This document shows, one piece after another, positions 1 to 64,000 of a stretch of DNA of 64,000 bases. The DNA comes from an uncultured Comamonas sp. (lineage in GTDB: Bacteria > Pseudomonadota > Gammaproteobacteria > Burkholderiales > Burkholderiaceae_C): positions 1-64,000 of the forward strand of contig CABIIJ010000011.1 in the NCBI GenBank assembly GCA_902175065.1, in the 5' to 3' direction. Below the pieces are notes generated by a model that ran no database searches, was not told the origin of the DNA, and worked only from the letters and a program-made list of their open reading frames with translations. Both the position numbers and the translations under genes were made by a program. Numbering within the stretch: position 1 is the stretch's first letter; every line of letters starts with the position of its first letter.

Positions 1-140
1 TGCCCGAAGGGTTGCCCCGCCAAGACAGCATCTGCTGCGTTGCAAATCCTCGCCGCCCCACCAGGGCGACTGCGGTTTGCGCCTTGCACCTGCCGCCTTG
101 GCGGGGCAACGGGCACCATGAAAAGATCGTGAACAGGTTC
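1..140. repeat. 161-bp TIR element, third copy (5' end cut by window)
   Basis: This stretch carries the same core as the elements at 6551 and 33136: GTTGCAAATCCTCGCC, then a CTGCGGTTTGCGCCTTGCA-like block. It ends at the terminal repeat GATCGTGAACAGGTTC, which has one substitution against the other copies. A 161-bp unit would begin about 20 bases before the window. The next three bases, TTA, match the TNA target site of the other copies and are also the stop codon of the acyl-CoA ligase. The middle is more diverged than in the other two. Confidence 0.7.
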
Positions 141-1781
141 TTACCGCAAATCCGGCAATTGGTACCCGGCCAGAACCTCCCGCAGCCTGGTTTTGAGCAT
201 CTTGCCGGTGGCGCCCAGCGGGATGGCATCGACAAACACCACGTCATCCGGGATTTGCCACTTGGCCAGCTTGCCCGCATAAAAGTCCAGCAGGGCTTCG
301 CGCGAGACGCTGGCCCCGGGCTTGGTGGCGACCACGACAATCGGGCGCTCGTCCCATTTGGGGTGCGGCATCCCGACACAGGCAGCCATGGCCACGGCCG
401 GGTGACCCATGGCGATGTTCTCGATGTCGATGGAGCTGATCCATTCGCCGCCGGACTTGATCACGTCCTTGCTGCGGTCGGTAATCTGCATGAAGCCATC
501 GGCATCGATGGTGGCCACGTCGCCCGTGGGCAGCCAGCCCAGGCCGGCCTCGTCGACGATCAGCGGGCTATCGCCCTTGTAGTACTGCTGCAGGATCCAC
601 GGCCCGCGCACCAGCAGATCGCCATAGGTCTTGCCGTCCCAGGGCTGGTCGCGGCCATCGCCGCCGACGATTTTCATCTCCACCCCGTAAATCGCCCGGC
701 CCTGTTTGGCGCTGATCTTGCGCTGTTCCTCCTTGGGCAAGGCCATTTGCCCGGCCTTGAAAGTGCAGACTGCGCCCAGGGGGCTGGTCTCGGTCATGCC
801 CCAGGCGTGCAGCACCTGCACGCCAAACCCGTCTTCGAAGGCCGCAATCATGGCCGGCGGGCAGGCCGCGCCGCCAATCACGGTGCGCTTCAGGCTGCTG
901 AAGCGCAGTTGCTGCGGCTGCACGTGGCCCAGCAGCATCTGCCAGATGGTGGGCACGCCAGCGGCAAAGGTGACGCCTTCGGCCTCCATCAGTTCATACA
1001 GGGATTTGCCATCCAGCGCCGGGCCGGGCAGCACCAGCTTGGCCCCGATTTGCGCGGCGGTGTACGGAATGCCCCAGGCATTGACGTGGAACATGGGCAC
1101 GACGGGCAGGATCACGTCCCGCGCCGACAGGCCCATGGAGTCAGGCAGCGCTGCGGCATAGGCGTGCAGGGTGCTGGAACGGTGGCTGTACAACGCCCCT
1201 TTGGGGTTGCCCGTGGTGCCGCTGGTGTAGCACAGGCTCGATGCAGTGTTTTCATCGAACTGCGGCCAGTGGTAGCGGCCATCGTGGGCGGCAATCCACG
1301 TCTCGTAGCTGACCAGGCCGGGGATGCCGCTGCCCTCGGGCAGCTTGTCGGCATCGCACAGCGCCACCCATTGTTTGACCGTGCGGCAATGGCTGTGCAC
1401 GGCTTGCACCAGGGGCAAAAAGCTCAGGTCGAAGCACAGCACCTCGTCTTCGGCATGGTTGACGATCCAGGCCACCTGCTCGAAGTGCAGGCGCGGGTTG
1501 ATGGTGTGCAGCACCCGGCCCGAGCCGCTGACACCGTAATACATCTCCAGGTGGCGGTAGCCATTCCAGGCAATGCTGGCCACCCGGGCGCCGTGGGCCA
1601 GGCCCAGCGCATCCAGCGCCTGCGCCAATTGCTTGGAACGCTGGCACACATCGGCCCAGGTGTAGCGATGGATATCGCCCTCCACCCGGCGCGAGACGAC
1701 CTCGGTCGTGCCGTGGTAACGGGCCGCAAATTCGACCATGGAAGAAATCAACAGTTGCTGGTTCTGCATCAAGCCTTGCAT
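141..1781 (-). CDS. fatty-acyl-CoA ligase (AMP-binding, AlkK-like)
   Basis: This 546-residue enzyme should activate a medium- or long-chain acid to its CoA thioester through an acyl-adenylate in the cytoplasm. The P-loop-like [11 protein letters not shown] lies near residues 185-195, the adenylate/hinge motif [12 protein letters not shown] followed by [13 protein letters not shown] lies in the C-terminal third, and the catalytic lysine region [10 protein letters not shown] is near the end. The start is the ATG after AAGGAG at 7 bases spacing; the frame stays open upstream but without a ribosome site. It is last in a minus-strand row with an acyl-CoA dehydrogenase, a kinase and a Crp regulator, so it probably feeds that pathway. 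Its TAA stop is exactly the target-site triplet of the adjacent mobile element. The chain length preferred is not visible. Confidence 0.9.
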
Positions 1782-1930
1782 TCGGCGTCTCCTTGTGTGT
1801 ATGTCATCCCTGACGGGAACAACCGTGCATGGTAATTTCTGCACGGTCGTTCGTATTAGCGGGGTTTCACCAAGTGGGGGCATCGAACCCCCGCTGGCCC
1901 GCACTGGTGATCCGTCGTAATGCCCGGTGA

Positions 1931-3187
<1,257 letters not shown>

Positions 3188-3247
3188 GGGGGTATCCTCC
3201 TGAAAAATGGACGAAAGAAATCCCTATCCCTGTAGCACGTGCCGCAG

Positions 3248-3316
3248 GGATACCGTGAGATTTGAAGCAATAACGGCTTTAAACCGTGAATTGGTCGGCG
3301 CTACCAGCTATTTTTT
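3248..3316. repeat. decayed AT-rich palindrome (half copy)
   Basis: Between the kinase and the dehydrogenase, the sequence GGCGCTACCAGCTATTTTTT resembles the right arm of the dispersed AT-rich palindrome family, and ACGGTTTAAACCGT forms a small perfect dyad. The matching left arm is not recognisable, so this is either a decayed member or a chance resemblance. Confidence 0.35.
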
Positions 3317-4402
3317 CTGATGTTGCAATGCCTGCTGCCAGGCCATCTCGGCCATGGGCCGGGCCAGGGCACCGGAGGCCTTGGCCTGGGCGCTGGCAGC
3401 CGTGCCGTTTTCCACCCGCTTGGCAATGCCTTGCAGGATGGCGGCGATGCGGAACATGTTGTAGGCCAGGTAAAAGTGCCAGTCGGCCAGGAGCTGCTGC
3501 GGGTCGGCAAAGCCGGTGCGCTGGCAATAACGCTGCACGTATTCCTCTTCATCAGGAATGCCCAGGGCGGCCAGATCGAGGCCGCCGATGCCCCGGCCCA
3601 GGCTGGCCGGGATGTGCCAGCTCATGCAGTGGTAGGCAAAGTCGGCCAGCGGGTGGCCCAGGGTGGACAGTTCCCAGTCGAGCACGGCCAGGGCCTGGGT
3701 GCCCTCGGCGGCAAAAATCAGGTTGTCCAGCCGGTAATCGCCATGGACGATGGCCATACGGCTTTCATCGCGGGCGCTGGCCGGAATGTTCTGCGGCAGC
3801 CAGTCCATGAGCCGATCCATCTCGGCAATCGGCGTGGTGATGCTGGCCTGGTACTGCTTGCTCCAGCGGCCGATCTGGCGCTCGAAGTAATTGCCGGGTT
3901 TGCCAAAGTCGGCCAGGCCGCAGGCAGCGACATCGACGCTGTGCAGGGCGGCGATGATGCGGTTCATCTCGTCATAGATGGCGGCACGCTCGGCCCCGCT
4001 CATGCCGGGCAGGGACTGGTCCCACAGCACGCGCCCGGCCTTGAATTCCATGACGTAGAAGGCGCGGCCAATGACGGATTCGTCCTCGCACAGCGCCAGC
4101 ATTTTCGGCACCGGCACCGCCGAACCGGCCAGGGCGTGCATGACCTGGTACTCGCGCTCGATGGCATGGGCCGAGGGCAGCAGCCTGGCCACCGGCCCGG
4201 GTTTGGCCCGCATGACGTAACTGGCCTGCGGGGTGACCAATTTGTAGGTGGGGTTGGACTGGCCGCCCTTGAACATCTCCACCGCCAGCGGCCCGGCAAA
4301 GCCGGGAATGTGGGCCGCCAGCCAGGTCGTGAGCACCTGCTCATCCAGGGCGTGGGCAGCGGCAACGGGTTTGGTCCCTACAAAATGGTCAAAATTTGGC
4401 AT
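3308..4402 (-). CDS. APH-family kinase (ACAD10/11 kinase-domain type)
   Basis: This 364-residue protein has the aminoglycoside-phosphotransferase/choline-kinase fold. FKGGQSNPTYKL near residues 44-55 is the nucleotide-loop motif seen in the kinase half of ACAD10/11, HGDYRLDN at 220-227 is the catalytic loop, and LDWE at 241-244 is the metal-binding position. The likely role is ATP-dependent phosphorylation of a small acyl-CoA substrate rather than antibiotic resistance, because it is flanked by a Crp-type regulator (6 bp upstream) and an acyl-CoA dehydrogenase. The substrate is inferred from family and context only. It is often annotated simply as a phosphotransferase family protein. Confidence 0.88.
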   Translation of the reverse strand: MPNFDHFVGTKPVAAAHALDEQVLTTWLAAHIPGFAGPLAVEMFKGGQSNPTYKLVTPQASYVMRAKPGPVARLLPSAHAIEREYQVMHALAGSAVPVPKMLALCEDESVIGRAFYVMEFKAGRVLWDQSLPGMSGAERAAIYDEMNRIIAALHSVDVAACGLADFGKPGNYFERQIGRWSKQYQASITTPIAEMDRLMDWLPQNIPASARDESRMAIVHGDYRLDNLIFAAEGTQALAVLDWELSTLGHPLADFAYHCMSWHIPASLGRGIGGLDLAALGIPDEEEYVQRYCQRTGFADPQQLLADWHFYLAYNMFRIAAILQGIAKRVENGTAASAQAKASGALARPMAEMAWQQALQHQKK

Positions 4403-4408
4403 AACTTC

Positions 4409-5128
4409 CTAGGTGGTTGCCCCGGCAATGCCCAGCAGTGCTTCGCTGTCGCGCACTACCAGACCGCCGGGTTCGATACGGATGACGTCCTCGCGCTCCA
4501 TGGTTTTGAGTTCCTGGTTCACGCGCTGGCGCGAGGCCCCCAGCAACTGGGCCAGTTCCTCCTGCGCCAGTTGCAGGCCGATGCGCACTTCCTTGCCGTT
4601 TTCCAGGCAGGGAATGCCATAGCTGCGCACCAGGTGCAGCAACTGCTTGGCCAGACGCGCCCGCAGCGGCAGGGTGTTGAGATCCTCCACCAACCCGTAC
4701 AACTGGCGAATGCGTCGCGCCTGCAACCACAGCATGGCTTCGTAAAACTCGACATGGGTGCTCAGGATGCGCTTGAAATCGGCCTTGGCCACGCACAAGA
4801 GCGTGGTGGCGCCGTGGGCATAGGCATCGTGGGTGCGCCGGTCGCCATCGAAGATGGAGACCTCGCCGAACCACACGCCCGGCTCCACGTAGGTCAGCGT
4901 GATCTGCTTGCCCGAGATGGAGGTGGAACTGACGCGCACCGCCCCCTTGGCACAGGCAATCCACTCCTCGGGGGCTTCGCCCCGGGCGCAGATCAAAGCA
5001 CCGTCCTTGAAGCGTTTGACGTAGGCACATCGCAAAATATCGTGTTTCAGGGTGGGAGAGAGGGTCGAGAACCAACGCCCGGCGTTAATGGCCTCGCGTT
5101 CCTCGATCGTAAGAATCGGGTTGTCCAT
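4409..5128 (-). CDS. Crp/Fnr-family transcriptional regulator
   Basis: This 239-residue protein has a cyclic-nucleotide-binding-like beta-roll (GEAPEEWIACAKGAVRVSS, then PGVWFGEVSIFDGDRRTHDA) and a C-terminal winged helix with LAQEELAQLLGASRQRVNQE as the recognition region. No N-terminal Fnr cysteine cluster is present, so oxygen sensing by an iron-sulphur cluster is unlikely. The start is the ATG after AGGAC at 6 bases; the frame is open a further 26 codons upstream. It lies 6 bp before the kinase gene on the same strand, so it is probably the first gene of the acyl-CoA operon and may control it. The ligand is unknown. Confidence 0.88.
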   Translation of the reverse strand: MDNPILTIEEREAINAGRWFSTLSPTLKHDILRCAYVKRFKDGALICARGEAPEEWIACAKGAVRVSSTSISGKQITLTYVEPGVWFGEVSIFDGDRRTHDAYAHGATTLLCVAKADFKRILSTHVEFYEAMLWLQARRIRQLYGLVEDLNTLPLRARLAKQLLHLVRSYGIPCLENGKEVRIGLQLAQEELAQLLGASRQRVNQELKTMEREDVIRIEPGGLVVRDSEALLGIAGATT

Positions 5129-5213
5129 GGTCTGTCCTATGGGTGACTGGAAAAGACGTTTTTGTCGCACGGGCGACGCCGGGACAAAAACGCGCTTGAT
5201 TATCAAGCAATGA

Positions 5214-5306
5214 AAAAAAGAGCTGTTTGCGCTTTATCTTCAATGATTTCAGGTTCATTTAAACCTGAAATACCGATGAAGAAAGCGCAAACAGCTCTCT
5301 TTTTTA
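5214..5306. repeat. AT-rich palindromic element, copy 1
   Basis: Outer arms AGAGCTGTTTGCGCTTTATC (5219) and its near-complement GAAAGCGCAAACAGCTCT (ending 5298) enclose an inner dyad TTTCAGGTT / AACCTGAAA. The whole unit can fold as one long hairpin. The run of T after the right arm on plus and of T after the left arm on minus would let it end transcription both ways. It lies 3' of the PBP7 gene and upstream of the Crp regulator. Confidence 0.85.
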
Positions 5307-5332
5307 AAAAATCTCAGAATGTGTGCACGCTC

Positions 5333-6415
5333 TCAGGAGTGGTTCGCCCCGGCCTCCACCCACTGGCGCACACGCTGGGCATCGCCCAGGCGGCTGTATT
5401 TGCCGACGGAGTCCAGGAACACCATGATCAGGTTGCGCCCGGCGACCTCGGCCTGCATCACTAGGCAGCGCCCGGCCTCCGAGATGTAACCGGTCTTTTG
5501 CAGGCCGATTTCCCAGTCCTCGCTCTTGACCAGGCGGTTGGTGTTGTTGAATTGCAGGGTGCGCTTGCCCACTTCAACCTCGGCGCTGGGCCAGGTGGAA
5601 AACGAGCGCAGCAGCGGCTCGGCATGTGCCACGTTCACCAGCGTGGCCAGATCGCGGGCGCTGGACTGGTTGCTGCTGGACAGGCCCGTCGGCTCGACAA
5701 AGCGCGTGGCCGTCATGCCCAGCAACTTGGCCTTGAAATTCATTTGCTCGACAAAGGCATCCATGCCACCCGGGTAAGTCCGTCCCAGCGCGTGTGCTGC
5801 CCGGTTTTCGCTGGACATCAGCGCCAGATGCAGCAGTTCGCGGCGCGACAGCGTCGTGCCCACTTGCAGGCGCGAGCTGCTGCGCTTGACGGTATCCACA
5901 TCGGCCTGGGTGATGGTGATGAGTTCATCCATCGGCAACTGGGCATTCGCCACCACCAGCCCGGTCATGAGTTTGGAGATGGAGGCAATCGGCAGCACCG
6001 CCTGCTCGTTCTTGCTGAGCAGCACCTCCTTGGTGTCCTGGTCCATCACCAGGGCAACGCTGGACTCCAAAGCCAGGGGGTCGTGCACTTGGTGCAGCCC
6101 GGCCAGTTGCCCGAAAGACGGGCGCGGTGCCACCGCCGCCGCAGCCACGGCGGCCCGGGCCGCCGTCTTTTTCCCGGCCACGGTCTTGCCGCCCCGCGCA
6201 GGTGCGGCTTTCTTGGCAGCCGTCTTGCGGGCAGGCGCTGCCTTGGCAACGGTTTTCTTGGCCGGTGCTTTCTTGGCGGCCGCTGCCGCCGGTTTATTGG
6301 ACTTGCTGGTATTGGCCTTGCCCGCATGGGCTACCGGCACAACCAGCGCAGCCCCCAACACCACCATCGACACGACACGGGCCACCCGCCCGAAAAAAAC
6401 CTTGGCATTCCCCAT
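5333..6415 (-). CDS. pbpG: D-alanyl-D-alanine endopeptidase, PBP7/S11 family
   Basis: This is a 360-residue periplasmic peptidoglycan DD-peptidase of MEROPS family S11. The catalytic set is complete: SISK at 145-148 (nucleophile and base), SEN at 202-204, and KTG at 307-309. A signal segment (about residues 11-31) ends in VAHA before a Lys/Ala/Pro-rich, H1-like stretch at about 32-95, which probably acts as a basic tether to the wall or envelope. The gene is preceded by GGGAG at 8 bases. An upstream in-frame GTG/ATG region would add 10 residues but has no better ribosome site. The AT-rich palindrome just 3' probably ends the transcript. A PBP5-like C-terminal anchor domain is absent, which favours the PBP7 type. 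Confidence 0.9.
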   Translation of the reverse strand: MGNAKVFFGRVARVVSMVVLGAALVVPVAHAGKANTSKSNKPAAAAAKKAPAKKTVAKAAPARKTAAKKAAPARGGKTVAGKKTAARAAVAAAAVAPRPSFGQLAGLHQVHDPLALESSVALVMDQDTKEVLLSKNEQAVLPIASISKLMTGLVVANAQLPMDELITITQADVDTVKRSSSRLQVGTTLSRRELLHLALMSSENRAAHALGRTYPGGMDAFVEQMNFKAKLLGMTATRFVEPTGLSSSNQSSARDLATLVNVAHAEPLLRSFSTWPSAEVEVGKRTLQFNNTNRLVKSEDWEIGLQKTGYISEAGRCLVMQAEVAGRNLIMVFLDSVGKYSRLGDAQRVRQWVEAGANHS

Positions 6416-6550
6416 CGCCACGCTCCCTGACCCTGTACCGACCAACCTTGTCCTGATGACCCGCTACCAGCCACTGCCAAGCTGGTGCCGGAAACCGCCA
6501 ACGTACCGCCACATTGCAGACACACTGCAAACATTGGCAATACGTTCTTA

Positions 6551-6711
6551 GAACCTGTTTACGATCTCAGCGCGAAGGGGTGCGGGATGCGGATCGGGAT
6601 GAGCTGCAAGGCGCAAACCGCAGCCATAGCGGTGCTATGGCGAGGATTTGCAACGCCGCAGAGCGCCCGAGGCCGCGACTGCACACCCGCGTGGAGATCG
6701 TAAACAGGTTC
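6551..6711. mobile_element. 161-bp MITE-like element, copy A
   Basis: The element is bounded by perfect inverted ends GAACCTGTTTACGATCT (6551-6567) and its complement (6695-6711). TTA is repeated directly at 6548-6550 and 6712-6714. There is no reading frame of note inside. It matches the element at 33136 in reverse orientation with only a few differences over 161 bp. A TNA duplication of 3 bp is typical of the IS1031 group of the IS5 family, so an IS5-type transposase elsewhere may move it. It sits between the PBP7 promoter and the 3' end of the second leuA. Confidence 0.85.
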
Positions 6712-6726
6712 TTACAAAGGGAAAAA

Positions 6727-8280
6727 TTATATGGCTGCGCCATCCTGCGCCACGACAAAATCCGACTGGGTATACAGACGATTGAGCGCATTCAGATAGC
6801 CCCTGGCCGAGGCGACGACGATGTCCGGGTCGGCCCCCACGCCATTGACCACGCGACCGGCCCGCTGCAAGCGCACCGTCACCTCGCCCTGGCTCTCGGT
6901 CGAGCCGCTGATGGCGTTGATGGAAAACAGCAGCATTTCCGCGCCGCTGCCGACCTGGCTTTCGATGGCCTTGAAGCAGGCATCGACCGGGCCGTTGCCC
7001 TGGGCGCAGGCCTTGACTTCCCGGCCCGCGTGCTGGAACACCACTTCGGCGTGCGAAGGCTCGCCGGTTTCGCTGTGCTGGGAGAGGGAGACGAAGGCAA
7101 AGATGTCGTCCGGCGTTTTCGCGCCTTCCATCTGCACCAGGGCCAGGATGTCCTCGTCGAAAATCTCGCTCTTGCGGTCGGCCAGCTCCTTGAAACCGGC
7201 AAAGGCGGTGTTGATGGCCGCTTCGCTGTCCAGCTCCACCCCCAGTTCCTGCAGGCGCTGCTTGAAGGCGTTGCGCCCGGAGAGCTTGCCCAGCACGATC
7301 TTGTTGGCGGCCCAGCCCACGTCCTCGGCCCGCATGATTTCGTAGGTGTCCCGCGCCTTGAGCACGCCGTCCTGGTGAATGCCGCTGGCATGGGCAAAGG
7401 CATTGGCCCCGACCACCGCCTTGTTCGGCTGCACGACAAAGCCGGTGGTCTGGCTGACCATGCGGCTGGTGGCCACGATGTGCTCGGTGGCAATGTTCAC
7501 GCCCAGGTCGAAATAATCGCGCCGGGTTTTCACGGCCATGACGATTTCTTCCAGGGCGCAATTGCCCGCCCGTTCGCCCAGGCCGTTGATGGTGCACTCC
7601 ACCTGCCGCGCCCCGCCGATCTTCACGCCCGCCAGGCTGTTGGCCACGGCCATGCCCAGGTCGTTGTGGCAGTGCACGCTCCAGACCGCCTTGTCCGCAT
7701 TGGGCACGCGCTCGCGCAGGTCCTTGATGAAGTTGCCGTACAACGCGGGAATGGCATAACCCACGGTGTCGGGGATGTTGATGGTGGTGGCGCCCTCATG
7801 AATCACCGCCTCGATCACGCGGGCCAGAAAGTCCGGCTCGCTGCGGTAGCCGTCCTCGGCGCTGAACTCGATGTCATCGAGCAGATTGCGGGCAAAGCGC
7901 ACGCTGCGCCGGGCCTGCTCCAGCACCTCCTCGGGGGACATGCGCAGCTTTTTCTCCATGTGCAGCGGGCTGGTGGCGATGAAAGTGTGGATGCGGGCGC
8001 GGCGGGCATCCTGCAATGCCTCGGCAGAGCGGGCAATGTCCCGGTCATTGGCCCGCGACAGCGAACACACCGTGGCGTCTTTCACCGTCCGGGCAATGGC
8101 CTGCACGGACTCGAAGTCGCCGTTGGAGGCCGCCGCAAACCCGGCCTCGATCACGTCCACACGCAGGCGTTCCAGCTGGCGGGCAATGCGCACCTTCTCG
8201 TCGCGCGTCATGGCGGCGCCGGGCGATTGCTCGCCGTCGCGCAAGGTCGTGTCGAAAATGATGAGTTGCCCGTTGCTCAT
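6727..8280 (-). CDS. leuA: 2-isopropylmalate synthase, class I (LeuA-type)
   Basis: This 517-residue enzyme condenses acetyl-CoA with 2-oxoisovalerate in the first committed step of leucine synthesis. The TIM barrel opens with [16 protein letters not shown] (metal Asp and Arg), then [16 protein letters not shown] (metal His pair) and NGLGERAGN. The C-terminal LeuA regulatory dimer domain includes the repeat near QSQGEVTV and [20 protein letters not shown], the feedback region. It is 42 bp downstream of a second, class II leuA on the same strand, so both are probably expressed from the attenuated leu promoter. A citramalate or homocitrate synthase role for one of the pair cannot be excluded, but the length and motifs fit LeuA. 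Confidence 0.9.
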
Positions 8281-8322
8281 GAAGCCCCCTTGTGTATTTC
8301 CCTACCCCCGGCGCCGACCGGT

Positions 8323-9990
8323 TTATGCCGCCACAACCGCCTTGACTTTGGAGCGTTGCAGCCCGGACAGAATAGCGTGCATGGAGGCGGAGACGATATT
8401 GGCATCGGTACCTACGCCGTAGATGGTCTGCTCGTTGTTCACCCGCAGTTCGACATAGGCCATCGCCTGGGCATTGGCCCCCTGGCCGATGGCGTGCTCG
8501 CTGTAGTCCTGCACGCGCAGGGTGCAGCCCAGCGCATCCGACAGCGCCTGCACGAAGGCATCGATCGCGCCATTGCCGCTGCCCTGCAACTGCACGTCCT
8601 GGCCCTGCCATTGCAGGTTCCCCTGCAATTTGACCAGACCCTTTTCCTGCTGCATGGCGTATTGCAGACCGTGGTCGCTGAACAGGCCGTATTCCTTTTC
8701 AAAAACCTTCCACAGATCGGCAGCGGCAAACTCGGTGCCCAGGGCATCCATCTCCTGCTGCACCACCTGGCTGAATTCGATTTGCAGGCGGCGCGGCAAT
8801 TGCACGCCGTATTCGGCCTCCAGCAGGTAGGCAATGCCGCCCTTGCCGGACTGGCTGTTCACCCGGATCACGGCTTCGTAGCTGCGGCCCAGATCCTTCG
8901 GGTCGATGGGCAGGTAGGGCATGTCCCAGATTTCCCCCTCCTTGCGGGCCGCGAAGGCTTTCTTGATCGCATCCTGGTGCGAGCCGGAGAACGAGGTATA
9001 GACCAGATCGCCCACATACGGATGGCGCGGATGCACCGGCAACTGGTTGCAATACTCCACCGTGGCGCGGATGGCGTCGATGTCGGAAAAGTCCAGCCCC
9101 GGGTTCACGCCCTGGATATACATGTTCAACGCCACGTTCACGATGTCCAGGTTGCCGGTGCGCTCGCCATTGCCGAACAAACAGCCTTCCAGGCGATCCG
9201 CCCCGGCCATCAGGGCCAGTTCGGCGGTGGCCGTGCCCGTGCCCCGGTCGTTGTGCGGGTGAACCGAGACGATCACGCCATCGCGGCGCTGGATGTGGCG
9301 GCAGGTCCACTCCACCATGTCGGCAAAGATGTTCGGGCTGGAATGCTCCACCGTGGTGGGCAGGTTGATGATGCATTTTTTATGGGGGGCAGCCTCCCAG
9401 ACCTCGGTCACGGCATCGATCACACGCGTGGAAAACTCCAGTTCGGTATCCGAATACATCTCGGGCGAGTATTCGAACTGCCACTGCGTCTGCGGATACT
9501 GCGCGGCCAGGTCCTTGAACATCTGCGCGTGGGTGCGGGCCAGCTCGACGATTTCGTCCTCGCTCATGTTCAGCACCACGCGGCGCATCACCGGCGCAGT
9601 GGCGTTGTAGAGGTGGACGATGGCGCGGGGCACGCCTTCCAGGGCTTCAAAGGTGCGGTGGATCAGGTGCTCGCGGGCCTGGGTCAGCACCTGCACCGTC
9701 ACGTCGTCGGGAATGCGCTTTTCCTCGATCAGCTTGCGCATGAAATCGAACTCGGTCTGCGAGGCCGAGGGGAAACCTACCTCGATCTGCTTGAAGCCGA
9801 TTTTCACCAGTTGCTCGAACATGCGGATCTTGCGCTCCACGTCCATCGGCTCGATCAGTGCCTGGTTGCCGTCGCGCAAATCGACGCTGCACCAGATGGG
9901 CGGGTGGGTGATCTGCGCATCCGGCCAGGTGCGGTCACGCAAGTTCACGGGGGCAAAGGGGCGGTATTTGCTGGAAGGGTTGTGCAACAT
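8323..9990 (-). CDS. leuA: 2-isopropylmalate synthase, class II (long LeuA)
   Basis: This 555-residue protein is the long LeuA form known from actinobacteria and many proteobacteria. The barrel has [17 protein letters not shown] in place of the DTTLRDGEQ of class I, then [18 protein letters not shown] and [14 protein letters not shown]-terminal regulatory domain ends in [18 protein letters not shown]. The start is the ATG after AGAGAG at 8 bases, giving [12 protein letters not shown], the usual beginning. It follows a leucine leader peptide and attenuator and precedes a class I paralogue, so it is the proximal gene of the leucine-controlled transcript. It and its neighbour are not close relatives, so this is not a recent duplication. 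Confidence 0.92.
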
Positions 9991-10029
9991 GGTGGTGTCT
10001 CTCTGGTGAAAAAAAGGGCTTGTGGCCCG

Positions 10030-10070
10030 GAAAAACAAAAACGGCCCGTCGCTGAAAGCTACGGGCCGCA
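10030..10070 (-). terminator. leu attenuator hairpin
   Basis: On the minus strand CGGCCCGT and ACGGGCCG (10042-10068) form an 8-bp GC-rich stem with an 11-base loop, followed at once by TTTTTGTTTTT. It lies between the leader peptide stop and the leuA start, the position and form of a transcription attenuator controlled by leucine codon reading. Confidence 0.85.
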
Positions 10071-10101
10071 AGAAAGTAGTGGTGTGAGAACGCGTGCGCT
10101 A

Positions 10102-10155
10102 CTAGCTCTGCCCGGAGGACATGCGTAGTAGTAGGGTGATTTGCTGCGTAAACAT
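10102..10155 (-). CDS. leuL: leu operon leader peptide
   Basis: This small open frame encodes 17 residues, MFTQQITLLLRMSSGQS, with three successive leucine codons that are all CTA, a codon hardly used in the neighbouring genes. The stop is followed after about 30 bases by a strong hairpin with a T run and then leuA. Scarcity of charged tRNA-Leu would stall the ribosome at the CTA triplet and favour read-through. There is no clear ribosome site before the ATG, and a TAGAGT sequence 7 bases upstream could be a -10 box that makes the leader message nearly leaderless; that part is inference. Confidence 0.85.
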   Translation of the reverse strand: MFTQQITLLLRMSSGQS

Positions 10156-10240
10156 GGGTTGCACTCTAGCACACCTTGCTGCACCGCACCCAACGCGGTT
10201 GACGCAGGCTACGCACGCATTTCGATACACCATCAGACCG

Positions 10241-11068
10241 TTACTGGTGCAGGCCGCGCTCGTCCGGCTCGTCCTTGGAGGTGCTGATGACGCTGGTGGG
10301 CTGGCCCTTGGCCTTGCGCCACAGGTAGACGCCGTAGCCGCTGAAACCATAAATGGCAAACACCGCAAACAGCACCGAAGGGGCGTGGATGTTGATCAAC
10401 GCAATCACCAGCGGGATCAGGACCACCACGGCAAAAGGCACGCTGCGCTTGAAGTTGATGTCTTTGAAGCTGTAGAACGGGGCGTTGGTAACCATCGTCA
10501 AGCCGGCGTACAGCGTCAGGCCGAACATCACCCAGGACATTTGCCGCCAGGTGAGCAGCCCGTCGTCGCTGCCGCGCACGACGCCGTAATCGTCCATCAG
10601 CCAGATGAAGCCGACGACCAGGGCCGCCGCAGCGGGCGAGGGCAGGCCCTGGAACCAGCGTTTATCGACCACCCCGGTATTGACGTTGAACCGCGCCAGG
10701 CGCAGCGCGGCGCACGAGCAGTAGACGAAGGCGGCGATCCAGCCCCAGCGCCCCAGCCCATTGAGCGCCCAGATGTAGGAGATCAGCGCCGGGGCCACGC
10801 CGAAGGACACCATGTCCGAAAGCGAATCCATCTGCTCGCCAAAGGCGCTTTGGGTGTTGGTCATGCGGGCCACGCGGCCATCGAGGCTGTCGAACACCAT
10901 GGCGCACAGCACGCCGTAGGCCGCCAGGGTGAAGCGGCCGTTCATGGCCATGACGATGGAATAAAAGCCGCCGAACAGGGCCGCCAGGGTAAACAGGTTG
11001 GGCAGGATGTAGATGCCCTTGCGGCGCTTGCGCACGATGACGCCGGCGGCGCTGTCACTGTCTTGCAT
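10241..11068 (-). CDS. pssA: CDP-diacylglycerol-serine O-phosphatidyltransferase
   Basis: This 275-residue membrane enzyme joins CDP-diacylglycerol and serine to give phosphatidylserine, the precursor of phosphatidylethanolamine. The CDP-alcohol phosphotransferase signature is complete: DSLDGRVAR, then G and two further aspartates in FGEQMDSLSD. About seven to eight hydrophobic helices surround it. It sits between ilvC and leuA, a gene order common in Burkholderiales, where psd is often also present but is absent here. An ilvC terminator lies just upstream, so pssA may have its own promoter in the 136-bp gap. The C-terminus is a short charged tail. Confidence 0.93.
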   Translation of the reverse strand: MQDSDSAAGVIVRKRRKGIYILPNLFTLAALFGGFYSIVMAMNGRFTLAAYGVLCAMVFDSLDGRVARMTNTQSAFGEQMDSLSDMVSFGVAPALISYIWALNGLGRWGWIAAFVYCSCAALRLARFNVNTGVVDKRWFQGLPSPAAAALVVGFIWLMDDYGVVRGSDDGLLTWRQMSWVMFGLTLYAGLTMVTNAPFYSFKDINFKRSVPFAVVVLIPLVIALINIHAPSVLFAVFAIYGFSGYGVYLWRKAKGQPTSVISTSKDEPDERGLHQ

Positions 11069-11154
11069 GGAATGTTGCTCTCTTGAAAACTGCCCATCAG
11101 GAAGCAGCCGTTAAAACCGTCCTATTTTACGCAGGGCCGCACCACCGCAGCGCC

Positions 11155-11182
11155 CACGAAAAAGGCCACCGAAGTGGCCTTG
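11155..11182 (-). terminator. terminator after ilvC
   Basis: On the minus strand AAGGCCAC TTCG GTGGCCTT forms an 8-bp stem with a stable TTCG tetraloop followed by a short T run. It is a standard intrinsic terminator 20 bases after the ilvC stop and separates ilvBNC from pssA-leuA. Confidence 0.9.
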
Positions 11183-11204
11183 TACAGCAAAGATGCCGTT
11201 GCGC

Positions 11205-12299
<1,095 letters not shown>

Positions 12300-12302
12300 C
12301 TA

Positions 12303-12794
12303 TTACACCCGCAAAATGCGCTCGCCCCGGCCAATGCCGCAGGCACCGGTGCGCACCGTCTCCAGGATGGCGCTGCGGTCGATGGCTTGCAGGAAGGCGT
12401 CGTTCTTGGTGGCGTCGCCGGTCACTTCGATGGTGTAGCTCTTGTCGGTCACGTCGATGATGCGGCCCCGGAAGATGTCGGCCATGCGCTTCATCTCCTC
12501 GCGCTCCTTGCCGACGGCCCGCACCTTGACCATCATCAGCTCGCGCTCGGTGTAGGCGCCTTCGGTCAGGTCGACCACCTTGACGACTTCGATCAGGCGG
12601 TTCAGGTGCTTGGTGATCTGCTCGATCACGTCGTCCGAACCGGTGGTCTGGATGGTCATGCGCGACAGCGAGGCGTCCTCGGTGGGCGCGACGGTGAGCG
12701 ATTCGATGTTGTAGCCACGCGCCGAGAACAGGCCGACGACGCGCGACAGCGCTCCGGCTTCGTTTTCGATCAGGACGGCAATGATGTGTTTCAT
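12303..12794 (-). CDS. ilvN: acetolactate synthase small (regulatory) subunit
   Basis: This 163-residue subunit binds valine and stimulates the catalytic subunit IlvB. The N-terminal ACT domain reads HIIAVLIENEAGALSRVVGL with RGYNIESLTV, followed by the second ACT-like half with VGKEREEMKRMADIFRG and a C-terminal TGDATKNDAFLQAI. The length matches the IlvH-type subunit. The gap to ilvB is unusually long for partner subunits (169 bp) because an AT-rich palindromic repeat sits in it; this could lower read-through and alter the subunit ratio, which is inference. Confidence 0.95.
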   Translation of the reverse strand: MKHIIAVLIENEAGALSRVVGLFSARGYNIESLTVAPTEDASLSRMTIQTTGSDDVIEQITKHLNRLIEVVKVVDLTEGAYTERELMMVKVRAVGKEREEMKRMADIFRGRIIDVTDKSYTIEVTGDATKNDAFLQAIDRSAILETVRTGACGIGRGERILRV

Positions 12795-12870
12795 GGGGTG
12801 CTTCCTCTTTTTGCTGCCCTCCCCCGGCGCCGGTAAGCGCCAGGCTTGGCAGGCAATAGATTCTTCAAGA

Positions 12871-12956
12871 TAAGGAGCTGTTTGCGCTTGTCACTCTTTA
12901 TTTTCAGATAGTTTTATATCTGAAAACCAATGAATGTCAGCGGTAGCAGCTATGGT
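12871..12956. repeat. AT-rich palindromic element, copy 2 (between ilvB and ilvN)
   Basis: The left arm is GGAGCTGTTTGCGCTTGTCA and the right arm is TCAGCGGTAGCAGCTATGG. The perfect inner dyad TTTTCAGATA-GTTT-TATCTGAAAA lies at about 12901-12926. It is the only member here that separates two genes whose products form one enzyme. The arms have drifted more than the inner stem. Confidence 0.8.
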
Positions 12957-12963
12957 TTAAGGA

Positions 12964-14757
12964 TTACAGATCGTCCTTGCCCAGCAGCATCTCGGTAATG
13001 CCCTTACCGGCCTGCACCATGGGGAAGACGTTTTCCGTCGGGTCGGTGCGGAAGTCGAGGAAGACGGTCTTGCCTTCCTCGCGCACGATGCGCCGCGCCT
13101 CCTGCAAGGCCCATTCGATCTGCGCCGGGTCTTCGATCTTGATGCCAGCGTGGCCGTAAGCCTCGGCCAGCTTGACGAAGTCGGGCAGCGAATCCATGTA
13201 GCTGTGGCTGTAGCGCCCGGCGTATTCGATTTCCTGCCACTGGCGCACCATGCCCAGGAAGCGGTTGTTCAGGGCGCAGATCACCACCGGCGTGCTGTAC
13301 TGGAAGCAGGTGGCCAGCTCCTGGATGTTCATCTGGATGGAGCCTTCGCCGGTGATGCAGAACACCTCGGCATCGGGCTTGGCCAGCTTGATGCCCATGG
13401 CATACGGCAGGCCCACGCCCATGGTGCCCAGCCCGCCGGAGTTGATCCAGCGGCGCGGCTCGTCGAAGCGGTAGTACTGCGCGGCCCACATCTGGTGCTG
13501 GCCGACGTCGGAGGTGATGTACGCCTCGGTGTCCTTGGTCAGGTTCCACAGGGTTTCCACGACGTGTTGGGGCTTGATGACGTCGCCCTTGCCCTTGCTG
13601 TAATGCAGGCAGTTGCGGCCACGCCAGGCCTCGATCTGCTCCCACCAGGCGGCCAGGGCACCGCTGTCGGGGCGCTGCTCGGTTTCCTGGATCATGGCGA
13701 TCAGCTCGGCGAGCACTTCCTTCACATCGCCGACGATAGGAATGTCCACCTTCACGCGCTTGGCGATGACCGAGGGATCGACGTCCACATGGATGATCTT
13801 GCGGTCGGCCGCCTGGAAGTGCTTGGGGTTGCCGATCACACGGTCGTCGAAGCGGGCACCCAGGGCCAGCAGCACGTCGCAATGCTGCATGGCGTTGTTG
13901 GCCTCCATGGTGCCGTGCATCCCCAGCATGCCCAGGTATTTCTTGTCGCTGGCCGGATAGGCGCCCAGGCCCATCAGGGTGTGGGTGATGGGGTAGCCCA
14001 GCATGTCGACCAGGGTGCGCAGCTCGGCACAGGCATTGCCCAGCAGCACGCCGCCGCCGGTGTAGATATAGGGGCGCTTGGCCGCCAGCAGCAGTTGCAG
14101 GGCCTTGCGGATCTGGCCGGAGTGGCCCTTGCGCACCGGGTTGTAGGAGCGCATCTCCACCTCGCGCGGGTAGCCGGCAAAGGGGGTTTTCTTGAACGAC
14201 ACGTCCTTCGGGATGTCCACCACCACCGGGCCGGGGCGGCCCGAGCGGGCCACGTGGAAGGCTTTTTTCAGCGTCACGGCCAGCTCGCGCACGTCCTTCA
14301 CCAGGAAGTTGTGCTTGACCACCGGGCGGGTGATGCCCACCGTGTCGCATTCCTGGAAAGCATCCTGGCCGATGGCCCCCGTGGGTACCTGGCCCGCGAT
14401 GATGACCATCGGAATCGAATCGGTATACGCCGTGGCAATGCCGGTCACGGCATTGGTCAGGCCGGGGCCGGAAGTGACCAGCGCCACGCCCACTTCGCCC
14501 GTGGCACGGGCAAAACCGTCGGCAGCATGGACGGCGGCCTGCTCGTGGCGCACCAGCACGTGCTGGATGGTGTCCTGCTTGTAGAGCGCGTCGTAGATAT
14601 AGAGCACCGCCCCGCCGGGGTAGCCCCACAGGTACTGCACGCCTTCGGCCTGCAAGGCCTTGACGACGATTTCCGAGCCCATCAGTTCAGGCGCGGGATT
14701 CGAGGGGGAAGAAGAAGCATCGGCAGCCTGCGCCGCCTGGGATTTGGAGAGTTCCAT
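12964..14757 (-). CDS. ilvB: acetolactate synthase large (catalytic) subunit
   Basis: This 597-residue thiamine-diphosphate enzyme condenses two pyruvates, or pyruvate with 2-oxobutyrate, as the first common step to valine, leucine and isoleucine. MGSEIVVKALQAEGVQYLWG opens the Pyr domain, RHEQAAVHAADGFARATG holds the activating glutamate, and the PP domain has TGEGSIQMNIQELATC and ALNNRFLGMVRQWQE, the thiamine-binding GDG..N region (here GEG..N). The start used is the ATG giving MELSKSQAA, about 11 bases after AAAGG. The frame runs 55 codons further upstream, through MIVALSPEP, but that part looks like non-coding leader. Confidence 0.95.
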   Translation of the reverse strand: MELSKSQAAQAADASSSPSNPAPELMGSEIVVKALQAEGVQYLWGYPGGAVLYIYDALYKQDTIQHVLVRHEQAAVHAADGFARATGEVGVALVTSGPGLTNAVTGIATAYTDSIPMVIIAGQVPTGAIGQDAFQECDTVGITRPVVKHNFLVKDVRELAVTLKKAFHVARSGRPGPVVVDIPKDVSFKKTPFAGYPREVEMRSYNPVRKGHSGQIRKALQLLLAAKRPYIYTGGGVLLGNACAELRTLVDMLGYPITHTLMGLGAYPASDKKYLGMLGMHGTMEANNAMQHCDVLLALGARFDDRVIGNPKHFQAADRKIIHVDVDPSVIAKRVKVDIPIVGDVKEVLAELIAMIQETEQRPDSGALAAWWEQIEAWRGRNCLHYSKGKGDVIKPQHVVETLWNLTKDTEAYITSDVGQHQMWAAQYYRFDEPRRWINSGGLGTMGVGLPYAMGIKLAKPDAEVFCITGEGSIQMNIQELATCFQYSTPVVICALNNRFLGMVRQWQEIEYAGRYSHSYMDSLPDFVKLAEAYGHAGIKIEDPAQIEWALQEARRIVREEGKTVFLDFRTDPTENVFPMVQAGKGITEMLLGKDDL

Positions 14758-15058
14758 GTGTGATTCAACCTTTGTGAATTTCTCTGACGAAAAACCTTCG
14801 GTGCCCCTTGCACGCAGCCCTTGTGGGACCGGCTCGGGACTTAGGGCCACGATCATGGGCGTTGCTACGTAACCGCCGAACCGTGACCCGTTTGCCTTTG
14901 TCGATTGCAATACATGCTGCAATGCGAGAGGGCATTATGGCACTGCAACATCGGCGCACCCGCGCCTTTTACGGCACAAGCCCACGCAATGCGATAATCC
15001 ACCTTTTCCCGTAGGCGAGAGCGCCTGCACACTTTTCCTCTTTCACGTCCGCTGCCCC
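14758..15058. other. divergent intergenic region, ilvB / sigma factor
   Basis: This 301-bp gap must hold promoters for ilvBN(C) leftwards and the sigma-factor cluster rightwards. I see no branched-chain-rich leader peptide with a stop, and no clear attenuator comparable to the one before leuA. GC-rich imperfect inverted segments occur near 14790-14830, but none has a following T run on the minus strand. Confidence 0.5.
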
Positions 15059-15631
15059 TTGGCCACCGCACAAGAGCTCAACAACTTCCTGCAAAGCGTC
15101 GACAAACGCGCTTTCAAACGCACCTTCTACCAGGTGCGCGACGAGGAGGCCGCCCTGGACATCGTGCAGGATAGTATGCTCAAGCTCAGCCAGCACTACG
15201 GCGACAAGCCGGTGCAGGAGCTGCCCATGCTGTTTCACCGCATCCTGGCCAACAGCACACTGGACTGGTTTCGGCGGCAAAAAACCCGCAATGCCCTGTT
15301 CACCAACCTCTCCGACCTGGAACATGCGGCGGGGGCCGAGCACGAAGACTTCGACTGGATGCAGACCTATGCCAGCAACGCCCAGGACAGTACCGACAAT
15401 AGCGCCGAAGCACTGACCGAACGCAAACAACTGCTGCAAAGTATTGAAAAAGAAATCCAAATGTTGCCCGCACGTCAACGTGAAGCCTTTTTGTTGCGTT
15501 ACTGGGAAGAGCTGGACGTTGCCGAAACGGCGGCCGCCATGGGCTGCTCCGAAGGCAGCGTCAAAACCCATTGCTTTCGGGCCGTGCAAGCCTTGAGCAA
15601 GGCTTTGAAAGCACAAGGAATCGAACTATGA
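15059..15631 (+). CDS. RNA polymerase sigma factor, ECF-like
   Basis: This 190-residue protein has sigma region 2 (FKRTFYQVRDEEAALDIVQD, SMLKLSQHYG, HRILANSTLDWFRRQKTRN) and region 4 (LPARQREAFLLRYWEELDVA, ETAAAMGCSEGSVKTHCFRA). The likely start is TTG, since the first ATG lies inside region 2. No strong ribosome site precedes it. Its stop overlaps the start of the DUF3619 gene by ATGA. That gene is predicted to have one membrane span and could serve as an anti-sigma partner, although the family is uncharacterised. Which promoters it reads is not evident. Confidence 0.88.
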   Translation: MATAQELNNFLQSVDKRAFKRTFYQVRDEEAALDIVQDSMLKLSQHYGDKPVQELPMLFHRILANSTLDWFRRQKTRNALFTNLSDLEHAAGAEHEDFDWMQTYASNAQDSTDNSAEALTERKQLLQSIEKEIQMLPARQREAFLLRYWEELDVAETAAAMGCSEGSVKTHCFRAVQALSKALKAQGIEL

Positions 15632-16086
15632 CGACAACCCCCTCCCCCTCCTTCACGCCCCTGGACGAGCAGGCGCAGGAGCGCTTTGCCCGAACCCTGG
15701 TGGCACACCTGAACCACTCGCAGGAGGCGCTGCCCTACGTCGTCACCGAGCGCCTGCGGGCCGCCCGCGAGCAAGCCGTGGCCCAGCGCAAACGCGCCAG
15801 CACGCCCCTGTACCAGCACGCCCCGGCGGCCCAGTTGCAAACGGCTGGCGCCGGCGGCGGCCTGCACGACAACACCCCCGTGTGGCTGCGCCGGGCGCTG
15901 ACGCTGCTGCCCCTGCTGGCCCTGGCCATCGGCCTGGTCACCATCAGCGTGCAACAGGACCAGCGGGCCACGGTCGGCGTGGCCGAACTCGATGCCGAGC
16001 TGCTCACCAGCGCCTTGCCGCCAGACGCCTACACCGACCCGGGCTTCCTGCACTTCCTGCAAACCAGCCAGACCGCCACCCACTGA
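15628..16086 (+). CDS. DUF3619-family membrane protein
   Basis: This 152-residue protein has a cytoplasmic N-terminal part (ERFARTLVAHLNHSQEALPY, then RLRAAREQAVAQRKRAS), one membrane span around residues 90-110 (LRRALTLLPLLALAIGLVTI), and a short outer segment ending PDAYTDPGFLHFLQ. The layout, a single span directly downstream of and overlapping an ECF-like sigma gene, suggests an anti-sigma-like role, but no known anti-sigma zinc motif is present and this is inference only. The family has no assigned function to my knowledge. Confidence 0.8.
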   Translation: MTTTPSPSFTPLDEQAQERFARTLVAHLNHSQEALPYVVTERLRAAREQAVAQRKRASTPLYQHAPAAQLQTAGAGGGLHDNTPVWLRRALTLLPLLALAIGLVTISVQQDQRATVGVAELDAELLTSALPPDAYTDPGFLHFLQTSQTATH

Positions 16087-16107
16087 ATCGCTTCATAAGG
16101 CTCTTTT

Positions 16108-16953
16108 TTGCACGGCATGCCGCCCAGCCCCCCTTCACCGCCCCTGCAAGCATCTACCGCCCGCCTTCCCCTGGCCCTGGCCGGCGCGGTGCTGGCGCTG
16201 CTGGCGTGCATCGGCGTGTGGTTGCTGCCGTACATGGCCATGGCCCCCAGCGCCGTGCCGCCGGCGCTGGCCGTGCATGAGGGCGAAGGCAGCACACGCC
16301 TGACCACCGACACCCCCAACAAGCTGCGCCTGAGCAGTGCCGGGCCTGAATGGCAGGACATCACCGCCGCCCAGCGCAAGGTGCTGGAGCCGCTGCACCT
16401 GCAATGGCCCGCCATGGGAGCGCTGACCAAGCGCCGCTGGCTGGTGCTGGCCGACCGCTACCCGCACATGGATGAAAAAGAGCAGGCCAAGCTGCACGAG
16501 CGGATGCTTTCCTGGGCCACCCTGAGCGCCCAGCAGCGTAATCAGGCGCGGTTCAACTTCTCCAACGTCAAGCGCCTCACCGTTGCCGAACTGCTGGCCA
16601 AATGGCAGGAATACCAGGCCCTGACCGAGGCGGAAAAAGAGCGCCTCAAGGCCGAAGGCATCAAAGCCGAAAAAGAGCGCAAGGCGAAAAACACCCGGCG
16701 CAAGCTGCTGGGTTCCACGCCACCGGCCAGACCGGCACCGCCGCCCGACCCGGCCCCTGCGCTGCCCACCGAATCCCCGGCCGCACCGGTGACTTCTGCC
16801 GTCACCTCGGCTCCGCCCGTCCAGGCCACCGCCCTGCCGCCGCTGATCGAAGCGGCCCCGGCCCCGGTGCAGGTGCCCCAGCAGATGTACACCATGGAAT
16901 TGCCGCCGCTGGCCCCCACAGCGGCGCCCCCGGCCGCCGATCCGCCGCCGTGA
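16108..16953 (+). CDS. DUF3106-domain protein
   Basis: This 281-residue protein has an N-terminal membrane or signal segment (LALAGAVLALLACIGVWLLP), then the DUF3106 region with repeated W..L.. helices (PEWQDITAAQRKVLEPLHLQ, WLVLADRYPHMDEKEQAKLH, WATLSAQQRNQARFNFSNVK), a charged coiled-coil-like stretch (EYQALTEAEKERLKAEGIKA), and a long Pro/Ala-rich tail. The TTG start lies 7 bases after AAGG; an ATG three codons later is the alternative. It probably works in the periplasm in the same pathway as the sigma and DUF3619 genes. Function unknown. Confidence 0.8.
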   Translation: MHGMPPSPPSPPLQASTARLPLALAGAVLALLACIGVWLLPYMAMAPSAVPPALAVHEGEGSTRLTTDTPNKLRLSSAGPEWQDITAAQRKVLEPLHLQWPAMGALTKRRWLVLADRYPHMDEKEQAKLHERMLSWATLSAQQRNQARFNFSNVKRLTVAELLAKWQEYQALTEAEKERLKAEGIKAEKERKAKNTRRKLLGSTPPARPAPPPDPAPALPTESPAAPVTSAVTSAPPVQATALPPLIEAAPAPVQVPQQMYTMELPPLAPTAAPPAADPPP

Positions 16954-17003
16954 AGACTGCCGCGTCCCATCCCTTTTTTCGCCTCCACCCATCCTCCTTC
17001 GGC

Positions 17004-17504
17004 ATGTCTGCTTCTTCCCCCTCCTCCCGCTCCCCGGCCCCGGCCGGACTGGCCCGGCGCATGGCCTGCTGGCTGTACGAAGGCATCGTGCTGTTCGCCC
17101 TGATGATGGTGGCCGTGCTGCTGCAAAGCGCCCTGGCCCTGCTGCTGCCGGCGCTGAACCACCCGGCCCTGCTGCAGGCGACCACCCTGGCGCTGTGGGG
17201 GGCCTACTTCATCTATTTCTGGCAGCGCGGCCAGACCCTGCCGATGAAAACCTGGCGCATCGCGGTGCGGGATACCCAGGGCCGCCCCCTGACCCGCGCC
17301 CGGGCGCTGACCCGCTACGCCTTCAGCTGGATCTGGGGCCTGCCCCTGCTGGTGCAGCTCACCCCCTGGCATCTGACGGTGCAGGAGCTGGCCATCGCCC
17401 TGGCCGCCTGGGTGGTGCTATGGACGGTGGCCAGCCGCCTGCACCCGCAGGGCCAGTTCTGGCACGACGCCTGGGCCGGTACCCGACTGGTGCAGGCGCC
17501 ATGA
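17004..17504 (+). CDS. RDD-family membrane protein
   Basis: This 166-residue inner-membrane protein has three predicted spans (LYEGIVLFALMMVAVLLQSA, ATTLALWGAYFIYFWQRG, LAIALAAWVVLWTVAS) and the RDD-type sequence RRMACWLYEG near the start with LPMKTWRIAVRDTQGRPL between spans. The ATG chosen gives MSASSPSSRSP; a GTG overlapping the previous stop (GTGA at 16950) would add 18 residues and fits the overlapping style of the cluster. It ends on ATGA with dgkA. RDD proteins are membrane proteins of mostly unknown activity, with some linked to ion transport. Confidence 0.85.
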   Translation: MSASSPSSRSPAPAGLARRMACWLYEGIVLFALMMVAVLLQSALALLLPALNHPALLQATTLALWGAYFIYFWQRGQTLPMKTWRIAVRDTQGRPLTRARALTRYAFSWIWGLPLLVQLTPWHLTVQELAIALAAWVVLWTVASRLHPQGQFWHDAWAGTRLVQAP

Positions 17505-17884
17505 GCACACCCCACCCCCACAAGGCCCGCCGGGGCCTCTCGCGCCTGTGGCACGCCGCAGGTTATTCGCTGCAGGGCCTGCAGGCGGGCTGGCAGGAAA
17601 AAGCCTTCCGGCTGGAGGCGCAACTGGCGCTGGTGCTGCTGCCAGCCGCTTTTTTCCTGGGCCAGACCTGGGTGGAGCGCACCGTGCTGGCGGGCAGCGT
17701 GCTCCTGGTGCTGATAGTCGAGCTGCTCAACAGCGGCATCGAAGCGGCCATCGACCGCATTGGCCTGGAGCTGCACCCCTTGTCGAAAAAAGCCAAGGAC
17801 CTGGGCAGCGCCGCCGTACTTCTGAGTCTGCTGCTGGCCGGCCTGGCCTGGGGCAGTGCCTTACTGGAAAGATTTCTACCGTGA
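17501..17884 (+). CDS. dgkA: diacylglycerol kinase (prokaryotic, DgkA)
   Basis: This 127-residue integral membrane kinase phosphorylates diacylglycerol, or undecaprenol in some species, with ATP. The signature E-LLNSGIEAAIDRIGLE with SKKAKDLGSAAVLL is intact, including the catalytic Glu and the Asn of the nucleotide site. Three helices are predicted and the length is close to the E. coli enzyme. It overlaps the RDD gene by ATGA and the following LOG gene by GTGA, so all three should be co-translated. Confidence 0.93.
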   Translation: MSTPHPHKARRGLSRLWHAAGYSLQGLQAGWQEKAFRLEAQLALVLLPAAFFLGQTWVERTVLAGSVLLVLIVELLNSGIEAAIDRIGLELHPLSKKAKDLGSAAVLLSLLLAGLAWGSALLERFLP

Positions 17885-18492
17885 CGACCACTCCTCCTGC
17901 TTCCGAACCCACCTTCTCCCTGTGCGTCTACTGCGGCTCGCGCCCCGGCAGCGATGCTGCCTACCTGGAAGCGGCCACCGCCGTGGGCCAATGGATCGGC
18001 CAGCACGGCGGCCAACTGGTCTACGGCGGCGGATGCACCGGCCTGATGGGACAGGTGGCCGAGGCCACCCGCCAGGCGGGCGGGCGCGTGGTGGGCATCA
18101 TCCCGCAGGCGCTGGTCGACCGGGAAATGGCCAACACCCTGTGCGACGAGCTGCACATCGTCGCCAACATGCACCAGCGCAAGGCCATGATGGCCGAGCG
18201 CAGCCACGCCTTTCTGGCCCTGCCCGGCGGCATCGGCACTTTCGAGGAGCTGTTCGAGGTCTGGACGTGGCGCCAACTGGGCTACCACGACAAGCCCATC
18301 GGCCTGCTGAACGTGGCCGGGTATTACGACAGCCTGCTGCAGTTCCTGCATTCCACGGTCACCCACGGCTTCATGGGCGACTGGCAGATGGACCTGGTGC
18401 ACAGCGGCGAGCACATCCCGCAATTGCTCGCCCATCTGGTCGAGGCCGCCGGCACCAGCCTGGAAAGCCAGGCGCTGGCCCAGAACATCTAG
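17881..18492 (+). CDS. LOG-family nucleoside 5'-monophosphate phosphoribohydrolase
   Basis: This 203-residue Rossmann-fold enzyme belongs to the TIGR00730 (LOG, 'lysine decarboxylase-like') family, which cleaves the N-glycosidic bond of nucleotide monophosphates and in some species releases cytokinins. The motif PGGIGTFEELFEVWTWRQLG contains both hallmark pieces (PGGxGTxxE and the catalytic Arg region). CVYCGSRPGSDAAY and VYGGGCTGLMG are the N-terminal nucleotide elements. The GTG start overlaps the dgkA stop (GTGA). A real cytokinin role cannot be read from the sequence. Confidence 0.9.
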   Translation: MTTTPPASEPTFSLCVYCGSRPGSDAAYLEAATAVGQWIGQHGGQLVYGGGCTGLMGQVAEATRQAGGRVVGIIPQALVDREMANTLCDELHIVANMHQRKAMMAERSHAFLALPGGIGTFEELFEVWTWRQLGYHDKPIGLLNVAGYYDSLLQFLHSTVTHGFMGDWQMDLVHSGEHIPQLLAHLVEAAGTSLESQALAQNI

Positions 18493-18493
18493 G

Positions 18494-18596
18494 GATAGGA
18501 TTAAAAAAAGAAGCTTCTTCCGCTTGAGAACAAAGGATTTCAGGTATTTTTGATACTGAAATCCTTTTGATAAAAGCGGGGCAAGCTATCCTTTTC
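18494..18596. repeat. AT-rich palindromic element, copy 3 (convergent gap)
   Basis: Outer parts GGATAG...AAGCTTCTTCCGCTTGAG and AAGCGGGGCAAGCTATCC flank an inner dyad AAGGATTTCAG..CTGAAATCCTT at about 18533-18566. It fills the gap between two convergent genes and has T runs at both ends, so it probably ends both transcripts. Confidence 0.85.
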
Positions 18597-18598
18597 AA

Positions 18599-20113
18599 TC
18601 AGACATCGAACTGCACCCCCTGCGCCAGCGGCAGGCTGTGGCCGTAGTTGACGGTGTTGGTGGCGCGGCGCATATAGGCTTTCCAGGCGTCCGAGCCGGC
18701 CTCGCGCCCGCCGCCGGTGGCTTTCTCGCCGCCAAAGGCCCCGCCGATTTCGGCCCCCGAGGTGCCGATGTTCACGTTCACGATGCCGCAGTCCGCACCC
18801 CGGGCGCTGCAGAAAAGCTCGGCTTCGCGCAGGTCGTTGGTGAAGATGGAGGCCGACAGCCCATGCTCGCTGGCATTGACCAGGGCGATGGCCTCGTGCA
18901 GATCGGCAAACGGCAGCAGGTACAGGATCGGCGCAAACGTCTCGCGCAGCATGGGGCCGCCGTGCCCGGGCATTTCCACCAGCGCCGGGCGCACGTAGCT
19001 ACCGCCGCCGCAGGCCAGCGCCTGCCCGCCATGCACCGTGGCGCCCAGCGCCTGGGCTTCCATGAGGGCCACCTGCATCGACTCCAGCGCCAGGTTGTCC
19101 ACCAGGGGGCCGACCAGCGTGTCCGCCGCCAGCGGATTGCCCACCGGCAGCCGCGCATACACCGCCTGCAGCCTCGGCACCAGCTCGGCATACAGCGACT
19201 GGTGGATGAACAGCCGCCGCAGCGTGGTGCAGCGCTGCCCGGCAGTACCGGCGGCAGCAAACACGATGGCCCGCAGCGCCAACGCCAGATCGGCGCTGGG
19301 GCAGACCACGGCGGCGTTGTTGCCCCCCAGCTCCAGCAGGCTGCGCTTGAAGTGCCGGGCGCAGGCCAGGCCCACCGCCCGGCCCATGCGGCTGGAGCCG
19401 GTGGCGCTGACCAGCCGCACCTCGGGCGCTTCGACCAGCGCCTGCCCCAGTTCGCCCTGGCCGAGGAGAACGCTGGAAATGGCCGCCGCATGGCCCGCCT
19501 CCTGCAACGCCTGCTGGAGCAGCCGGTGCAAGGCCAGGGCGCACAGCGGCGCTTTTTCCGACGGCTTCCACACCAGGGCATTGCCGCACACCAGCGCCAG
19601 CGCGGCATTCCACGCCCACACCGCCATCGGAAAATTGAACGCCGTGACGATGCCCACCACCCCCAGCGGGTGCCAGGTTTCGCGCAATTGGTGCTCGGGC
19701 CGCTCGCTGGGCATGGTCAGCCCGTACAACTGGCGCGACAGGCCCTGGGCAAAGTCGCACATGTCGATGACTTCCTGCACCTCGCCCAGGCTTTCGCTGC
19801 GGATTTTTCCGACCTCCAGGCTGATCAGCTCGGCCAGCGCTGCCTTGTGCTGGCGCACCAGCGCCCCGAAGGAGCGCACCACCGCCCCCCGCTGCGGCGC
19901 AGGCACCTGCTGCCAATCGACTTGCGCACGCTGGGCTTGCGTCAGCCGGGCCTGCAGCTGGGACACCGTGGCGCAGGCCAGCGCCGCCAGGCGGCTCCCA
20001 TCGACAGGGCTGTGGACGAACAGGGGCGCATCCGGCCCGGCCGGGGCGGGCAGCACCACCCCCAAGGTCTGCAAAATCCGGGCTGCCGTGGCAGCGTATT
20101 CGGTCGATGGCAT
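18599..20113 (-). CDS. ALDH7-type aldehyde dehydrogenase (probable aminoadipate-semialdehyde dehydrogenase)
   Basis: This 504-residue NAD(P)-dependent dehydrogenase has GIVTAFNFPMAVWAWNAALA (cofactor loop), ELGGNN (general-base Glu), GQRCTTLRRLF (catalytic Cys), and the antiquitin-type tail GIVNVNIGTSGAEIGGAFGG followed by EKATGGGREAGSDAW. The antiquitin/ALDH7 family oxidises 2-aminoadipate 6-semialdehyde in lysine breakdown. AAAGGAG lies 6 bases before the ATG. The gene directly upstream (15 bp) is a saccharopine-dehydrogenase-like enzyme that could make this semialdehyde, which supports the assignment. Betaine-aldehyde or other aldehydes are less likely. Confidence 0.88.
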   Translation of the reverse strand: MPSTEYAATAARILQTLGVVLPAPAGPDAPLFVHSPVDGSRLAALACATVSQLQARLTQAQRAQVDWQQVPAPQRGAVVRSFGALVRQHKAALAELISLEVGKIRSESLGEVQEVIDMCDFAQGLSRQLYGLTMPSERPEHQLRETWHPLGVVGIVTAFNFPMAVWAWNAALALVCGNALVWKPSEKAPLCALALHRLLQQALQEAGHAAAISSVLLGQGELGQALVEAPEVRLVSATGSSRMGRAVGLACARHFKRSLLELGGNNAAVVCPSADLALALRAIVFAAAGTAGQRCTTLRRLFIHQSLYAELVPRLQAVYARLPVGNPLAADTLVGPLVDNLALESMQVALMEAQALGATVHGGQALACGGGSYVRPALVEMPGHGGPMLRETFAPILYLLPFADLHEAIALVNASEHGLSASIFTNDLREAELFCSARGADCGIVNVNIGTSGAEIGGAFGGEKATGGGREAGSDAWKAYMRRATNTVNYGHSLPLAQGVQFDV

Positions 20114-20128
20114 GACGGTCTCCTTTCT

Positions 20129-21211
20129 TCAAATACAAGCGCTGTTGGCGTACACCGCCCCGAACCGGTTGGCCAGGAAAACCGGCAGGGCCACCGCCTC
20201 CTGCCGCACCAGGCCGGTGCAGGGCAATTGCCCCTGGGCCAGCAAGTCCAGCACGGCGCAGATGCTGGATGCCGTGCTGTTCTGGATGGCGCTGATCCTG
20301 CGGCCATGCAGGGTGGTGCCCAGAATTTCCTGGGCATAGTTGCGCTGCAGCAGGCGCCCGCCCTGCCGGCCGCTGACGCTGATGAAAACCACCACCACAT
20401 CCTGTTCGGTGGCGGGCAGCGCCCCTTCCAGCACCTGCCGCAGCAAGGCACGGTCGTCGCGCAGGCGCAGCTCATCGAGCAGAAAGCGCATCAGCCGCGC
20501 ATGGCCGGGATAGCGCAGGGTTTTGTAATTCAGTTCGCGCACCCGCCCCTGCAGGCTGTGCGCCAGGCTGCCCAGACCGCCGGAGGTGTTGAAGGCCTCG
20601 TAATCCTGCCCCAGCACGCGCAGTTGCTCCAGCCCTTGCAGGGCGGGGACGGTTTGCAGGCATCCGTCGGCAATCGCTTCGCACGGCTGGCAATACTCGT
20701 TGATGACGCCCTCGGTGCTCCACGACAGCTGGTAGCCCAGGGCGTTGTCGGGAAAGCGCGGCAGCGCACCGACGCGCAGGTGCACGGTATCCAGGCTGTC
20801 AAACCCCTGGCACAAATGCGCCGCAGCCATCGAGACAAAGCCCGGCGCCAGCCCGCATTGCGGGATCAGCGCCGTGCGGGCATCCGCCGCCAGCGCCTGG
20901 ATGGCCTGGGTGCTGGCCACGTCCTCGGTCAAGTCCAGGTAGTGCGCCCCGACGGCCACCGCTGCCTGCGCCAGCCGCGCCATCTGGTGAAACGGCACGG
21001 CACTGAGCAGGGCAAATGCCCCGGCCAGCCGGTGGCGCACGTCATCGTCCGGCGCCAGCAGCGCGGGGGTGATGGCCGGGTGGTTCGGCAACGCCGCCAG
21101 CGCCTGGGCGTTGGGGTCGAATACCTGCACCTGGTAGTCCCCGCTATGGGCCAGCAAGCTGGCAATGGTGGCCCCGATACGGCCCGCCCCGACAACAGCA
21201 ATCTTCTGCAT
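20129..21211 (-). CDS. saccharopine-dehydrogenase-like oxidoreductase (candidate lysine 6-dehydrogenase)
   Basis: This 360-residue enzyme has an N-terminal Rossmann fold (IAVVGAGRIGATIASLLA) and the saccharopine-dehydrogenase C-terminal domain (GLAPGFVSMAAAHLCQGF, ALGYQLSWSTEGVINEYCQP). The length is that of a lysine 6-dehydrogenase rather than a fused or fungal saccharopine reductase. With the ALDH7 gene 15 bp downstream, the pair could take lysine to aminoadipate: oxidation at C6, then of the semialdehyde. AAGGAGG lies 5 bases before the ATG. An upstream start would add 9 residues. The substrate is inferred from family and context. Confidence 0.8.
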   Translation of the reverse strand: MQKIAVVGAGRIGATIASLLAHSGDYQVQVFDPNAQALAALPNHPAITPALLAPDDDVRHRLAGAFALLSAVPFHQMARLAQAAVAVGAHYLDLTEDVASTQAIQALAADARTALIPQCGLAPGFVSMAAAHLCQGFDSLDTVHLRVGALPRFPDNALGYQLSWSTEGVINEYCQPCEAIADGCLQTVPALQGLEQLRVLGQDYEAFNTSGGLGSLAHSLQGRVRELNYKTLRYPGHARLMRFLLDELRLRDDRALLRQVLEGALPATEQDVVVVFISVSGRQGGRLLQRNYAQEILGTTLHGRRISAIQNSTASSICAVLDLLAQGQLPCTGLVRQEAVALPVFLANRFGAVYANSACI

Positions 21212-21287
21212 GGCACCTCCTTGGATGGAACATTCCATAAAAAATTATTGAATGTCAGCCGGTGTTGCGCCATACGGCTTTACGCGC

Positions 21288-21316
21288 ATAAAAAAACGCC
21301 CCTGACGGGGCGTTTC
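21288..21316 (-). terminator. rpoD terminator
   Basis: Reading the minus strand, AACGCCCC GTCA GGGGCGTT followed by seven T forms an 8-bp stem-loop with a perfect U tract about 20 bases beyond the rpoD stop. It separates rpoD from the lysine-degradation pair. Confidence 0.92.
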
Positions 21317-21333
21317 TGGGTGAGGCGACTGCT

Positions 21334-23757
<2,424 letters not shown>

Positions 23758-24012
23758 TTGGGTTCCTTTTCGCAATATCCACCAGCACGCCGAGAGAGCA
23801 CTCCCCCTGGCGGGCAAATCCGTTCAATTGAGTCTGCATCGCACGCACCTGGGGCCAGGGCGTGGGGAGTCAAGCCTCCCGGGCAAGATGGTGGGCGATC
23901 ATTTGGTGTGCAGTCCTTGCGGGAGTGGGTCAGAGCCTGATGCTCAACGTGAATGCGCTTTCACGCGACCCGGTTCGGAGGTGCTGCTGTCGCTCTTGCC
24001 GATAAGGGCGCA

Positions 24013-24040
24013 ATTATAGGCGTTCGCCGCAAACTCAAGA
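24013..24040 (-). promoter_or_regulatory. sigma-70 promoter for rpoD
   Basis: On the minus strand a perfect -10 TATAAT (24013-24018) is preceded by TCTTGA (24035-24040) at 16 bases. It lies in the 312-bp dnaG-rpoD gap and would give a leader of about 250 bases. Nothing else recognisable is in that gap apart from a GC-rich stretch near 23860-23940. Confidence 0.7.
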
Positions 24041-24069
24041 CCAAAATCCAGAAAAATGTCAAGCCCTGT

Positions 24070-25935
24070 CTATAAATTTTTACTGCGTTCCAGCAACGCC
24101 TGGTAACGCTGGCGCAATTCCTGGTTGCCCGGGTCGCTGGCGTAGGCCTGGGCCAACTGGGTCTGCAACTGGCGGATGCGCTGGGTCAGGAGCGGTTTCA
24201 GGATGCTGCGCAGCTCCTGGTGCTGGGCCTGGGGGTCGTCTTCCGGGTGTCCCAGGGGGCCGCTCATCAGCCGCTGCACCCATTCCCGGTGCCCGGTGGC
24301 ATCCAGTTGCTGCTGCACCGCTGCCCAACTTTGGGTGCCGTGCGCCTGGTGAAACGCCTCCGCCCAGGCAAACAGGGGGCCATGGGGCGCGGGCAGATGC
24401 ACCAGGGCATCCCAGTCATCGTTGTCCAGCCGTTCCAGCAGGGCCATGTGCCCCAGCAGCAGGCGCACGGCCTGGTCCGGCCCGGTGGTGATTTCCACCC
24501 GGCGGCTGGGCGGCGGGGGGGCGGACTGCCGCCCCCGGCCCGGCTCCCACGGCAGGCGCTCGCCCCGGCGATTTCCGTGTCCCTGGTAGCCATCCTGCGG
24601 GGGCGGGGCCATCGTGACCGGAGCGGTATTGCGGATGCTGCGCTGCCAGATGGCTTCCAGTTCCTGCGCCGGCAGGGCGATGTGCTGGGCCAGTTCGTCC
24701 AGCACCAGCCGCTTCAGGGTGCTGGGGGGCAGCAGACTCCACAGCGGCTGCGCCTGGTTGGACAGGCGTGCCCGGCCCGGCGCGGTGCCCAGGTCGCAGC
24801 CCTCGCTGGCCACCTGCAATAAAAACTGATTGAACGGCATGGCGGCGTGCACCATGCGGGTGAAGGCATCGGCACCGTGGGTGCGGATGAAGCTGTCCGG
24901 GTCGTGTTCGGGCGGCAGAAAAAGAAATTTCACGCTGCGCGTGTCATTGACCAGCGGCAGCACCGCCTCCAGCGCCTTGCGGGCGGCCCGCTGCCCGGCG
25001 GCATCGCCGTCGAAGCTGAACACCACCGCCTCGGTAAAGCGAAACAGTTTGTGCACATGCTCGCCGGTGCAGGCCGTGCCCAGCGTGGCCACGGCGTTGG
25101 GAAAACCCAGTTGCGCCAGCGCCACCACGTCCATATAGCCCTCGCACACCAGGGCGTAGCCGGCCTCGCGCAGGTCGGTGCGGGCCTCGTGCAGGCCGTA
25201 CAGCTCGCGGCCCTTGTGGAACAGCGGCGTTTCCGGCGAGTTGAGGTACTTGGGCTTGTCGTCCCCCAGCACGCGCCCGCCAAAGCCGATGCACTGGCCT
25301 TTCACGTCCCGGATCGGAAACATGATGCGGTCGCGGAAGCGGTCGTAGCGCTTGTCCTCGTCCTCGGCGCTGTGGATGACCAGGCCGCCCTCTTCCAGCA
25401 AGCGGCTGGTGTAGTCGGGAAAGACGCTGGCCAGGTAATTCCACCCCGCCGGGGCATAGCCCAGGCCGTAGCGGCTGCTCACCGTGCCGGAGACGCCCCG
25501 GCGCTTCAGGTAGTCGATGGCATGGGGGGCGCTCTTGAGCTGTTCGCAATATGCCTGGGCGGCCCGCTCCATGGTGGCCACCAGGCTGTCCTGCTGTTGT
25601 TTGACGGCCTGGCGCTGGGCGCGTTGCTGGGGGGAAATGTCCTCCTGCGGCACCTGCATTCCCACCTCCTGGGCCAGGGACTGCACGGCCTCCATGAACT
25701 CCATGCCGGTGTGCTCGCGCAGGAAGGCGATGGCGTCCCCGCCCTTGCCGCAACCGAAGCAATGGAAAAACTGTTTGACCGGGCTGACGCTGAACGAGGG
25801 TGATTTCTCCCCATGGAACGGGCACAGCCCCATGAAGTTGGCCCCGCTTTTTTTCAGCGGCACATAGCGCCCCACGACATCGACGATATCGACGCGCTGG
25901 AGCAGGTCTTGGATAAAGGAAGCAGGAATCGACAC
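24070..25935 (-). CDS. dnaG: DNA primase
   Basis: This 621-residue primase makes RNA primers at the replication fork. The zinc finger is C38-P-F-H41 with C59 and C62, the RNA-polymerase-like core has the TOPRIM motifs VCEGYMDVVAL and SFDGDAAGQRAARKALE, and the C-terminal helicase-binding part follows after a Pro/Arg-rich linker (about 430-470). The start is GTG, giving MSIPASFIQDLLQRVDIVDV, the normal N-terminus, but I see no good ribosome site. It is followed by rpoD, as in the dnaG-rpoD macromolecular synthesis pair; rpsU is not in the window on the upstream side. Confidence 0.96.
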   Translation of the reverse strand: MSIPASFIQDLLQRVDIVDVVGRYVPLKKSGANFMGLCPFHGEKSPSFSVSPVKQFFHCFGCGKGGDAIAFLREHTGMEFMEAVQSLAQEVGMQVPQEDISPQQRAQRQAVKQQQDSLVATMERAAQAYCEQLKSAPHAIDYLKRRGVSGTVSSRYGLGYAPAGWNYLASVFPDYTSRLLEEGGLVIHSAEDEDKRYDRFRDRIMFPIRDVKGQCIGFGGRVLGDDKPKYLNSPETPLFHKGRELYGLHEARTDLREAGYALVCEGYMDVVALAQLGFPNAVATLGTACTGEHVHKLFRFTEAVVFSFDGDAAGQRAARKALEAVLPLVNDTRSVKFLFLPPEHDPDSFIRTHGADAFTRMVHAAMPFNQFLLQVASEGCDLGTAPGRARLSNQAQPLWSLLPPSTLKRLVLDELAQHIALPAQELEAIWQRSIRNTAPVTMAPPPQDGYQGHGNRRGERLPWEPGRGRQSAPPPPSRRVEITTGPDQAVRLLLGHMALLERLDNDDWDALVHLPAPHGPLFAWAEAFHQAHGTQSWAAVQQQLDATGHREWVQRLMSGPLGHPEDDPQAQHQELRSILKPLLTQRIRQLQTQLAQAYASDPGNQELRQRYQALLERSKNL

Positions 25936-25987
25936 GGCAGCGATTGTCTTGCAAATTCCGAATTCAGCCGCTTGAATGAAAATTCAA

Positions 25988-26082
25988 CAAAAAGAGAGCT
26001 GCTTCCGCTGTAAAAAACTATGCTTCAGATATGAAAACATATAAAAATCAATAAACACAAGTGGAATAAGCTATATTTTTCA
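25988..26082. repeat. AT-rich palindromic element, copy 4
   Basis: Arms AGAGAGCTGCTTCCGCTG (25993) and AAGTGGAATAAGCTATATTT (26059) bracket a degraded inner dyad CTTCAGATATGAAAACATAT. It lies between the divergent dnaG and agenet-like genes, unlike most copies, which sit at 3' ends. It aligns closely with the copy inside the E2 gene, including its approximate 76-bp core length. Confidence 0.8.
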
Positions 26083-26187
26083 AAGTGAAAACGCCTGCAA
26101 CCACCGCCCGTGGTGTGCTGACCGAAATCCTTTCCGGTGCGGCAAAATGACCGCCTGCCTGCACCGATTCCTCCACAGGAGCGCCCC

Positions 26188-26646
26188 ATGCCACCGATCT
26201 GCCGCCTTCCCCTGTCCTGCCTCCTGACCCTGGCAGCCTTTTCTGCCCACGCGGCAGACCAATGGTCCAACGATTACGTCGTGCCGCAGGCACCGGCGGC
26301 CCGATCGGCCAGCACACCCCAGTCGGGCCTGGCGCAGTTGTGCCGTACCGGCAACCGCGTGGAAGCCCAGTCGGCAGGGCAATGGTATGAAGCCCGCATC
26401 CTCGGGGCAGACCCGCACTACCAGACCTGCGATGTCACCTACACCGGTTTTGGCAAGCATTTCGACGAAACCGTCAGCCTGCGCCGCGTGCGGCCCTACA
26501 CCGGCAACGTGACCCCTCCTCCCAAGCCTTCCAAGCCCGCCACGGGGCAAGGCCAGCACCGCCGCGACATCCCGGCAGGCGCGGCCCCCATTTGCAGCTC
26601 CATCCCCCGCAGCGACGGCATGGGCAATACCAGCTATTGCTACTGA
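26188..26646 (+). CDS. secreted protein with a Tudor/agenet-like domain
   Basis: This 152-residue protein has a clear signal peptide (LSCLLTLAAFSAHAA, cut about residue 24) after AGGAG at 6 bases. Residues about 55-100 read RVEAQSAGQWYEARILGADP with CDVTYTGFGKHFDETVSLRR, the pattern of small Tudor/agenet-like barrels with conserved W-Y-A and Y-G/D-E positions. A Pro/Lys linker and a Cys-containing tail ending SYCY follow. It is probably periplasmic or surface-exposed; four cysteines in the mature part could pair. The function is unknown. Its stop overlaps the convergent LysR stop by 7 bp. Confidence 0.75.
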   Translation: MPPICRLPLSCLLTLAAFSAHAADQWSNDYVVPQAPAARSASTPQSGLAQLCRTGNRVEAQSAGQWYEARILGADPHYQTCDVTYTGFGKHFDETVSLRRVRPYTGNVTPPPKPSKPATGQGQHRRDIPAGAAPICSSIPRSDGMGNTSYCY

Positions 26647-27557
26647 CCCGGCCCGGACACGGGGGGCTGCAAATACGCCTGCTGCTCGCGCACCACGTCT
26701 TTCAGGAAACGCCACACCGCCTGGATGCGGGGCACGGCCTTGGCTTCTTCGGGCACGCTCATCCAGAAGGTGCGGGTAAACCGGGCCTGCCCGGGCAGCA
26801 CCCGCACCAGGGTGGGGTCGCGGTCGGCCATGAACGCGGGCAGCACGGCCAGACCGACCCCGGCACGCACGGCCTCGTACTGCGCCGCAATGCTGGTGCT
26901 GCGAAACACGAACCGGGCAGGCCGGTAGAGCTGCGCCAGAAGCTGCAATTCCTTGGAAAACAGCAAGTCGTCCACGTAGTGGACGAACTGGTGGTGGCGC
27001 AAATCGTCGCTGCTGCGCACCAGGGGGCGGCGGGCCAGGTACTGGCGCTCGCCGTACAGATACAGGTGGTAGTCGGTGAGCTTGCTCACCACCACCGAGC
27101 CGCGCTTGGGGCGTTCCAGCGAGATGACGATGTCGGCCTCGCGCCGGCTCAGGTGCAGCAGGCGCGGCAGGGCCAGCAGGTCGATCGACAACTGCGGATA
27201 GCGCAGCGCCAGCAGCGCCAGCTGGCGTGACAGCAGCACCGTGCCCAGCCCTTCGGTCACGCCCACGCGCACCAGTCCGGCAGGGTGGGCCTCGTCGGTG
27301 CCATCGGGCAGGGCGACCTGCTCCACGCCGCGCACGGCTTTTTCCATGGCCTGCACGGCGGGGAGCAACTGCTGGCCCGCCTGCGTGAGCGTCAGCCCCC
27401 CCTTCTGCCGTACGAACAGCGTCTGGCCCATGATTTTTTCCAGCGCCTGCAAGCGCCGCGCCACCGTGGTGTGTTCCACGCCCAGCAGCCGCGCCGCGCC
27501 TGCCAGGGAGCCGGCCTGCGCCAGGGCGGCAAAAAAACGCAAGTGATCCCAATCCAT
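26640..27557 (-). CDS. LysR-family transcriptional regulator
   Basis: This 305-residue protein has the N-terminal winged helix WDHLRFFAALAQAGSLAGAA with RLLGVEHTTVARRLQALEKI, and a C-terminal effector domain. It is divergent from mmsA, 213 bp apart, so it most likely controls the valine catabolism genes, which is inference. The effector-domain sequence YEAVRAGVGLAVLPAFMADR is typical of the sub-group that acts on single amino-acid or aldehyde pathways. The intergenic region holds an inverted repeat with 22-bp arms between the two start sites. Confidence 0.9.
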   Translation of the reverse strand: MDWDHLRFFAALAQAGSLAGAARLLGVEHTTVARRLQALEKIMGQTLFVRQKGGLTLTQAGQQLLPAVQAMEKAVRGVEQVALPDGTDEAHPAGLVRVGVTEGLGTVLLSRQLALLALRYPQLSIDLLALPRLLHLSRREADIVISLERPKRGSVVVSKLTDYHLYLYGERQYLARRPLVRSSDDLRHHQFVHYVDDLLFSKELQLLAQLYRPARFVFRSTSIAAQYEAVRAGVGLAVLPAFMADRDPTLVRVLPGQARFTRTFWMSVPEEAKAVPRIQAVWRFLKDVVREQQAYLQPPVSGPGQ

Positions 27558-27653
27558 GAGGGTGCAGTTTAACTGTGCTTTTTTGCAGACAAGAACTGCA
27601 AAAACAGGTATTGCCCTATCAAATTTGCACATTACCATGGGCAGCAGTCCGAC

Positions 27654-27732
27654 TAAGGATCCTCTGCACGAATCGAGCGGTAAGCCTGCACGCAGATGCA
27701 AGCGGCGCGGCGATTTGTGCAGAGGATCCTTA
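27654..27732. repeat. 79-bp element with 22-bp inverted ends
   Basis: TAAGGATCCTCTGCACGAAT (27654) is matched by its complement ending at 27732, 21 of 22 bases. The interior has GAGCGGTAAGCCTGCACGCAG. Related ends or interior occur at 46650 (AAGGATGCTCTGCACGAAT) and 52766 (CTGCACAAATGGAGCGATAA). It could be a very short non-autonomous element, or a fold-back regulator of the lysR/mmsA promoters. No target-site duplication is clear. Confidence 0.7.
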
Positions 27733-27770
27733 AAGACCGGCCTCTTTTTCTTACCAGGAGACATCCCCCC

Positions 27771-29270
27771 ATGAGCATCCCTACCGTCAAGCTGCTGATC
27801 AACGGCGAATTTGTCGAATCGAAAACCACCCAGTGGCGCGATGTGGTCAACCCCGCCACGCAGGAAGTGCTGGCCCGCGTGCCCTTTGCCACGCAGGACG
27901 AGATCAACGCCGCCGTGGCTGCCGCCAAGGAAGCTTTCAAGACCTGGAAGAAAACCCCCATCGGCGCCCGCGCCCGCATCTTCCTGAAGCTGCAACAGCT
28001 CATCCGCGAAAACATGGGCGAACTGGCCGCCCTGCTGACCGCCGAACAGGGCAAGACCCTGCCGGATGCCGAAGGCGACGTTTTCCGTGGCCTGGAGGTG
28101 GTGGAACATGCCGCCGGCATCGGCAACCTCCAACTGGGCGAGCTGGCCAACAACGTGGCCAACGGGGTGGATACCTATTCGGTGCTGCAACCCCTGGGCG
28201 TGTGCGCAGGCATCACCCCGTTCAACTTCCCGGCCATGATTCCGCTGTGGATGTTCCCCATGGCCATTGCCACCGGCAACACCTTCGTGCTGAAACCTTC
28301 CGAGCAAGACCCCATGGTCACCATGCGCCTGTGCGAGCTGGCGCTGCAAGCGGGCATTCCTGCCGGGGTGCTGAACGTGATTCACGGCGGTGAAGATGCC
28401 GTGAACGCCATTTGCGACCACAAGGACATCAAGGCCATCAGCTTCGTCGGCTCCACCCACGTCGGCACCCACGTCTACAACCGCGCCAGCCTGAACGGCA
28501 AGCGCGTGCAGTGCATGATGGGCGCGAAGAACCACGCCATCGTGCTGCCCGATGCCAACAAGGAGCAAACCTTGAACGCCATCGCCGGTGCCTCCTTCGG
28601 CGCCGCCGGCCAGCGCTGCATGGCCCTGCCCGTGGTCATGCTGGTGGGCGAAGCCCAAAAATGGCTGCCCGACCTGATCGAGAAGGCCAAATCCCTCAAG
28701 ATCAGCGGCGGCACCGAGCCGGGCACCGACCTCGGCCCCGTCATCTCGTGCAGCGCCCTGAGCCGCATCGAGGGCCTGATCGAACGCGGCATTGCCGATG
28801 GCGCCAAGCTGGTACTCGATGGCCGCAAGCCCACCGTGCCCGGCTACGAAAAAGGCAACTTCGTCGGCCCGACCATCTTCAGCGGCGTGAAACCCGGCAT
28901 GAGCGTGTACGACCAGGAAATCTTCGGCCCCGTGCTGTGCGTGGTCGAGGCCGCCACGCTGGACGAAGCCATCGCCTTCATCAACGACAACCCCAACGGC
29001 AACGGCACCGCCATCTTCACCCAGTCGGGCGGCGCAGCACGCAAGTTCCAGGAGGAGATCGACGTCGGCCAGGTCGGCATCAACGTGCCGGTGCCGGTGC
29101 CCGTGCCGCTGTTCTCCTTCACCGGCAGCCGCGCCTCCAAGCTGGGCGACCTCGGCCCCTACGGCAAGCAAGTCGTGCTGTTCTACACGCAGACCAAGAC
29201 CGTCACCGCCCGCTGGTTCGACGACAGCACCCTGGGCCAGGGCGTGAACACCACCATCAGCCTGAAGTAA
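27771..29270 (+). CDS. mmsA: methylmalonate-semialdehyde dehydrogenase (CoA-acylating)
   Basis: This 499-residue enzyme converts methylmalonate (or malonate) semialdehyde with CoA and NAD+ to propionyl-CoA (acetyl-CoA), the last step of valine breakdown. [20 protein letters not shown] and the catalytic cysteine in [15 protein letters not shown] are diagnostic, as is the C-terminal [20 protein letters not shown]. It begins after CAGGAG at 10 bases, is followed by an intrinsic terminator, and then by isobutyryl-CoA dehydrogenase and mmsB in the same direction. The catabolic enoyl-CoA hydratase and 3-hydroxyisobutyryl-CoA hydrolase are not in the window. Confidence 0.95.
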
Positions 29271-29277
29271 GCCCCCT

Positions 29278-29303
29278 GCGGCCAGCCCTTGCTGGCCGTT
29301 TTT
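29278..29303 (+). terminator. terminator after mmsA
   Basis: CGGCCAG and CTGGCCG form a 7-bp stem with a short loop followed by TTTTT. It would reduce but perhaps not abolish read-through into the dehydrogenase gene 73 bp downstream. Confidence 0.85.
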
Positions 29304-29375
29304 GCTTAAAACCGCTGCTTGGGCTTGCCAGTCAAGCCCAAGCAGCCATGAAAACTACAAGAAAAGGAGAACCAC

Positions 29376-30542
29376 ATGGACTTTGAACTCAGCGCAGACC
29401 AACGTGCCTTTGCCGACACCGCGCGGCAATTCGCCCAGGCCGAGCTGGCCCCCCATGCCGCCGAGTGGGATGCCCAGGGCATCTTCCCCGTGGACGCCAT
29501 CGCCAAGGCGGGCGAGCTGGGCTTTTGCGGCCTGTACGCGCCCGAATGCATCAGCGGCCTGCAACTGCCCCGGCTGGATGCCACCCTGGTGTTCGAGGAA
29601 CTGGCCGCCATCGACCCCTCCACCACCGCCTTCATCACCATCCACAACATGGCGACCTGGATGCTGGGCACCTGGGCCACCGACGACGTGCGGGCGCAAT
29701 GGGGCGAGGCCTTGACCAGCGGCCAGAAGCTGGCCAGCTACTGCCTGACGGAACCGGGCAGCGGCTCGGACGCGGCCAGCATCAAGACCCGTGCCGAGCT
29801 GGTGGGCAGCGAATACGTCATCAACGGCAGCAAGGCCTTCATCAGCGGCGCGGGCAGTACCGACGTGCTGGTGCTGATGGCCCGCACGGGCGATGCGCAA
29901 TCGGGTGCCTCCGGCATCAGCGCCTTTGCCGTGCCTGCCGACCTGCCCGGCATCACCTACGGCAAGAAGGAAGAAAAAATGGGCTGGAACAGCCAGCCCA
30001 CGCGCGTCATCAACTTCGACAACGTGCGCATCCCCGCCAACCACCTGCTGGGCCGCGAGGGCGAGGGCTTCAAGATCGCCATGAAAGGGCTGGACGGCGG
30101 GCGCATCAACATCGCCACCTGCTCCGTCGGCGCGGCGCAAGGCGCTTTGACCCACGCCCAGCGCTACATGCAGGAGCGCAAGCAGTTCGGCAAACCGCTG
30201 GCCGCCTTCCAGGCGCTGCAATTCAAGCTGGCCGACATGGCCACCGAACTGGTCGCCGCGCGACACATGGTGCGGCTGGCTGCAGCCAAGCTCGACGCCG
30301 GTGCGCCCGATGCCAGCACCTACTGCGCCATGGCCAAGCGCTTTGCCACCGATGCGGGCTTTGGCGTCGTCAACGACGCGCTGCAACTGCACGGCGGCTA
30401 CGGCTACATCCGCGAATACCCGCTGGAGCGCCTGCTGCGCGACGCCCGCGTCCACCAGATTCTGGAAGGCACGAACGAGATCATGCGCGTCATCATCGGG
30501 CGGCGGATGCTGGACGGCGATGCGCCGGACGCCATCCGATGA
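29376..30542 (+). CDS. acyl-CoA dehydrogenase (isobutyryl-CoA dehydrogenase-like)
   Basis: This 388-residue FAD enzyme should convert isobutyryl-CoA to methacrylyl-CoA in valine breakdown. The signatures are LTEPGSGSDAASIKT, QFGKPLAAFQALQFKLADMA, QLHGGYGYIREYPLERLLRD, and the catalytic glutamate in ARVHQILEGTNEIMRVIIGR. AAAAGGAG precedes the ATG. Placement between mmsA and mmsB is the basis for the substrate call; short/branched-chain acyl-CoAs such as 2-methylbutyryl-CoA are also possible. Confidence 0.92.
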   Translation: MDFELSADQRAFADTARQFAQAELAPHAAEWDAQGIFPVDAIAKAGELGFCGLYAPECISGLQLPRLDATLVFEELAAIDPSTTAFITIHNMATWMLGTWATDDVRAQWGEALTSGQKLASYCLTEPGSGSDAASIKTRAELVGSEYVINGSKAFISGAGSTDVLVLMARTGDAQSGASGISAFAVPADLPGITYGKKEEKMGWNSQPTRVINFDNVRIPANHLLGREGEGFKIAMKGLDGGRINIATCSVGAAQGALTHAQRYMQERKQFGKPLAAFQALQFKLADMATELVAARHMVRLAAAKLDAGAPDASTYCAMAKRFATDAGFGVVNDALQLHGGYGYIREYPLERLLRDARVHQILEGTNEIMRVIIGRRMLDGDAPDAIR

Positions 30543-30547
30543 ACCCA

Positions 30548-30635
30548 TAAACATAGCTGCTTCCACATGTCATATATGGATTCAAGAAACAAAATACTCT
30601 GAAATCCATATAAAACCAGTGGAAACAGCTATTAG
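30548..30635. repeat. AT-rich palindromic element, copy 5
   Basis: Arms ATAGCTGCTTCCACATG and CCAGTGGAAACAGCTATTA enclose TATATGGATTCA / TGAAATCCATATA. Compared with other copies, the outer arm has GTGGAA where they have GCGGAA, and the change is present on both sides, so pairing is kept. It lies between two genes of the same predicted operon, so it is probably not a full stop signal there. Confidence 0.82.
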
Positions 30636-30674
30636 AAAACAAGCATTCCATCCACCACCACAGGAGACACCACC

Positions 30675-31571
30675 ATGCAAATCGGATTCATCGGCCTGGG
30701 CAACATGGGCGGCCCCATGGCCATCAACCTGGCCAAGGCCGGGCACAGCGTCAAGGCTTTCGACCTGAGCCAGGAAGCCATCGCCAAAGTCGTCGCCGCA
30801 GGCGGACAGGCCGCCGGCAGCGCACAGGACGCTGCACAGGGCGCAGAAGTCATCGTCACCATGCTGCCCGCCAGCCAGCACGTCGAAGGGCTGTTCCTGG
30901 GCCGCGACGGCCAAAGCGGCCTGCTGGCCAGCATCGCCCAGGGTGCCCTGGTCATCGACAGCTCCACCATCGCCGCCGCCACCAGCCAGAAAGTGGCCCG
31001 GGCACTAGAGGCCGCAGGCATCGCCTTCATCGACGCGCCCGTCTCCGGCGGCACCGGCGGGGCCATTGCCGGCACCCTCACCTTCATGGTCGGCGGCAGC
31101 GCCGAGCACCTGGAACGCGCCCGCCCGCTGCTGGAGAAAATGGGCAAGAACATCTTCCACGCCGGCAGCGTCGGCGCGGGCCAGACGGCCAAGATCTGCA
31201 ACAACATGCTGCTGGGCATTTTGATGGTCGGCACGTCCGAAGCCATCGCCCTGGGCGTGGCCAACGGCCTCGACCCCAAGGTGCTCAGTGAAATCATGCG
31301 CCGCAGCTCCGGCGGCAACTGGGCGCTGGAGGTCTACAACCCCTACCCCGGCGTACAGGAAGCCAGCGCCGCCACGCGCGGCTACACCGGCGGCTTCGGC
31401 ACCGACCTGATGCTCAAGGACCTGGGCCTGGCGCAGGAAAACGCCACCGCCGTCAAGGCCAGCACCCCCCTGGGCGGCATGGCCCGCTCCCTCTACGCCG
31501 CGCACAGCCTGAGCGGGCATGGCGCAGAAGATTTCTCCAGCGTGATCAAGATGCTGCAAAAACAGGGGTAA
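30675..31571 (+). CDS. mmsB: 3-hydroxyisobutyrate dehydrogenase
   Basis: This 298-residue NAD+ enzyme oxidises 3-hydroxyisobutyrate to methylmalonate semialdehyde, the substrate of MmsA. IGFIGLGNMGGPMAINLAKA is the cofactor-binding start, DAPVSGGTGGAIAGTLTFMV is the family substrate motif, and the catalytic lysine lies in GQTAKICNNMLLGI. AGGAG precedes the ATG by about 9 bases. It is the last gene of the mms group and ends in a strong terminator. Confidence 0.95.
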   Translation: MQIGFIGLGNMGGPMAINLAKAGHSVKAFDLSQEAIAKVVAAGGQAAGSAQDAAQGAEVIVTMLPASQHVEGLFLGRDGQSGLLASIAQGALVIDSSTIAAATSQKVARALEAAGIAFIDAPVSGGTGGAIAGTLTFMVGGSAEHLERARPLLEKMGKNIFHAGSVGAGQTAKICNNMLLGILMVGTSEAIALGVANGLDPKVLSEIMRRSSGGNWALEVYNPYPGVQEASAATRGYTGGFGTDLMLKDLGLAQENATAVKASTPLGGMARSLYAAHSLSGHGAEDFSSVIKMLQKQG

Positions 31572-31597
31572 CAAGGCGGCTTGTCACCACCAACGGC

Positions 31598-31634
31598 ACG
31601 GGCGCTGCAACGCGGGTTGCAGCGCCCGTTTTCC
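31598..31634. terminator. terminator between mmsB and the protease gene
   Basis: ACGGGCGCTGCAA and TTGCAGCGCCCGT pair in a 13-bp stem with a 6-base loop followed by TTTT. It lies between convergent genes and probably ends mmsB; the minus-strand T run is weaker. Confidence 0.9.
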
Positions 31635-31663
31635 TTGGCGTTCATTGGTGTTTTCCTGCGGGC

Positions 31664-32170
31664 TTACCGTGGCCGCAGTTCCAGCACATCGTCGCGCATC
31701 AGCACGTCGAACTGGCGCAGAAAGTTCTGGCCCAGCAGGGCATCCTGCCCGCTGCGGCCGGTGTAGCCGGTGCCCACCGTCAGGTTCTGCACTTGCAACG
31801 GCCCCACGGTGATGTGCTGCGTGCGCACCAGCCGCCCGGTGCGCGTGCCGTTGGCCGTGCGAAATTGCACCACCTCCCCGCCGTGCAGCCCGGCGCTTTC
31901 GGCCAGAGCATCGGTCACGGCGATGTAGGTGGCGCCGGTATCGACCATGAAGCGCACCGGCTGGCCGTTGATGCTGCCATCGGCGTAGAAATGCCCGTCC
32001 CGGTGCCGCTCGATCTGCAGGCTGCCGCTGCTGGTGACCACGGCGGCCGATGGCTGCAAGTAGCGTTCCATGCCCAGGTACAGCAGGCCCAGCACCGCCA
32101 CCCAGAAGATGGCGATGCCTGCGTGCATACGCCATACCGCATGGCGGGTGGTCTGGCTGCGTGTATTCAA
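31664..32170 (-). CDS. retropepsin-like aspartic protease (TIGR02281 type)
   Basis: This 168-residue single-domain aspartic protease is anchored by an N-terminal helix (IAIFWVAVLGLLYLGMERYL). The active-site motif is FMVDTGATYIAVTD, with the second structural glycine motif near GQNFLRQFDVLMRDD and LELRP at the end. Such proteins act as dimers. The best start is TTG (giving MNTRSQTTRH) 9 bases after AAGGAG; an ATG 14 codons later lacks a ribosome site. It is encoded 29 bp after the pirin gene. Its substrate is unknown. Confidence 0.85.
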   Translation of the reverse strand: MNTRSQTTRHAVWRMHAGIAIFWVAVLGLLYLGMERYLQPSAAVVTSSGSLQIERHRDGHFYADGSINGQPVRFMVDTGATYIAVTDALAESAGLHGGEVVQFRTANGTRTGRLVRTQHITVGPLQVQNLTVGTGYTGRSGQDALLGQNFLRQFDVLMRDDVLELRPR

Positions 32171-32199
32171 GATCGGTTTCTCCTTGTGCCGATGGTTGT

Positions 32200-33084
32200 T
32201 CAGGGCAGCGCCGGTGCGGGCAGGCGGCGGCCTTCGCCCCCAGGCACCGTGCCAAAGCGGGCATCCTGCGCCTCCCAGGCGGCGCGGTAGGCGCGGATAC
32301 CGGGCATGTCGGCAGCAACGAAGTTCCACCACATGGTGACGGCCTCGGCAAAGGGCGCTCCGCCGATCAGCAGCAGGCGTGTGTTGGCCTGCAGTTGCAA
32401 CGCCAGGCTGTCGCGCCCGGGGGCGAGGTAGGCCAGTTCGTCCTGCGGGAAAGCCGCGCCATCGATGCCGAAGCCGCCGGTCAGCGCCATCAGGCCGTAT
32501 TCGAAGTCTGGCCGCAGCGCCAGATGCACGGGGCCAGCGGCATCCCCCAGCACCTCCAGCCCGACCAGGGGGGAGTGCAAGGCCGTCGGCGCGGTGTGCC
32601 CGTCGTAGCAACCCGCCATCAGCGACCAAGTGCAGCCCTGCGCCTGCCACTGCGGCAGTTGCGGGTAGTGGGCAAAGGCGGGCGGCTGGTCGGCCACGGC
32701 ATGGGGCAAGGCAATCCACAGTTGCGCGGCGTGCAGGCGCGTGCCGGGGGCCAGGGAGTCTTCGGTGTGCGAGATGCCGTAGCCCGCCGTCATCAGGTTG
32801 ACCTGCCCGGGGCGCACGATCTGCTCCGACCCCAGGCTGTCGCGGTGCAGGATTTCGCCCTCGATCACCCAGGTAAAGGTTTGCAGGCGCGTATGCGGAT
32901 GCGCCCCGACGTGCATCCCCTGCCCCGGCGCAAACCGGATCGGGCCGAGGTGGTCGAGAAAGCACCAGGCGCCAATCATGCGCCGCCCGCGCGTGGGCAA
33001 GGCCCGGGTGATCTCCATGCCCTCGCCCAGCGTGCTTTTGCGGGCGGGAATGCGGTCAATGGTGGAAGCAACGGGCTGAGTCAT
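32200..33084 (-). CDS. pirin-family cupin protein
   Basis: This 294-residue bicupin carries the pirin N-terminal signature GAWCFLDHLGPIRFAPGQGM with HVGAHPHTRLQTFTWVIEGE (metal histidines) and HRDSLGSEQIVRPGQVNLMT. Some pirins are quercetinase-like, others modulate transcription; nothing here decides. AAGGAG precedes the ATG. Its neighbour is the aspartic protease gene. Confidence 0.9.
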   Translation of the reverse strand: MTQPVASTIDRIPARKSTLGEGMEITRALPTRGRRMIGAWCFLDHLGPIRFAPGQGMHVGAHPHTRLQTFTWVIEGEILHRDSLGSEQIVRPGQVNLMTAGYGISHTEDSLAPGTRLHAAQLWIALPHAVADQPPAFAHYPQLPQWQAQGCTWSLMAGCYDGHTAPTALHSPLVGLEVLGDAAGPVHLALRPDFEYGLMALTGGFGIDGAAFPQDELAYLAPGRDSLALQLQANTRLLLIGGAPFAEAVTMWWNFVAADMPGIRAYRAAWEAQDARFGTVPGGEGRRLPAPALP

Positions 33085-33135
33085 GGCACCTCTCCTTGAA
33101 TCTGTGGCCGGCACATTATCCCCACGGGCTTCTCA

Positions 33136-33296
33136 GAACCTGTTTACGATCTCCGCGCGGGTGTGCAGTCGCGGCCTCGGGCGGTCTGCGGTGTTGCAAA
33201 TCCTCGCCATAGCACCGCTATGGCTGCGGTTTGCGCCTAGCAGCCCATCCCGATCCGCATCCCGCACCCCTTCGCGCGGAGATCGTAAACAGGTTC
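33136..33296. mobile_element. 161-bp MITE-like element, copy B
   Basis: This copy has the same inverted ends GAACCTGTTTACGATCT and the same length of 161 bp as the element at 6551, in the opposite orientation. Few bases differ over the whole length. TCA is duplicated directly at 33133-33135 and 33297-33299. Together with TTA/TTA at the other copy this gives a TNA target preference. It lies between the pirin promoter and the terminator of the oxoacid dehydrogenase operon. Confidence 0.87.
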
Positions 33297-33302
33297 TCAC
33301 AG

Positions 33303-33340
33303 AAAAAAACAGGCGCTGCGGTTTCCCGCAGCGCCCGTTT
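33303..33340 (-). terminator. terminator of the oxoacid dehydrogenase operon
   Basis: On the minus strand GGGCGCTGCGG GAAA CCGCAGCGCC is followed by TGTTTTTTT. The long GC stem and U tract lie about 20 bases beyond the lpd stop. Confidence 0.93.
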
Positions 33341-33359
33341 CAAGGGTCGGCACATCCGA

Positions 33360-34760
33360 TCAGATATGCAGCGCCTGTCCCAGTGCCTTGAGCGCGGCTT
33401 CCTGCACCGCTTCGCCCAGGGTCGGGTGGGCGTGGATGGTGTGGGCCACATCCTCCAGGCGCGCGCCCATTTCCAGGGATTGGGCAAAGGCGGCGACCAG
33501 TTCGGCCACGCCCTGGCCGACGGCCTGCCAGCCCAGGATGAGGTGGTCGCTCTTGCGGGCCACCACGCGCACGAAGCCGCCGGTGGCCTCCAGCGTCATG
33601 GCACGGCCATTGGCAGCGAAGGGGAAGGTGGCGGTGATGGCCTCCACACCCGCCGCCTCGGCCTGGGGCGGGGTTTGGCCAACCACCACCACCTCGGGGT
33701 CGGTAAAGCACACCGCCGGGATGGCCATGGGCTCAAAACGCCGGTTCTTGCCGGCAATCTGCTCGGCCACGCATTCGCCCTGGGCCATGGCGCGGTGGGC
33801 CAGCATGGGTTCGCCGGTCACGTCGCCAATGGCCCAGACATTGCGCATGGAGGTGCGGCAATGCGCATCGACCGCGACAAAGCGCCCCGCCATGTCCAGC
33901 TGCAGCCCTTCCAGGCCAAAGCCCTGGGTGCGCGGGCGGCGGCCCACGGCGACCAGCACGCGCTCGGCCGGCAGGGCAAATTCGTCGGCCCGGGCATTGC
34001 GCACGTGCACGCCCTGCTGCGCGTCGTAGCCGGCCACGCTGCAGCCCAGGTGCAGCACTACGCCGCTGCGCTTCAAGGCTTCCAGCACGGGCTGGGTCAG
34101 CTCTTCGTCATAGCTGGGCAGTACGCGCTGGGCAGCTTCCACCACGGTGACTTCCACGCCCAGCTTGCGGTAGGCCATGCCCAGCTCCAAGCCGATATAG
34201 CCTGCGCCAACCACGACCAGCCGCTTGGGCAGCACATCGGGCGAGAGCGCATCGGTGGACGACCAAATGGCCCCGCCAAACGGCATAGAAGGCAGCGAAA
34301 CCGGCTCCGAGCCCGTGGCCAGCAGCAGATGCTCGCAATGCACGCGCACCGGTTCGCCGCCGTCGTGCGGGGTGATGACGGCGGTTTTGCCATCCTCAAT
34401 CTGCGCCCAACCGCGCTGCACCTGCACCCCGGCCTTGCGCAGCAGCGCCCCGACACCGCCGGACAGGCGGGCGACGATGCCATCCTTCCAGCGCACGGTT
34501 TGCGCAATGTCGATCTGCGGATTGGTCACCTTGATGCCCAGGGGCGAGGTGCCTGCGCCAAACTGGCGGGCGTGCGCAAACTCTTGCGCCGCATGGATCA
34601 GCGCCTTGGACGGGATGCAGCCAATGTTCAAACAGGTGCCGCCCAGGCTGGCCCCTTCGGCCAGCACCGTAGGAATGCCCAGTTGCCCGGCGCGGATGGC
34701 GGCCACGTAGCCGCCGGGGCCGCCGCCGATGACGAGCAGTTTGGTGGAAATTTCTTTCAT
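33360..34760 (-). CDS. lpdA: dihydrolipoyl dehydrogenase (E3)
   Basis: This 466-residue flavoprotein reoxidises the dihydrolipoyl arm of the 2-oxoacid dehydrogenase complex with NAD+. The disulphide is Cys43/Cys48 in [13 protein letters not shown], followed by the second nucleotide fold [20 protein letters not shown] and the C-terminal His-Glu pair region HAHPTLGEA. It is the fourth gene after E1-alpha, E1-beta and E2, so it probably serves this complex rather than pyruvate dehydrogenase. The E2 gene ends 18 bp upstream. Confidence 0.95.
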
Positions 34761-34778
34761 CTTTTTATCCTCTCCCGG

Positions 34779-36101
34779 TTAATCGACAAACAGCAGTGCC
34801 GGGGTTTCCAGCAGGGCGCGGATGGCCTGGATGAATTGCGCCGCATCCATGCCATCGACCACGCGGTGGTCAAACGACGAGGACAGATTCATTAGCTGCC
34901 GCGCCACCACTTGCCCGTTGCGCAGCATGGGGCGCTCGACCATGCGGTTTACGCCGACGATGGCCACCTCTGGATGGTTGATCACCGGGGTGCTGACGAT
35001 GCCGCCCAGCGCCCCCAGGCTGGTCAGGGTGATGGTGGAGCCGGTCAGCTCCTCGCGGCCCAGCTTGCCGGATTTGGCCCCCTCGGCCACGCGGGCAATC
35101 CCGGCGGCGCTGGCCCACAGGTCCAGGCTTTCGGCATGGCGCAGCACGGGCACCATCAGGCCGCCGTCGGTTTGCGCGGCAATGCCCAGGTGGACGGCCT
35201 CGTAGCGGGTAACCACCCCGGCATCGTCGTCATACCGGGCGTTGATCTGCGGAAACTGGCGCAGCGCCAGCACCATGGCGCGGGCCAAAAACGGCAGCAG
35301 CGTGAGCTTGCCGCGCGTAGCGCCGTGGATTTTGTTGAGCTGCTGGCGCAGCTGCTCCAGCTCGGTCACGTCCACTTCTTCCACATAGCTGAAGTGCGGG
35401 ATGCGGCGCTTGGCCTCCTGCATCTTCTGCGCAATCTTGCGGCGCAGGCCGATGACGGGAATCGCTTCCTCGCCGTGGCGCTCAACATACTGCGGGTTGC
35501 CCCCCAGCACCGGGCCCTGGCCAGCGGCAAAGGCTTCCAGGTCGGCGTGGGAAATCTGCCCGGCCGGGCCGCTGCCGTGTACCAGGCGCAAGTCCACCCC
35601 CATGTCCAGGGCGCGGCGGCGCACCGAGGGCGCAGCCAGCGGGCGCTCCCCTTCCTTGCGGGCCTGGGCCACGGGGGCGCGGGCGGCAGGGCGGGCTGCC
35701 GGAGCAGATGCTTGTTTCGGAGCTTGTACCGCTGGTATTGCAATGTTTTCAGATGCTTTTGTATCTGATTGCTTTGATTTTTCTGCGGGAGCAGCTGCAA
35801 TTTGTATAGCTGGAGCCGGAGATGCCGCCGGTGCAGCATCGTCTTTTAAGTTGCCTTCGCCCTCGACTTCCAGGCGAATCAACTCGGCACCGACCGAAAT
35901 CATCTGCCCCACGGCCGCGCCCAGGGCAATCACTTTGCCATGCACATGGCAGGGAATTTCCACGCTGGCCTTGTCGGTCATGACATCGGCCACGGGCTGG
36001 TCTTCCTTGACGCTCTCACCCAGCGCGACGTGCCAGGCAACCAGTTCCACCTCAGCAATGCCTTCGCCGATATCGGGCACGCGAATAACGTAAATACCCA
36101 T
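34779..36101 (-). CDS. bkdB: branched-chain 2-oxoacid dehydrogenase E2 (dihydrolipoyl acyltransferase)
   Basis: This 440-residue core subunit transfers the acyl group from the lipoyl arm to CoA. The lipoyl domain (residues 1-80) carries Lys44 in TDKASVE, then a linker rich in A/P, the subunit-binding domain at about 154-190 (APSVRRRALDMGVDLRLVHG), and the catalytic domain ending SSSFDHRVVDGMDAAQFI. Residues about 102-127 are coded by an AT-rich palindromic repeat of the dispersed family, giving a Lys/Ser/Gln-rich segment in an otherwise Ala/Pro linker. GGAGG lies at the end of the preceding E1-beta frame. Confidence 0.94.
   Translation of the reverse strand: MGIYVIRVPDIGEGIAEVELVAWHVALGESVKEDQPVADVMTDKASVEIPCHVHGKVIALGAAVGQMISVGAELIRLEVEGEGNLKDDAAPAASPAPAIQIAAAPAEKSKQSDTKASENIAIPAVQAPKQASAPAARPAARAPVAQARKEGERPLAAPSVRRRALDMGVDLRLVHGSGPAGQISHADLEAFAAGQGPVLGGNPQYVERHGEEAIPVIGLRRKIAQKMQEAKRRIPHFSYVEEVDVTELEQLRQQLNKIHGATRGKLTLLPFLARAMVLALRQFPQINARYDDDAGVVTRYEAVHLGIAAQTDGGLMVPVLRHAESLDLWASAAGIARVAEGAKSGKLGREELTGSTITLTSLGALGGIVSTPVINHPEVAIVGVNRMVERPMLRNGQVVARQLMNLSSSFDHRVVDGMDAAQFIQAIRALLETPALLFVD
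35721..35796. repeat. AT-rich palindromic element, copy 9 (inside the E2 gene)
   Basis: Read on the minus strand, this 76-bp stretch begins AGCTGCTCCCGCAG, contains the dyad TCAGAT..ATCTGA, and ends AGCGGTACAAGCT. It aligns end to end with copy 4 (AGCTGCTTCCGCTG, CAGATATG, AGTGGAATAAGCT). GC content is visibly far below that of the surrounding gene. It is read in frame as residues about 102-127 of the E2 linker with no stop codon. Confidence 0.8.
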
Positions 36102-36104
36102 TTT

Positions 36105-37163
36105 TTATGCCTCCACTGCGCGTTGCAAAGCCGCACCCACACGGGCGGGGCCAGGAAAGTAAGCCCACTCTTGGGCGTGCGGGTAGGGGGTGTCCCAGCC
36201 CGTCACGCGCTCAATGGGCGCTTCCAGGTGGTAGAAGCAGTGCTCTTGCACCAGGGCCACCAGTTCGGCACCAAAGCCGCTGGTGCGCGTGGCCTCGTGC
36301 ACGACCACACAGCGGCCGGTTTTTTTGACCGATTCGACGATGGTGTCCAGGTCCAGCGGCCACAGGCTGCGCAGGTCAATCACCTCGGCATCGATGCCGG
36401 TTTCGCGGGCGGCGCACTCGGCCACCCAGACCATAGTGCCGTAGGCCAGCACCGTGACCGCCTTGCCCGGGCGGAAGATGGCGGCCTTGTCCAGCGGCAC
36501 GGTGTAATAGCCTTCGGGCACCTTGCCCAGCTCGTGCTTGTTCCAGGGCTGCACCGGCCGGTCGTGGTGGCCGTCAAAGGGGCCGTTATAGAGGCGCTTG
36601 GGCTCCAGGAAGATCACCGGGTCGTCGCACTCCATCGAGGCAATCAGCATTCCTTTGGCATCAATCGGGTTGCTGGGCATGACGGTGCGCAGGCCGCTCA
36701 CATGGGTGAACACCGCCTCGGGGCTTTGGCTGTGCGTTTGCCCGCCGTAAATGCCGCCGCCGCAGGGCATGCGGATGGTGATGGGGGCAAAAAAGTCGCC
36801 CGCCGAACGGTGGCGCAAGCGGGCCAGCTCGGAGACGATCTGGTCGTACGCCGGGTACACGTAATCAGCAAACTGGATCTCGACGGCCGGGCGCAGGCCG
36901 TAGGCGGCCATGCCAATGGCGGTGCCGACGATGCCGGCCTCTGAGATGGGCGCATCAAAGCAGCGCGTTTTGCCGTATTTTTTCTGCAAGCCTTCGGTGA
37001 CGCGGAACACGCCGCCGAAGTAGCCCACGTCCTCGCCATAGACGATCACATTGTCGTCCTTGGCCATCATCACGTCCAGACCCGAGCGCAGCGCCTGGAT
37101 CATGGTCATGGAAGAAACTGCCTGCGCCTCTTGCGGCGCGGCGTTGCTGGTCATTTCACTCAT
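36105..37163 (-). CDS. bkdA2: branched-chain 2-oxoacid dehydrogenase E1 beta subunit
   Basis: This 352-residue subunit forms an alpha2-beta2 thiamine-diphosphate decarboxylase with the neighbour gene product. MTMIQALRSGLDVMMAKDDN, YGEDVGYFGGVFRVTEGLQK, and the C-terminal transketolase-type domain (RTSGFGAELVALVQEHCFYH) are typical of branched-chain rather than pyruvate E1-beta. Only 3 bp separate its start from the E1-alpha stop, so translation is likely coupled. The gene may start at MSEMTSN or at the second ATG three residues on. Confidence 0.94.
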   Translation of the reverse strand: MSEMTSNAAPQEAQAVSSMTMIQALRSGLDVMMAKDDNVIVYGEDVGYFGGVFRVTEGLQKKYGKTRCFDAPISEAGIVGTAIGMAAYGLRPAVEIQFADYVYPAYDQIVSELARLRHRSAGDFFAPITIRMPCGGGIYGGQTHSQSPEAVFTHVSGLRTVMPSNPIDAKGMLIASMECDDPVIFLEPKRLYNGPFDGHHDRPVQPWNKHELGKVPEGYYTVPLDKAAIFRPGKAVTVLAYGTMVWVAECAARETGIDAEVIDLRSLWPLDLDTIVESVKKTGRCVVVHEATRTSGFGAELVALVQEHCFYHLEAPIERVTGWDTPYPHAQEWAYFPGPARVGAALQRAVEA

Positions 37164-37166
37164 GGC

Positions 37167-38522
<1,356 letters not shown>

Positions 38523-38606
38523 CTATCTGGTTTCCCCTGAGTTGCCAAACTGCACAATTACCATTGCGTGATCGCAGTTTTTAAACAAAATCGGCATCAA
38601 ACCCTT

Positions 38607-38640
38607 ATCCAACAAGCGCTAACAGCTCCACTTTTTAAAA
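38607..38640. repeat. half copy of the AT-rich palindrome family
   Basis: CAACAAGCGCTAACAGCTCC followed by ACTTTTT resembles the right arm of the family just before trpB. The partner arm is missing, so it may be a relic or chance. Confidence 0.35.
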
Positions 38641-38659
38641 CCCAACCCCGAGACAAGCC

Positions 38660-39877
38660 ATGAACGCTGCTGCTCCCCTGCCCACTTTTGCCCCCATGCC
38701 CGATGCCCAGGGCTTCTTCGGCCCCTACGGCGGCCAGCTCGTGCCCCCGCATTTGAAGCAGGCCATGGACGCCATCAACGCTGCCTACGCCGAAATCACC
38801 CGGCGCCAGGACTTTCAGGACGAGCTGGCCCAGCTCTTTGCCGACTACGTGGGCCGCCCCAGCCCCATCTTTCACGCCCGCCGCCTGTCGCAGCAACTGG
38901 GCGGGGCGCAAATCCACCTGAAGCGCGAAGACCTCAACCACACCGGGGCGCACAAGATCAACCACTGCCTGGGCGAGGCGCTGCTGGCCAAGTTCATGGG
39001 CAAGAAAAAGGTCATCGCCGAAACCGGCGCCGGCCAGCACGGCGTGGCCCTGGCCACGGCCTGCGCCCTGGTCGGCATCCCCTGCGAAATCCACATGGGC
39101 CAGGTCGATATCGAGAAAGAGCACCCCAACGTCACCAAGATGCGCATCCTGGGCTGCAAGCTGGTGCCGGTGACACGCGGCGCGGCCACGCTGAAAGAGG
39201 CGGTCGACAGTGCCTTCGAGGAATACCTCTCCAACCCCACGGATTACCTGTACGCCATCGGCTCGGTGGTCGGCCCGCATCCCTTCCCCATGATGGTGCG
39301 GGACTTCCAGAGCATCATCGGCCGCGAGGCCCGCGAGCAATTCCAGGCCAAGCATGGCCGCCTGCCCGATTACGTCGCCGCCTGCGTGGGCGGCGGTAGC
39401 AACGCCATCGGCATGTTCACCGCCTTCCTGAACGACGCCAGCGTCAAGCTGGTGGGCGTGGAGCCTGCCGGCGAAGGCACCGACAAACCCGGCCGCCACG
39501 CCGCCACCCTGACCATGGGCCAGCCCGGCGAAATCCACGGCATGAAGTGCTACGTGCTGGAAGATGCCGACGGCCAGCCCGCCGCCGTGCACAGCATCGC
39601 CTCGGGCCTGGACTACCCCGGCATCGGCCCGCAGCACAGCTACCTGAAGGATCTGGGCCGTGCGCAATACGCAACGGCGGACGACCAGGAAACGCTGGGC
39701 GCCTTCATGCAACTGTCGCGCGTGGAAGGCATCATCCCCGCGCTGGAAAGCGCCCATGCCGTCGCCTGGGCCATGCGCGTGGCGCCGACCCTGCCCGCCG
39801 ATTGCCACATCCTGGTGAACCTCTCCGGCCGGGGCGACAAGGATGCGGACTACGTGGCGGAAAAGCTGGGGCTGTAA
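38660..39877 (+). CDS. trpB: tryptophan synthase beta chain (stand-alone gene)
   Basis: This 405-residue PLP enzyme joins indole and serine. The cofactor lysine is Lys99 in [16 protein letters not shown], the phosphate loop is [12 protein letters not shown], and the catalytic glutamate region is LKREDL plus GAGQHGVA. It has the ordinary TrpB1 length. No trpA or trpF neighbours it in the window; on the left is the divergent bkd operon and on the right a convergent cupin-type regulator 1 bp away. It could be the only trpB or a second copy; the sequence alone does not say. Confidence 0.93.
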
Positions 39878-39878
39878 A

Positions 39879-40553
39879 TCAGCAGCACACGGACAGCACC
39901 TGCGCGGGCTGCTCGCTCAGACTCACGTAGACATGGCCGATGCCGCTGTCGAAATACGCGGCCTCGTGCCGGGCCAGTTCGATGGACTGGCCGTTTTCAA
40001 ACAGGATGCGCACCTCGCCCTCCAGCACCATCACGAATTCCTGGCCCGGGTGGCGAATGGTTTCGGCAAAGTCGGCGGCCTCGCGGGCGTGGATCACGGC
40101 CATCAGCGGCTGCATCTTCTTGGCCGGATACGCCCCGCACAGCACGCTGTAGGCGTATTGCCCGGTTTCGTAGTGCTGCACGTCGGCAAAGCGGTCCTTG
40201 ACCACCGTGGGCCGCTCCTCCCCGGCGGCGGCAGGCGCATCGCCGACCATGAACAGCCGGGTCAGGTCGATCTCCAGCGCGTTGCCCAGCTTGAGCATTT
40301 TTTCGTAGCTCAGGGCAATCTGCCCGCGCTCGGCCTTGGAGATGGTGGACACGGCCAGCCCGCTGTGGGCAGCCAGTTGCTGCAAGGTCAGGCCGCGTGC
40401 CTTGCGGGCGCGGCGCAGCTTGGCGCCCACCTCGCACTTGCCCACCGGCGGGGTTTCATCGCCCCCCGCCGCCGCCACGCCCGGCAATACTGCGGCCAGT
40501 ATTTGTTCAGGAGTCAGCGTGGCGGGCAGGTCGGACATCACGGGGCGGTTCAT
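39879..40553 (-). CDS. XRE-family regulator with a C-terminal cupin domain
   Basis: This 224-residue protein has a helix-turn-helix (GAKLRRARKARGLTLQQLAA, HSGLAVSTISKAERGQIALS) and a cupin barrel (HPGQEFVMVLEGEVRILFEN, YFDSGIGHVYVSLS) that may bind a small ligand. This architecture often controls amine, amino-acid or aldehyde catabolism. Upstream lie a YkvI transporter and an amino-acid oxidase on the same strand, so control of those genes is a reasonable inference. Its start could be five residues later. Confidence 0.88.
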   Translation of the reverse strand: MNRPVMSDLPATLTPEQILAAVLPGVAAAGGDETPPVGKCEVGAKLRRARKARGLTLQQLAAHSGLAVSTISKAERGQIALSYEKMLKLGNALEIDLTRLFMVGDAPAAAGEERPTVVKDRFADVQHYETGQYAYSVLCGAYPAKKMQPLMAVIHAREAADFAETIRHPGQEFVMVLEGEVRILFENGQSIELARHEAAYFDSGIGHVYVSLSEQPAQVLSVCC

Positions 40554-40615
40554 GGGCGAAACAGGGCACGGGAAAGGGCGCAGGCAAAGGCGGCCATTCT
40601 CGCAGTTTCAACCCC

Positions 40616-41677
40616 CTATTTGGCCACCCTACCCATGCGCAGCCAGCCGATGAAGGCACACGCCATCAGCGCAAATCCGATGTAGCCGTAGATGGGATAG
40701 ACCACCCCCACCAGCGTGATGAAGCCGACGAAGCTGCCGCCCAGCGCTGCCGCACCCGCCACCCCGCTGCCCCAGCGAAAGCGGGACGTGTTGGCCGGCA
40801 GGATACGGGCCATGAAGGCGTACAGCATGCCGACGGCAGTGTTCAGAATCATGCCGAAGATGACCAGCGACATCAGGTGCCCCAGCCAGGGCGAGATTTG
40901 CGTCGCCAGGGCCAGCATGGGCATGGCCACGCCGCCCAGGGTGTCCATGCGCCAATACATGGCGGCGGCAATCGCCAGCATCAGCAGGCCCAGCAGCAGG
41001 CCGCCGAGCACCCCGCCCCACAACGCCGTGCGGCGCGAGCTGGCCTGCCCGCCCATGATGACCAGGAACGGCATCCCCGCCACCACGTTGTAGGAGACGT
41101 ACAGAAATGCAGCCACCAGCCAGTGGCCGGCCCCCTTGGCCTGCTGCGTCGCGGCCGCCTCCAGCGCCACGGCATCGGCGTGGGGGGAGGAGAGCACGTA
41201 GGCGGCGACGACCACCGTCATCAGCATCAGCAGCGGGGTGACGGCCCCGATGAACGCGATCACACGGCGCACGTCCAGGGAGACGATCAGCACCGTCGCC
41301 ACCGTGGCCAGCACACTGCCCCAGACCACCGGCAGGCCCAGCCACTGTTGCAGCAAGGCCCCCGCGCCTGCCAGCATCACCACCGTGATGGCGAACAGGA
41401 AGAAGGTGATCAGCACGTCGAACACCCAGCCCAGGTGCCGCCCCAGCAGGGCCTGCACCACTTCCTTGTGCGAGCTGGCCCGCATCGCCTGGCCCATGGT
41501 GGAGAACACCATCGACAGGAATACGAAGGCCAGCCCGGCCACCAACGCGCCCCACAGGCCGATGCGGCCAAAAGCGGCGAAGAACTGCAACAACTCCTGC
41601 CCCGAGGCAAAACCGGCCCCGACGATGACGCCGACGAAAGCCCCGGCGATCTTGCTCACTTCCTTGAATTCACGCAT
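40616..41677 (-). CDS. YkvI-family membrane transporter
   Basis: This 353-residue protein has about ten membrane helices and begins VSKIAGAFVGVIVGAGFASG, the conserved YkvI/APC-superfamily opening with a broken helix. AGGAG lies 6 bases before the ATG. It is the middle gene of a row with a flavin amine oxidase-type enzyme upstream and the cupin regulator downstream. The substrate is unknown; an amino acid or amine is plausible because of the oxidase. Confidence 0.85.
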   Translation of the reverse strand: MREFKEVSKIAGAFVGVIVGAGFASGQELLQFFAAFGRIGLWGALVAGLAFVFLSMVFSTMGQAMRASSHKEVVQALLGRHLGWVFDVLITFFLFAITVVMLAGAGALLQQWLGLPVVWGSVLATVATVLIVSLDVRRVIAFIGAVTPLLMLMTVVVAAYVLSSPHADAVALEAAATQQAKGAGHWLVAAFLYVSYNVVAGMPFLVIMGGQASSRRTALWGGVLGGLLLGLLMLAIAAAMYWRMDTLGGVAMPMLALATQISPWLGHLMSLVIFGMILNTAVGMLYAFMARILPANTSRFRWGSGVAGAAALGGSFVGFITLVGVVYPIYGYIGFALMACAFIGWLRMGRVAK

Positions 41678-41729
41678 TTTTGTCTCCTGATTTATCTCTT
41701 TGAATGATTGGGTTCCCTCGGCCCCGGCA

Positions 41730-42893
41730 TCAACCCTGCTCGCCCGCCAGCCGCGCAGGACTGAGCCGGGCCGGGTCCACGCCCTGCGCCACCAGTTCCG
41801 GCGGCAGCGGCTGGCCCAGCAGCAAGGCGCTGGCCGCCGCCGATGCCCCGGCTGCCGTCTGGATGCCGTAGCCGCCCTGCCCGGCCAGCCAGAAAAAGCC
41901 CGGGCAGCCGCTGTCCCAGCCGATGACGAAATCGCCATCGGGCGCAAAGCTGCGCAGCCCTGCCCAGACATGGCCGGGGCGGCGTATGCGCAGGTGGCTC
42001 CATTCCTCGATGTGGTAGATGCCGGTGGCCACGTCCAGCTCCTCGGCCACCACGTCGTGCGGCGGTACCGGGTCGGCATTGGCAGGCGACCCCAGCAACT
42101 GGCCCGCGTCGGGCTTGAAATAAAAGCTCTCATCCGCCCCGATCACCGCAGGCCAGGACTGGATGGACACCCCTGGCGGCGGCGCAAAGGTGAATGCCGT
42201 GCGCCGCTTGGGCTGAATGCCCAGCGGACGCACGCCGCACACCTGGGCCACGGTGTCGGCCCAGGCCCCGGCGGCATTCACCACGGCACGGCCACGCACC
42301 TCACTGCCATCGCGCAGGCCCAGCACCCAGAGCGCCTGCCCTTCTTCCCCGGCCTCCCTGCGGGCCTGGAGCAGCGCGGCATTGCAGCGCAGGCTGGCCC
42401 CGGCCTGGGCCATGCCGCGCAGAAAGCCCTGGTGCAGCTCGGCCACATCGATGTCCATGGCATCCAGGTCATGCACCGCGCCCACCAGCCCCTCGGCCTT
42501 CAGGCAGGGCACCAGGGCCAGCGCCTCGTCCGCACCGATGCGCCGGGCACGCAGCCCCTCGGCCCGGTACGTGGCCAGCGCCTGGTCCAGCAGCCCCTCC
42601 TGCCCGGCCCGCGCCACGTACAGCGTGCCGCGCGGCTGCACCAGCGCGTGGCGGCAAAAACCGGCGGGCGGTGCCAGGTAAAAGGCCCGGCTGGCGCGTG
42701 TCAGGGCGCGAATCTGCGGCGTGCCGTAGCTTTCCATGAACAGCGCCGCCGACCGGCCCGTGCTGTGGTAGCCGGGCTGCGCCTCCCCCTCCAGCACCAG
42801 CACCGATGCCCCGGACTGCGCCAGCCGGTAGGCCACCGATGCCCCGGCCATGCCGGCGCCGACGACGACGAAATCCCAAATGTCCTGCTGCAT
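41730..42893 (-). CDS. FAD-dependent oxidoreductase, DAO family
   Basis: This 387-residue enzyme has the FAD dinucleotide motif DFVVVGAGMAGASVAYRLAQ and the DAO-type second half (WSHLRIRRPGHVWAGLRSFA, PGFFWLAGQGGYGIQTAAG). Related proteins include glycine/D-amino-acid and hydroxy-acid oxidases; the substrate is not evident. The ATG giving MQQDIWDF lies 5 bases after GGAG; a GTG two codons upstream is possible. It lies next to the YkvI transporter and may share its substrate. Confidence 0.87.
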   Translation of the reverse strand: MQQDIWDFVVVGAGMAGASVAYRLAQSGASVLVLEGEAQPGYHSTGRSAALFMESYGTPQIRALTRASRAFYLAPPAGFCRHALVQPRGTLYVARAGQEGLLDQALATYRAEGLRARRIGADEALALVPCLKAEGLVGAVHDLDAMDIDVAELHQGFLRGMAQAGASLRCNAALLQARREAGEEGQALWVLGLRDGSEVRGRAVVNAAGAWADTVAQVCGVRPLGIQPKRRTAFTFAPPPGVSIQSWPAVIGADESFYFKPDAGQLLGSPANADPVPPHDVVAEELDVATGIYHIEEWSHLRIRRPGHVWAGLRSFAPDGDFVIGWDSGCPGFFWLAGQGGYGIQTAAGASAAASALLLGQPLPPELVAQGVDPARLSPARLAGEQG

Positions 42894-42901
42894 ACCCACT
42901 C

Positions 42902-42950
42902 CAAAAAATTTTCCGATACGAAAATTATCGGATAAGAAAATTTTTCGGCA
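42902..42950. promoter_or_regulatory. AT-rich dyad between the two flavoenzyme genes
   Basis: CCGATA-CGAAAAT-TATCGG is a perfect 6-bp inverted repeat, flanked on both sides by AAAATTTT-type runs. It lies just before the ribosome site of the DAO gene, so it may be an operator or a hairpin ending the upstream gene. Confidence 0.45.
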
Positions 42951-42984
42951 AGCCTTTGGATACCAGGGTTTGCACCAGGATCGG

Positions 42985-44250
42985 TCATCCCGCCTTCCGC
43001 CGCATCCAGTGACGGTAGCGCCGGTTCTTCAGGCGGTTTTCCCACTGCTGTTCCAGCAACGCCAGGCCAGGGTGTACCTGCGGATTGGCGGCCCGCCCCA
43101 GGCTCAGGCGATGCAGCTGGTGCTTGACCATCGCCATATACGCCACCGAGGCCAGCACCTTGTTCTTGAACGTGATGGGCCGCAGCGCAGGCGCCAGCGT
43201 GGACGCAGCAGCCGGGTCGCTGCACCACACCAAGGGCAAACGCGGCTCGACGGCCAGCGCAGTCGCCATGCCCACCAGGGCAATGCCGCTGTTCACCACC
43301 TGCGCAGCCACCGGATAGCGGCGGATGCCGCCCGTCACCATCAGCGGCATCTGCGCCACGGCGGCGATGTCCTGGGCAAATTCCAGAAAGTAGGCTTCGC
43401 GTGCCAGCGTGCGCCCGTCGCGGGCCTGGCCGTGCATGGCGGGCGCTTCGTAGCTGCCGCCGGACAGCTCGACCACATCCACGCCCAGCGGGTTGAGCAG
43501 CGCCACCACCTGCCGGGCATCGTCGGCGCTGAAGCCGCCACGCTGGAAGTCCGCCGAATTGAGCTTGACGGCCACTGCAAAACCCGGCTGCACGGCAGAG
43601 CGCACGCCCTGCACGATCTCCACCAGCAGCCGCGCCCGGTTGGCCAGCGTGCCGCCCCAGGCATCCCGGCGCCGGTTGGTCAGGGGCGACAGAAACTGAC
43701 TGAGCAGATAGCCATGCGCAGCGTGAATCTGCACCCCGGTAAAGCCGAACTTTTCCGCCAGCAACGCCGAACGGATGAAACGCTCCTTCACCGCCTGGAT
43801 ATCCGCCTCGGCCATCTCCCGGGGCAGGGCGAATCGTTTGGAGAAACTGCCCAGCTCCAGCGCCACTGCCGAAGGCGCCCAGGTTTCCTGCCCCAGCCCC
43901 GCCGGCATCTGCCGCCCCGGGTGGTTGAGCTGCACCCACGCCTGCGCCCCCTGCGAACGTGCGGCCTGTGCCCAGGCGGCAAAACGCTCGCCAAACGCCT
44001 CGGACTCCAGCACCACCCCGCCCGGCCCGGTCATGGCACGGCGATCGACCATCACGTTGCCGGTAATCAGGAGGCCCGCGCCGCCCTCCGCCCAGGTGCG
44101 GTACAGCCGGATCAGCGCCGCCGAAGGCGCATGGTCGGCATCCGCCATGTTTTCCTCCATCGCTGCCTTGGCGATGCGGTTGGGAACAATGGCCCCGTTG
44201 GGCAAGGTCAGCGGTGCAAAAAGGGGGGACGGTGCCAGGTCGTGCGCCAT
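42985..44250 (-). CDS. NADH:flavin oxidoreductase (old yellow enzyme family)
   Basis: This 421-residue FMN enzyme has the barrel start FAPLTLPNGAIVPNRIAKAA, the active-site sequence IHAAHGYLLSQFLSPLTNRR, and GGIRRYPVAAQVVNSGIALV near the FMN phosphate. OYE enzymes reduce activated C=C bonds and nitro groups. It is preceded by GGAG. The promoter has the 19-base spacer of MerR-controlled genes and the divergent gene encodes a MerR protein, so induction by a stress compound is likely. Confidence 0.9.
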   Translation of the reverse strand: MAHDLAPSPLFAPLTLPNGAIVPNRIAKAAMEENMADADHAPSAALIRLYRTWAEGGAGLLITGNVMVDRRAMTGPGGVVLESEAFGERFAAWAQAARSQGAQAWVQLNHPGRQMPAGLGQETWAPSAVALELGSFSKRFALPREMAEADIQAVKERFIRSALLAEKFGFTGVQIHAAHGYLLSQFLSPLTNRRRDAWGGTLANRARLLVEIVQGVRSAVQPGFAVAVKLNSADFQRGGFSADDARQVVALLNPLGVDVVELSGGSYEAPAMHGQARDGRTLAREAYFLEFAQDIAAVAQMPLMVTGGIRRYPVAAQVVNSGIALVGMATALAVEPRLPLVWCSDPAAASTLAPALRPITFKNKVLASVAYMAMVKHQLHRLSLGRAANPQVHPGLALLEQQWENRLKNRRYRHWMRRKAG

Positions 44251-44280
44251 GCGGTACTCCAGAAAATTTACGATGGCCGG

Positions 44281-44311
44281 ACGATAAGATTCAAGCGAAC
44301 TTGAAGGTCAA
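44281..44311 (-). promoter_or_regulatory. MerR-type promoter with operator
   Basis: On the minus strand TTGACC (44306-44311) and TATCGT (44281-44286) are exactly 19 bases apart, the stretched spacer that MerR-family activators untwist. The spacer contains the perfect dyad TTCAAG-CGAA-CTTGAA (44290-44305). It faces the flavin oxidoreductase gene, with the merR gene on the other side. Confidence 0.85.
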
Positions 44312-44385
44312 GCCATTTTTCGCACTTTTTATTTGCCAGCAGCCTGTTTGACCTTCCAGCGGCACACGCACACAGGAAACCCACC

Positions 44386-44817
44386 ATGAAAATCGGCGAA
44401 CTCGCCCGGCGCAGCGGCCTGGCGGCCTCCACCATCCGCTTCTATGAATCGAAAGGGCTGCTCCGCATGGCCGACCGGCAGGCCAACGGCTACCGCGCCT
44501 ACCCGCCGGAAGCCGTGGCCGTGCTGGCCATCATCGCCAGCGCCCAGCAGGCAGGCTTCACACTGGAAGAAATCAGGCACCTCCTGCCACAGGACATCAC
44601 CCAGTGGCAACACGACGACCTGCTGGCCGCGCTACAGAAAAAGATAGCAGACATCGAAGCCCTCCAGGCCCGGCTGGCACAAAACAAGGCGCACCTGCAA
44701 TCCCTGGTGCAGCAGATCACCACCAAACCCGCCACCATGACCTGCCAGGACAATGCCGTGCGGGTGATGGAACGCCTGGGCATCGGCACCCCGCAATGCA
44801 CAGGCAACAGGACGTAA
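44386..44817 (+). CDS. MerR-family transcriptional regulator
   Basis: This 143-residue regulator starts with the MerR winged helix KIGELARRSGLAASTIRFYE and the GLL..R..NGYR segment, followed by a long dimerisation helix (LQKKIADIEALQARLAQNKA). The C-terminus has two cysteines, at TCQDNAV and PQC, which could bind a metal or react with an electrophile. AGGAAA precedes the ATG. It is divergent from the old yellow enzyme gene and the operator between them fits its family. Confidence 0.9.
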   Translation: MKIGELARRSGLAASTIRFYESKGLLRMADRQANGYRAYPPEAVAVLAIIASAQQAGFTLEEIRHLLPQDITQWQHDDLLAALQKKIADIEALQARLAQNKAHLQSLVQQITTKPATMTCQDNAVRVMERLGIGTPQCTGNRT

Positions 44818-44859
44818 TTCCATCTCCAGATCCAGACACGTTCCCAGGAACCCGGAAAA

Positions 44860-45630
44860 ATGCCCCATCCCGCGCCACACCACCACCGCAACTGGTTCGA
44901 CCAAGGGGGCGCAGCCTACGCCCGCTTCCGCCCCGAATACCCGCCCGAGCTGGCCCGCTGGCTGGCGGCGCAAGCGCCCCATCATGGTCACGCCCTGGCG
45001 GTGGACGTGGGCTGCGGCAACGGCCAGCTCACCGCCCAGTTGGCCGAACACTTCCAGCGGGTGCTCGGCCTCGACCCCAGCCGCGAGCAGCTCGCCCATG
45101 CCGCCGCCCACCCGCGCGTGGCCTATGCCTGCGCCCCGGCGGAAGCGCTGCCCGTGCCCACCGGCAGCGCCAGCCTGATCGCCGCCGCCCAGGCCGCACA
45201 CTGGTTCGACCTGCCGCGCTTTTATGCCGAGGCCCGCCGCATCGGCCAAAGCGGCGCGGTGCTGGCCCTGATCGGCTACGGCGTGCTGCGGCTGGACGAC
45301 GATGCGCTGCACGCACGCTTCCAGCATTTCTACACGCAGGAGATCGGCCCCTACTGGCCCGCCGAACGCAAGCTGGTGGACAGCGGCTATGCCGACCTGC
45401 CCTTCCCCTTCGCCGAGCAGGCCGCGCCCGCACTGGACATCCGCAAGCAGTGGGATTTGCCCGCGCTGCTGGGCTACATCGCCACCTGGTCGGCCGTGCG
45501 CCAGGCCCGCGAGGCCGGACGCGAAGACCTGCTGCAAAACTTTGCAACCGACCTTGCCGAACTATGGGGCGCCCCGGCCTGCCGCCGCGCCATCGTCTGG
45601 CCCATCCATCTGCGCTGGAGCATTCTGTGA
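44860..45630 (+). CDS. class I SAM-dependent methyltransferase
   Basis: This 256-residue protein contains motif I, LAVDVGCGNGQLTAQLAEHF, then GLDPSREQL and the acidic SAM loop APAEALPVPTGSASLIAAAQ. WFDQGGAAYARFRPEYPPEL at the start is usual for this family of small-molecule or trans-aconitate-like methyltransferases. The substrate is unknown. It is 42 bp after merR on the same strand and may be read with it. Confidence 0.85.
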   Translation: MPHPAPHHHRNWFDQGGAAYARFRPEYPPELARWLAAQAPHHGHALAVDVGCGNGQLTAQLAEHFQRVLGLDPSREQLAHAAAHPRVAYACAPAEALPVPTGSASLIAAAQAAHWFDLPRFYAEARRIGQSGAVLALIGYGVLRLDDDALHARFQHFYTQEIGPYWPAERKLVDSGYADLPFPFAEQAAPALDIRKQWDLPALLGYIATWSAVRQAREAGREDLLQNFATDLAELWGAPACRRAIVWPIHLRWSIL

Positions 45631-45666
45631 ATCACACCATGCCCCGGTTGCCTCGGCTTCATCAAT

Positions 45667-45756
45667 AAAAATAGAGCTATTTCCGCCGGAAAACAAATAA
45701 TCTCAAGCATAAAAATATCTGAAATCGTTTATTTATCAGCGGAACAAGCTCTTAAA
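45667..45756. repeat. AT-rich palindromic element, copy 6
   Basis: Arms AAATAGAGCTATTTCCGCCG and TCAGCGGAACAAGCTCTTAA enclose AAATAATCTCAAG..and ATATCTGAAATCGTTTATTT. It follows the methyltransferase stop and is followed by the thiolase terminator remnant. Confidence 0.8.
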
Positions 45757-45857
45757 AAAAGAAACACCGCCAGACCTTGCGGCCTGCGCGGTGTTCTTAC
45801 GCAACAAAAGCAAGCCAACGCTTACAGCACTTCAAACACCCCGGCTGCCCCCATGCC
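45754..45857 (-). pseudogene. thiolase 3'-end remnant with its terminator
   Basis: Bases 45813-45857 match 46836-46880 at 43 of 45 positions. Read on the minus strand they encode [11 protein letters not shown] plus TAA, the exact last residues of the intact thiolase. Next to it is an equivalent terminator: AACACCGC / GCGGTGTT (45763-45794) with a T run on minus at 45754-45760. No thiolase sequence lies upstream of these codons. It is either a trace of a deleted paralogue or a duplication made when the islet to its right arrived. Confidence 0.82.
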
Positions 45858-45896
45858 GTGCTCGCTAAATTCCTGCAAACACCCTCCGGTACCGAT

Positions 45897-46187
45897 TCAT
45901 ACTGCATCCGTCGAATCATGATGCACTGCACGAATCACTTGATATCGCTGATCCACGCGCATCACAAACTCAGCAGGCGTAAGTTCCAAAGCTGCCGCTA
46001 ACCGCCACAACACGCTGATGGTCGGCTGCTTTGCCGCAGACTCAATTAACGTCACAAACGGGCGGTCAATCTCTGCTGCACCAGCTACATCCTCCTGGGT
46101 GCGCCCAAGCTCACGCCGTCGCTCTTTCAGAGCAATCCCTAACGCTTGCAAAAGAAGTGCATTACGGCTCGGTCGCATCGCCCGCAC
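45897..46187 (-). CDS. XRE-family DNA-binding protein (small)
   Basis: This 96-residue protein has one helix-turn-helix domain (ALKERRRELGRTQEDVAGAA, EIDRPFVTLIESAAKQPTIS, VLWRLAAALELTPAEFVMRV) and little else. Size and layout resemble restriction-modification controller or phage-type repressors, but no such module is here. Codon use is more AT-rich than in the neighbours. The start could be three residues later. The gene lies opposite a lipoprotein gene, and the space between holds a double palindrome that may be its operator. Confidence 0.8.
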   Translation of the reverse strand: MRAMRPSRNALLLQALGIALKERRRELGRTQEDVAGAAEIDRPFVTLIESAAKQPTISVLWRLAAALELTPAEFVMRVDQRYQVIRAVHHDSTDAV

Positions 46188-46208
46188 TATGTGTTTTTAG
46201 TTATCTAA

Positions 46209-46227
46209 AGACACGTGTCTATAGACA
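46209..46227. promoter_or_regulatory. overlapping palindromes, candidate XRE operator
   Basis: AGACACGTGTCT (46209-46220) and TGTCTATAGACA (46216-46227) are two perfect 12-bp palindromes sharing five bases. This gives three alternating AGACA/TGTCT half-sites in 19 bp. They sit between the XRE gene start and the lipoprotein start, the usual place for an autoregulator. Confidence 0.6.
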
Positions 46228-46306
46228 ACAAAAAGCAGGCACAATCTACTCCCGGCATCGGCCATCCCATCCACAACTTCATCTAATGAGACCACTAGGA
46301 AGATCC

Positions 46307-46585
46307 ATGAAGACTTTTGCTATCCCCCTGCTACTTGCCCTCGCTTTGACCGCATGTGGAGGAGGAAAAATGGAAGGCTCTTATTACCAAGAGTCCTCTG
46401 AAGAACCTACCTTGGTGCTGAAACCTAATGGAAAAGCCGTTTTCATGGGGATGATGGAGTACCCCTATGAAGTCGAAGGCAAAGATGTCAAGCTTCTGAC
46501 CCCGGAAGGAACAGTCATCCTGGAAGGCAAGGAAGATGGATCGTTACTTTCAATGTTTGGAAAGTTGAAGAAGCGTCCATCCTAA
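46307..46585 (+). CDS. small lipoprotein, unknown function
   Basis: This 92-residue protein has a lipoprotein signal (PLLLALALTAC, with Cys17 in the lipobox LTAC) followed by GGG, so it is probably anchored in the outer membrane. The mature part is short and beta-rich (GSYYQESSEEPTLVLKPNG, YEVEGKDVKLLTPEGTVILE), like small lipocalin-type or inhibitor-like lipoproteins. AGGAAG lies 4 bases before the ATG. The composition is less GC-rich than in flanking genes. I do not recognise the family. Confidence 0.8.
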   Translation: MKTFAIPLLLALALTACGGGKMEGSYYQESSEEPTLVLKPNGKAVFMGMMEYPYEVEGKDVKLLTPEGTVILEGKEDGSLLSMFGKLKKRPS

Positions 46586-46647
46586 AAATTCAATACCAAC
46601 TCAAGTTCTATTTTTCGCTCCTATATTCGTGCCTTCAAGCAGCGCTA

Positions 46648-46777
46648 AGGATGCTCTGCACGAATCAAACGGCAAGTGTGCGCAGCGGATCGGGATGGGC
46701 TGCAAGGCGCAAACGCAGCAGACCACCCGAGACCGCTGGTGCACACGGCTCGGTGATTGAGACAGAAGATCCCTAAA
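46648..46777. repeat. decayed mobile-element copy
   Basis: AAGGATGCTCTGCACGAAT at the left resembles the left end of the 79-bp element at 27654, and AGACAGAAGATCCCTAA at the right is a decayed partner. The middle (GCGGATCGGGATGGGCTGCA, AGGCGCAAACGCAGCAG) is the core of the 161-bp elements. The copy thus links the two families and suggests they share an origin. Confidence 0.6.
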
Positions 46778-46783
46778 AGCGAT

Positions 46784-46823
46784 AAAAAAACACCGCCTGA
46801 ACTTTTCAGTCCAGACGGTGTTT
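46784..46823 (-). terminator. thiolase terminator
   Basis: Reading minus, AAACACCGTCTG and CAGGCGGTGTTT form a 12-bp stem with one mismatch and a long loop, followed by a T run. It lies 20 bases beyond the thiolase stop. A diverged counterpart lies at 45763. Confidence 0.85.
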
Positions 46824-46844
46824 CACGTAAAGAGAAGCCAACGC

Positions 46845-48020
46845 TTACAGCACTTCAAACACCCCGGCAGCGCCCATGCCACCGCCGATGCACATGGTGA
46901 CGCACACGCGCTTGGCGCCCCGGCGCTTGCCTTCGATCAGGGCGTGGCCGGTCAGGCGCTGGCCGCTGACGCCGTAGGGGTGGCCCAGGGCAATGGCACC
47001 GCCATTGACGTTCAGGCGCTCATCGGGGATGCCCAGCTTGTCGCGGCAATAGAGCACCTGCACGGCGAAGGCTTCGTTCAGCTCCCACAGATCGATGTCC
47101 TGCACGGTCAGGCCCAGTTTTTTCAGCACCTTGGGCACGGCAAAGACGGGGCCGATGCCCATCTCGTCCGGCTCGCAACCGGCCACGGCAAAGCCCAGGA
47201 AGCGGCCCAGGGGTTGCAGGCCGTTGCGGGCGGCGAAGTCCTCGCTCACCACCACGCAGGCACCGGCACCGTCGCTGAACTGGCTGGCATTGCCTGCCGT
47301 GATCAGGCCACCGGGGATGGCGCTTTTCAGGCCGCTGACGGCTTGCACTGTGGTGCCTTCGCGCGTGCCCTCGTCCCTGGCCACGGTCACTTCCTTGGTG
47401 ATCAGGCCCAGCTGCTTGTCGGCAATCCCGGCGGTGACGGTGATGGGGGCGATTTCGGCATCGAACAGCCCGGCGGCCTGGGCCGCGCAGGCCTTCTGCT
47501 GGCTGGCAGCGCCATAGGCGTCCATCGCATCGCGGCCAATGCCGTAGCGTTGGGCGACGTTCTCTGCCGTTTGCAGCATGTTCCAGTAGATTTCCGGCTT
47601 GGTGGCGGCCAGGGCCGGGTCTTGCGCCATGTGCATGTTCACTTCCTGCTGCACGCAGGAGATGCTTTCCACGCCGCCGGCGACCAGCACGTCGTTTTCC
47701 CCGGCGATGATGCGCTGCGCGGCCAGGGCGATGGATTGCAGGCCGGAGGAGCAGAAGCGGTTGATGGTCAGGCCCGAGGCCGTGACGGGCAGGCCCGCCT
47801 GGATGGCGATCAGCCGCGCCACGTTGGCGCCGGTGGTGCCTTCGGGCAGGGCGCAGCCCATGATGACATCTTCGACCAAAGCCGCGTCGATGCCGGCACG
47901 CTGCACGGCATGGCGCACGGCATGGCCGCCCAGGGTGGGGCCATAGGTCATGTTGAAAGCGCCCTTCCAGCTCTTGGCAAGCGGGGTGCGGGCGGTGGAG
48001 ACGATTACTGCGGAAGTCAT
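46845..48020 (-). CDS. fadA: acetyl-CoA C-acyltransferase (thiolase)
   Basis: This 391-residue thiolase cleaves 3-oxoacyl-CoA in the last step of beta-oxidation. The acylated cysteine is Cys90 in INRFCSSG, and the C-terminal catalytic pieces are [26 protein letters not shown], and [14 protein letters not shown]. It lies 27 bp after the hydratase/dehydrogenase gene, so they form a fadBA pair. Its last residues are duplicated about 1 kb away. Confidence 0.94.
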
Positions 48021-48047
48021 AGCACTATTCCCTTCAATACGTTGCGA

Positions 48048-50144
48048 TCAGAACTGCTTGCCTTCGGCCACCAGGCGCTGCAAAAGCGGCGCGGGCTGCC
48101 AGAAAGCGGCATCGTCGTGGGGGTTTTGGGCAAAGCGCTGCATGGCGGCCACGACGTTGAACAGGCCGACCTCGTTGGCATGGCACAGCGGCCCGCCACG
48201 ATGCACCGGGAAGCCGTAGCCGAAGATGTAGACCACGTCGATGTCGCTGGCCTTGGTGGCAATGCCTTCTTCCAGGATGTGTGCGGCCTCGTTCACCAGG
48301 CTGAACACCAGGCGCTGGACGATTTCCTCGTCCGCAATCTTGCGCGGCGTGATGCCCTGGGCCTGGCGGTTGGCGGCGATCATGGCCACCACGTCGGCGT
48401 TGGGGATGGCGTTGCGCTTGCCCGGCAGGTAGTCGTACCAGCCCGCGCCGGTTTTCTGGCCGAAACGGCCCTGCTCGCACAGCAGGTCGGCGGTCTTGCT
48501 GTATTTGATGTCCGGGCGCTCCACGGCACGGCGCTTGCGGATGGCCCAGCCGATGTCGTTGCCCGCCAGGTCGCTCATGCGGAACGGCCCCATGGCAAAG
48601 CCGAATTTTTCGGCCGCCTTGTCGACCTGTTCGGGCGTGCAGCCTTCGTCCAGCAGAAAACCGGCCTGCTGGCTGTAGCGCTCGATCATGCGGTTGCCGA
48701 TGAAGCCGTCGCACACGCCCGAAAGCACCGCTGTCTTGCGGATTTTTTTCGCCACGGCCATGACGGTGGCCAGCACGTCCTTGGCGGTTTTCGCGCCGCG
48801 CACCACTTCCAGCAGCTTCATGATGTTGGCCGGGCTGAAGAAGTGCAGGCCCACCACGTCCTGCGGGCGCTGGGTGAAGGCGGCGATCTGGTTCAGGTCC
48901 AGCGTGGAGGTGTTGCTGGCCAGGATGGCGCCGGGCTTGGCCACGGCATCCAGTTGCGTGAACACGGCCTGCTTGACGCCCATGTCCTCGAACACGGCTT
49001 CGATGATCAGGTCGGCATCCTTCAGGTCGGCATAGTCCAGCGTGGTGGAGAGCAGGGCCATGCGCTGCTCGTACTTGTCCTGCTTGAGCTTTTTCTTGGC
49101 CACCTGCCCTTCGTAGTTCTTGCGGATGGTGGCAACGCCGCGCTCCAGCGCTTCCTGCTTCGTTTCCAGGAGCTTGACCGGCACGCCAGCATTCAAGAAG
49201 TTCATGGCAATGCCGCCACCCATCGTGCCTGCACCGATGACAGCTACGCTTTCAATAGTACGCAAGGGGGTGTCGGCAGGTACGTCCGGAATCTTGCTGG
49301 CGGCCCGCTCGGCAAAGAACAGGTGGCGCAACGCCCGCGATTCGGGGGTGAACATCAGTTGCAGGAACAGGTCGCGCTCGGTGGCCAGGCCGTCGGCGAT
49401 TTTTTTCCGGGTGGCCGCTTCCACCGCATCCACGCACTTGGCCGGGGCGGGGAAGTTTTTCGCCATGCCCTTGACCATGTTGCGGGCAAACTGAAAATAG
49501 GCATCACCCTGCGGGTGCCGGGCACGCAGGTCACGCACCAGGGGCAGCGGACGGGTGCCAGCCACGCTGCGGGCCAGGGCCAGCGCTTCTTCTCCCAGGC
49601 TGGCGGCACTGGCCGCCAGTCGGGTGATGAGCTTTTGCCCCGGCACCTGGGCCAGCAGGGCAGCAGGCACCGGCTCGCCGCTGACGATCATGTTCAGCGC
49701 CGGCTCCACCCCCAGGGCACGCGGCAGGCGCTGCGTGCCGCCTGCGCCGGGCAGCAGGCCCAGCTTCACTTCGGGCAGGCCCAGCTTGCAATCGGGGGCG
49801 GCAATGCGGTAGTGGCAGGCCAGCGACAGCTCCAGCCCGCCGCCCATGCAGACGCTGTGCAGCGCCGCCACCACGGGCTTGCTGCAGGCTTCCACCATGG
49901 CAATCAGGGTGTGCAGGTTGGGTTCGGCAAACGCGGCATCCTGGCCGAACTCGGTAATGTCGGCACCACCGGAAAACGCCTTGCCCGCGCCGGTCAGCAC
50001 GATCGCCTGCACCTGAACATCGTCCTGGGCGCGTTGCAGGCCAGCGGCCAGCGCCTGGCGCATGGCCAGCCCCAGGCTGTTGACAGGGGGCAGATCAAGG
50101 GTCAGCACAGCCACATCGGTGTGGACTTGGTAATGAACCGTCAT
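48048..50144 (-). CDS. fadB: bifunctional enoyl-CoA hydratase / 3-hydroxyacyl-CoA dehydrogenase
   Basis: This 698-residue protein has an N-terminal crotonase domain ([30 protein letters not shown] with the catalytic Glu, [17 protein letters not shown]) and a C-terminal NAD-dependent dehydrogenase ([20 protein letters not shown] from about 295; [22 protein letters not shown]). It performs the middle two steps of beta-oxidation. The ATG follows AAGGAG by 7 bases; a GTG codon directly before it is in frame but not needed. A TetR-style palindrome lies just upstream. Confidence 0.95.
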
Positions 50145-50170
50145 CACAGGTCTCCTTGGATAGATAAGAA

Positions 50171-50186
50171 TAGAACGAACGTTCTA
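50171..50186. promoter_or_regulatory. TetR-type operator upstream of fadB
   Basis: TAGAACG-AA-CGTTCTA is a perfect 16-bp inverted repeat 27 bases before the fadB start. Palindromes of this form are typical sites of TetR-family fatty-acid regulators in proteobacteria. The regulator is not in the window. Confidence 0.65.
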
Positions 50187-50364
50187 AAAATCACATTCTA
50201 GGGAAGGCCAGCCGCTGCGTTTTGTCCCATCGGGGACATGGCTGGAGCCAATTCCCCCAGGCACTGTTGGATTGCAGACAAACTTGCGGGAAATCCCAGG
50301 GAAAAAACCTGGGGCAAGGGTTGAACAATGCCCCCTTTGTGTTTTCTTTTTCGAGAGTTTGCCC

Positions 50365-51483
50365 ATGCAACGCACCACTTTCCTTCGCGCCAGCATCGCC
50401 CTGGCCGCCGCCAGCCTGATGGGTGCCGCCAGCGCCGCCCCCGATCCCATCCTGATCGGCGTGCCCGCGCCCATGACCGGGCCGAACACGCAGTACGGCG
50501 ATGAACTCAAAGCCGGGGTGCTGACCGCCATCGAAACCCTCAACGCCGCTGGCGGCATGAATGGCCGCCCCTACGAGGCCGTGCTGATCGACGATGCCTG
50601 CGAACCCAAGCAGGCCGTGCAGGCGGCCAACCGCGTGCTCAACTCCGGCGCGAAATTCGCCGTGGCCCACGTCTGCTCGGGCGTGACCGTGCCCGCCGCC
50701 CGCATCTACGAGGACGAGGGCATCGTCGCCATCACCCCCGGCGCCACCGCCCCGCAGGTGACGGACAACCTCCGGGGCCACCACTTCTTCCGCACCATTG
50801 GCCGCGACGACCAGCAAGGCCCGTTTGCCGCCAGCTTCATCACCGCCCGGCTGAACCCCAAAACCGTGGTGGTGCTGCACGACAAGCAGACCTACGGCGC
50901 GGGTGTGGCCCAGCACGTCAAGGCATCGCTGGAAAAACTGGGCACCCCCGTGGCCCTGTACGACGGCATCAACGCGGGCGATAGCGACTACTCCGCCGTC
51001 ATCACCAGGCTCAAGACCCTCAAGCCCGACGTGGTGTTCTTCGGCGGCTATCCCCCGGAAATGGGCCTGCTGCTGCGCCAGGCCAGGGAGCAGGGGCTGC
51101 AAACCCGCTTCATGGGCGCGGAAGGCGCATTCAACCAGAGCCTGGTCGAGATCGCCGGCCCGGCGCTGGAAGGGATGATGTTCACCTACCCCGCCGACTT
51201 CAGCCAGCGCCCGGAAAACAAGGCTGTGGTGCAAGCCTTCGAGAAAGCCAAGCGCCCGGCCAACGGCGCTTACCAGATGCCCGCCTATGCCGCCATGCAG
51301 GTACTGCACAAGAGCCTGCAGGCCGTCGGCCCCGACCCGAAAAAAGTCGCCGACTACATGCACGCCAGCCGCTTTGACACCGTCATCGGCGCCGTCGCCT
51401 TCGACACCAAGGGCGACCTGAAAAACTTCGAGTTCGTCGTGTTCGAACTGTCCAAGGACGGCAGCCGCCGCCTGGTGCGTTAA
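50365..51483 (+). CDS. periplasmic branched-chain-amino-acid-type binding protein, copy 1
   Basis: This 372-residue ABC solute-binding protein has a signal peptide cleaved after AASAA, then the two-lobe Leu/Ile/Val-binding fold (PILIGVPAPMTGPNTQYGDE; PYEAVLIDDACEPKQAVQAA; VVFFGGYPPEMGLLLRQARE). No LivHMGF membrane or ATP components lie next to it. It faces away from fadB across a promoter region. The following gene encodes a close paralogue of the same length. The substrate (amino acid, amide or aromatic acid) is unknown. Confidence 0.9.
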   Translation: MQRTTFLRASIALAAASLMGAASAAPDPILIGVPAPMTGPNTQYGDELKAGVLTAIETLNAAGGMNGRPYEAVLIDDACEPKQAVQAANRVLNSGAKFAVAHVCSGVTVPAARIYEDEGIVAITPGATAPQVTDNLRGHHFFRTIGRDDQQGPFAASFITARLNPKTVVVLHDKQTYGAGVAQHVKASLEKLGTPVALYDGINAGDSDYSAVITRLKTLKPDVVFFGGYPPEMGLLLRQAREQGLQTRFMGAEGAFNQSLVEIAGPALEGMMFTYPADFSQRPENKAVVQAFEKAKRPANGAYQMPAYAAMQVLHKSLQAVGPDPKKVADYMHASRFDTVIGAVAFDTKGDLKNFEFVVFELSKDGSRRLVR

Positions 51484-51527
51484 GGTTAAGGGCTGTCGGC
51501 AAACCCCACAGCTACAGCCCTGTATAG

Positions 51528-51602
51528 TCGGTAGCGTTGCAAATCCTCGCCGTGGCAGTGCCATGGCGAGGATTTACGCCTTGCATCCATCCCGATCCGC
51601 AA
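51528..51602. repeat. decayed 161-bp-type element between the binding-protein paralogues
   Basis: GTTGCAAATCCTCGCC..GGCGAGGATTT (51535-51575) and CATCCCGATCCGC match the core of the 161-bp elements, including the inner palindrome around AAATCCTCGCC. The terminal repeats are lost or strongly changed (AAAACCTGCTCATAG at about 51613). Confidence 0.65.
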
Positions 51603-51644
51603 CGTTGGCTTAAAACCTGCTCATAGACCTTAAAAAACGTGCCC

Positions 51645-52763
51645 ATGCCTCGGACTCATTTTCTTCGTGCCATTATTCCCCTTATTGCAGCCAGTTTGAT
51701 CGGCACAGCAACGGCAGCCCCCGAGCCTATTTTCATTGGTGTGCTATCGCCCATGGCGGGGTCCACTGCCGAATATGGAACCGAACTCCAGGCAGGGGTG
51801 CTCACGGCCATTGAAAAATTAAATACCGCAGGGGGCCTCAATGGCCGTCCGTACGAACCCGTATTGATCGACGATGCCTGCGACCCAAAGCAATCCATTC
51901 AGGCCGCCCACCAAGCCATTCAATCCGGGATCAAATTTGCCGTGGCGCATATCTGTTCGGATGCCACCATAGCCGCCGCAAAAATTTATGAAAAAGAAGG
52001 CATTGTCGCCATTACCCCAGGGGCGACGGCTCCCGAAGTAACCGATGCGCTCCGGGGACGCCACTTTTTCCGCACGATTGGCCGCGATGATCTGCAGGGT
52101 GCCTACATCGCCAGCGTGATCGTTGCCCGCCTCAAAGCCAAAAAAATAGCTTTGCTGCATGACGGCGAGGCCTATGGGGCCAACATGGCCCAATACGTAA
52201 AGAATTCACTGGAAAAATTCGGTGCGCCCATCGCCCTCTCCCAAGGTATTAAGGCAGGGGCCAAAGACTATTCCGACGTCATTACAAAATTGAAGTCCAT
52301 CGCCCCGGATGCGGTTTTCTTTGGCGGATATACCCCGGAAATGGGCTTGCTGTTGCGCCAGGCCAAAGAACAAGGTCTGCAAACCAGATTTATAGGCTCC
52401 GAAGGGGTTTATAGCCCAAGCCTGATGGATATTGCCGGGGCCGCCGTCGAGGGGATGGTATTTGCCAGCCCCATAGATTTCAGTGCCCGGCCAGAAAATC
52501 AGGCTATCGTCGAAACCTTCCGAAAAGCCCGGCGCCCCGCCAACGGCAATTACCAAATGACAGCCTATGCCGCCATGCAGGTACTGCATGAAAGCATGAA
52601 AGCCGTCGGGCCTGACCCCAAGAAAGTGGCCGACTACATGCACGCCAACCGCTTTGGCACGGTCATTGGTTCGGTCGCCTTCGATGGCAAGGGAGACTTG
52701 AAGAATTTCGATTTTGTCGTCTTTGAACTGGACAAAAATGGCGAGCGCAAGCTGGTGCGGTAA
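51645..52763 (+). CDS. periplasmic branched-chain-amino-acid-type binding protein, copy 2
   Basis: This paralogue has exactly the same length (372 residues) as copy 1 and is similar throughout, for example RPYEPVLIDDACDPKQSIQA and VGPDPKKVADYMHANRFGTV. It has a signal peptide ending TATAA. Its codon use is markedly more AT-rich (many ATT, AAA, GAA and CAA), unlike copy 1, so the two did not simply duplicate here recently. A decayed mobile element lies between them. The ATG used is the one aligned with copy 1; a GTG two codons upstream is possible. Confidence 0.9.
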   Translation: MPRTHFLRAIIPLIAASLIGTATAAPEPIFIGVLSPMAGSTAEYGTELQAGVLTAIEKLNTAGGLNGRPYEPVLIDDACDPKQSIQAAHQAIQSGIKFAVAHICSDATIAAAKIYEKEGIVAITPGATAPEVTDALRGRHFFRTIGRDDLQGAYIASVIVARLKAKKIALLHDGEAYGANMAQYVKNSLEKFGAPIALSQGIKAGAKDYSDVITKLKSIAPDAVFFGGYTPEMGLLLRQAKEQGLQTRFIGSEGVYSPSLMDIAGAAVEGMVFASPIDFSARPENQAIVETFRKARRPANGNYQMTAYAAMQVLHESMKAVGPDPKKVADYMHANRFGTVIGSVAFDGKGDLKNFDFVVFELDKNGERKLVR

Positions 52764-52765
52764 CG

Positions 52766-52806
52766 CTGCACAAATGGAGCGATAAGCCTGCGCTGCGGAT
52801 CGATTT
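52766..52806. repeat. fragment of the CTGCAC-AAT repeat family
   Basis: CTGCACAAATGGAGCGATAA followed by GCCTGCGCTGCGGATCGATTT shares the left arm and interior of the 79-bp element at 27654. Only one side is recognisable. Confidence 0.55.
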
Positions 52807-52871
52807 CCATCAATCTGTCGATTTGCTTTCCTTTTTCCCCCTTTGTTCCCCCTCCTCCCCCCCTCCGGTCT

Positions 52872-53579
52872 ATGTCTACTGAAATTTCCCCCGGCCTGAC
52901 CCTTCAGAACACCGCCGCGCTGCACAAACTGGGCGACTACAAGCTCATCGCCTTCGACATGGACTCGACCCTCATCACCATCGAGTGCATCGACGAGATT
53001 GCCGACGTGACCGGCAAAAAGGCCGAGGTTGCCGCCATTACCGAGGCCACCATGCGCGGCGAGATCACCGACTTCAAGGACAGCCTGCGCCAGCGCGTGG
53101 CCAAGCTGCGCGGCGTGACCGAGGCGCAAATGCTGCAAGTGCGCCAGGAACGCCTTCGCCTGTCCCCTGGCGCGGACACCCTGGTGAAAGCCGCCCAGGC
53201 GGCGGGGCTGAAAGTGCTGCTGGTCTCCGGCGGCTTCACCTTTTTTGCCGAATACGTGCGTGGCCTGCTGAACATCGACTTCGTGCGTGCCAACGTGCTG
53301 GAGGCGCAGGACGGCATCCTCACCGGCGGCCTGGTGCGCCAGTGCTGGGGCGACATCTGCGACGGCGCGGAAAAACGCCGCACCCTGCTGGAAGTGGCCA
53401 GCCTGATGGGCATTGCGCCCGCGCAGTGCATTGCCGTGGGCGACGGCAGCAACGACATTCCGATGATGGAGGCCGCCGGTCTGTCCGTGGCCTACCACGC
53501 CAAGCCGCGCGTGCGCAGCGTGGCCCAGGTGTGCATCAACGAAGGCGGGCTGGACCGGCTGCTGGAAGTGCTGCGCTGA
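52872..53579 (+). CDS. serB: phosphoserine phosphatase
   Basis: This 235-residue HAD-family enzyme hydrolyses phosphoserine to serine, the last step of serine synthesis. The nucleophile is Asp29 in FDMDSTLI with Asp31 as general acid, SGGF holds motif II, and GDGSNDIPMMEAAG is motif IV. The N-terminal ACT domain of some SerB proteins is absent. It is followed by an AT-rich palindrome that probably serves as terminator. Confidence 0.93.
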   Translation: MSTEISPGLTLQNTAALHKLGDYKLIAFDMDSTLITIECIDEIADVTGKKAEVAAITEATMRGEITDFKDSLRQRVAKLRGVTEAQMLQVRQERLRLSPGADTLVKAAQAAGLKVLLVSGGFTFFAEYVRGLLNIDFVRANVLEAQDGILTGGLVRQCWGDICDGAEKRRTLLEVASLMGIAPAQCIAVGDGSNDIPMMEAAGLSVAYHAKPRVRSVAQVCINEGGLDRLLEVLR

Positions 53580-53588
53580 ATACCTTCC

Positions 53589-53693
53589 TTTAGCTATAAA
53601 AAAGCAAGCTTCTTCCGTTTTTGAAATAAGGATTTCAGATGCAAAACTATCTGAAATCCTTTGTTCTCAAGCGGAAAAAGCTATTTTTATAAT
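53589..53693. repeat. AT-rich palindromic element, copy 7
   Basis: TAGCTATAAAAAAGCAAGCT and CGGAAAAAGCTATTTTTATA flank the inner dyad AAGGATTTCAGATG..CTATCTGAAATCCTT (53628-53661), the longest perfect inner stem of the family. It follows serB and has T runs at both edges. Confidence 0.85.
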
Positions 53694-53716
53694 TACACCT
53701 ACACCACATCAGTGCT

Positions 53717-53745
53717 TTGAGCATAAAAAACCGATTTCTTATAAC
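53717..53745 (+). promoter_or_regulatory. promoter for metQ with overlapping dyad
   Basis: TTGAGC (53717-53722) and TATAAC (53740-53745) are 17 bases apart, a standard sigma-70 arrangement. The perfect dyad TTTCTTAT-AACCAA-ATAAGAAA (53735-53756) covers the -10 box, as an operator would. The leader to the metQ start is about 115 bases and shows no riboswitch I recognise. Confidence 0.6.
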
Positions 53746-53868
53746 CAAATAAGAAAAGATTCCGATGCGCCCCCGCCAACCGCACTAGACTATGCGCCTT
53801 GTCACGCCACGGCCTGCGGCAGCAACCCGACGGCCCTGGGAATCCCCACAACCTGTTTATTGACCACC

Positions 53869-54654
53869 ATGTTGAAAAAAACCCTGACTGCCGTCGCCAT
53901 CGCCACCCTGGCGTTCACCGCCCAAGCTGCCGACGTGCTCAAAGTGGCCGCCACCGCCGTGCCGCACGCTGAAATCCTGAACTTCATCAAACCCCAGCTC
54001 AAGGCCGACGGCATCGAGCTGCAAGTGCGCGAATTCAGCGACTACGTGCAGCCCAACGCCGCCGTGGAAGACAAGCAGCTCGACGCCAACTTCTTCCAGC
54101 ACCAGCCCTACCTGGACAGCTACAACAAGGATCGCAAGAGCAGCCTGGTCACCGTGCCCAACGGCAAGGTGCACGTCGAGCCGTTCGGTGCCTACTCCAG
54201 CAAGGTCAAGACCGTGGCCGAGCTGAAGGACGGCGCAACGGTGGCCATCCCCAACGACCCCTCCAACGGTGGCCGCGCCCTGATCCTGCTGGCAAAGCAA
54301 GGCCTGATCGAGCTGAAAGACCCCGCCAGCCTGACGCCCACGCCCCTGGACATCGTGAAGAACCCCAAGAAACTCAAGTTCAAGGAACTGGAAGCCCCCC
54401 TGCTGCCCCGCGCCCTGGCCGATGTGGAGCTGGCGCTGATCAACACCAACTACGCGATGGAAGCCAAGCTCAACCCCACCAAGGATGCGCTGTTCATCGA
54501 GGGCGCTGATTCGCCCTACACCAACATCGTCGCCGCTCGCAAGGACCGCGCCGAAGGTGCCGACATCGCCAAGCTGATGAAAGCCCTGCACAGTCCCGAA
54601 GTGAAGAAATTCATCGAAGAGAAATACAAGGGCGCCGTGGTGCCCGCGTTCTAA
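53869..54654 (+). CDS. metQ: MetQ/NlpA-family substrate-binding protein
   Basis: This 261-residue periplasmic protein belongs to the D-methionine-binding family. A signal peptide ends AQAAD with no lipobox cysteine, so unlike E. coli MetQ it is probably soluble. The fold is represented by VPHAEILNFIKPQLKADGIE, FSDYVQPNAAVEDKQLDANF, and PNDPSNGGRALILLAKQGLI. No metN or metI adjoins it. The ATG used gives MLKKTLTAVA; a TTG three codons upstream is possible. Confidence 0.9.
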   Translation: MLKKTLTAVAIATLAFTAQAADVLKVAATAVPHAEILNFIKPQLKADGIELQVREFSDYVQPNAAVEDKQLDANFFQHQPYLDSYNKDRKSSLVTVPNGKVHVEPFGAYSSKVKTVAELKDGATVAIPNDPSNGGRALILLAKQGLIELKDPASLTPTPLDIVKNPKKLKFKELEAPLLPRALADVELALINTNYAMEAKLNPTKDALFIEGADSPYTNIVAARKDRAEGADIAKLMKALHSPEVKKFIEEKYKGAVVPAF

Positions 54655-54685
54655 AAACCGCGAAAAACCACGTCACCCCCCCACC

Positions 54686-54722
54686 AACGCCGCGCAGGGA
54701 TGCCTCCCGCGCGGCGTTTTTT
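54686..54722 (+). terminator. terminator after metQ
   Basis: ACGCCGCGC and GCGCGGCGT pair in a 9-bp stem with a 13-base loop followed by TTTTTT. It separates metQ from the exporter gene. Confidence 0.9.
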
Positions 54723-54757
54723 ACCGCCGGATTCGTCCTTCCTGTGTCCCTGTATCC

Positions 54758-55672
54758 ATGAACGATTCGCGCCCGTCACGGGCTCCTTTTGCGTTGTCCC
54801 GCCAGGAGCTGGCGCTCATTGTGGTCACGATGGTCTGGGGGACGACGTTCCTGGTCATCCACCTTGCCATGCGCCACAGCGGGCCGCTGTTCTTCGTAGG
54901 AATCCGCTTCCTCATTGCCGGGGCGATCACGGCGCTGCTGTTTCGCAGGAGCCTGAACGGGCTGACCCGGCGCGAAGTCAAGGCCGGGTCGGTGATCGGC
55001 GTGGCGCTCTTTGCAGGCTACTGGCTGCAAACGTATGGGCTGCAAACCATTTCGAGCAGCCAGTCGGCGTTCCTGACGGCGCTGTACGTGCCGATGGTGC
55101 CGCTCCTGCAATGGGCGATGCTGCGGCGGCCACCGCATTTCATGAGCTGGCTGGGCGTGGCATTCGCGTTTGCCGGGCTTCTCCTGCTGGCCGGGCCGCA
55201 GGCCGGGGGGATTTCCCTGAGCACGGGCGAGATCGCCACCGTGGCCTCGGCGCTGGCGATCGCCGCAGAAATCATTCTTATCAGCCGGTACGCCACGTCG
55301 GTCGACAGCCGCCGCGTCACCATCGTGCAACTGCTGGTCGCCGGGGCCTTGTCCCTGCTGCTGATGCCGGCTGCCGGCGAGGGCATTCCCGCGTTCTCCT
55401 GGGTCTGGCTGTGTGCCGCAGCGGGCCTGGGACTGGCCAGCGCCATCATCCAGTGGACGATGAACTGGGCACAAAAGTCGGTATCGCCAACCCGCGCCAC
55501 GCTCATCTACGCCGGGGAGCCGGTGTGGGGCGGCGTGGTCGGGCGGCTGGCCGGCGACCGGCTCCCGGCGCTGGCCTTGCTGGGCGGTGCCTTTATCGTC
55601 ATCGGCGTCATCGTCAGCGAGCTGCGGCCCTCCCTCAGATCCCGAAAAATACCGTCGGTCTCCGAGGGGTAG
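54758..55672 (+). CDS. DMT-superfamily (EamA) exporter
   Basis: This 304-residue protein has about ten helices in two EamA repeats (ELALIVVTMVWGTTFLVIHL; VSPTRATLIYAGEPVWGGVV). Proteins of this type export amino acids or other metabolites. It begins at an ATG 36 bases beyond a terminator and is followed by a hairpin TTGCGAAAAAG / CTTTTTCCGCAA (55701-55727). The substrate is unknown. Confidence 0.9.
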   Translation: MNDSRPSRAPFALSRQELALIVVTMVWGTTFLVIHLAMRHSGPLFFVGIRFLIAGAITALLFRRSLNGLTRREVKAGSVIGVALFAGYWLQTYGLQTISSSQSAFLTALYVPMVPLLQWAMLRRPPHFMSWLGVAFAFAGLLLLAGPQAGGISLSTGEIATVASALAIAAEIILISRYATSVDSRRVTIVQLLVAGALSLLLMPAAGEGIPAFSWVWLCAAAGLGLASAIIQWTMNWAQKSVSPTRATLIYAGEPVWGGVVGRLAGDRLPALALLGGAFIVIGVIVSELRPSLRSRKIPSVSEG

Positions 55673-55816
55673 GTGGATGCCGGCGTGCCATCGGCACATA
55701 TTGCGAAAAAGAGAACTTTTTCCGCAAGGGCTCACCCGACAATCGCAGCCATGCCGCTGGCGCAGGCCAGCGCATGACATCCGGCAACACCAGGTTTGGA
55801 ACGGGGAGGTTCGCAC

Positions 55817-57172
55817 ATGAGCACGAAACACTACGACTACATCGTCATCGGAGGCGGCAGCGGCGGCATCGCCTCCGCCAACAGGGCCGCCTTGTACGGC
55901 AAGTCCTGTGCGCTGATCGAGGCCGGGGCCATCGGCGGAACCTGCGTCAACGTCGGCTGCGTGCCGAAGAAGGTCATGTGGCACGCGGCGCAGATTGCCG
56001 AGGCCATCCACCGCTACGGCCCGGACTATGGCTTCGATACCACCGTGGAGCGTTTCGATTGGGCCCGCCTGATTGCCAACCGCAGCGCCTACATCGAGCG
56101 CATCCACGCCTCCTACAACGCCAGCCTGGCGCGTAACAAAGTCGACGTCCTCCACGGCTTTGCCCGCTTGGCCGATGCCCGCACCGTCGAAGTCAATGGC
56201 GAGCGGCTGGGCGCCGGCCACATCCTCGTCGCCACCGGCACCCGGCCCGCCCGCCCGCGCATTCCGGGCGCGGAGTACGGGCTGGATTCCGACCAGTTCT
56301 TCGCGCTGCCGGCGCTGCCCAGGCGCACCGCCGTCGTGGGCGCAGGCTACATCGCGGTGGAACTGGCAGGCGTGCTCCACGCCCTGGGCTCGCAGACGCA
56401 CCTGTTCATCCGCCACGAGACGCCGCTGCGCCACTTCGACCCGATGCTGCGCGAAACCCTGGTGCAAGTGATGGAAGCCGACGGGCCAACGCTGCACCGG
56501 CACGCCGCCCCCAAGGCCATCGTCAAGAACGCGGACGGCAGCCTGACCCTGCAACTCGACAATGGCCAAAGCCATGTCGCCGACTGCGTGGTGTGGGCCA
56601 TCGGCCGTCAACCGGACACATCCGGCCTGGGGCTGGAAGCGGCGGGCGTGGCGCTCAGCAGCACCGGCCACATCCAGGTGGACAAGTACCAGAACACCAG
56701 CACGCCCGGCATTTATGCCGTGGGGGACATCACTGGCCGCATTGACCTGACGCCAGTGGCAGTCGCTGCCGGAAGGCGCTTGTCCGAACGCCTGTTCAAC
56801 GGCAAGCCGGACGAACACCTGGTCTATGAAGATGTCCCGACCGTGGTGTTCAGCCATCCCCCCATCGGCACCGTGGGCCTGAGCGAGCCGCAGGCACGCC
56901 TGCAGCATGGCGATGCACAGGTGAAGGTCTATCACACCGCATTCACCGCCATGTATACCGCCGTCACCCGGCACCGGCAGCCAGCGCGGATGAAGCTGGT
57001 ATGCGTCGGCCCCGAGGAACGCGTGGTCGGGATTCACGGCATCGGCCACGGCATGGACGAAATCCTCCAGGGCTTCGCCGTCGCCCTGAAAATGGGCGCC
57101 ACCAAAAAGGATCTGGACAACACCATCGCCATCCATCCCACGGCGGGCGAAGAGTTCGTGACGATGCGTTAG
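55817..57172 (+). CDS. gor: glutathione-disulfide reductase
   Basis: This 451-residue NADPH-dependent flavoenzyme keeps glutathione reduced. The disulphide is Cys43/Cys48 in [16 protein letters not shown], the NADPH fold is [20 protein letters not shown] with the Arg-rich loop [11 protein letters not shown], and the C-terminal dimer motif is [18 protein letters not shown] lies 7 bases before the ATG; the frame starts slightly earlier without a site. The length is close to that of E. coli Gor. It is a stand-alone gene. Confidence 0.94.
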
Positions 57173-57259
57173 CCTGCTGCCATATCCTCCCCAGCCCCCT
57201 TACCCAAATCCCCAGGTGCTGGCATGATGCGCGGCTGATTTACGTCAAGGACATTCAGG

Positions 57260-57571
57260 ATGACAGACAACACCCCTTCCGTCGCATTGGAAAAAGCCAT
57301 CACCCAGGGACTGAGCGAGGTCACGCGCGAGCGCACCCTCTCCATCCACGCGCAGCAAATGGGCTCGGGCAACCCGAAAATCATCAACTTCCGGGGCGAC
57401 ATCGCCGAGAACTACCAGTACGACAAGATCAAGCCCCTCCCGGCCAAGGCCCAGGCCATGGGCAACGTGGTCGTCATCCAGGGCGAAAGCCAGAAAACCG
57501 GGCAGACCGGCCAGTATCAGATTCTGGCCAACCAGTGGGGGCTGCTGGAGGCCCTGGCCCGCCTGGATTGA
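57260..57571 (+). CDS. conserved hypothetical protein, 103 residues
   Basis: This small soluble protein is not recognised. It has a predicted N-terminal helix (SVALEKAITQGLSEVTRERT), then GSGNPKIINFRGDIAENYQY, DKIKPLPAKAQAMGNVVVIQ and QTGQYQILANQWGLLEALAR. There is no signal peptide, membrane span or known motif. AAGGAC lies 8 bases before the ATG, so it is translated. It ends 31 bases before the convergent DUF2721 gene. Confidence 0.7.
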   Translation: MTDNTPSVALEKAITQGLSEVTRERTLSIHAQQMGSGNPKIINFRGDIAENYQYDKIKPLPAKAQAMGNVVVIQGESQKTGQTGQYQILANQWGLLEALARLD

Positions 57572-57601
57572 GCATTACCCGGCGCCACGGCGGCGCGGCG
57601 C

Positions 57602-58060
57602 TCAGTGGTTCGCCCGCCGCCCCACTTCCAGCACGTTGAAGTTGAACAGCTGCATGGCCAGCACGGTTTCCCACAAGAAGCCGATCAGCGCGGCGATGAA
57701 CGACACCACCCCGGCCAGGAAACACAGCACGGCCGCGCCCTGGCCGTGTACGCCCCACTCCCGCCCCAGGAACAGCAACACAATCGTCAGGCCGATCAGG
57801 AAGCCGCACAACGTCAGCAGGCCGATCGACCCATTGGCCAGCCGTCCGCGTGAGCGCAGATAGCGCAGCTCCAGCAACGCCCGCTCCACCTCGACGCTGT
57901 GGGCGGAGGCCTCGATGACCTGTTCCACCACCCGCGCCCGGTCCACGATCCGGGCCAGCCGCCCGGCGACCACGGCAATCATCCCGGCCACGGCCGTGAG
58001 GAAGAACACAGGCGCCAGGGCCAGTTGCACGCTTTCGGAAACGGTGGTGATGTCCATCAT
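57602..58060 (-). CDS. DUF2721-family membrane protein
   Basis: This 152-residue protein has three membrane helices (LALAPVFFLTAVAGMIAVVA; LLTLCGFLIGLTIVLLFLG; AVLCFLAGVVSFIAALIGFL) with the DUF2721 signature RLARIVDRARVVEQ after the first. AAAGG lies 7 bases before the ATG. Function unknown; a role in membrane organisation is a guess I do not make. Confidence 0.82.
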   Translation of the reverse strand: MMDITTVSESVQLALAPVFFLTAVAGMIAVVAGRLARIVDRARVVEQVIEASAHSVEVERALLELRYLRSRGRLANGSIGLLTLCGFLIGLTIVLLFLGREWGVHGQGAAVLCFLAGVVSFIAALIGFLWETVLAMQLFNFNVLEVGRRANH

Positions 58061-58204
58061 GGTCAAGCCTTTGCAAGGCGCATTCGGGAGAGTCGGGGCG
58101 CGATCATCTAGGGTTAATACTGGCTATTGATTTTCATCAAACAAAAAACCACTGAGAACAGGGATATTTGGAACACTATCAACTTTGACCAACCGAGGGC
58201 TGTT

Positions 58205-58369
58205 ATGCAGATGCTGATTGATTTGTTCTCTACCGACTATGGCCTGATGAGCTTGGCGGTGATCGTGATCCTGATCGTCATGTGGATCTGGTTCACGATC
58301 CTCTTCCTCGGAAAAATCCGCCTGGGCGAAGACCCGGAGCAAGCCAAGCAGGCACTCCCCAAGTCCTGA
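58205..58369 (+). CDS. DUF3149-type small membrane protein
   Basis: This 54-residue protein has one hydrophobic helix (LMSLAVIVILIVMWIWFTIL) after the conserved opening MQMLIDLFSTDYG. GAGGG precedes the ATG by 5 bases. The frame starts earlier, but only this ATG has a ribosome site. Small proteins of this family occur across betaproteobacteria and have no known function. Its transcript is ended by the next palindrome. Confidence 0.82.
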   Translation: MQMLIDLFSTDYGLMSLAVIVILIVMWIWFTILFLGKIRLGEDPEQAKQALPKS

Positions 58370-58395
58370 CGGCCTGCCCGCCAGGGCATGATTCC

Positions 58396-58495
58396 AATAA
58401 AAAGATAGCTGCACCCACTTTTCCAACACTGCTTTCACAATCGAACAATATTGAAAGCAATGTTGAATAGACGGAAGCAGCTATCTTTTTTTATT
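58396..58495. repeat. AT-rich palindromic element, copy 8 (overlaps rnr stop)
   Basis: AAAAAGATAGCTGCACCCAC and GACGGAAGCAGCTATCTTTT enclose CAACACTGCTTTCA / TGAAAGCAATGTTG. Its right edge reaches into the rnr stop codon (TTA at 58491-58493), so in this convergent gap the element both supplies a terminator and borders the coding end. The left arm differs from its partner in four bases. Confidence 0.85.
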
Positions 58496-60776
58496 TCCCT
58501 TTCTTCCGGCTGCCTGCGGCTGCCTTCCCGCCCTTGGCTGCAGCTACGGCCTTGCTCTTCTTCACCGCCTTGACCACCTCGGCCGGGCGGGCGGTGGCGG
58601 ACACCGAAACCCCCTCGTCCTCCTGCTGCTGCAGCAATGCCGCAGTACGCCGCGCCGCACGGCTGCGCCCGGAGCCACGCTGGGGCAAGGGTGCCGCCTC
58701 CTCCTCATCGCGCACCAGGCAGAAGTCAATGCGCCGGGCATCCAGATCGACGCGGCTGACCTGCACCTGCATCCGCGTGCCGATGGCGTAACGCACCCCG
58801 GTGCGCTCGCCACGCAGCTCCTGGCGCATCTCGTCGAAGCGGAAGTAATCGCCGCCCAGCTCGCTGATGTGTACCAACCCCTCCACATACATGGCATCCA
58901 GCGTGACGAACAGGCCAAAGCTGGTGACGGCGGATACCGTGCCCTGGAACTCCTCGCCCAGGTAATCGCGCATGTATTTGCATTTCAGCCAGGCCTCCAC
59001 ATCACGGCTAGCCTCGTCGGCCCGGCGTTCGTTGGCGCTGCAATGCAGGCCGGCGGCTTCCCAGCCCTGCATCTGCGCCTGCTTGACCCGGCTGAGCGTG
59101 GCAGTGGTGCTTTTCGGTGCGGTCACGCGCTCGGCCAGCCGCTTGGCCAGCTTGGCCTGGGCCTCGCCCGGCGTGGGCAGGGCCGGCAGGATGTAGGGCT
59201 TGTCCGTCAGGATGGCCTTGATAACGCGGTGCAGCAGCAAGTCCGGGTAGCGGCGGATCGGGCTGGTGAAGTGGGTATACGCGTCATACGCCAGCCCGAA
59301 GTGGCCGGTGTTCTCCGGCGTATACATGGCCTGCATCATCGAGCGCAGCAGCATGGTATGCACCTGCAGCGCATCGGGCCGGTCGTGCGTGGCCTTGGCG
59401 ATGGCCTGGAATTCTGCCGCGCTGGGGTGATCGCTGATGCTGGCGGGAATCGCCAGGGCTTTCAGATAAGTCCGCAGGATTTCGATCTTCTCGATCGACG
59501 GCTTGTCGTGTACGCGAAACAGCGCCAGGCGCTGGTTGTGCAGCACGAAATCGGCTGCGCTGACGTTGGCCGCCAACATGCACTCCTCGATCAGCCGGTG
59601 CGCCTGGTTGCGCTGGCGCGGTACGATTTTCTCGATGCGCCCGGTCTCGTCGCTGACGATCTGCGTCTCCACCGTATCGAAGTCCACCGCGCCGCGCACC
59701 TCGCGGGCCTTGAGCAGGGCGCTGTAGACGCCATGCAAATCCAGCAGGTGCGGCAGCAGCGCGGCACGCTGGGCGGCTTCCGGGCCACGGGTGTTGCCCA
59801 GAATGGCAGCCACTTCGGTATACGTCAGCCGTGCATGGCTGTTCATCACCGCCGGGTAGAACTGGTAGGCGTGCAACTGCCCCTCGGCGGTAATCAGCAT
59901 GTCGCACACCAGGCACAGGCGATCGACCTCGGGATTGAGCGAGCACAGGCCGTTGCTGAGTTTCTCCGGCAGCATGGGAATCACCCGGCGCGGGAAATAC
60001 ACGCTGGTCGCCCGGTCGTAGGCATCGACGTCAATGGCATTGCCGTTCTGCACATAGTGGCTGACGTCGGCAATCGCCACCAGCAGGCGCCAGCCCTTGG
60101 CGCGGCCGATCCTGGCGCTCTCGCAGTAGACGGCATCGTCAAAGTCGCGGGCGTCCTCGCCGTCGATCGTCACCAGCGGCACGTCACGCAGGTCCACCCG
60201 GTCCTTGCAATCCTTGGCCATGACTTTTTCCGGCAGCGCCTGGGCGGCGGCCAGACAGGCTTCGGAAAACACATGCGGCACGCTGTATTTGCGCACCGCA
60301 ATTTCGATCTCCATGCCGGGGTCGTCCACCTCGCCCAGCACCTCGGTGACCTTGCCCACCGGCTGGCCGTACAGCGCCGGCGCCTCGGTCAGGGCCACGA
60401 CGACGACCTGCCCCGCCTTCCCCTCCCCCGGCCCTTGCGGCAGCAGCACGTCCTGGCCGAAGCGCTTGTCCTCCGGGGCCAGCAGCCACACGCCGCTTTC
60501 CTGCAACAGGCGGCCAATCAGCTGGCGCACCGGGCGCTCGACGATTTCCAGCACATGCCCCTCGGGGCGGCCCTTGCGATCCTGCCCGGTGATGCGCACG
60601 CGCACCTTGTCCTGGTGCAGCACGGCCCGCATTTCATTGGGGGGTAAAAAGATGTCCGACTGCCCATCGCCGCGCAGCACAAACCCGTGTCCATCGCGGT
60701 GGCCCTGAACCTGGCCTTCAATTTCTTTCAAAAACTCGCGAGAGTTATTGCGAGAGGCGTTTTTTTTAATATACAA
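58491..60776 (-). CDS. rnr: ribonuclease R
   Basis: This 761-residue 3'-5' exoribonuclease degrades structured RNA. Cold-shock-type domains come first (EGQVQGHRDGHGFVLRGDGQ, SDIFLPPNEM), then the RNB core with the magnesium Asp set in TIDGEDARDFDDAVYCE, HFTSPIRRYPDLLLHRVIKA, an S1 domain (FQGTVSAVTSFGLFVTLDAM), and a basic Lys/Ala/Gly tail. The start proposed is TTG, 7 bases after AGGAAAG, giving a protein without the N-terminal helix-turn-helix of E. coli RNase R. An earlier start would run into the divergent tRNA gene, so it is excluded. Confidence 0.93.
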   Translation of the reverse strand: MYIKKNASRNNSREFLKEIEGQVQGHRDGHGFVLRGDGQSDIFLPPNEMRAVLHQDKVRVRITGQDRKGRPEGHVLEIVERPVRQLIGRLLQESGVWLLAPEDKRFGQDVLLPQGPGEGKAGQVVVVALTEAPALYGQPVGKVTEVLGEVDDPGMEIEIAVRKYSVPHVFSEACLAAAQALPEKVMAKDCKDRVDLRDVPLVTIDGEDARDFDDAVYCESARIGRAKGWRLLVAIADVSHYVQNGNAIDVDAYDRATSVYFPRRVIPMLPEKLSNGLCSLNPEVDRLCLVCDMLITAEGQLHAYQFYPAVMNSHARLTYTEVAAILGNTRGPEAAQRAALLPHLLDLHGVYSALLKAREVRGAVDFDTVETQIVSDETGRIEKIVPRQRNQAHRLIEECMLAANVSAADFVLHNQRLALFRVHDKPSIEKIEILRTYLKALAIPASISDHPSAAEFQAIAKATHDRPDALQVHTMLLRSMMQAMYTPENTGHFGLAYDAYTHFTSPIRRYPDLLLHRVIKAILTDKPYILPALPTPGEAQAKLAKRLAERVTAPKSTTATLSRVKQAQMQGWEAAGLHCSANERRADEASRDVEAWLKCKYMRDYLGEEFQGTVSAVTSFGLFVTLDAMYVEGLVHISELGGDYFRFDEMRQELRGERTGVRYAIGTRMQVQVSRVDLDARRIDFCLVRDEEEAAPLPQRGSGRSRAARRTAALLQQQEDEGVSVSATARPAEVVKAVKKSKAVAAAKGGKAAAGSRKKGK

Positions 60777-60795
60777 TTTAAATCTTTCCTGAAAT

Positions 60796-60880
<85 letters not shown>

Positions 60881-60965
60881 AGTTTAACGACATGCGGTGA
60901 AAGTCTTCACCAGATTGCGAAAAGAATTCAGGAATCAAAATTTATTCAACGTGCTTTAACAACTA

Positions 60966-61050
<85 letters not shown>

Positions 61051-61127
61051 AAGTCGTTGAATGATTTGAAAATTTGCAGACAGCCAGCCGGGTGCTACCA
61101 CACCCCGAAGAAAAGGCCGGTTGATCA

Positions 61128-61212
<85 letters not shown>

Positions 61213-61215
61213 TTC

Positions 61216-61250
61216 AAAGCCGCTGTGTTACCGCACAGCGGCTTTTCTGT
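61216..61250 (+). terminator. terminator of the tRNA-Leu array
   Basis: AAGCCGCTGTG and CACAGCGGCTT form an 11-bp stem with a 6-base loop followed by TTTCTGTTTT. Confidence 0.93.
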
Positions 61251-61322
61251 TTTCCCCTTCCCTTGCCGCCCCTGCTCATTCCCCGCACTGTGCCGCGCGG
61301 CCACCCCTCGCCAGTCCTATAA

Positions 61323-61341
61323 AATGAGTTTAATTCTCATT
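61323..61341. promoter_or_regulatory. Fur box upstream of the FecI-type gene
   Basis: AATGAG-TTTAATT-CTCATT is a 19-bp dyad with the AATGAG/CTCATT arms typical of Fur sites, overlapping a TATAAA sequence. It means iron would repress the sigma gene 50 bases downstream. Confidence 0.85.
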
Positions 61342-61392
61342 AAAAATCCTCATCCCCGGCCTTGCGCCGGTCATCGGGCACAGGAAGGCATC

Positions 61393-61950
61393 GTGGGCAC
61401 CCCAGAGTTCAAACTTCGGCAACAGGTCGAAACCCTCTACACCGATCACCACGGCTGGCTGCAAGGCTGGTTGCGCCATCGCATGGGCAACGCCTGCGAC
61501 GCTGCCGACCTGGCGCACGACACCTTCCTGCGCCTGATGACCCGCCCCCGCAGCCTGGACAGCAGCCGCCTCGACAACCGCCAGCAGGCCCGCGCCTACC
61601 TGCGCACCATCGCCAACGGCCTGTGCATCGACCTGTGGCGCCACCGCGAAATCGAACGCGCCTGGGCCGACGCCATTGCCGCCCAGCCCGAGGCCAGCGT
61701 CCCCTCCGCCGAAGACCAGACCGCCGTACTCCAGGCGCTGCATGAAATCGACGCCATGCTGCGCCAGCTACCGCCCAAGGCTGCCCGCGCCTTCGTCCTG
61801 GCCACCGTCTGCGGCATGACGCACCAGGAAGTGGCCCGAGAACTGGGCGTATCCTCGCGCATGATCGGCCACTACATCACCCAGGCCATGCTCCACTGCA
61901 TCCAGCTCGAAGCACGCCATCTGGCCCACGGCGGCAACGCCGCACCATGA
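61393..61950 (+). CDS. FecI-type ECF sigma factor
   Basis: This 185-residue iron-starvation sigma factor has region 2 (GWLQGWLRHRMGNACDAADL, AHDTFLRLMTRPRS, AYLRTIANGLCIDLWRHREI) and region 4 (LPPKAARAFVLATVCGMTHQ, EVARELGVSSRMIGHYITQA). The start is the GTG 4 bases after AGGAAGG. The ATG at 61324 lies inside the Fur site and is rejected. Its stop overlaps the start of the fecR-type gene (ATGA), and a TonB-dependent receptor follows, the standard surface-signalling trio. Confidence 0.9.
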   Translation: MGTPEFKLRQQVETLYTDHHGWLQGWLRHRMGNACDAADLAHDTFLRLMTRPRSLDSSRLDNRQQARAYLRTIANGLCIDLWRHREIERAWADAIAAQPEASVPSAEDQTAVLQALHEIDAMLRQLPPKAARAFVLATVCGMTHQEVARELGVSSRMIGHYITQAMLHCIQLEARHLAHGGNAAP

Positions 61951-62957
61951 ACACCTCGCCCACAACGCCCTCGCATGACGCCATGGAGCAGGCCGCCGCA
62001 TGGTTCTCGCTGCTGCAATCCGGGGCGGCCACCGATGCCGACCGCGCCCGCTGGCAGGACTGGCTGGCCAGCAGCGCCGACCAGCGTGCCGCCTGGGCCT
62101 TCGTCGAGCGCGTCAGCCAGCGCTTCCAGCCCCTGTACCCCCATGCGGATACCGGCACCACCGTACCGCGCCTGGCCGCCGACGCCCTGCAGGCCGCCGC
62201 CAGCAACCGGCGCCACCGCCGCACCGTGCTGGGCATCGCCGCCATGGCTGGCACCGGCGGCCTCCTGGGCTGGGCCGCCTGGGGCCAGTCCGGCGCCATC
62301 GACGCCCTGCTCGCCTGGAGCGCCGACCACCGCACCGCCACCGGCCAGCGGCGCGAAGTGCACCTGCCCGACGGCACCCAGGTCTGGCTGGGCAGCGCCA
62401 GCGCCTTCAACCAGGACTACGACGCCCGCCTGCGCCGCCTGCGCCTGCACGGCGGCGAAATCCTCATCCAGACCGCCACCGACGCCGACCGCCGCCCCTT
62501 CGTCGTCGACACCCCCCAGGGCCGGATGCAGGCGCTGGGCACCCATTTCAACGTCCGCCTGGACGAGGATGGCCGCACCCAGCTGGCCGTCTACCAGGGC
62601 GCCGTGCAGGTCACCCTGGCCCACAGTGCCGAAAGCGCCACCATCGGCGCAGGCCAGCAGCTCGGCTTCAGCGCCCGGCGCCTGGATGCGCCCACCCCCG
62701 CCGACCCAGCCCGGCAAGCCTGGGCACGTGGCATCCTGCTGGCGCAGGACATCCCGCTGGGCCAGGTCATCGCCGAACTGGCCCGCTACCAGCGCGGCCA
62801 CATCGCCGTTGCGCCCGAAGTGGCGGGGCTGACCGTCCTGGGCAGCTACCCGCTGGACGACGTGGACGGCACCCTGTCCATGCTCCAGCAAACCCTGCCC
62901 ATCCAGGTGCGCCACCCCCTGCCCTGGTGGACCACCATCGAAGCACGCGGACGCTAG
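61947..62957 (+). CDS. FecR-family anti-sigma/signal relay protein
   Basis: This 336-residue inner-membrane protein has a cytoplasmic part with the FecR N-terminal W motifs (QAAAWFSLLQSGAATDADRA, WQDWLASSADQRAAWAFVER), one span (VLGIAAMAGTGGLLGWAAWG), and the periplasmic FecR domain (REVHLPDGTQVWLGSASAFN, VDTPQGRMQALGTHFNVRLD). It should pass the signal from the receptor to the sigma factor. Its C-terminal half resembles the STN-binding part. Confidence 0.92.
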   Translation: MNTSPTTPSHDAMEQAAAWFSLLQSGAATDADRARWQDWLASSADQRAAWAFVERVSQRFQPLYPHADTGTTVPRLAADALQAAASNRRHRRTVLGIAAMAGTGGLLGWAAWGQSGAIDALLAWSADHRTATGQRREVHLPDGTQVWLGSASAFNQDYDARLRRLRLHGGEILIQTATDADRRPFVVDTPQGRMQALGTHFNVRLDEDGRTQLAVYQGAVQVTLAHSAESATIGAGQQLGFSARRLDAPTPADPARQAWARGILLAQDIPLGQVIAELARYQRGHIAVAPEVAGLTVLGSYPLDDVDGTLSMLQQTLPIQVRHPLPWWTTIEARGR

Positions 62958-63100
62958 CAAAGCGGCCCGAAGAAAACACGCGCAAAAAACACGTCGTTAC
63001 AAATTTCCCGGCATTTCCGGCCCCAACGGCTTCCACATTTCCCCCGCTCATCCGGTTTACCACGCGAGGAGAGAACAGGCGCATGCCCCGCCCCCCGCAC

Positions 63101-63139
63101 GACACCGCGCTGCCCGCCCCCTGCTGGCAGCGCGGTGTC
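63101..63139 (+). promoter_or_regulatory. 14-bp perfect stem-loop between fecR and the receptor
   Basis: GACACCGCGCTGCC and GGCAGCGCGGTGTC pair perfectly with an 11-base loop. There is no T run, so it is not a simple terminator. It may set the level of receptor message relative to the regulators, as stems in this place do in other iron-transport operons. Confidence 0.7.
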
Positions 63140-63214
63140 CGTATGGCGCAGCAATAGGAATGCGTCTCGATTCACCGTCGGAAAGTCCATCAAACCGTGA
63201 AAAAAGGTCAACAA

Positions 63215-64000
63215 ATGTCGCACCGTCCAACGCCACCGCGTTCCGCCGCAGCCGCCCGCAGGCCGCGCTCCACCTCGCGCTTTACCCCGCGTCCGCTGGC
63301 GCTGGCCGCACACCTGCTGGCAGCCGCCAGCATCGGCTGGGGCACTCCGGTGCAGGCGCAGGCCATGCAGCCCGTCCAAGCCAGCGCGGCCCAGCAGCGC
63401 AGCTACAGCATCCCAGCCGGGCCGCTGAACACGGTGCTGACACGCTTTCTGGCCGAATCGGGCCTGCTGCTCTCCGGCAGCACTGCGCTGGCCCAGGGCA
63501 AAACCAGCCCCGGCGTACAAGGCAGCCACACCCCGGCTGCCGCGCTGGCCGCCCTGCTGACCGGCACCGGACTGACCGCCGCACCCGATGCACAGGGGCG
63601 CTACACCCTGCAACCGGCAGCGCCCGCCCCCACGGCCAATACCAGTGGCGCGGCCACGCTGAAAGAAGTGACGGTAACCGCCCAAGCAGGCCGCGACGGT
63701 ACCACCGAGGGCACCGGCAGCTACAAGGCCACGGCCACCAACACCGCCGCCAAGCTCGCCCTGACGCCGCGCGAGACGCCGCAGACAGTGACGGTGGTGA
63801 CCAGCCAGCAGATGCAGGACTTTGGAATGACCTCGGTGGATGATGCGGTCAAGACCGTCAGCGGCATGTTCTTCGCCGACCAGGGCGACAACGGTGCCAA
63901 CTACTACAGCCGCGGGTTCCAGATGCAGACCCAGTACGACGGCGTGCCCAACCCCATCGGCATCAGCAACAACAACACCAACCCACAGATCGAAAGCGCC
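63215..64000 (+). CDS. TonB-dependent siderophore receptor (5' part, runs off the window)
   Basis: At least 262 residues are present. A signal sequence (LALAAHLLAAASIGW, with VQAQA) precedes an STN domain (YSIPAGPLNTVLTRFLAESG, LLLSGSTALAQGKTSPGVQG), the mark of a receptor that signals through FecR. The TonB box region is KEVTVTAQAG, and the plug starts PRETPQTVTVVTSQQMQDFG. The ATG follows AAAGG by 7 bases; an in-frame GTG six codons upstream is possible. The frame is open to the last base. Confidence 0.9.
   Translation, partial: MSHRPTPPRSAAAARRPRSTSRFTPRPLALAAHLLAAASIGWGTPVQAQAMQPVQASAAQQRSYSIPAGPLNTVLTRFLAESGLLLSGSTALAQGKTSPGVQGSHTPAAALAALLTGTGLTAAPDAQGRYTLQPAAPAPTANTSGAATLKEVTVTAQAGRDGTTEGTGSYKATATNTAAKLALTPRETPQTVTVVTSQQMQDFGMTSVDDAVKTVSGMFFADQGDNGANYYSRGFQMQTQYDGVPNPIGISNNNTNPQIESA

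Follow-up and report, generated by a model that had tools for sequence, protein, structure and literature searches.

The gene for the E2 acyltransferase of a 2-oxoacid dehydrogenase complex occupies positions 34779–36101 on the minus strand of the window (the whole stretch of 64,000 nucleotides analysed) and codes for 440 amino acids. Three domains were recognized on this strand: a lipoyl domain (PF00364, residues 6–77, positions 35871–36086), an E3/E1 subunit-binding domain (PF02817, residues 154–189, positions 35535–35642) and the catalytic 2-oxoacid_dh domain (PF00198, residues 210–438, positions 34788–35474). The gene had been named bkd E2 in the initial annotation, and the name rests on that alone; NCBIfam assigned no equivalog, as no cut-off was reached, and the protein is thus not filed as the E2 of PDH or OGDH. 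A copy of a dispersed palindromic family lies in frame between the first two domains. The full 92-nt model of the family covers positions 35713–35804 (minus strand, residues about 100–130) and the palindromic core of 76 nt, which starts and ends with AGCT, covers positions 35721–35796 (minus strand, residues 102–127). This core is one of 166 sites in the genome corresponding to the pattern AGCTNNNNNCGCN{50,54}GCGNNNNNAGCT. The T-rich flank of the family unit is missing from the E2 copy. The GC content was 0.42 in the block and 0.66 in the remainder of the gene. In an AlphaFold2 model of modest quality (18 sequences, mean pLDDT of 62.6), residues 81–154 showed a pLDDT below 50 and no secondary structure. 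The model places the block within this low-confidence linker, where it is predicted to belong to the hinge that joins the lipoyl domain to the subunit-binding domain.

Eight intergenic copies of the family were present in the window, all outside called genes and listed without a strand. A covariance model, called R1, was built from these eight copies aligned without E2, and the window was scanned with the filters off. The copies were located at positions 5213–5304 (R1 score of 83.1 bits), 12868–12959 (76.2 bits), 18504–18595 (90.7 bits), 25989–26080 (76.6 bits), 30547–30638 (80.0 bits), 45667–45758 (80.9 bits), 53599–53690 (92.0 bits) and 58399–58490 (79.2 bits). The second of them adjoins a match to the ilvH leader RNA of Rfam (12799–12866). 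No Rfam family matched the palindrome in the window at the gathering score, this leader and three tRNAs being the only matches. Three tRNA genes stand in tandem at 60795–61212, with 86-nt copies 98–100% identical. The window also contains a second, unrelated dispersed repeat, a 168-nt inverted pair (6550–6717 and 33130–33297) which is 95% complementary, with shorter relatives at 31–91 and 51534–51585.

In the whole genome, R1 gave at least 150 rows from 1017 candidates, the two strands being listed apart, and the 166 sites with intact arms compared with a single one for the reversed pattern (arms-only pattern). Of 100 sites examined, 99 had a core of exactly 76 bp, although the pattern allowed 74–78. 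A unit of 76 bp had initially been described; this was corrected to about 92 nt, the 76-nt core being extended by A-rich and T-rich flanks. One site of 75 nt inside a gene (L236) showed none of the features of the family and was discarded as a fortuitous match. The pairwise identity of 96 non-coding copies had a mean of 0.64 and a maximum of 0.86, and these low values indicate that the family is old. In the 150 best R1 rows, a mostly intergenic set which includes both strands of many sites, stem covariation was 0.189, as compared to 0.094 in shuffled alignments and 0.041–0.073 in slid structures, and 87% of the pair cells were paired versus 33–47% in slid structures. Within the genus Comamonas, 36 of 53 genomes contained R1 matches at E 1e-6 or better.

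The E2 block was matched by R1 on the coding strand, over the full length of the model (positions 1–92) and without a gap, with 37.4 bits (E 3.2e-6); the opposite strand scored 28.6 bits. The top match outside the family across the 64 kb reached 12 bits, 25 bits below E2. For each of the eight window copies, the alignment with E2 was better than 3000 out of 3000 mononucleotide shuffles. In the E2 stem, 16 of 23 pairs were Watson–Crick, against a mean of 10.7 in synonymous recodings with uniform codons (P 0.0007) and 11.0 in recodings with the codons of the genome (P 0.005). The palindrome is therefore not a by-product of the amino-acid sequence. The initial annotation, made from sequence alone, had proposed that a 76-bp family member lies in frame inside E2, that its core at 35721–35796 codes for residues 102–127 of the linker, and that the block is far less GC-rich than the gene. 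All three claims held, the first by virtue of the R1 model excluding E2, the shuffles and the recodings. The base-by-base match claimed with the intergenic copy near 25993 held only in part: the alignment is gap-free, but the two sequences are 64% identical, and one must be reversed, the other orientation giving 42%. The initial interpretation would have been refuted by a loss of similarity under a proper model with shuffled controls, or by the presence of the same linker, without a gap, in all relatives. Neither was the case, as the similarity survived and an R1 match was found in only a few of 40 E2 loci. The earlier observation is confirmed, and the E2 block is a true member of the family. 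Among the copies found in the genome, that of LpdA came closest to the E2 block (0.76), and the best of the 96 non-coding copies examined was 74% identical.

Thirteen further in-frame copies were found in the genome, in genes identified with NCBIfam and Pfam. R1, which was trained on none of the in-frame copies, was scored on the better strand of each. The UvrD copy, between the helicase and Tudor domains (78.6 bits), and the HrpA copy (42.9 bits) came from a frame-blind sample of pattern sites. The copies of LpdA (37.4 bits) and AceF (34.2 bits) are located in lipoyl linkers, those of RpoN (61.8 bits), UvrA (54.0 bits), TopB (53.9 bits) and RbbA (50.3 bits) between or behind domains, and those of Era (56.1 bits), MurD (49.3 bits) and LigA (25.9 bits, E 0.004 over 144 kb) at the N-terminus. 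The PHB depolymerase copy forms a C-terminal tail (40.9 bits) and that of RNase E lies in the C-terminal region (30.7 bits). LigA, RNase E and the PHB depolymerase tail are the weakest cases. A peptide profile made from the E2, UvrD and HrpA blocks, which rank top by construction, was searched in the same genome. Among 24 candidates inspected, 11 were accepted on coding evidence, and the other 13 were left out, being intergenic or lacking coding support. Since most of the 148 rows of the peptide search were not inspected, the number of 14 in-frame genes is a lower bound.

All 14 blocks were read in the frame of E2 (A/GCT ... A/GCT). This frame is an observed feature, with the restriction that 11 of the 14 copies come from a search bound to one frame. 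In the 92-nt intergenic copies, the coded frame was open in 48 of 192 strand readings, compared with 29 and 6 for the other frames. On the coding strand, 12 of the 14 blocks have an A-rich loop; the two exceptions are RpoN, with a neutral loop, and LigA, with a T-rich one. The eight bases on the 3' side contained a mean of 1.6 T in the in-frame blocks versus 5.1 in the intergenic copies; against this loss of the T-run, UvrD keeps five and Era four T out of eight. The mean number of Watson–Crick pairs out of 23 was 16.5 in the in-frame blocks, 18.5 in the intergenic copies and 4.4–7.8 in slid structures. The combined P of the 14 blocks against synonymous recodings was about 1e-23, with LpdA, AceF and LigA being singly weak when recoded with genome codons (P 0.05–0.10). 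The 3' flank began with CCTG in 7 of 14 in-frame blocks versus 8 of 190 intergenic flanks counted strand-wise (P 7e-6), and all 13 aligned HrpA orthologues start with CCT there, five of them with CCTG. This enrichment may reflect a common origin or selection for the coded Ala-Pro, which could not be told apart. A subfamily restricted to coding copies was rejected, the in-frame blocks showing an identity of 0.62 to each other and 0.61 to intergenic copies.

The sharing of the blocks with related genomes was observed directly. Of the 40 E2 loci scanned with R1, matches were found only in L002, L031 (the same as L111) and L032 (the same as L112), the last one being weak (E 0.05). This E2 was present in 5 of 53 genomes of the genus, the fifth of which (L003) had no R1 match. 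The block is common to two other Comamonas genomes and weakly to a third, and is therefore not recent. In HrpA, 14 of 25 anchored linkers had an R1 match at E <0.01, at one site, including those of C. granuli and Acidovorax sp. 210-6. The R1 type was seen in 5 of 27 UvrD linkers and in 10 of 26 UvrA linkers, the latter including one gene twice (L380 and L385) and one paralogue (L387). The anchor method by which the linkers were cut missed 6 of 169 loci. As a separate observation, the open frame of one UvrA (L345, G000:C88) spans 2012 codons and seems to contain a tandem of two UvrA copies. Beside it stands another UvrA whose open frame has 1041 codons (G000:C52:9796-10461 is listed with the pair).

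Additional residues at the block were demonstrated for two proteins. HrpA has 48 residues there and the solved HrpA (chain 9ggr) has nine, an excess of 39; UvrA has 39 residues and the solved UvrA (chain 3ux8) has five, an excess of 34. These values compare with a block of about 31 residues. No length gap with respect to homologues was seen at the block of UvrD or of RpoN. The alignment of E2 genes for presence or absence of the block revealed no empty site with a clean gap of 25–31 residues, and the median length of E2 linkers was 68 amino acids both with the block and without any repeat type, with no difference of 25–31 residues (85 linkers, two genomes being represented twice). The equality of the medians suggests that the E2 block takes the place of other linker sequence and does not lengthen the linker.

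Inside genes, the palindrome appeared to be eroded. In the 13 HrpA orthologues, 65% of the pair cells were standard, compared to 87% in the mostly intergenic set. Among 500 shuffles (mean 0.052), 12 attained their covariation of 0.071, and slid structures gave up to 0.066 with as many double changes or more. As the slid controls nearly match, the idea of a palindrome upheld by compensatory change inside genes was found unconvincing in HrpA. Coded palindromes probably decay while the frame stays open, and are likely to be tolerated relics rather than working hairpins.

The location of the ordinary copies was also very uneven. Among 100 sites examined, 94 were intergenic (50 between tandem genes, 44 between convergent genes and none between divergent genes), four lay inside genes, one of these being a chance match, and two were unclear. 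The gene pairs of the window, taken as baseline, were 40 tandem, 5 convergent and 6 divergent, which corresponds to an excess of convergent sites (Fisher, P 3e-6) and a deficit of divergent ones (P 0.0015). The sample was mixed and is no census (high-scoring model matches, the window, and pattern sites from contigs 1 to 28), the surrounding genes were called with a simple codon-usage caller, and the baseline is a single 64-kb window. The median distance from stop codon to core was 17 nt, and the flanks had on average 5.3 A out of eight on the 5' side and 4.9 T out of eight on the 3' side. It is likely that the ordinary copies act as bidirectional transcription terminators, a function inferred from location, hairpin and flanks, without termination data. 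A consensus terminator scan of positions 18000–36000, which demands a short loop, listed none of the three intergenic copies located there; within the E2 block, it reported two hairpins, both on the non-coding strand.

Other repeat types occupied the same linkers in other genomes. A short palindrome found in E2 linkers elsewhere in the Comamonadaceae corresponds to the outer arms of the family without the inner hairpin. Dispersed copies of it occurred in 19 of 28 genomes, the control gave no match, and the E2 copies of L035 and L040 were, by their coordinates, among the dispersed ones. The short type was present in 19 of 85 E2, 6 of 27 UvrD, 3 of 26 UvrA and 2 of 25 HrpA linkers. In the E2 linkers of L033–L054 (Acidovorax, Simplicispira, Giesbergeria and relatives), a short palindromic repeat codes for APAPASQAQAA-like peptides. 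A C-rich repeat coding for SPHPNPPPEGEG was seen in 7 of 85 E2, 0 of 27 UvrD, 3 of 26 UvrA and 2 of 25 HrpA linkers; its motif was present in 14 of the 388 loci fetched, with a maximum of six occurrences in a single locus. In Comamonas badia (G085; L049, L292 and L367), the E2, HrpA and UvrA linkers all carry a repeat of the SPHPNPPPEGEG type. Reversed controls gave 0 and 1 match out of 163. The short-type test allows three substitutions, and the matches in E2 of L050, L053 and L071 and some of those in UvrD are doubtful, as they lie at this limit.

In four genomes with at least 135 R1 rows, the R1 type was present in all four genes (16 of 16 linkers, one of them weak with E 0.05); these four are close kin of C. 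denitrificans. The 26 linkers of seven genomes with at most 25 R1 rows contained 4 R1, 13 short and 4 C-rich types and 5 without any, one linker bearing both the short and C-rich types being counted as short. In 13 other Comamonas genomes with at least 14 R1 rows, no R1 match was found in the UvrD linker; one of them (G044) had the short type in HrpA. A bolder reading, which is possible at most, is that the linkers of E2, HrpA, UvrA and UvrD are standing exchange sites into which various palindromic repeats are swapped, in the same frame, depending on the lineage of Comamonadaceae. It is weakened by the lack of the R1 type in UvrD of R1-rich Comamonas outside the C. denitrificans clade. These data suggest a turnover within the linkers, and decay or internal deletion of one old insertion is at least as likely.

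We propose, with a probability of about 0.85, that the E2 block is a palindromic element turned coding, derived from a dispersed family of terminator-like repeats. In this model, the ordinary copies sit just behind genes and resemble bidirectional terminators, and the copies in E2 and the 13 other genes have become coding in a single frame. Among non-coding copies, this frame is the one that most often lacks stops, and it yields small, polar residues. The A-rich loop on the coding strand gives codons for Lys instead of Phe, and the T-run expected to end transcription has been mostly lost. The block may have been kept because it lies in a flexible linker or at a protein terminus tolerating 25–31 polar residues. 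The initial suggestion that a flexible linker tolerates such an insert fits with the position of the E2 block in the low-pLDDT linker, although the tolerance, like the neutrality of the coded peptide, is inferred. Arrival by insertion is also inferred, and the agent is unidentified: no transposase was recognized as mover, and no match to PF01797 (Y1_Tnp, RAYT) was found in the genome, whereas control matches were obtained in 5 of 14 named genomes. A RAYT as mover of the family was rejected on this ground.

The most serious alternative is a single ancient insertion per gene followed by vertical inheritance, the other repeat types arising by internal deletion or decay without renewed invasion or exchange. 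Several observations speak for it. The HrpA copies of many Comamonas genomes and of Acidovorax sp. 210-6 occupy a common site, and 12 of 13 HrpA copies have a closer HrpA orthologue (0.70–0.86) than any non-coding copy of the present genome, the near-identical pair L286/L287 being set aside. The short type consists of the outer arms minus the inner hairpin, GCTTATTCAAC in the left arm of the UvrD block is common to Acidovorax and the present genome, and the repeat content of a genome does not simply dictate its linkers, as seen in the 13 R1-bearing genomes without R1 in UvrD. On the other side, the linkers of the R1-rich genomes are all of the R1 type as compared to 4 of 26 in the R1-poor ones, but the rich four are close kin. 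An unrelated C-rich repeat occupies the same HrpA and UvrA linkers in two genomes (L049/G085 and L033/G071), and the HrpA block of the present genome shows 0.64 to other orthologues versus 0.70 to the best non-coding copy. On balance we give the single insertion slightly less than even odds.

The other explanations are weaker. The in-frame palindrome could be kept because it works as a hairpin in the mRNA, for instance by delaying translation from one domain to the next. The excess of pairing in the 14 copies over synonymous recodings and the HrpA covariation rarely reached by shuffles are in its favor, but the 65% of standard pairs in HrpA and the similar slid controls are those expected of a decaying relic, and we consider this hairpin improbable. 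It is equally hard to sustain that the E2 block was copied by recombination from the lipoyl-domain linker of LpdA or AceF rather than inserted directly. Both genes bear in-frame copies in these linkers and the LpdA block is the nearest to E2; its advantage over the best non-coding copy (0.74) amounts, however, to about two bases of 76, and the neighboring linker sequence is, by eye, not common. Finally, linker sequences evolve rapidly and Ala, a common residue, is encoded by parts of the motif, so that a Lys/Ser-rich linker might happen to look palindromic. Such an effect of chance or composition is practically ruled out by the background maximum of 12 bits, far from the score of E2, and by the shuffles and recodings.

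The coded element of terminator-like origin that we favor can be compared to known systems. Palindromic repeats lying in frame have been described in Rickettsia as well as in several other bacteria (PMC3733652). The parallel with Rickettsia drawn in the initial annotation is supported, with the reservation that such repeats are not confined to this genus. The Rickettsia palindromic elements (RPE) are dispersed palindromes, some of which are inserted in frame within genes whose proteins are functional (PMC3733652). The Comamonas family is similarly dispersed mainly outside genes, with some copies open and in frame in conserved genes. It differs by its host, a GC-rich betaproteobacterial genome, by its rigid 76-bp core and by the use of one frame in 14 cases. 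The RPE come from another lineage and presumably another sequence family, as judged without an RPE sequence in the comparison, and the likeness drawn here is one of kind. Additional residues relative to homologues, as in RPE, were seen for HrpA and UvrA and not for E2, UvrD and RpoN. The REP repeats tagged with GTAG or CGTC (Di Nocera et al. 2013) are mostly located a short distance downstream of stop codons, where the neighboring genes are convergent or tandem, and also occur inside ORFs, notably those of UvrA, UvrD/REP helicase, DNA ligase and RNA helicases; RAYTs are tied to GTAG repeats (PMC3733652). The gene context is the same and the target genes overlap strikingly with the in-frame bearers described here, but the Comamonas unit is longer and has no consistent tag, with GTAG near one end in 9 of 96 copies and CGTC in none of 96. 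Enterobacterial RU elements within genes (Delihas 2007) are small mobile repeats forming part of annotated genes (PMC2759123). They resemble the Comamonas family as small repeats read as gene parts and differ as longer, MITE-like units (103–168 bp) of other hosts; no sequence comparison was made.

No account of the Comamonas palindrome family was found in the open-access literature searched. Comamonas and Acidovorax are absent from the main text of PMC3733652 (supplements excluded), and only CRISPR is mentioned in the passages of PMC2755013 that were consulted. In-frame palindromic repeats, including those of UvrD-type and RNA helicases, are already known (PMC3733652). The family itself, its frame, and the occupation of the same linkers by other repeat types in other Comamonadaceae seem to be new. 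The present results extend in-frame palindromic repeats to Comamonas, with 14 genes in one genome and orthologues in dozens of genomes, and such a number of cases allows one to ask how non-coding repeats turn into protein sequence. They also account for odd low-GC, Lys/Ser-rich Comamonas linkers that could pass for foreign or functional inserts. The presence of different repeat families in the same linkers makes the choice between recurrent capture and single insertion directly testable. If the exchange-site reading were true, terminator-like DNA repeats would be interchangeable linker cassettes over long evolutionary times.
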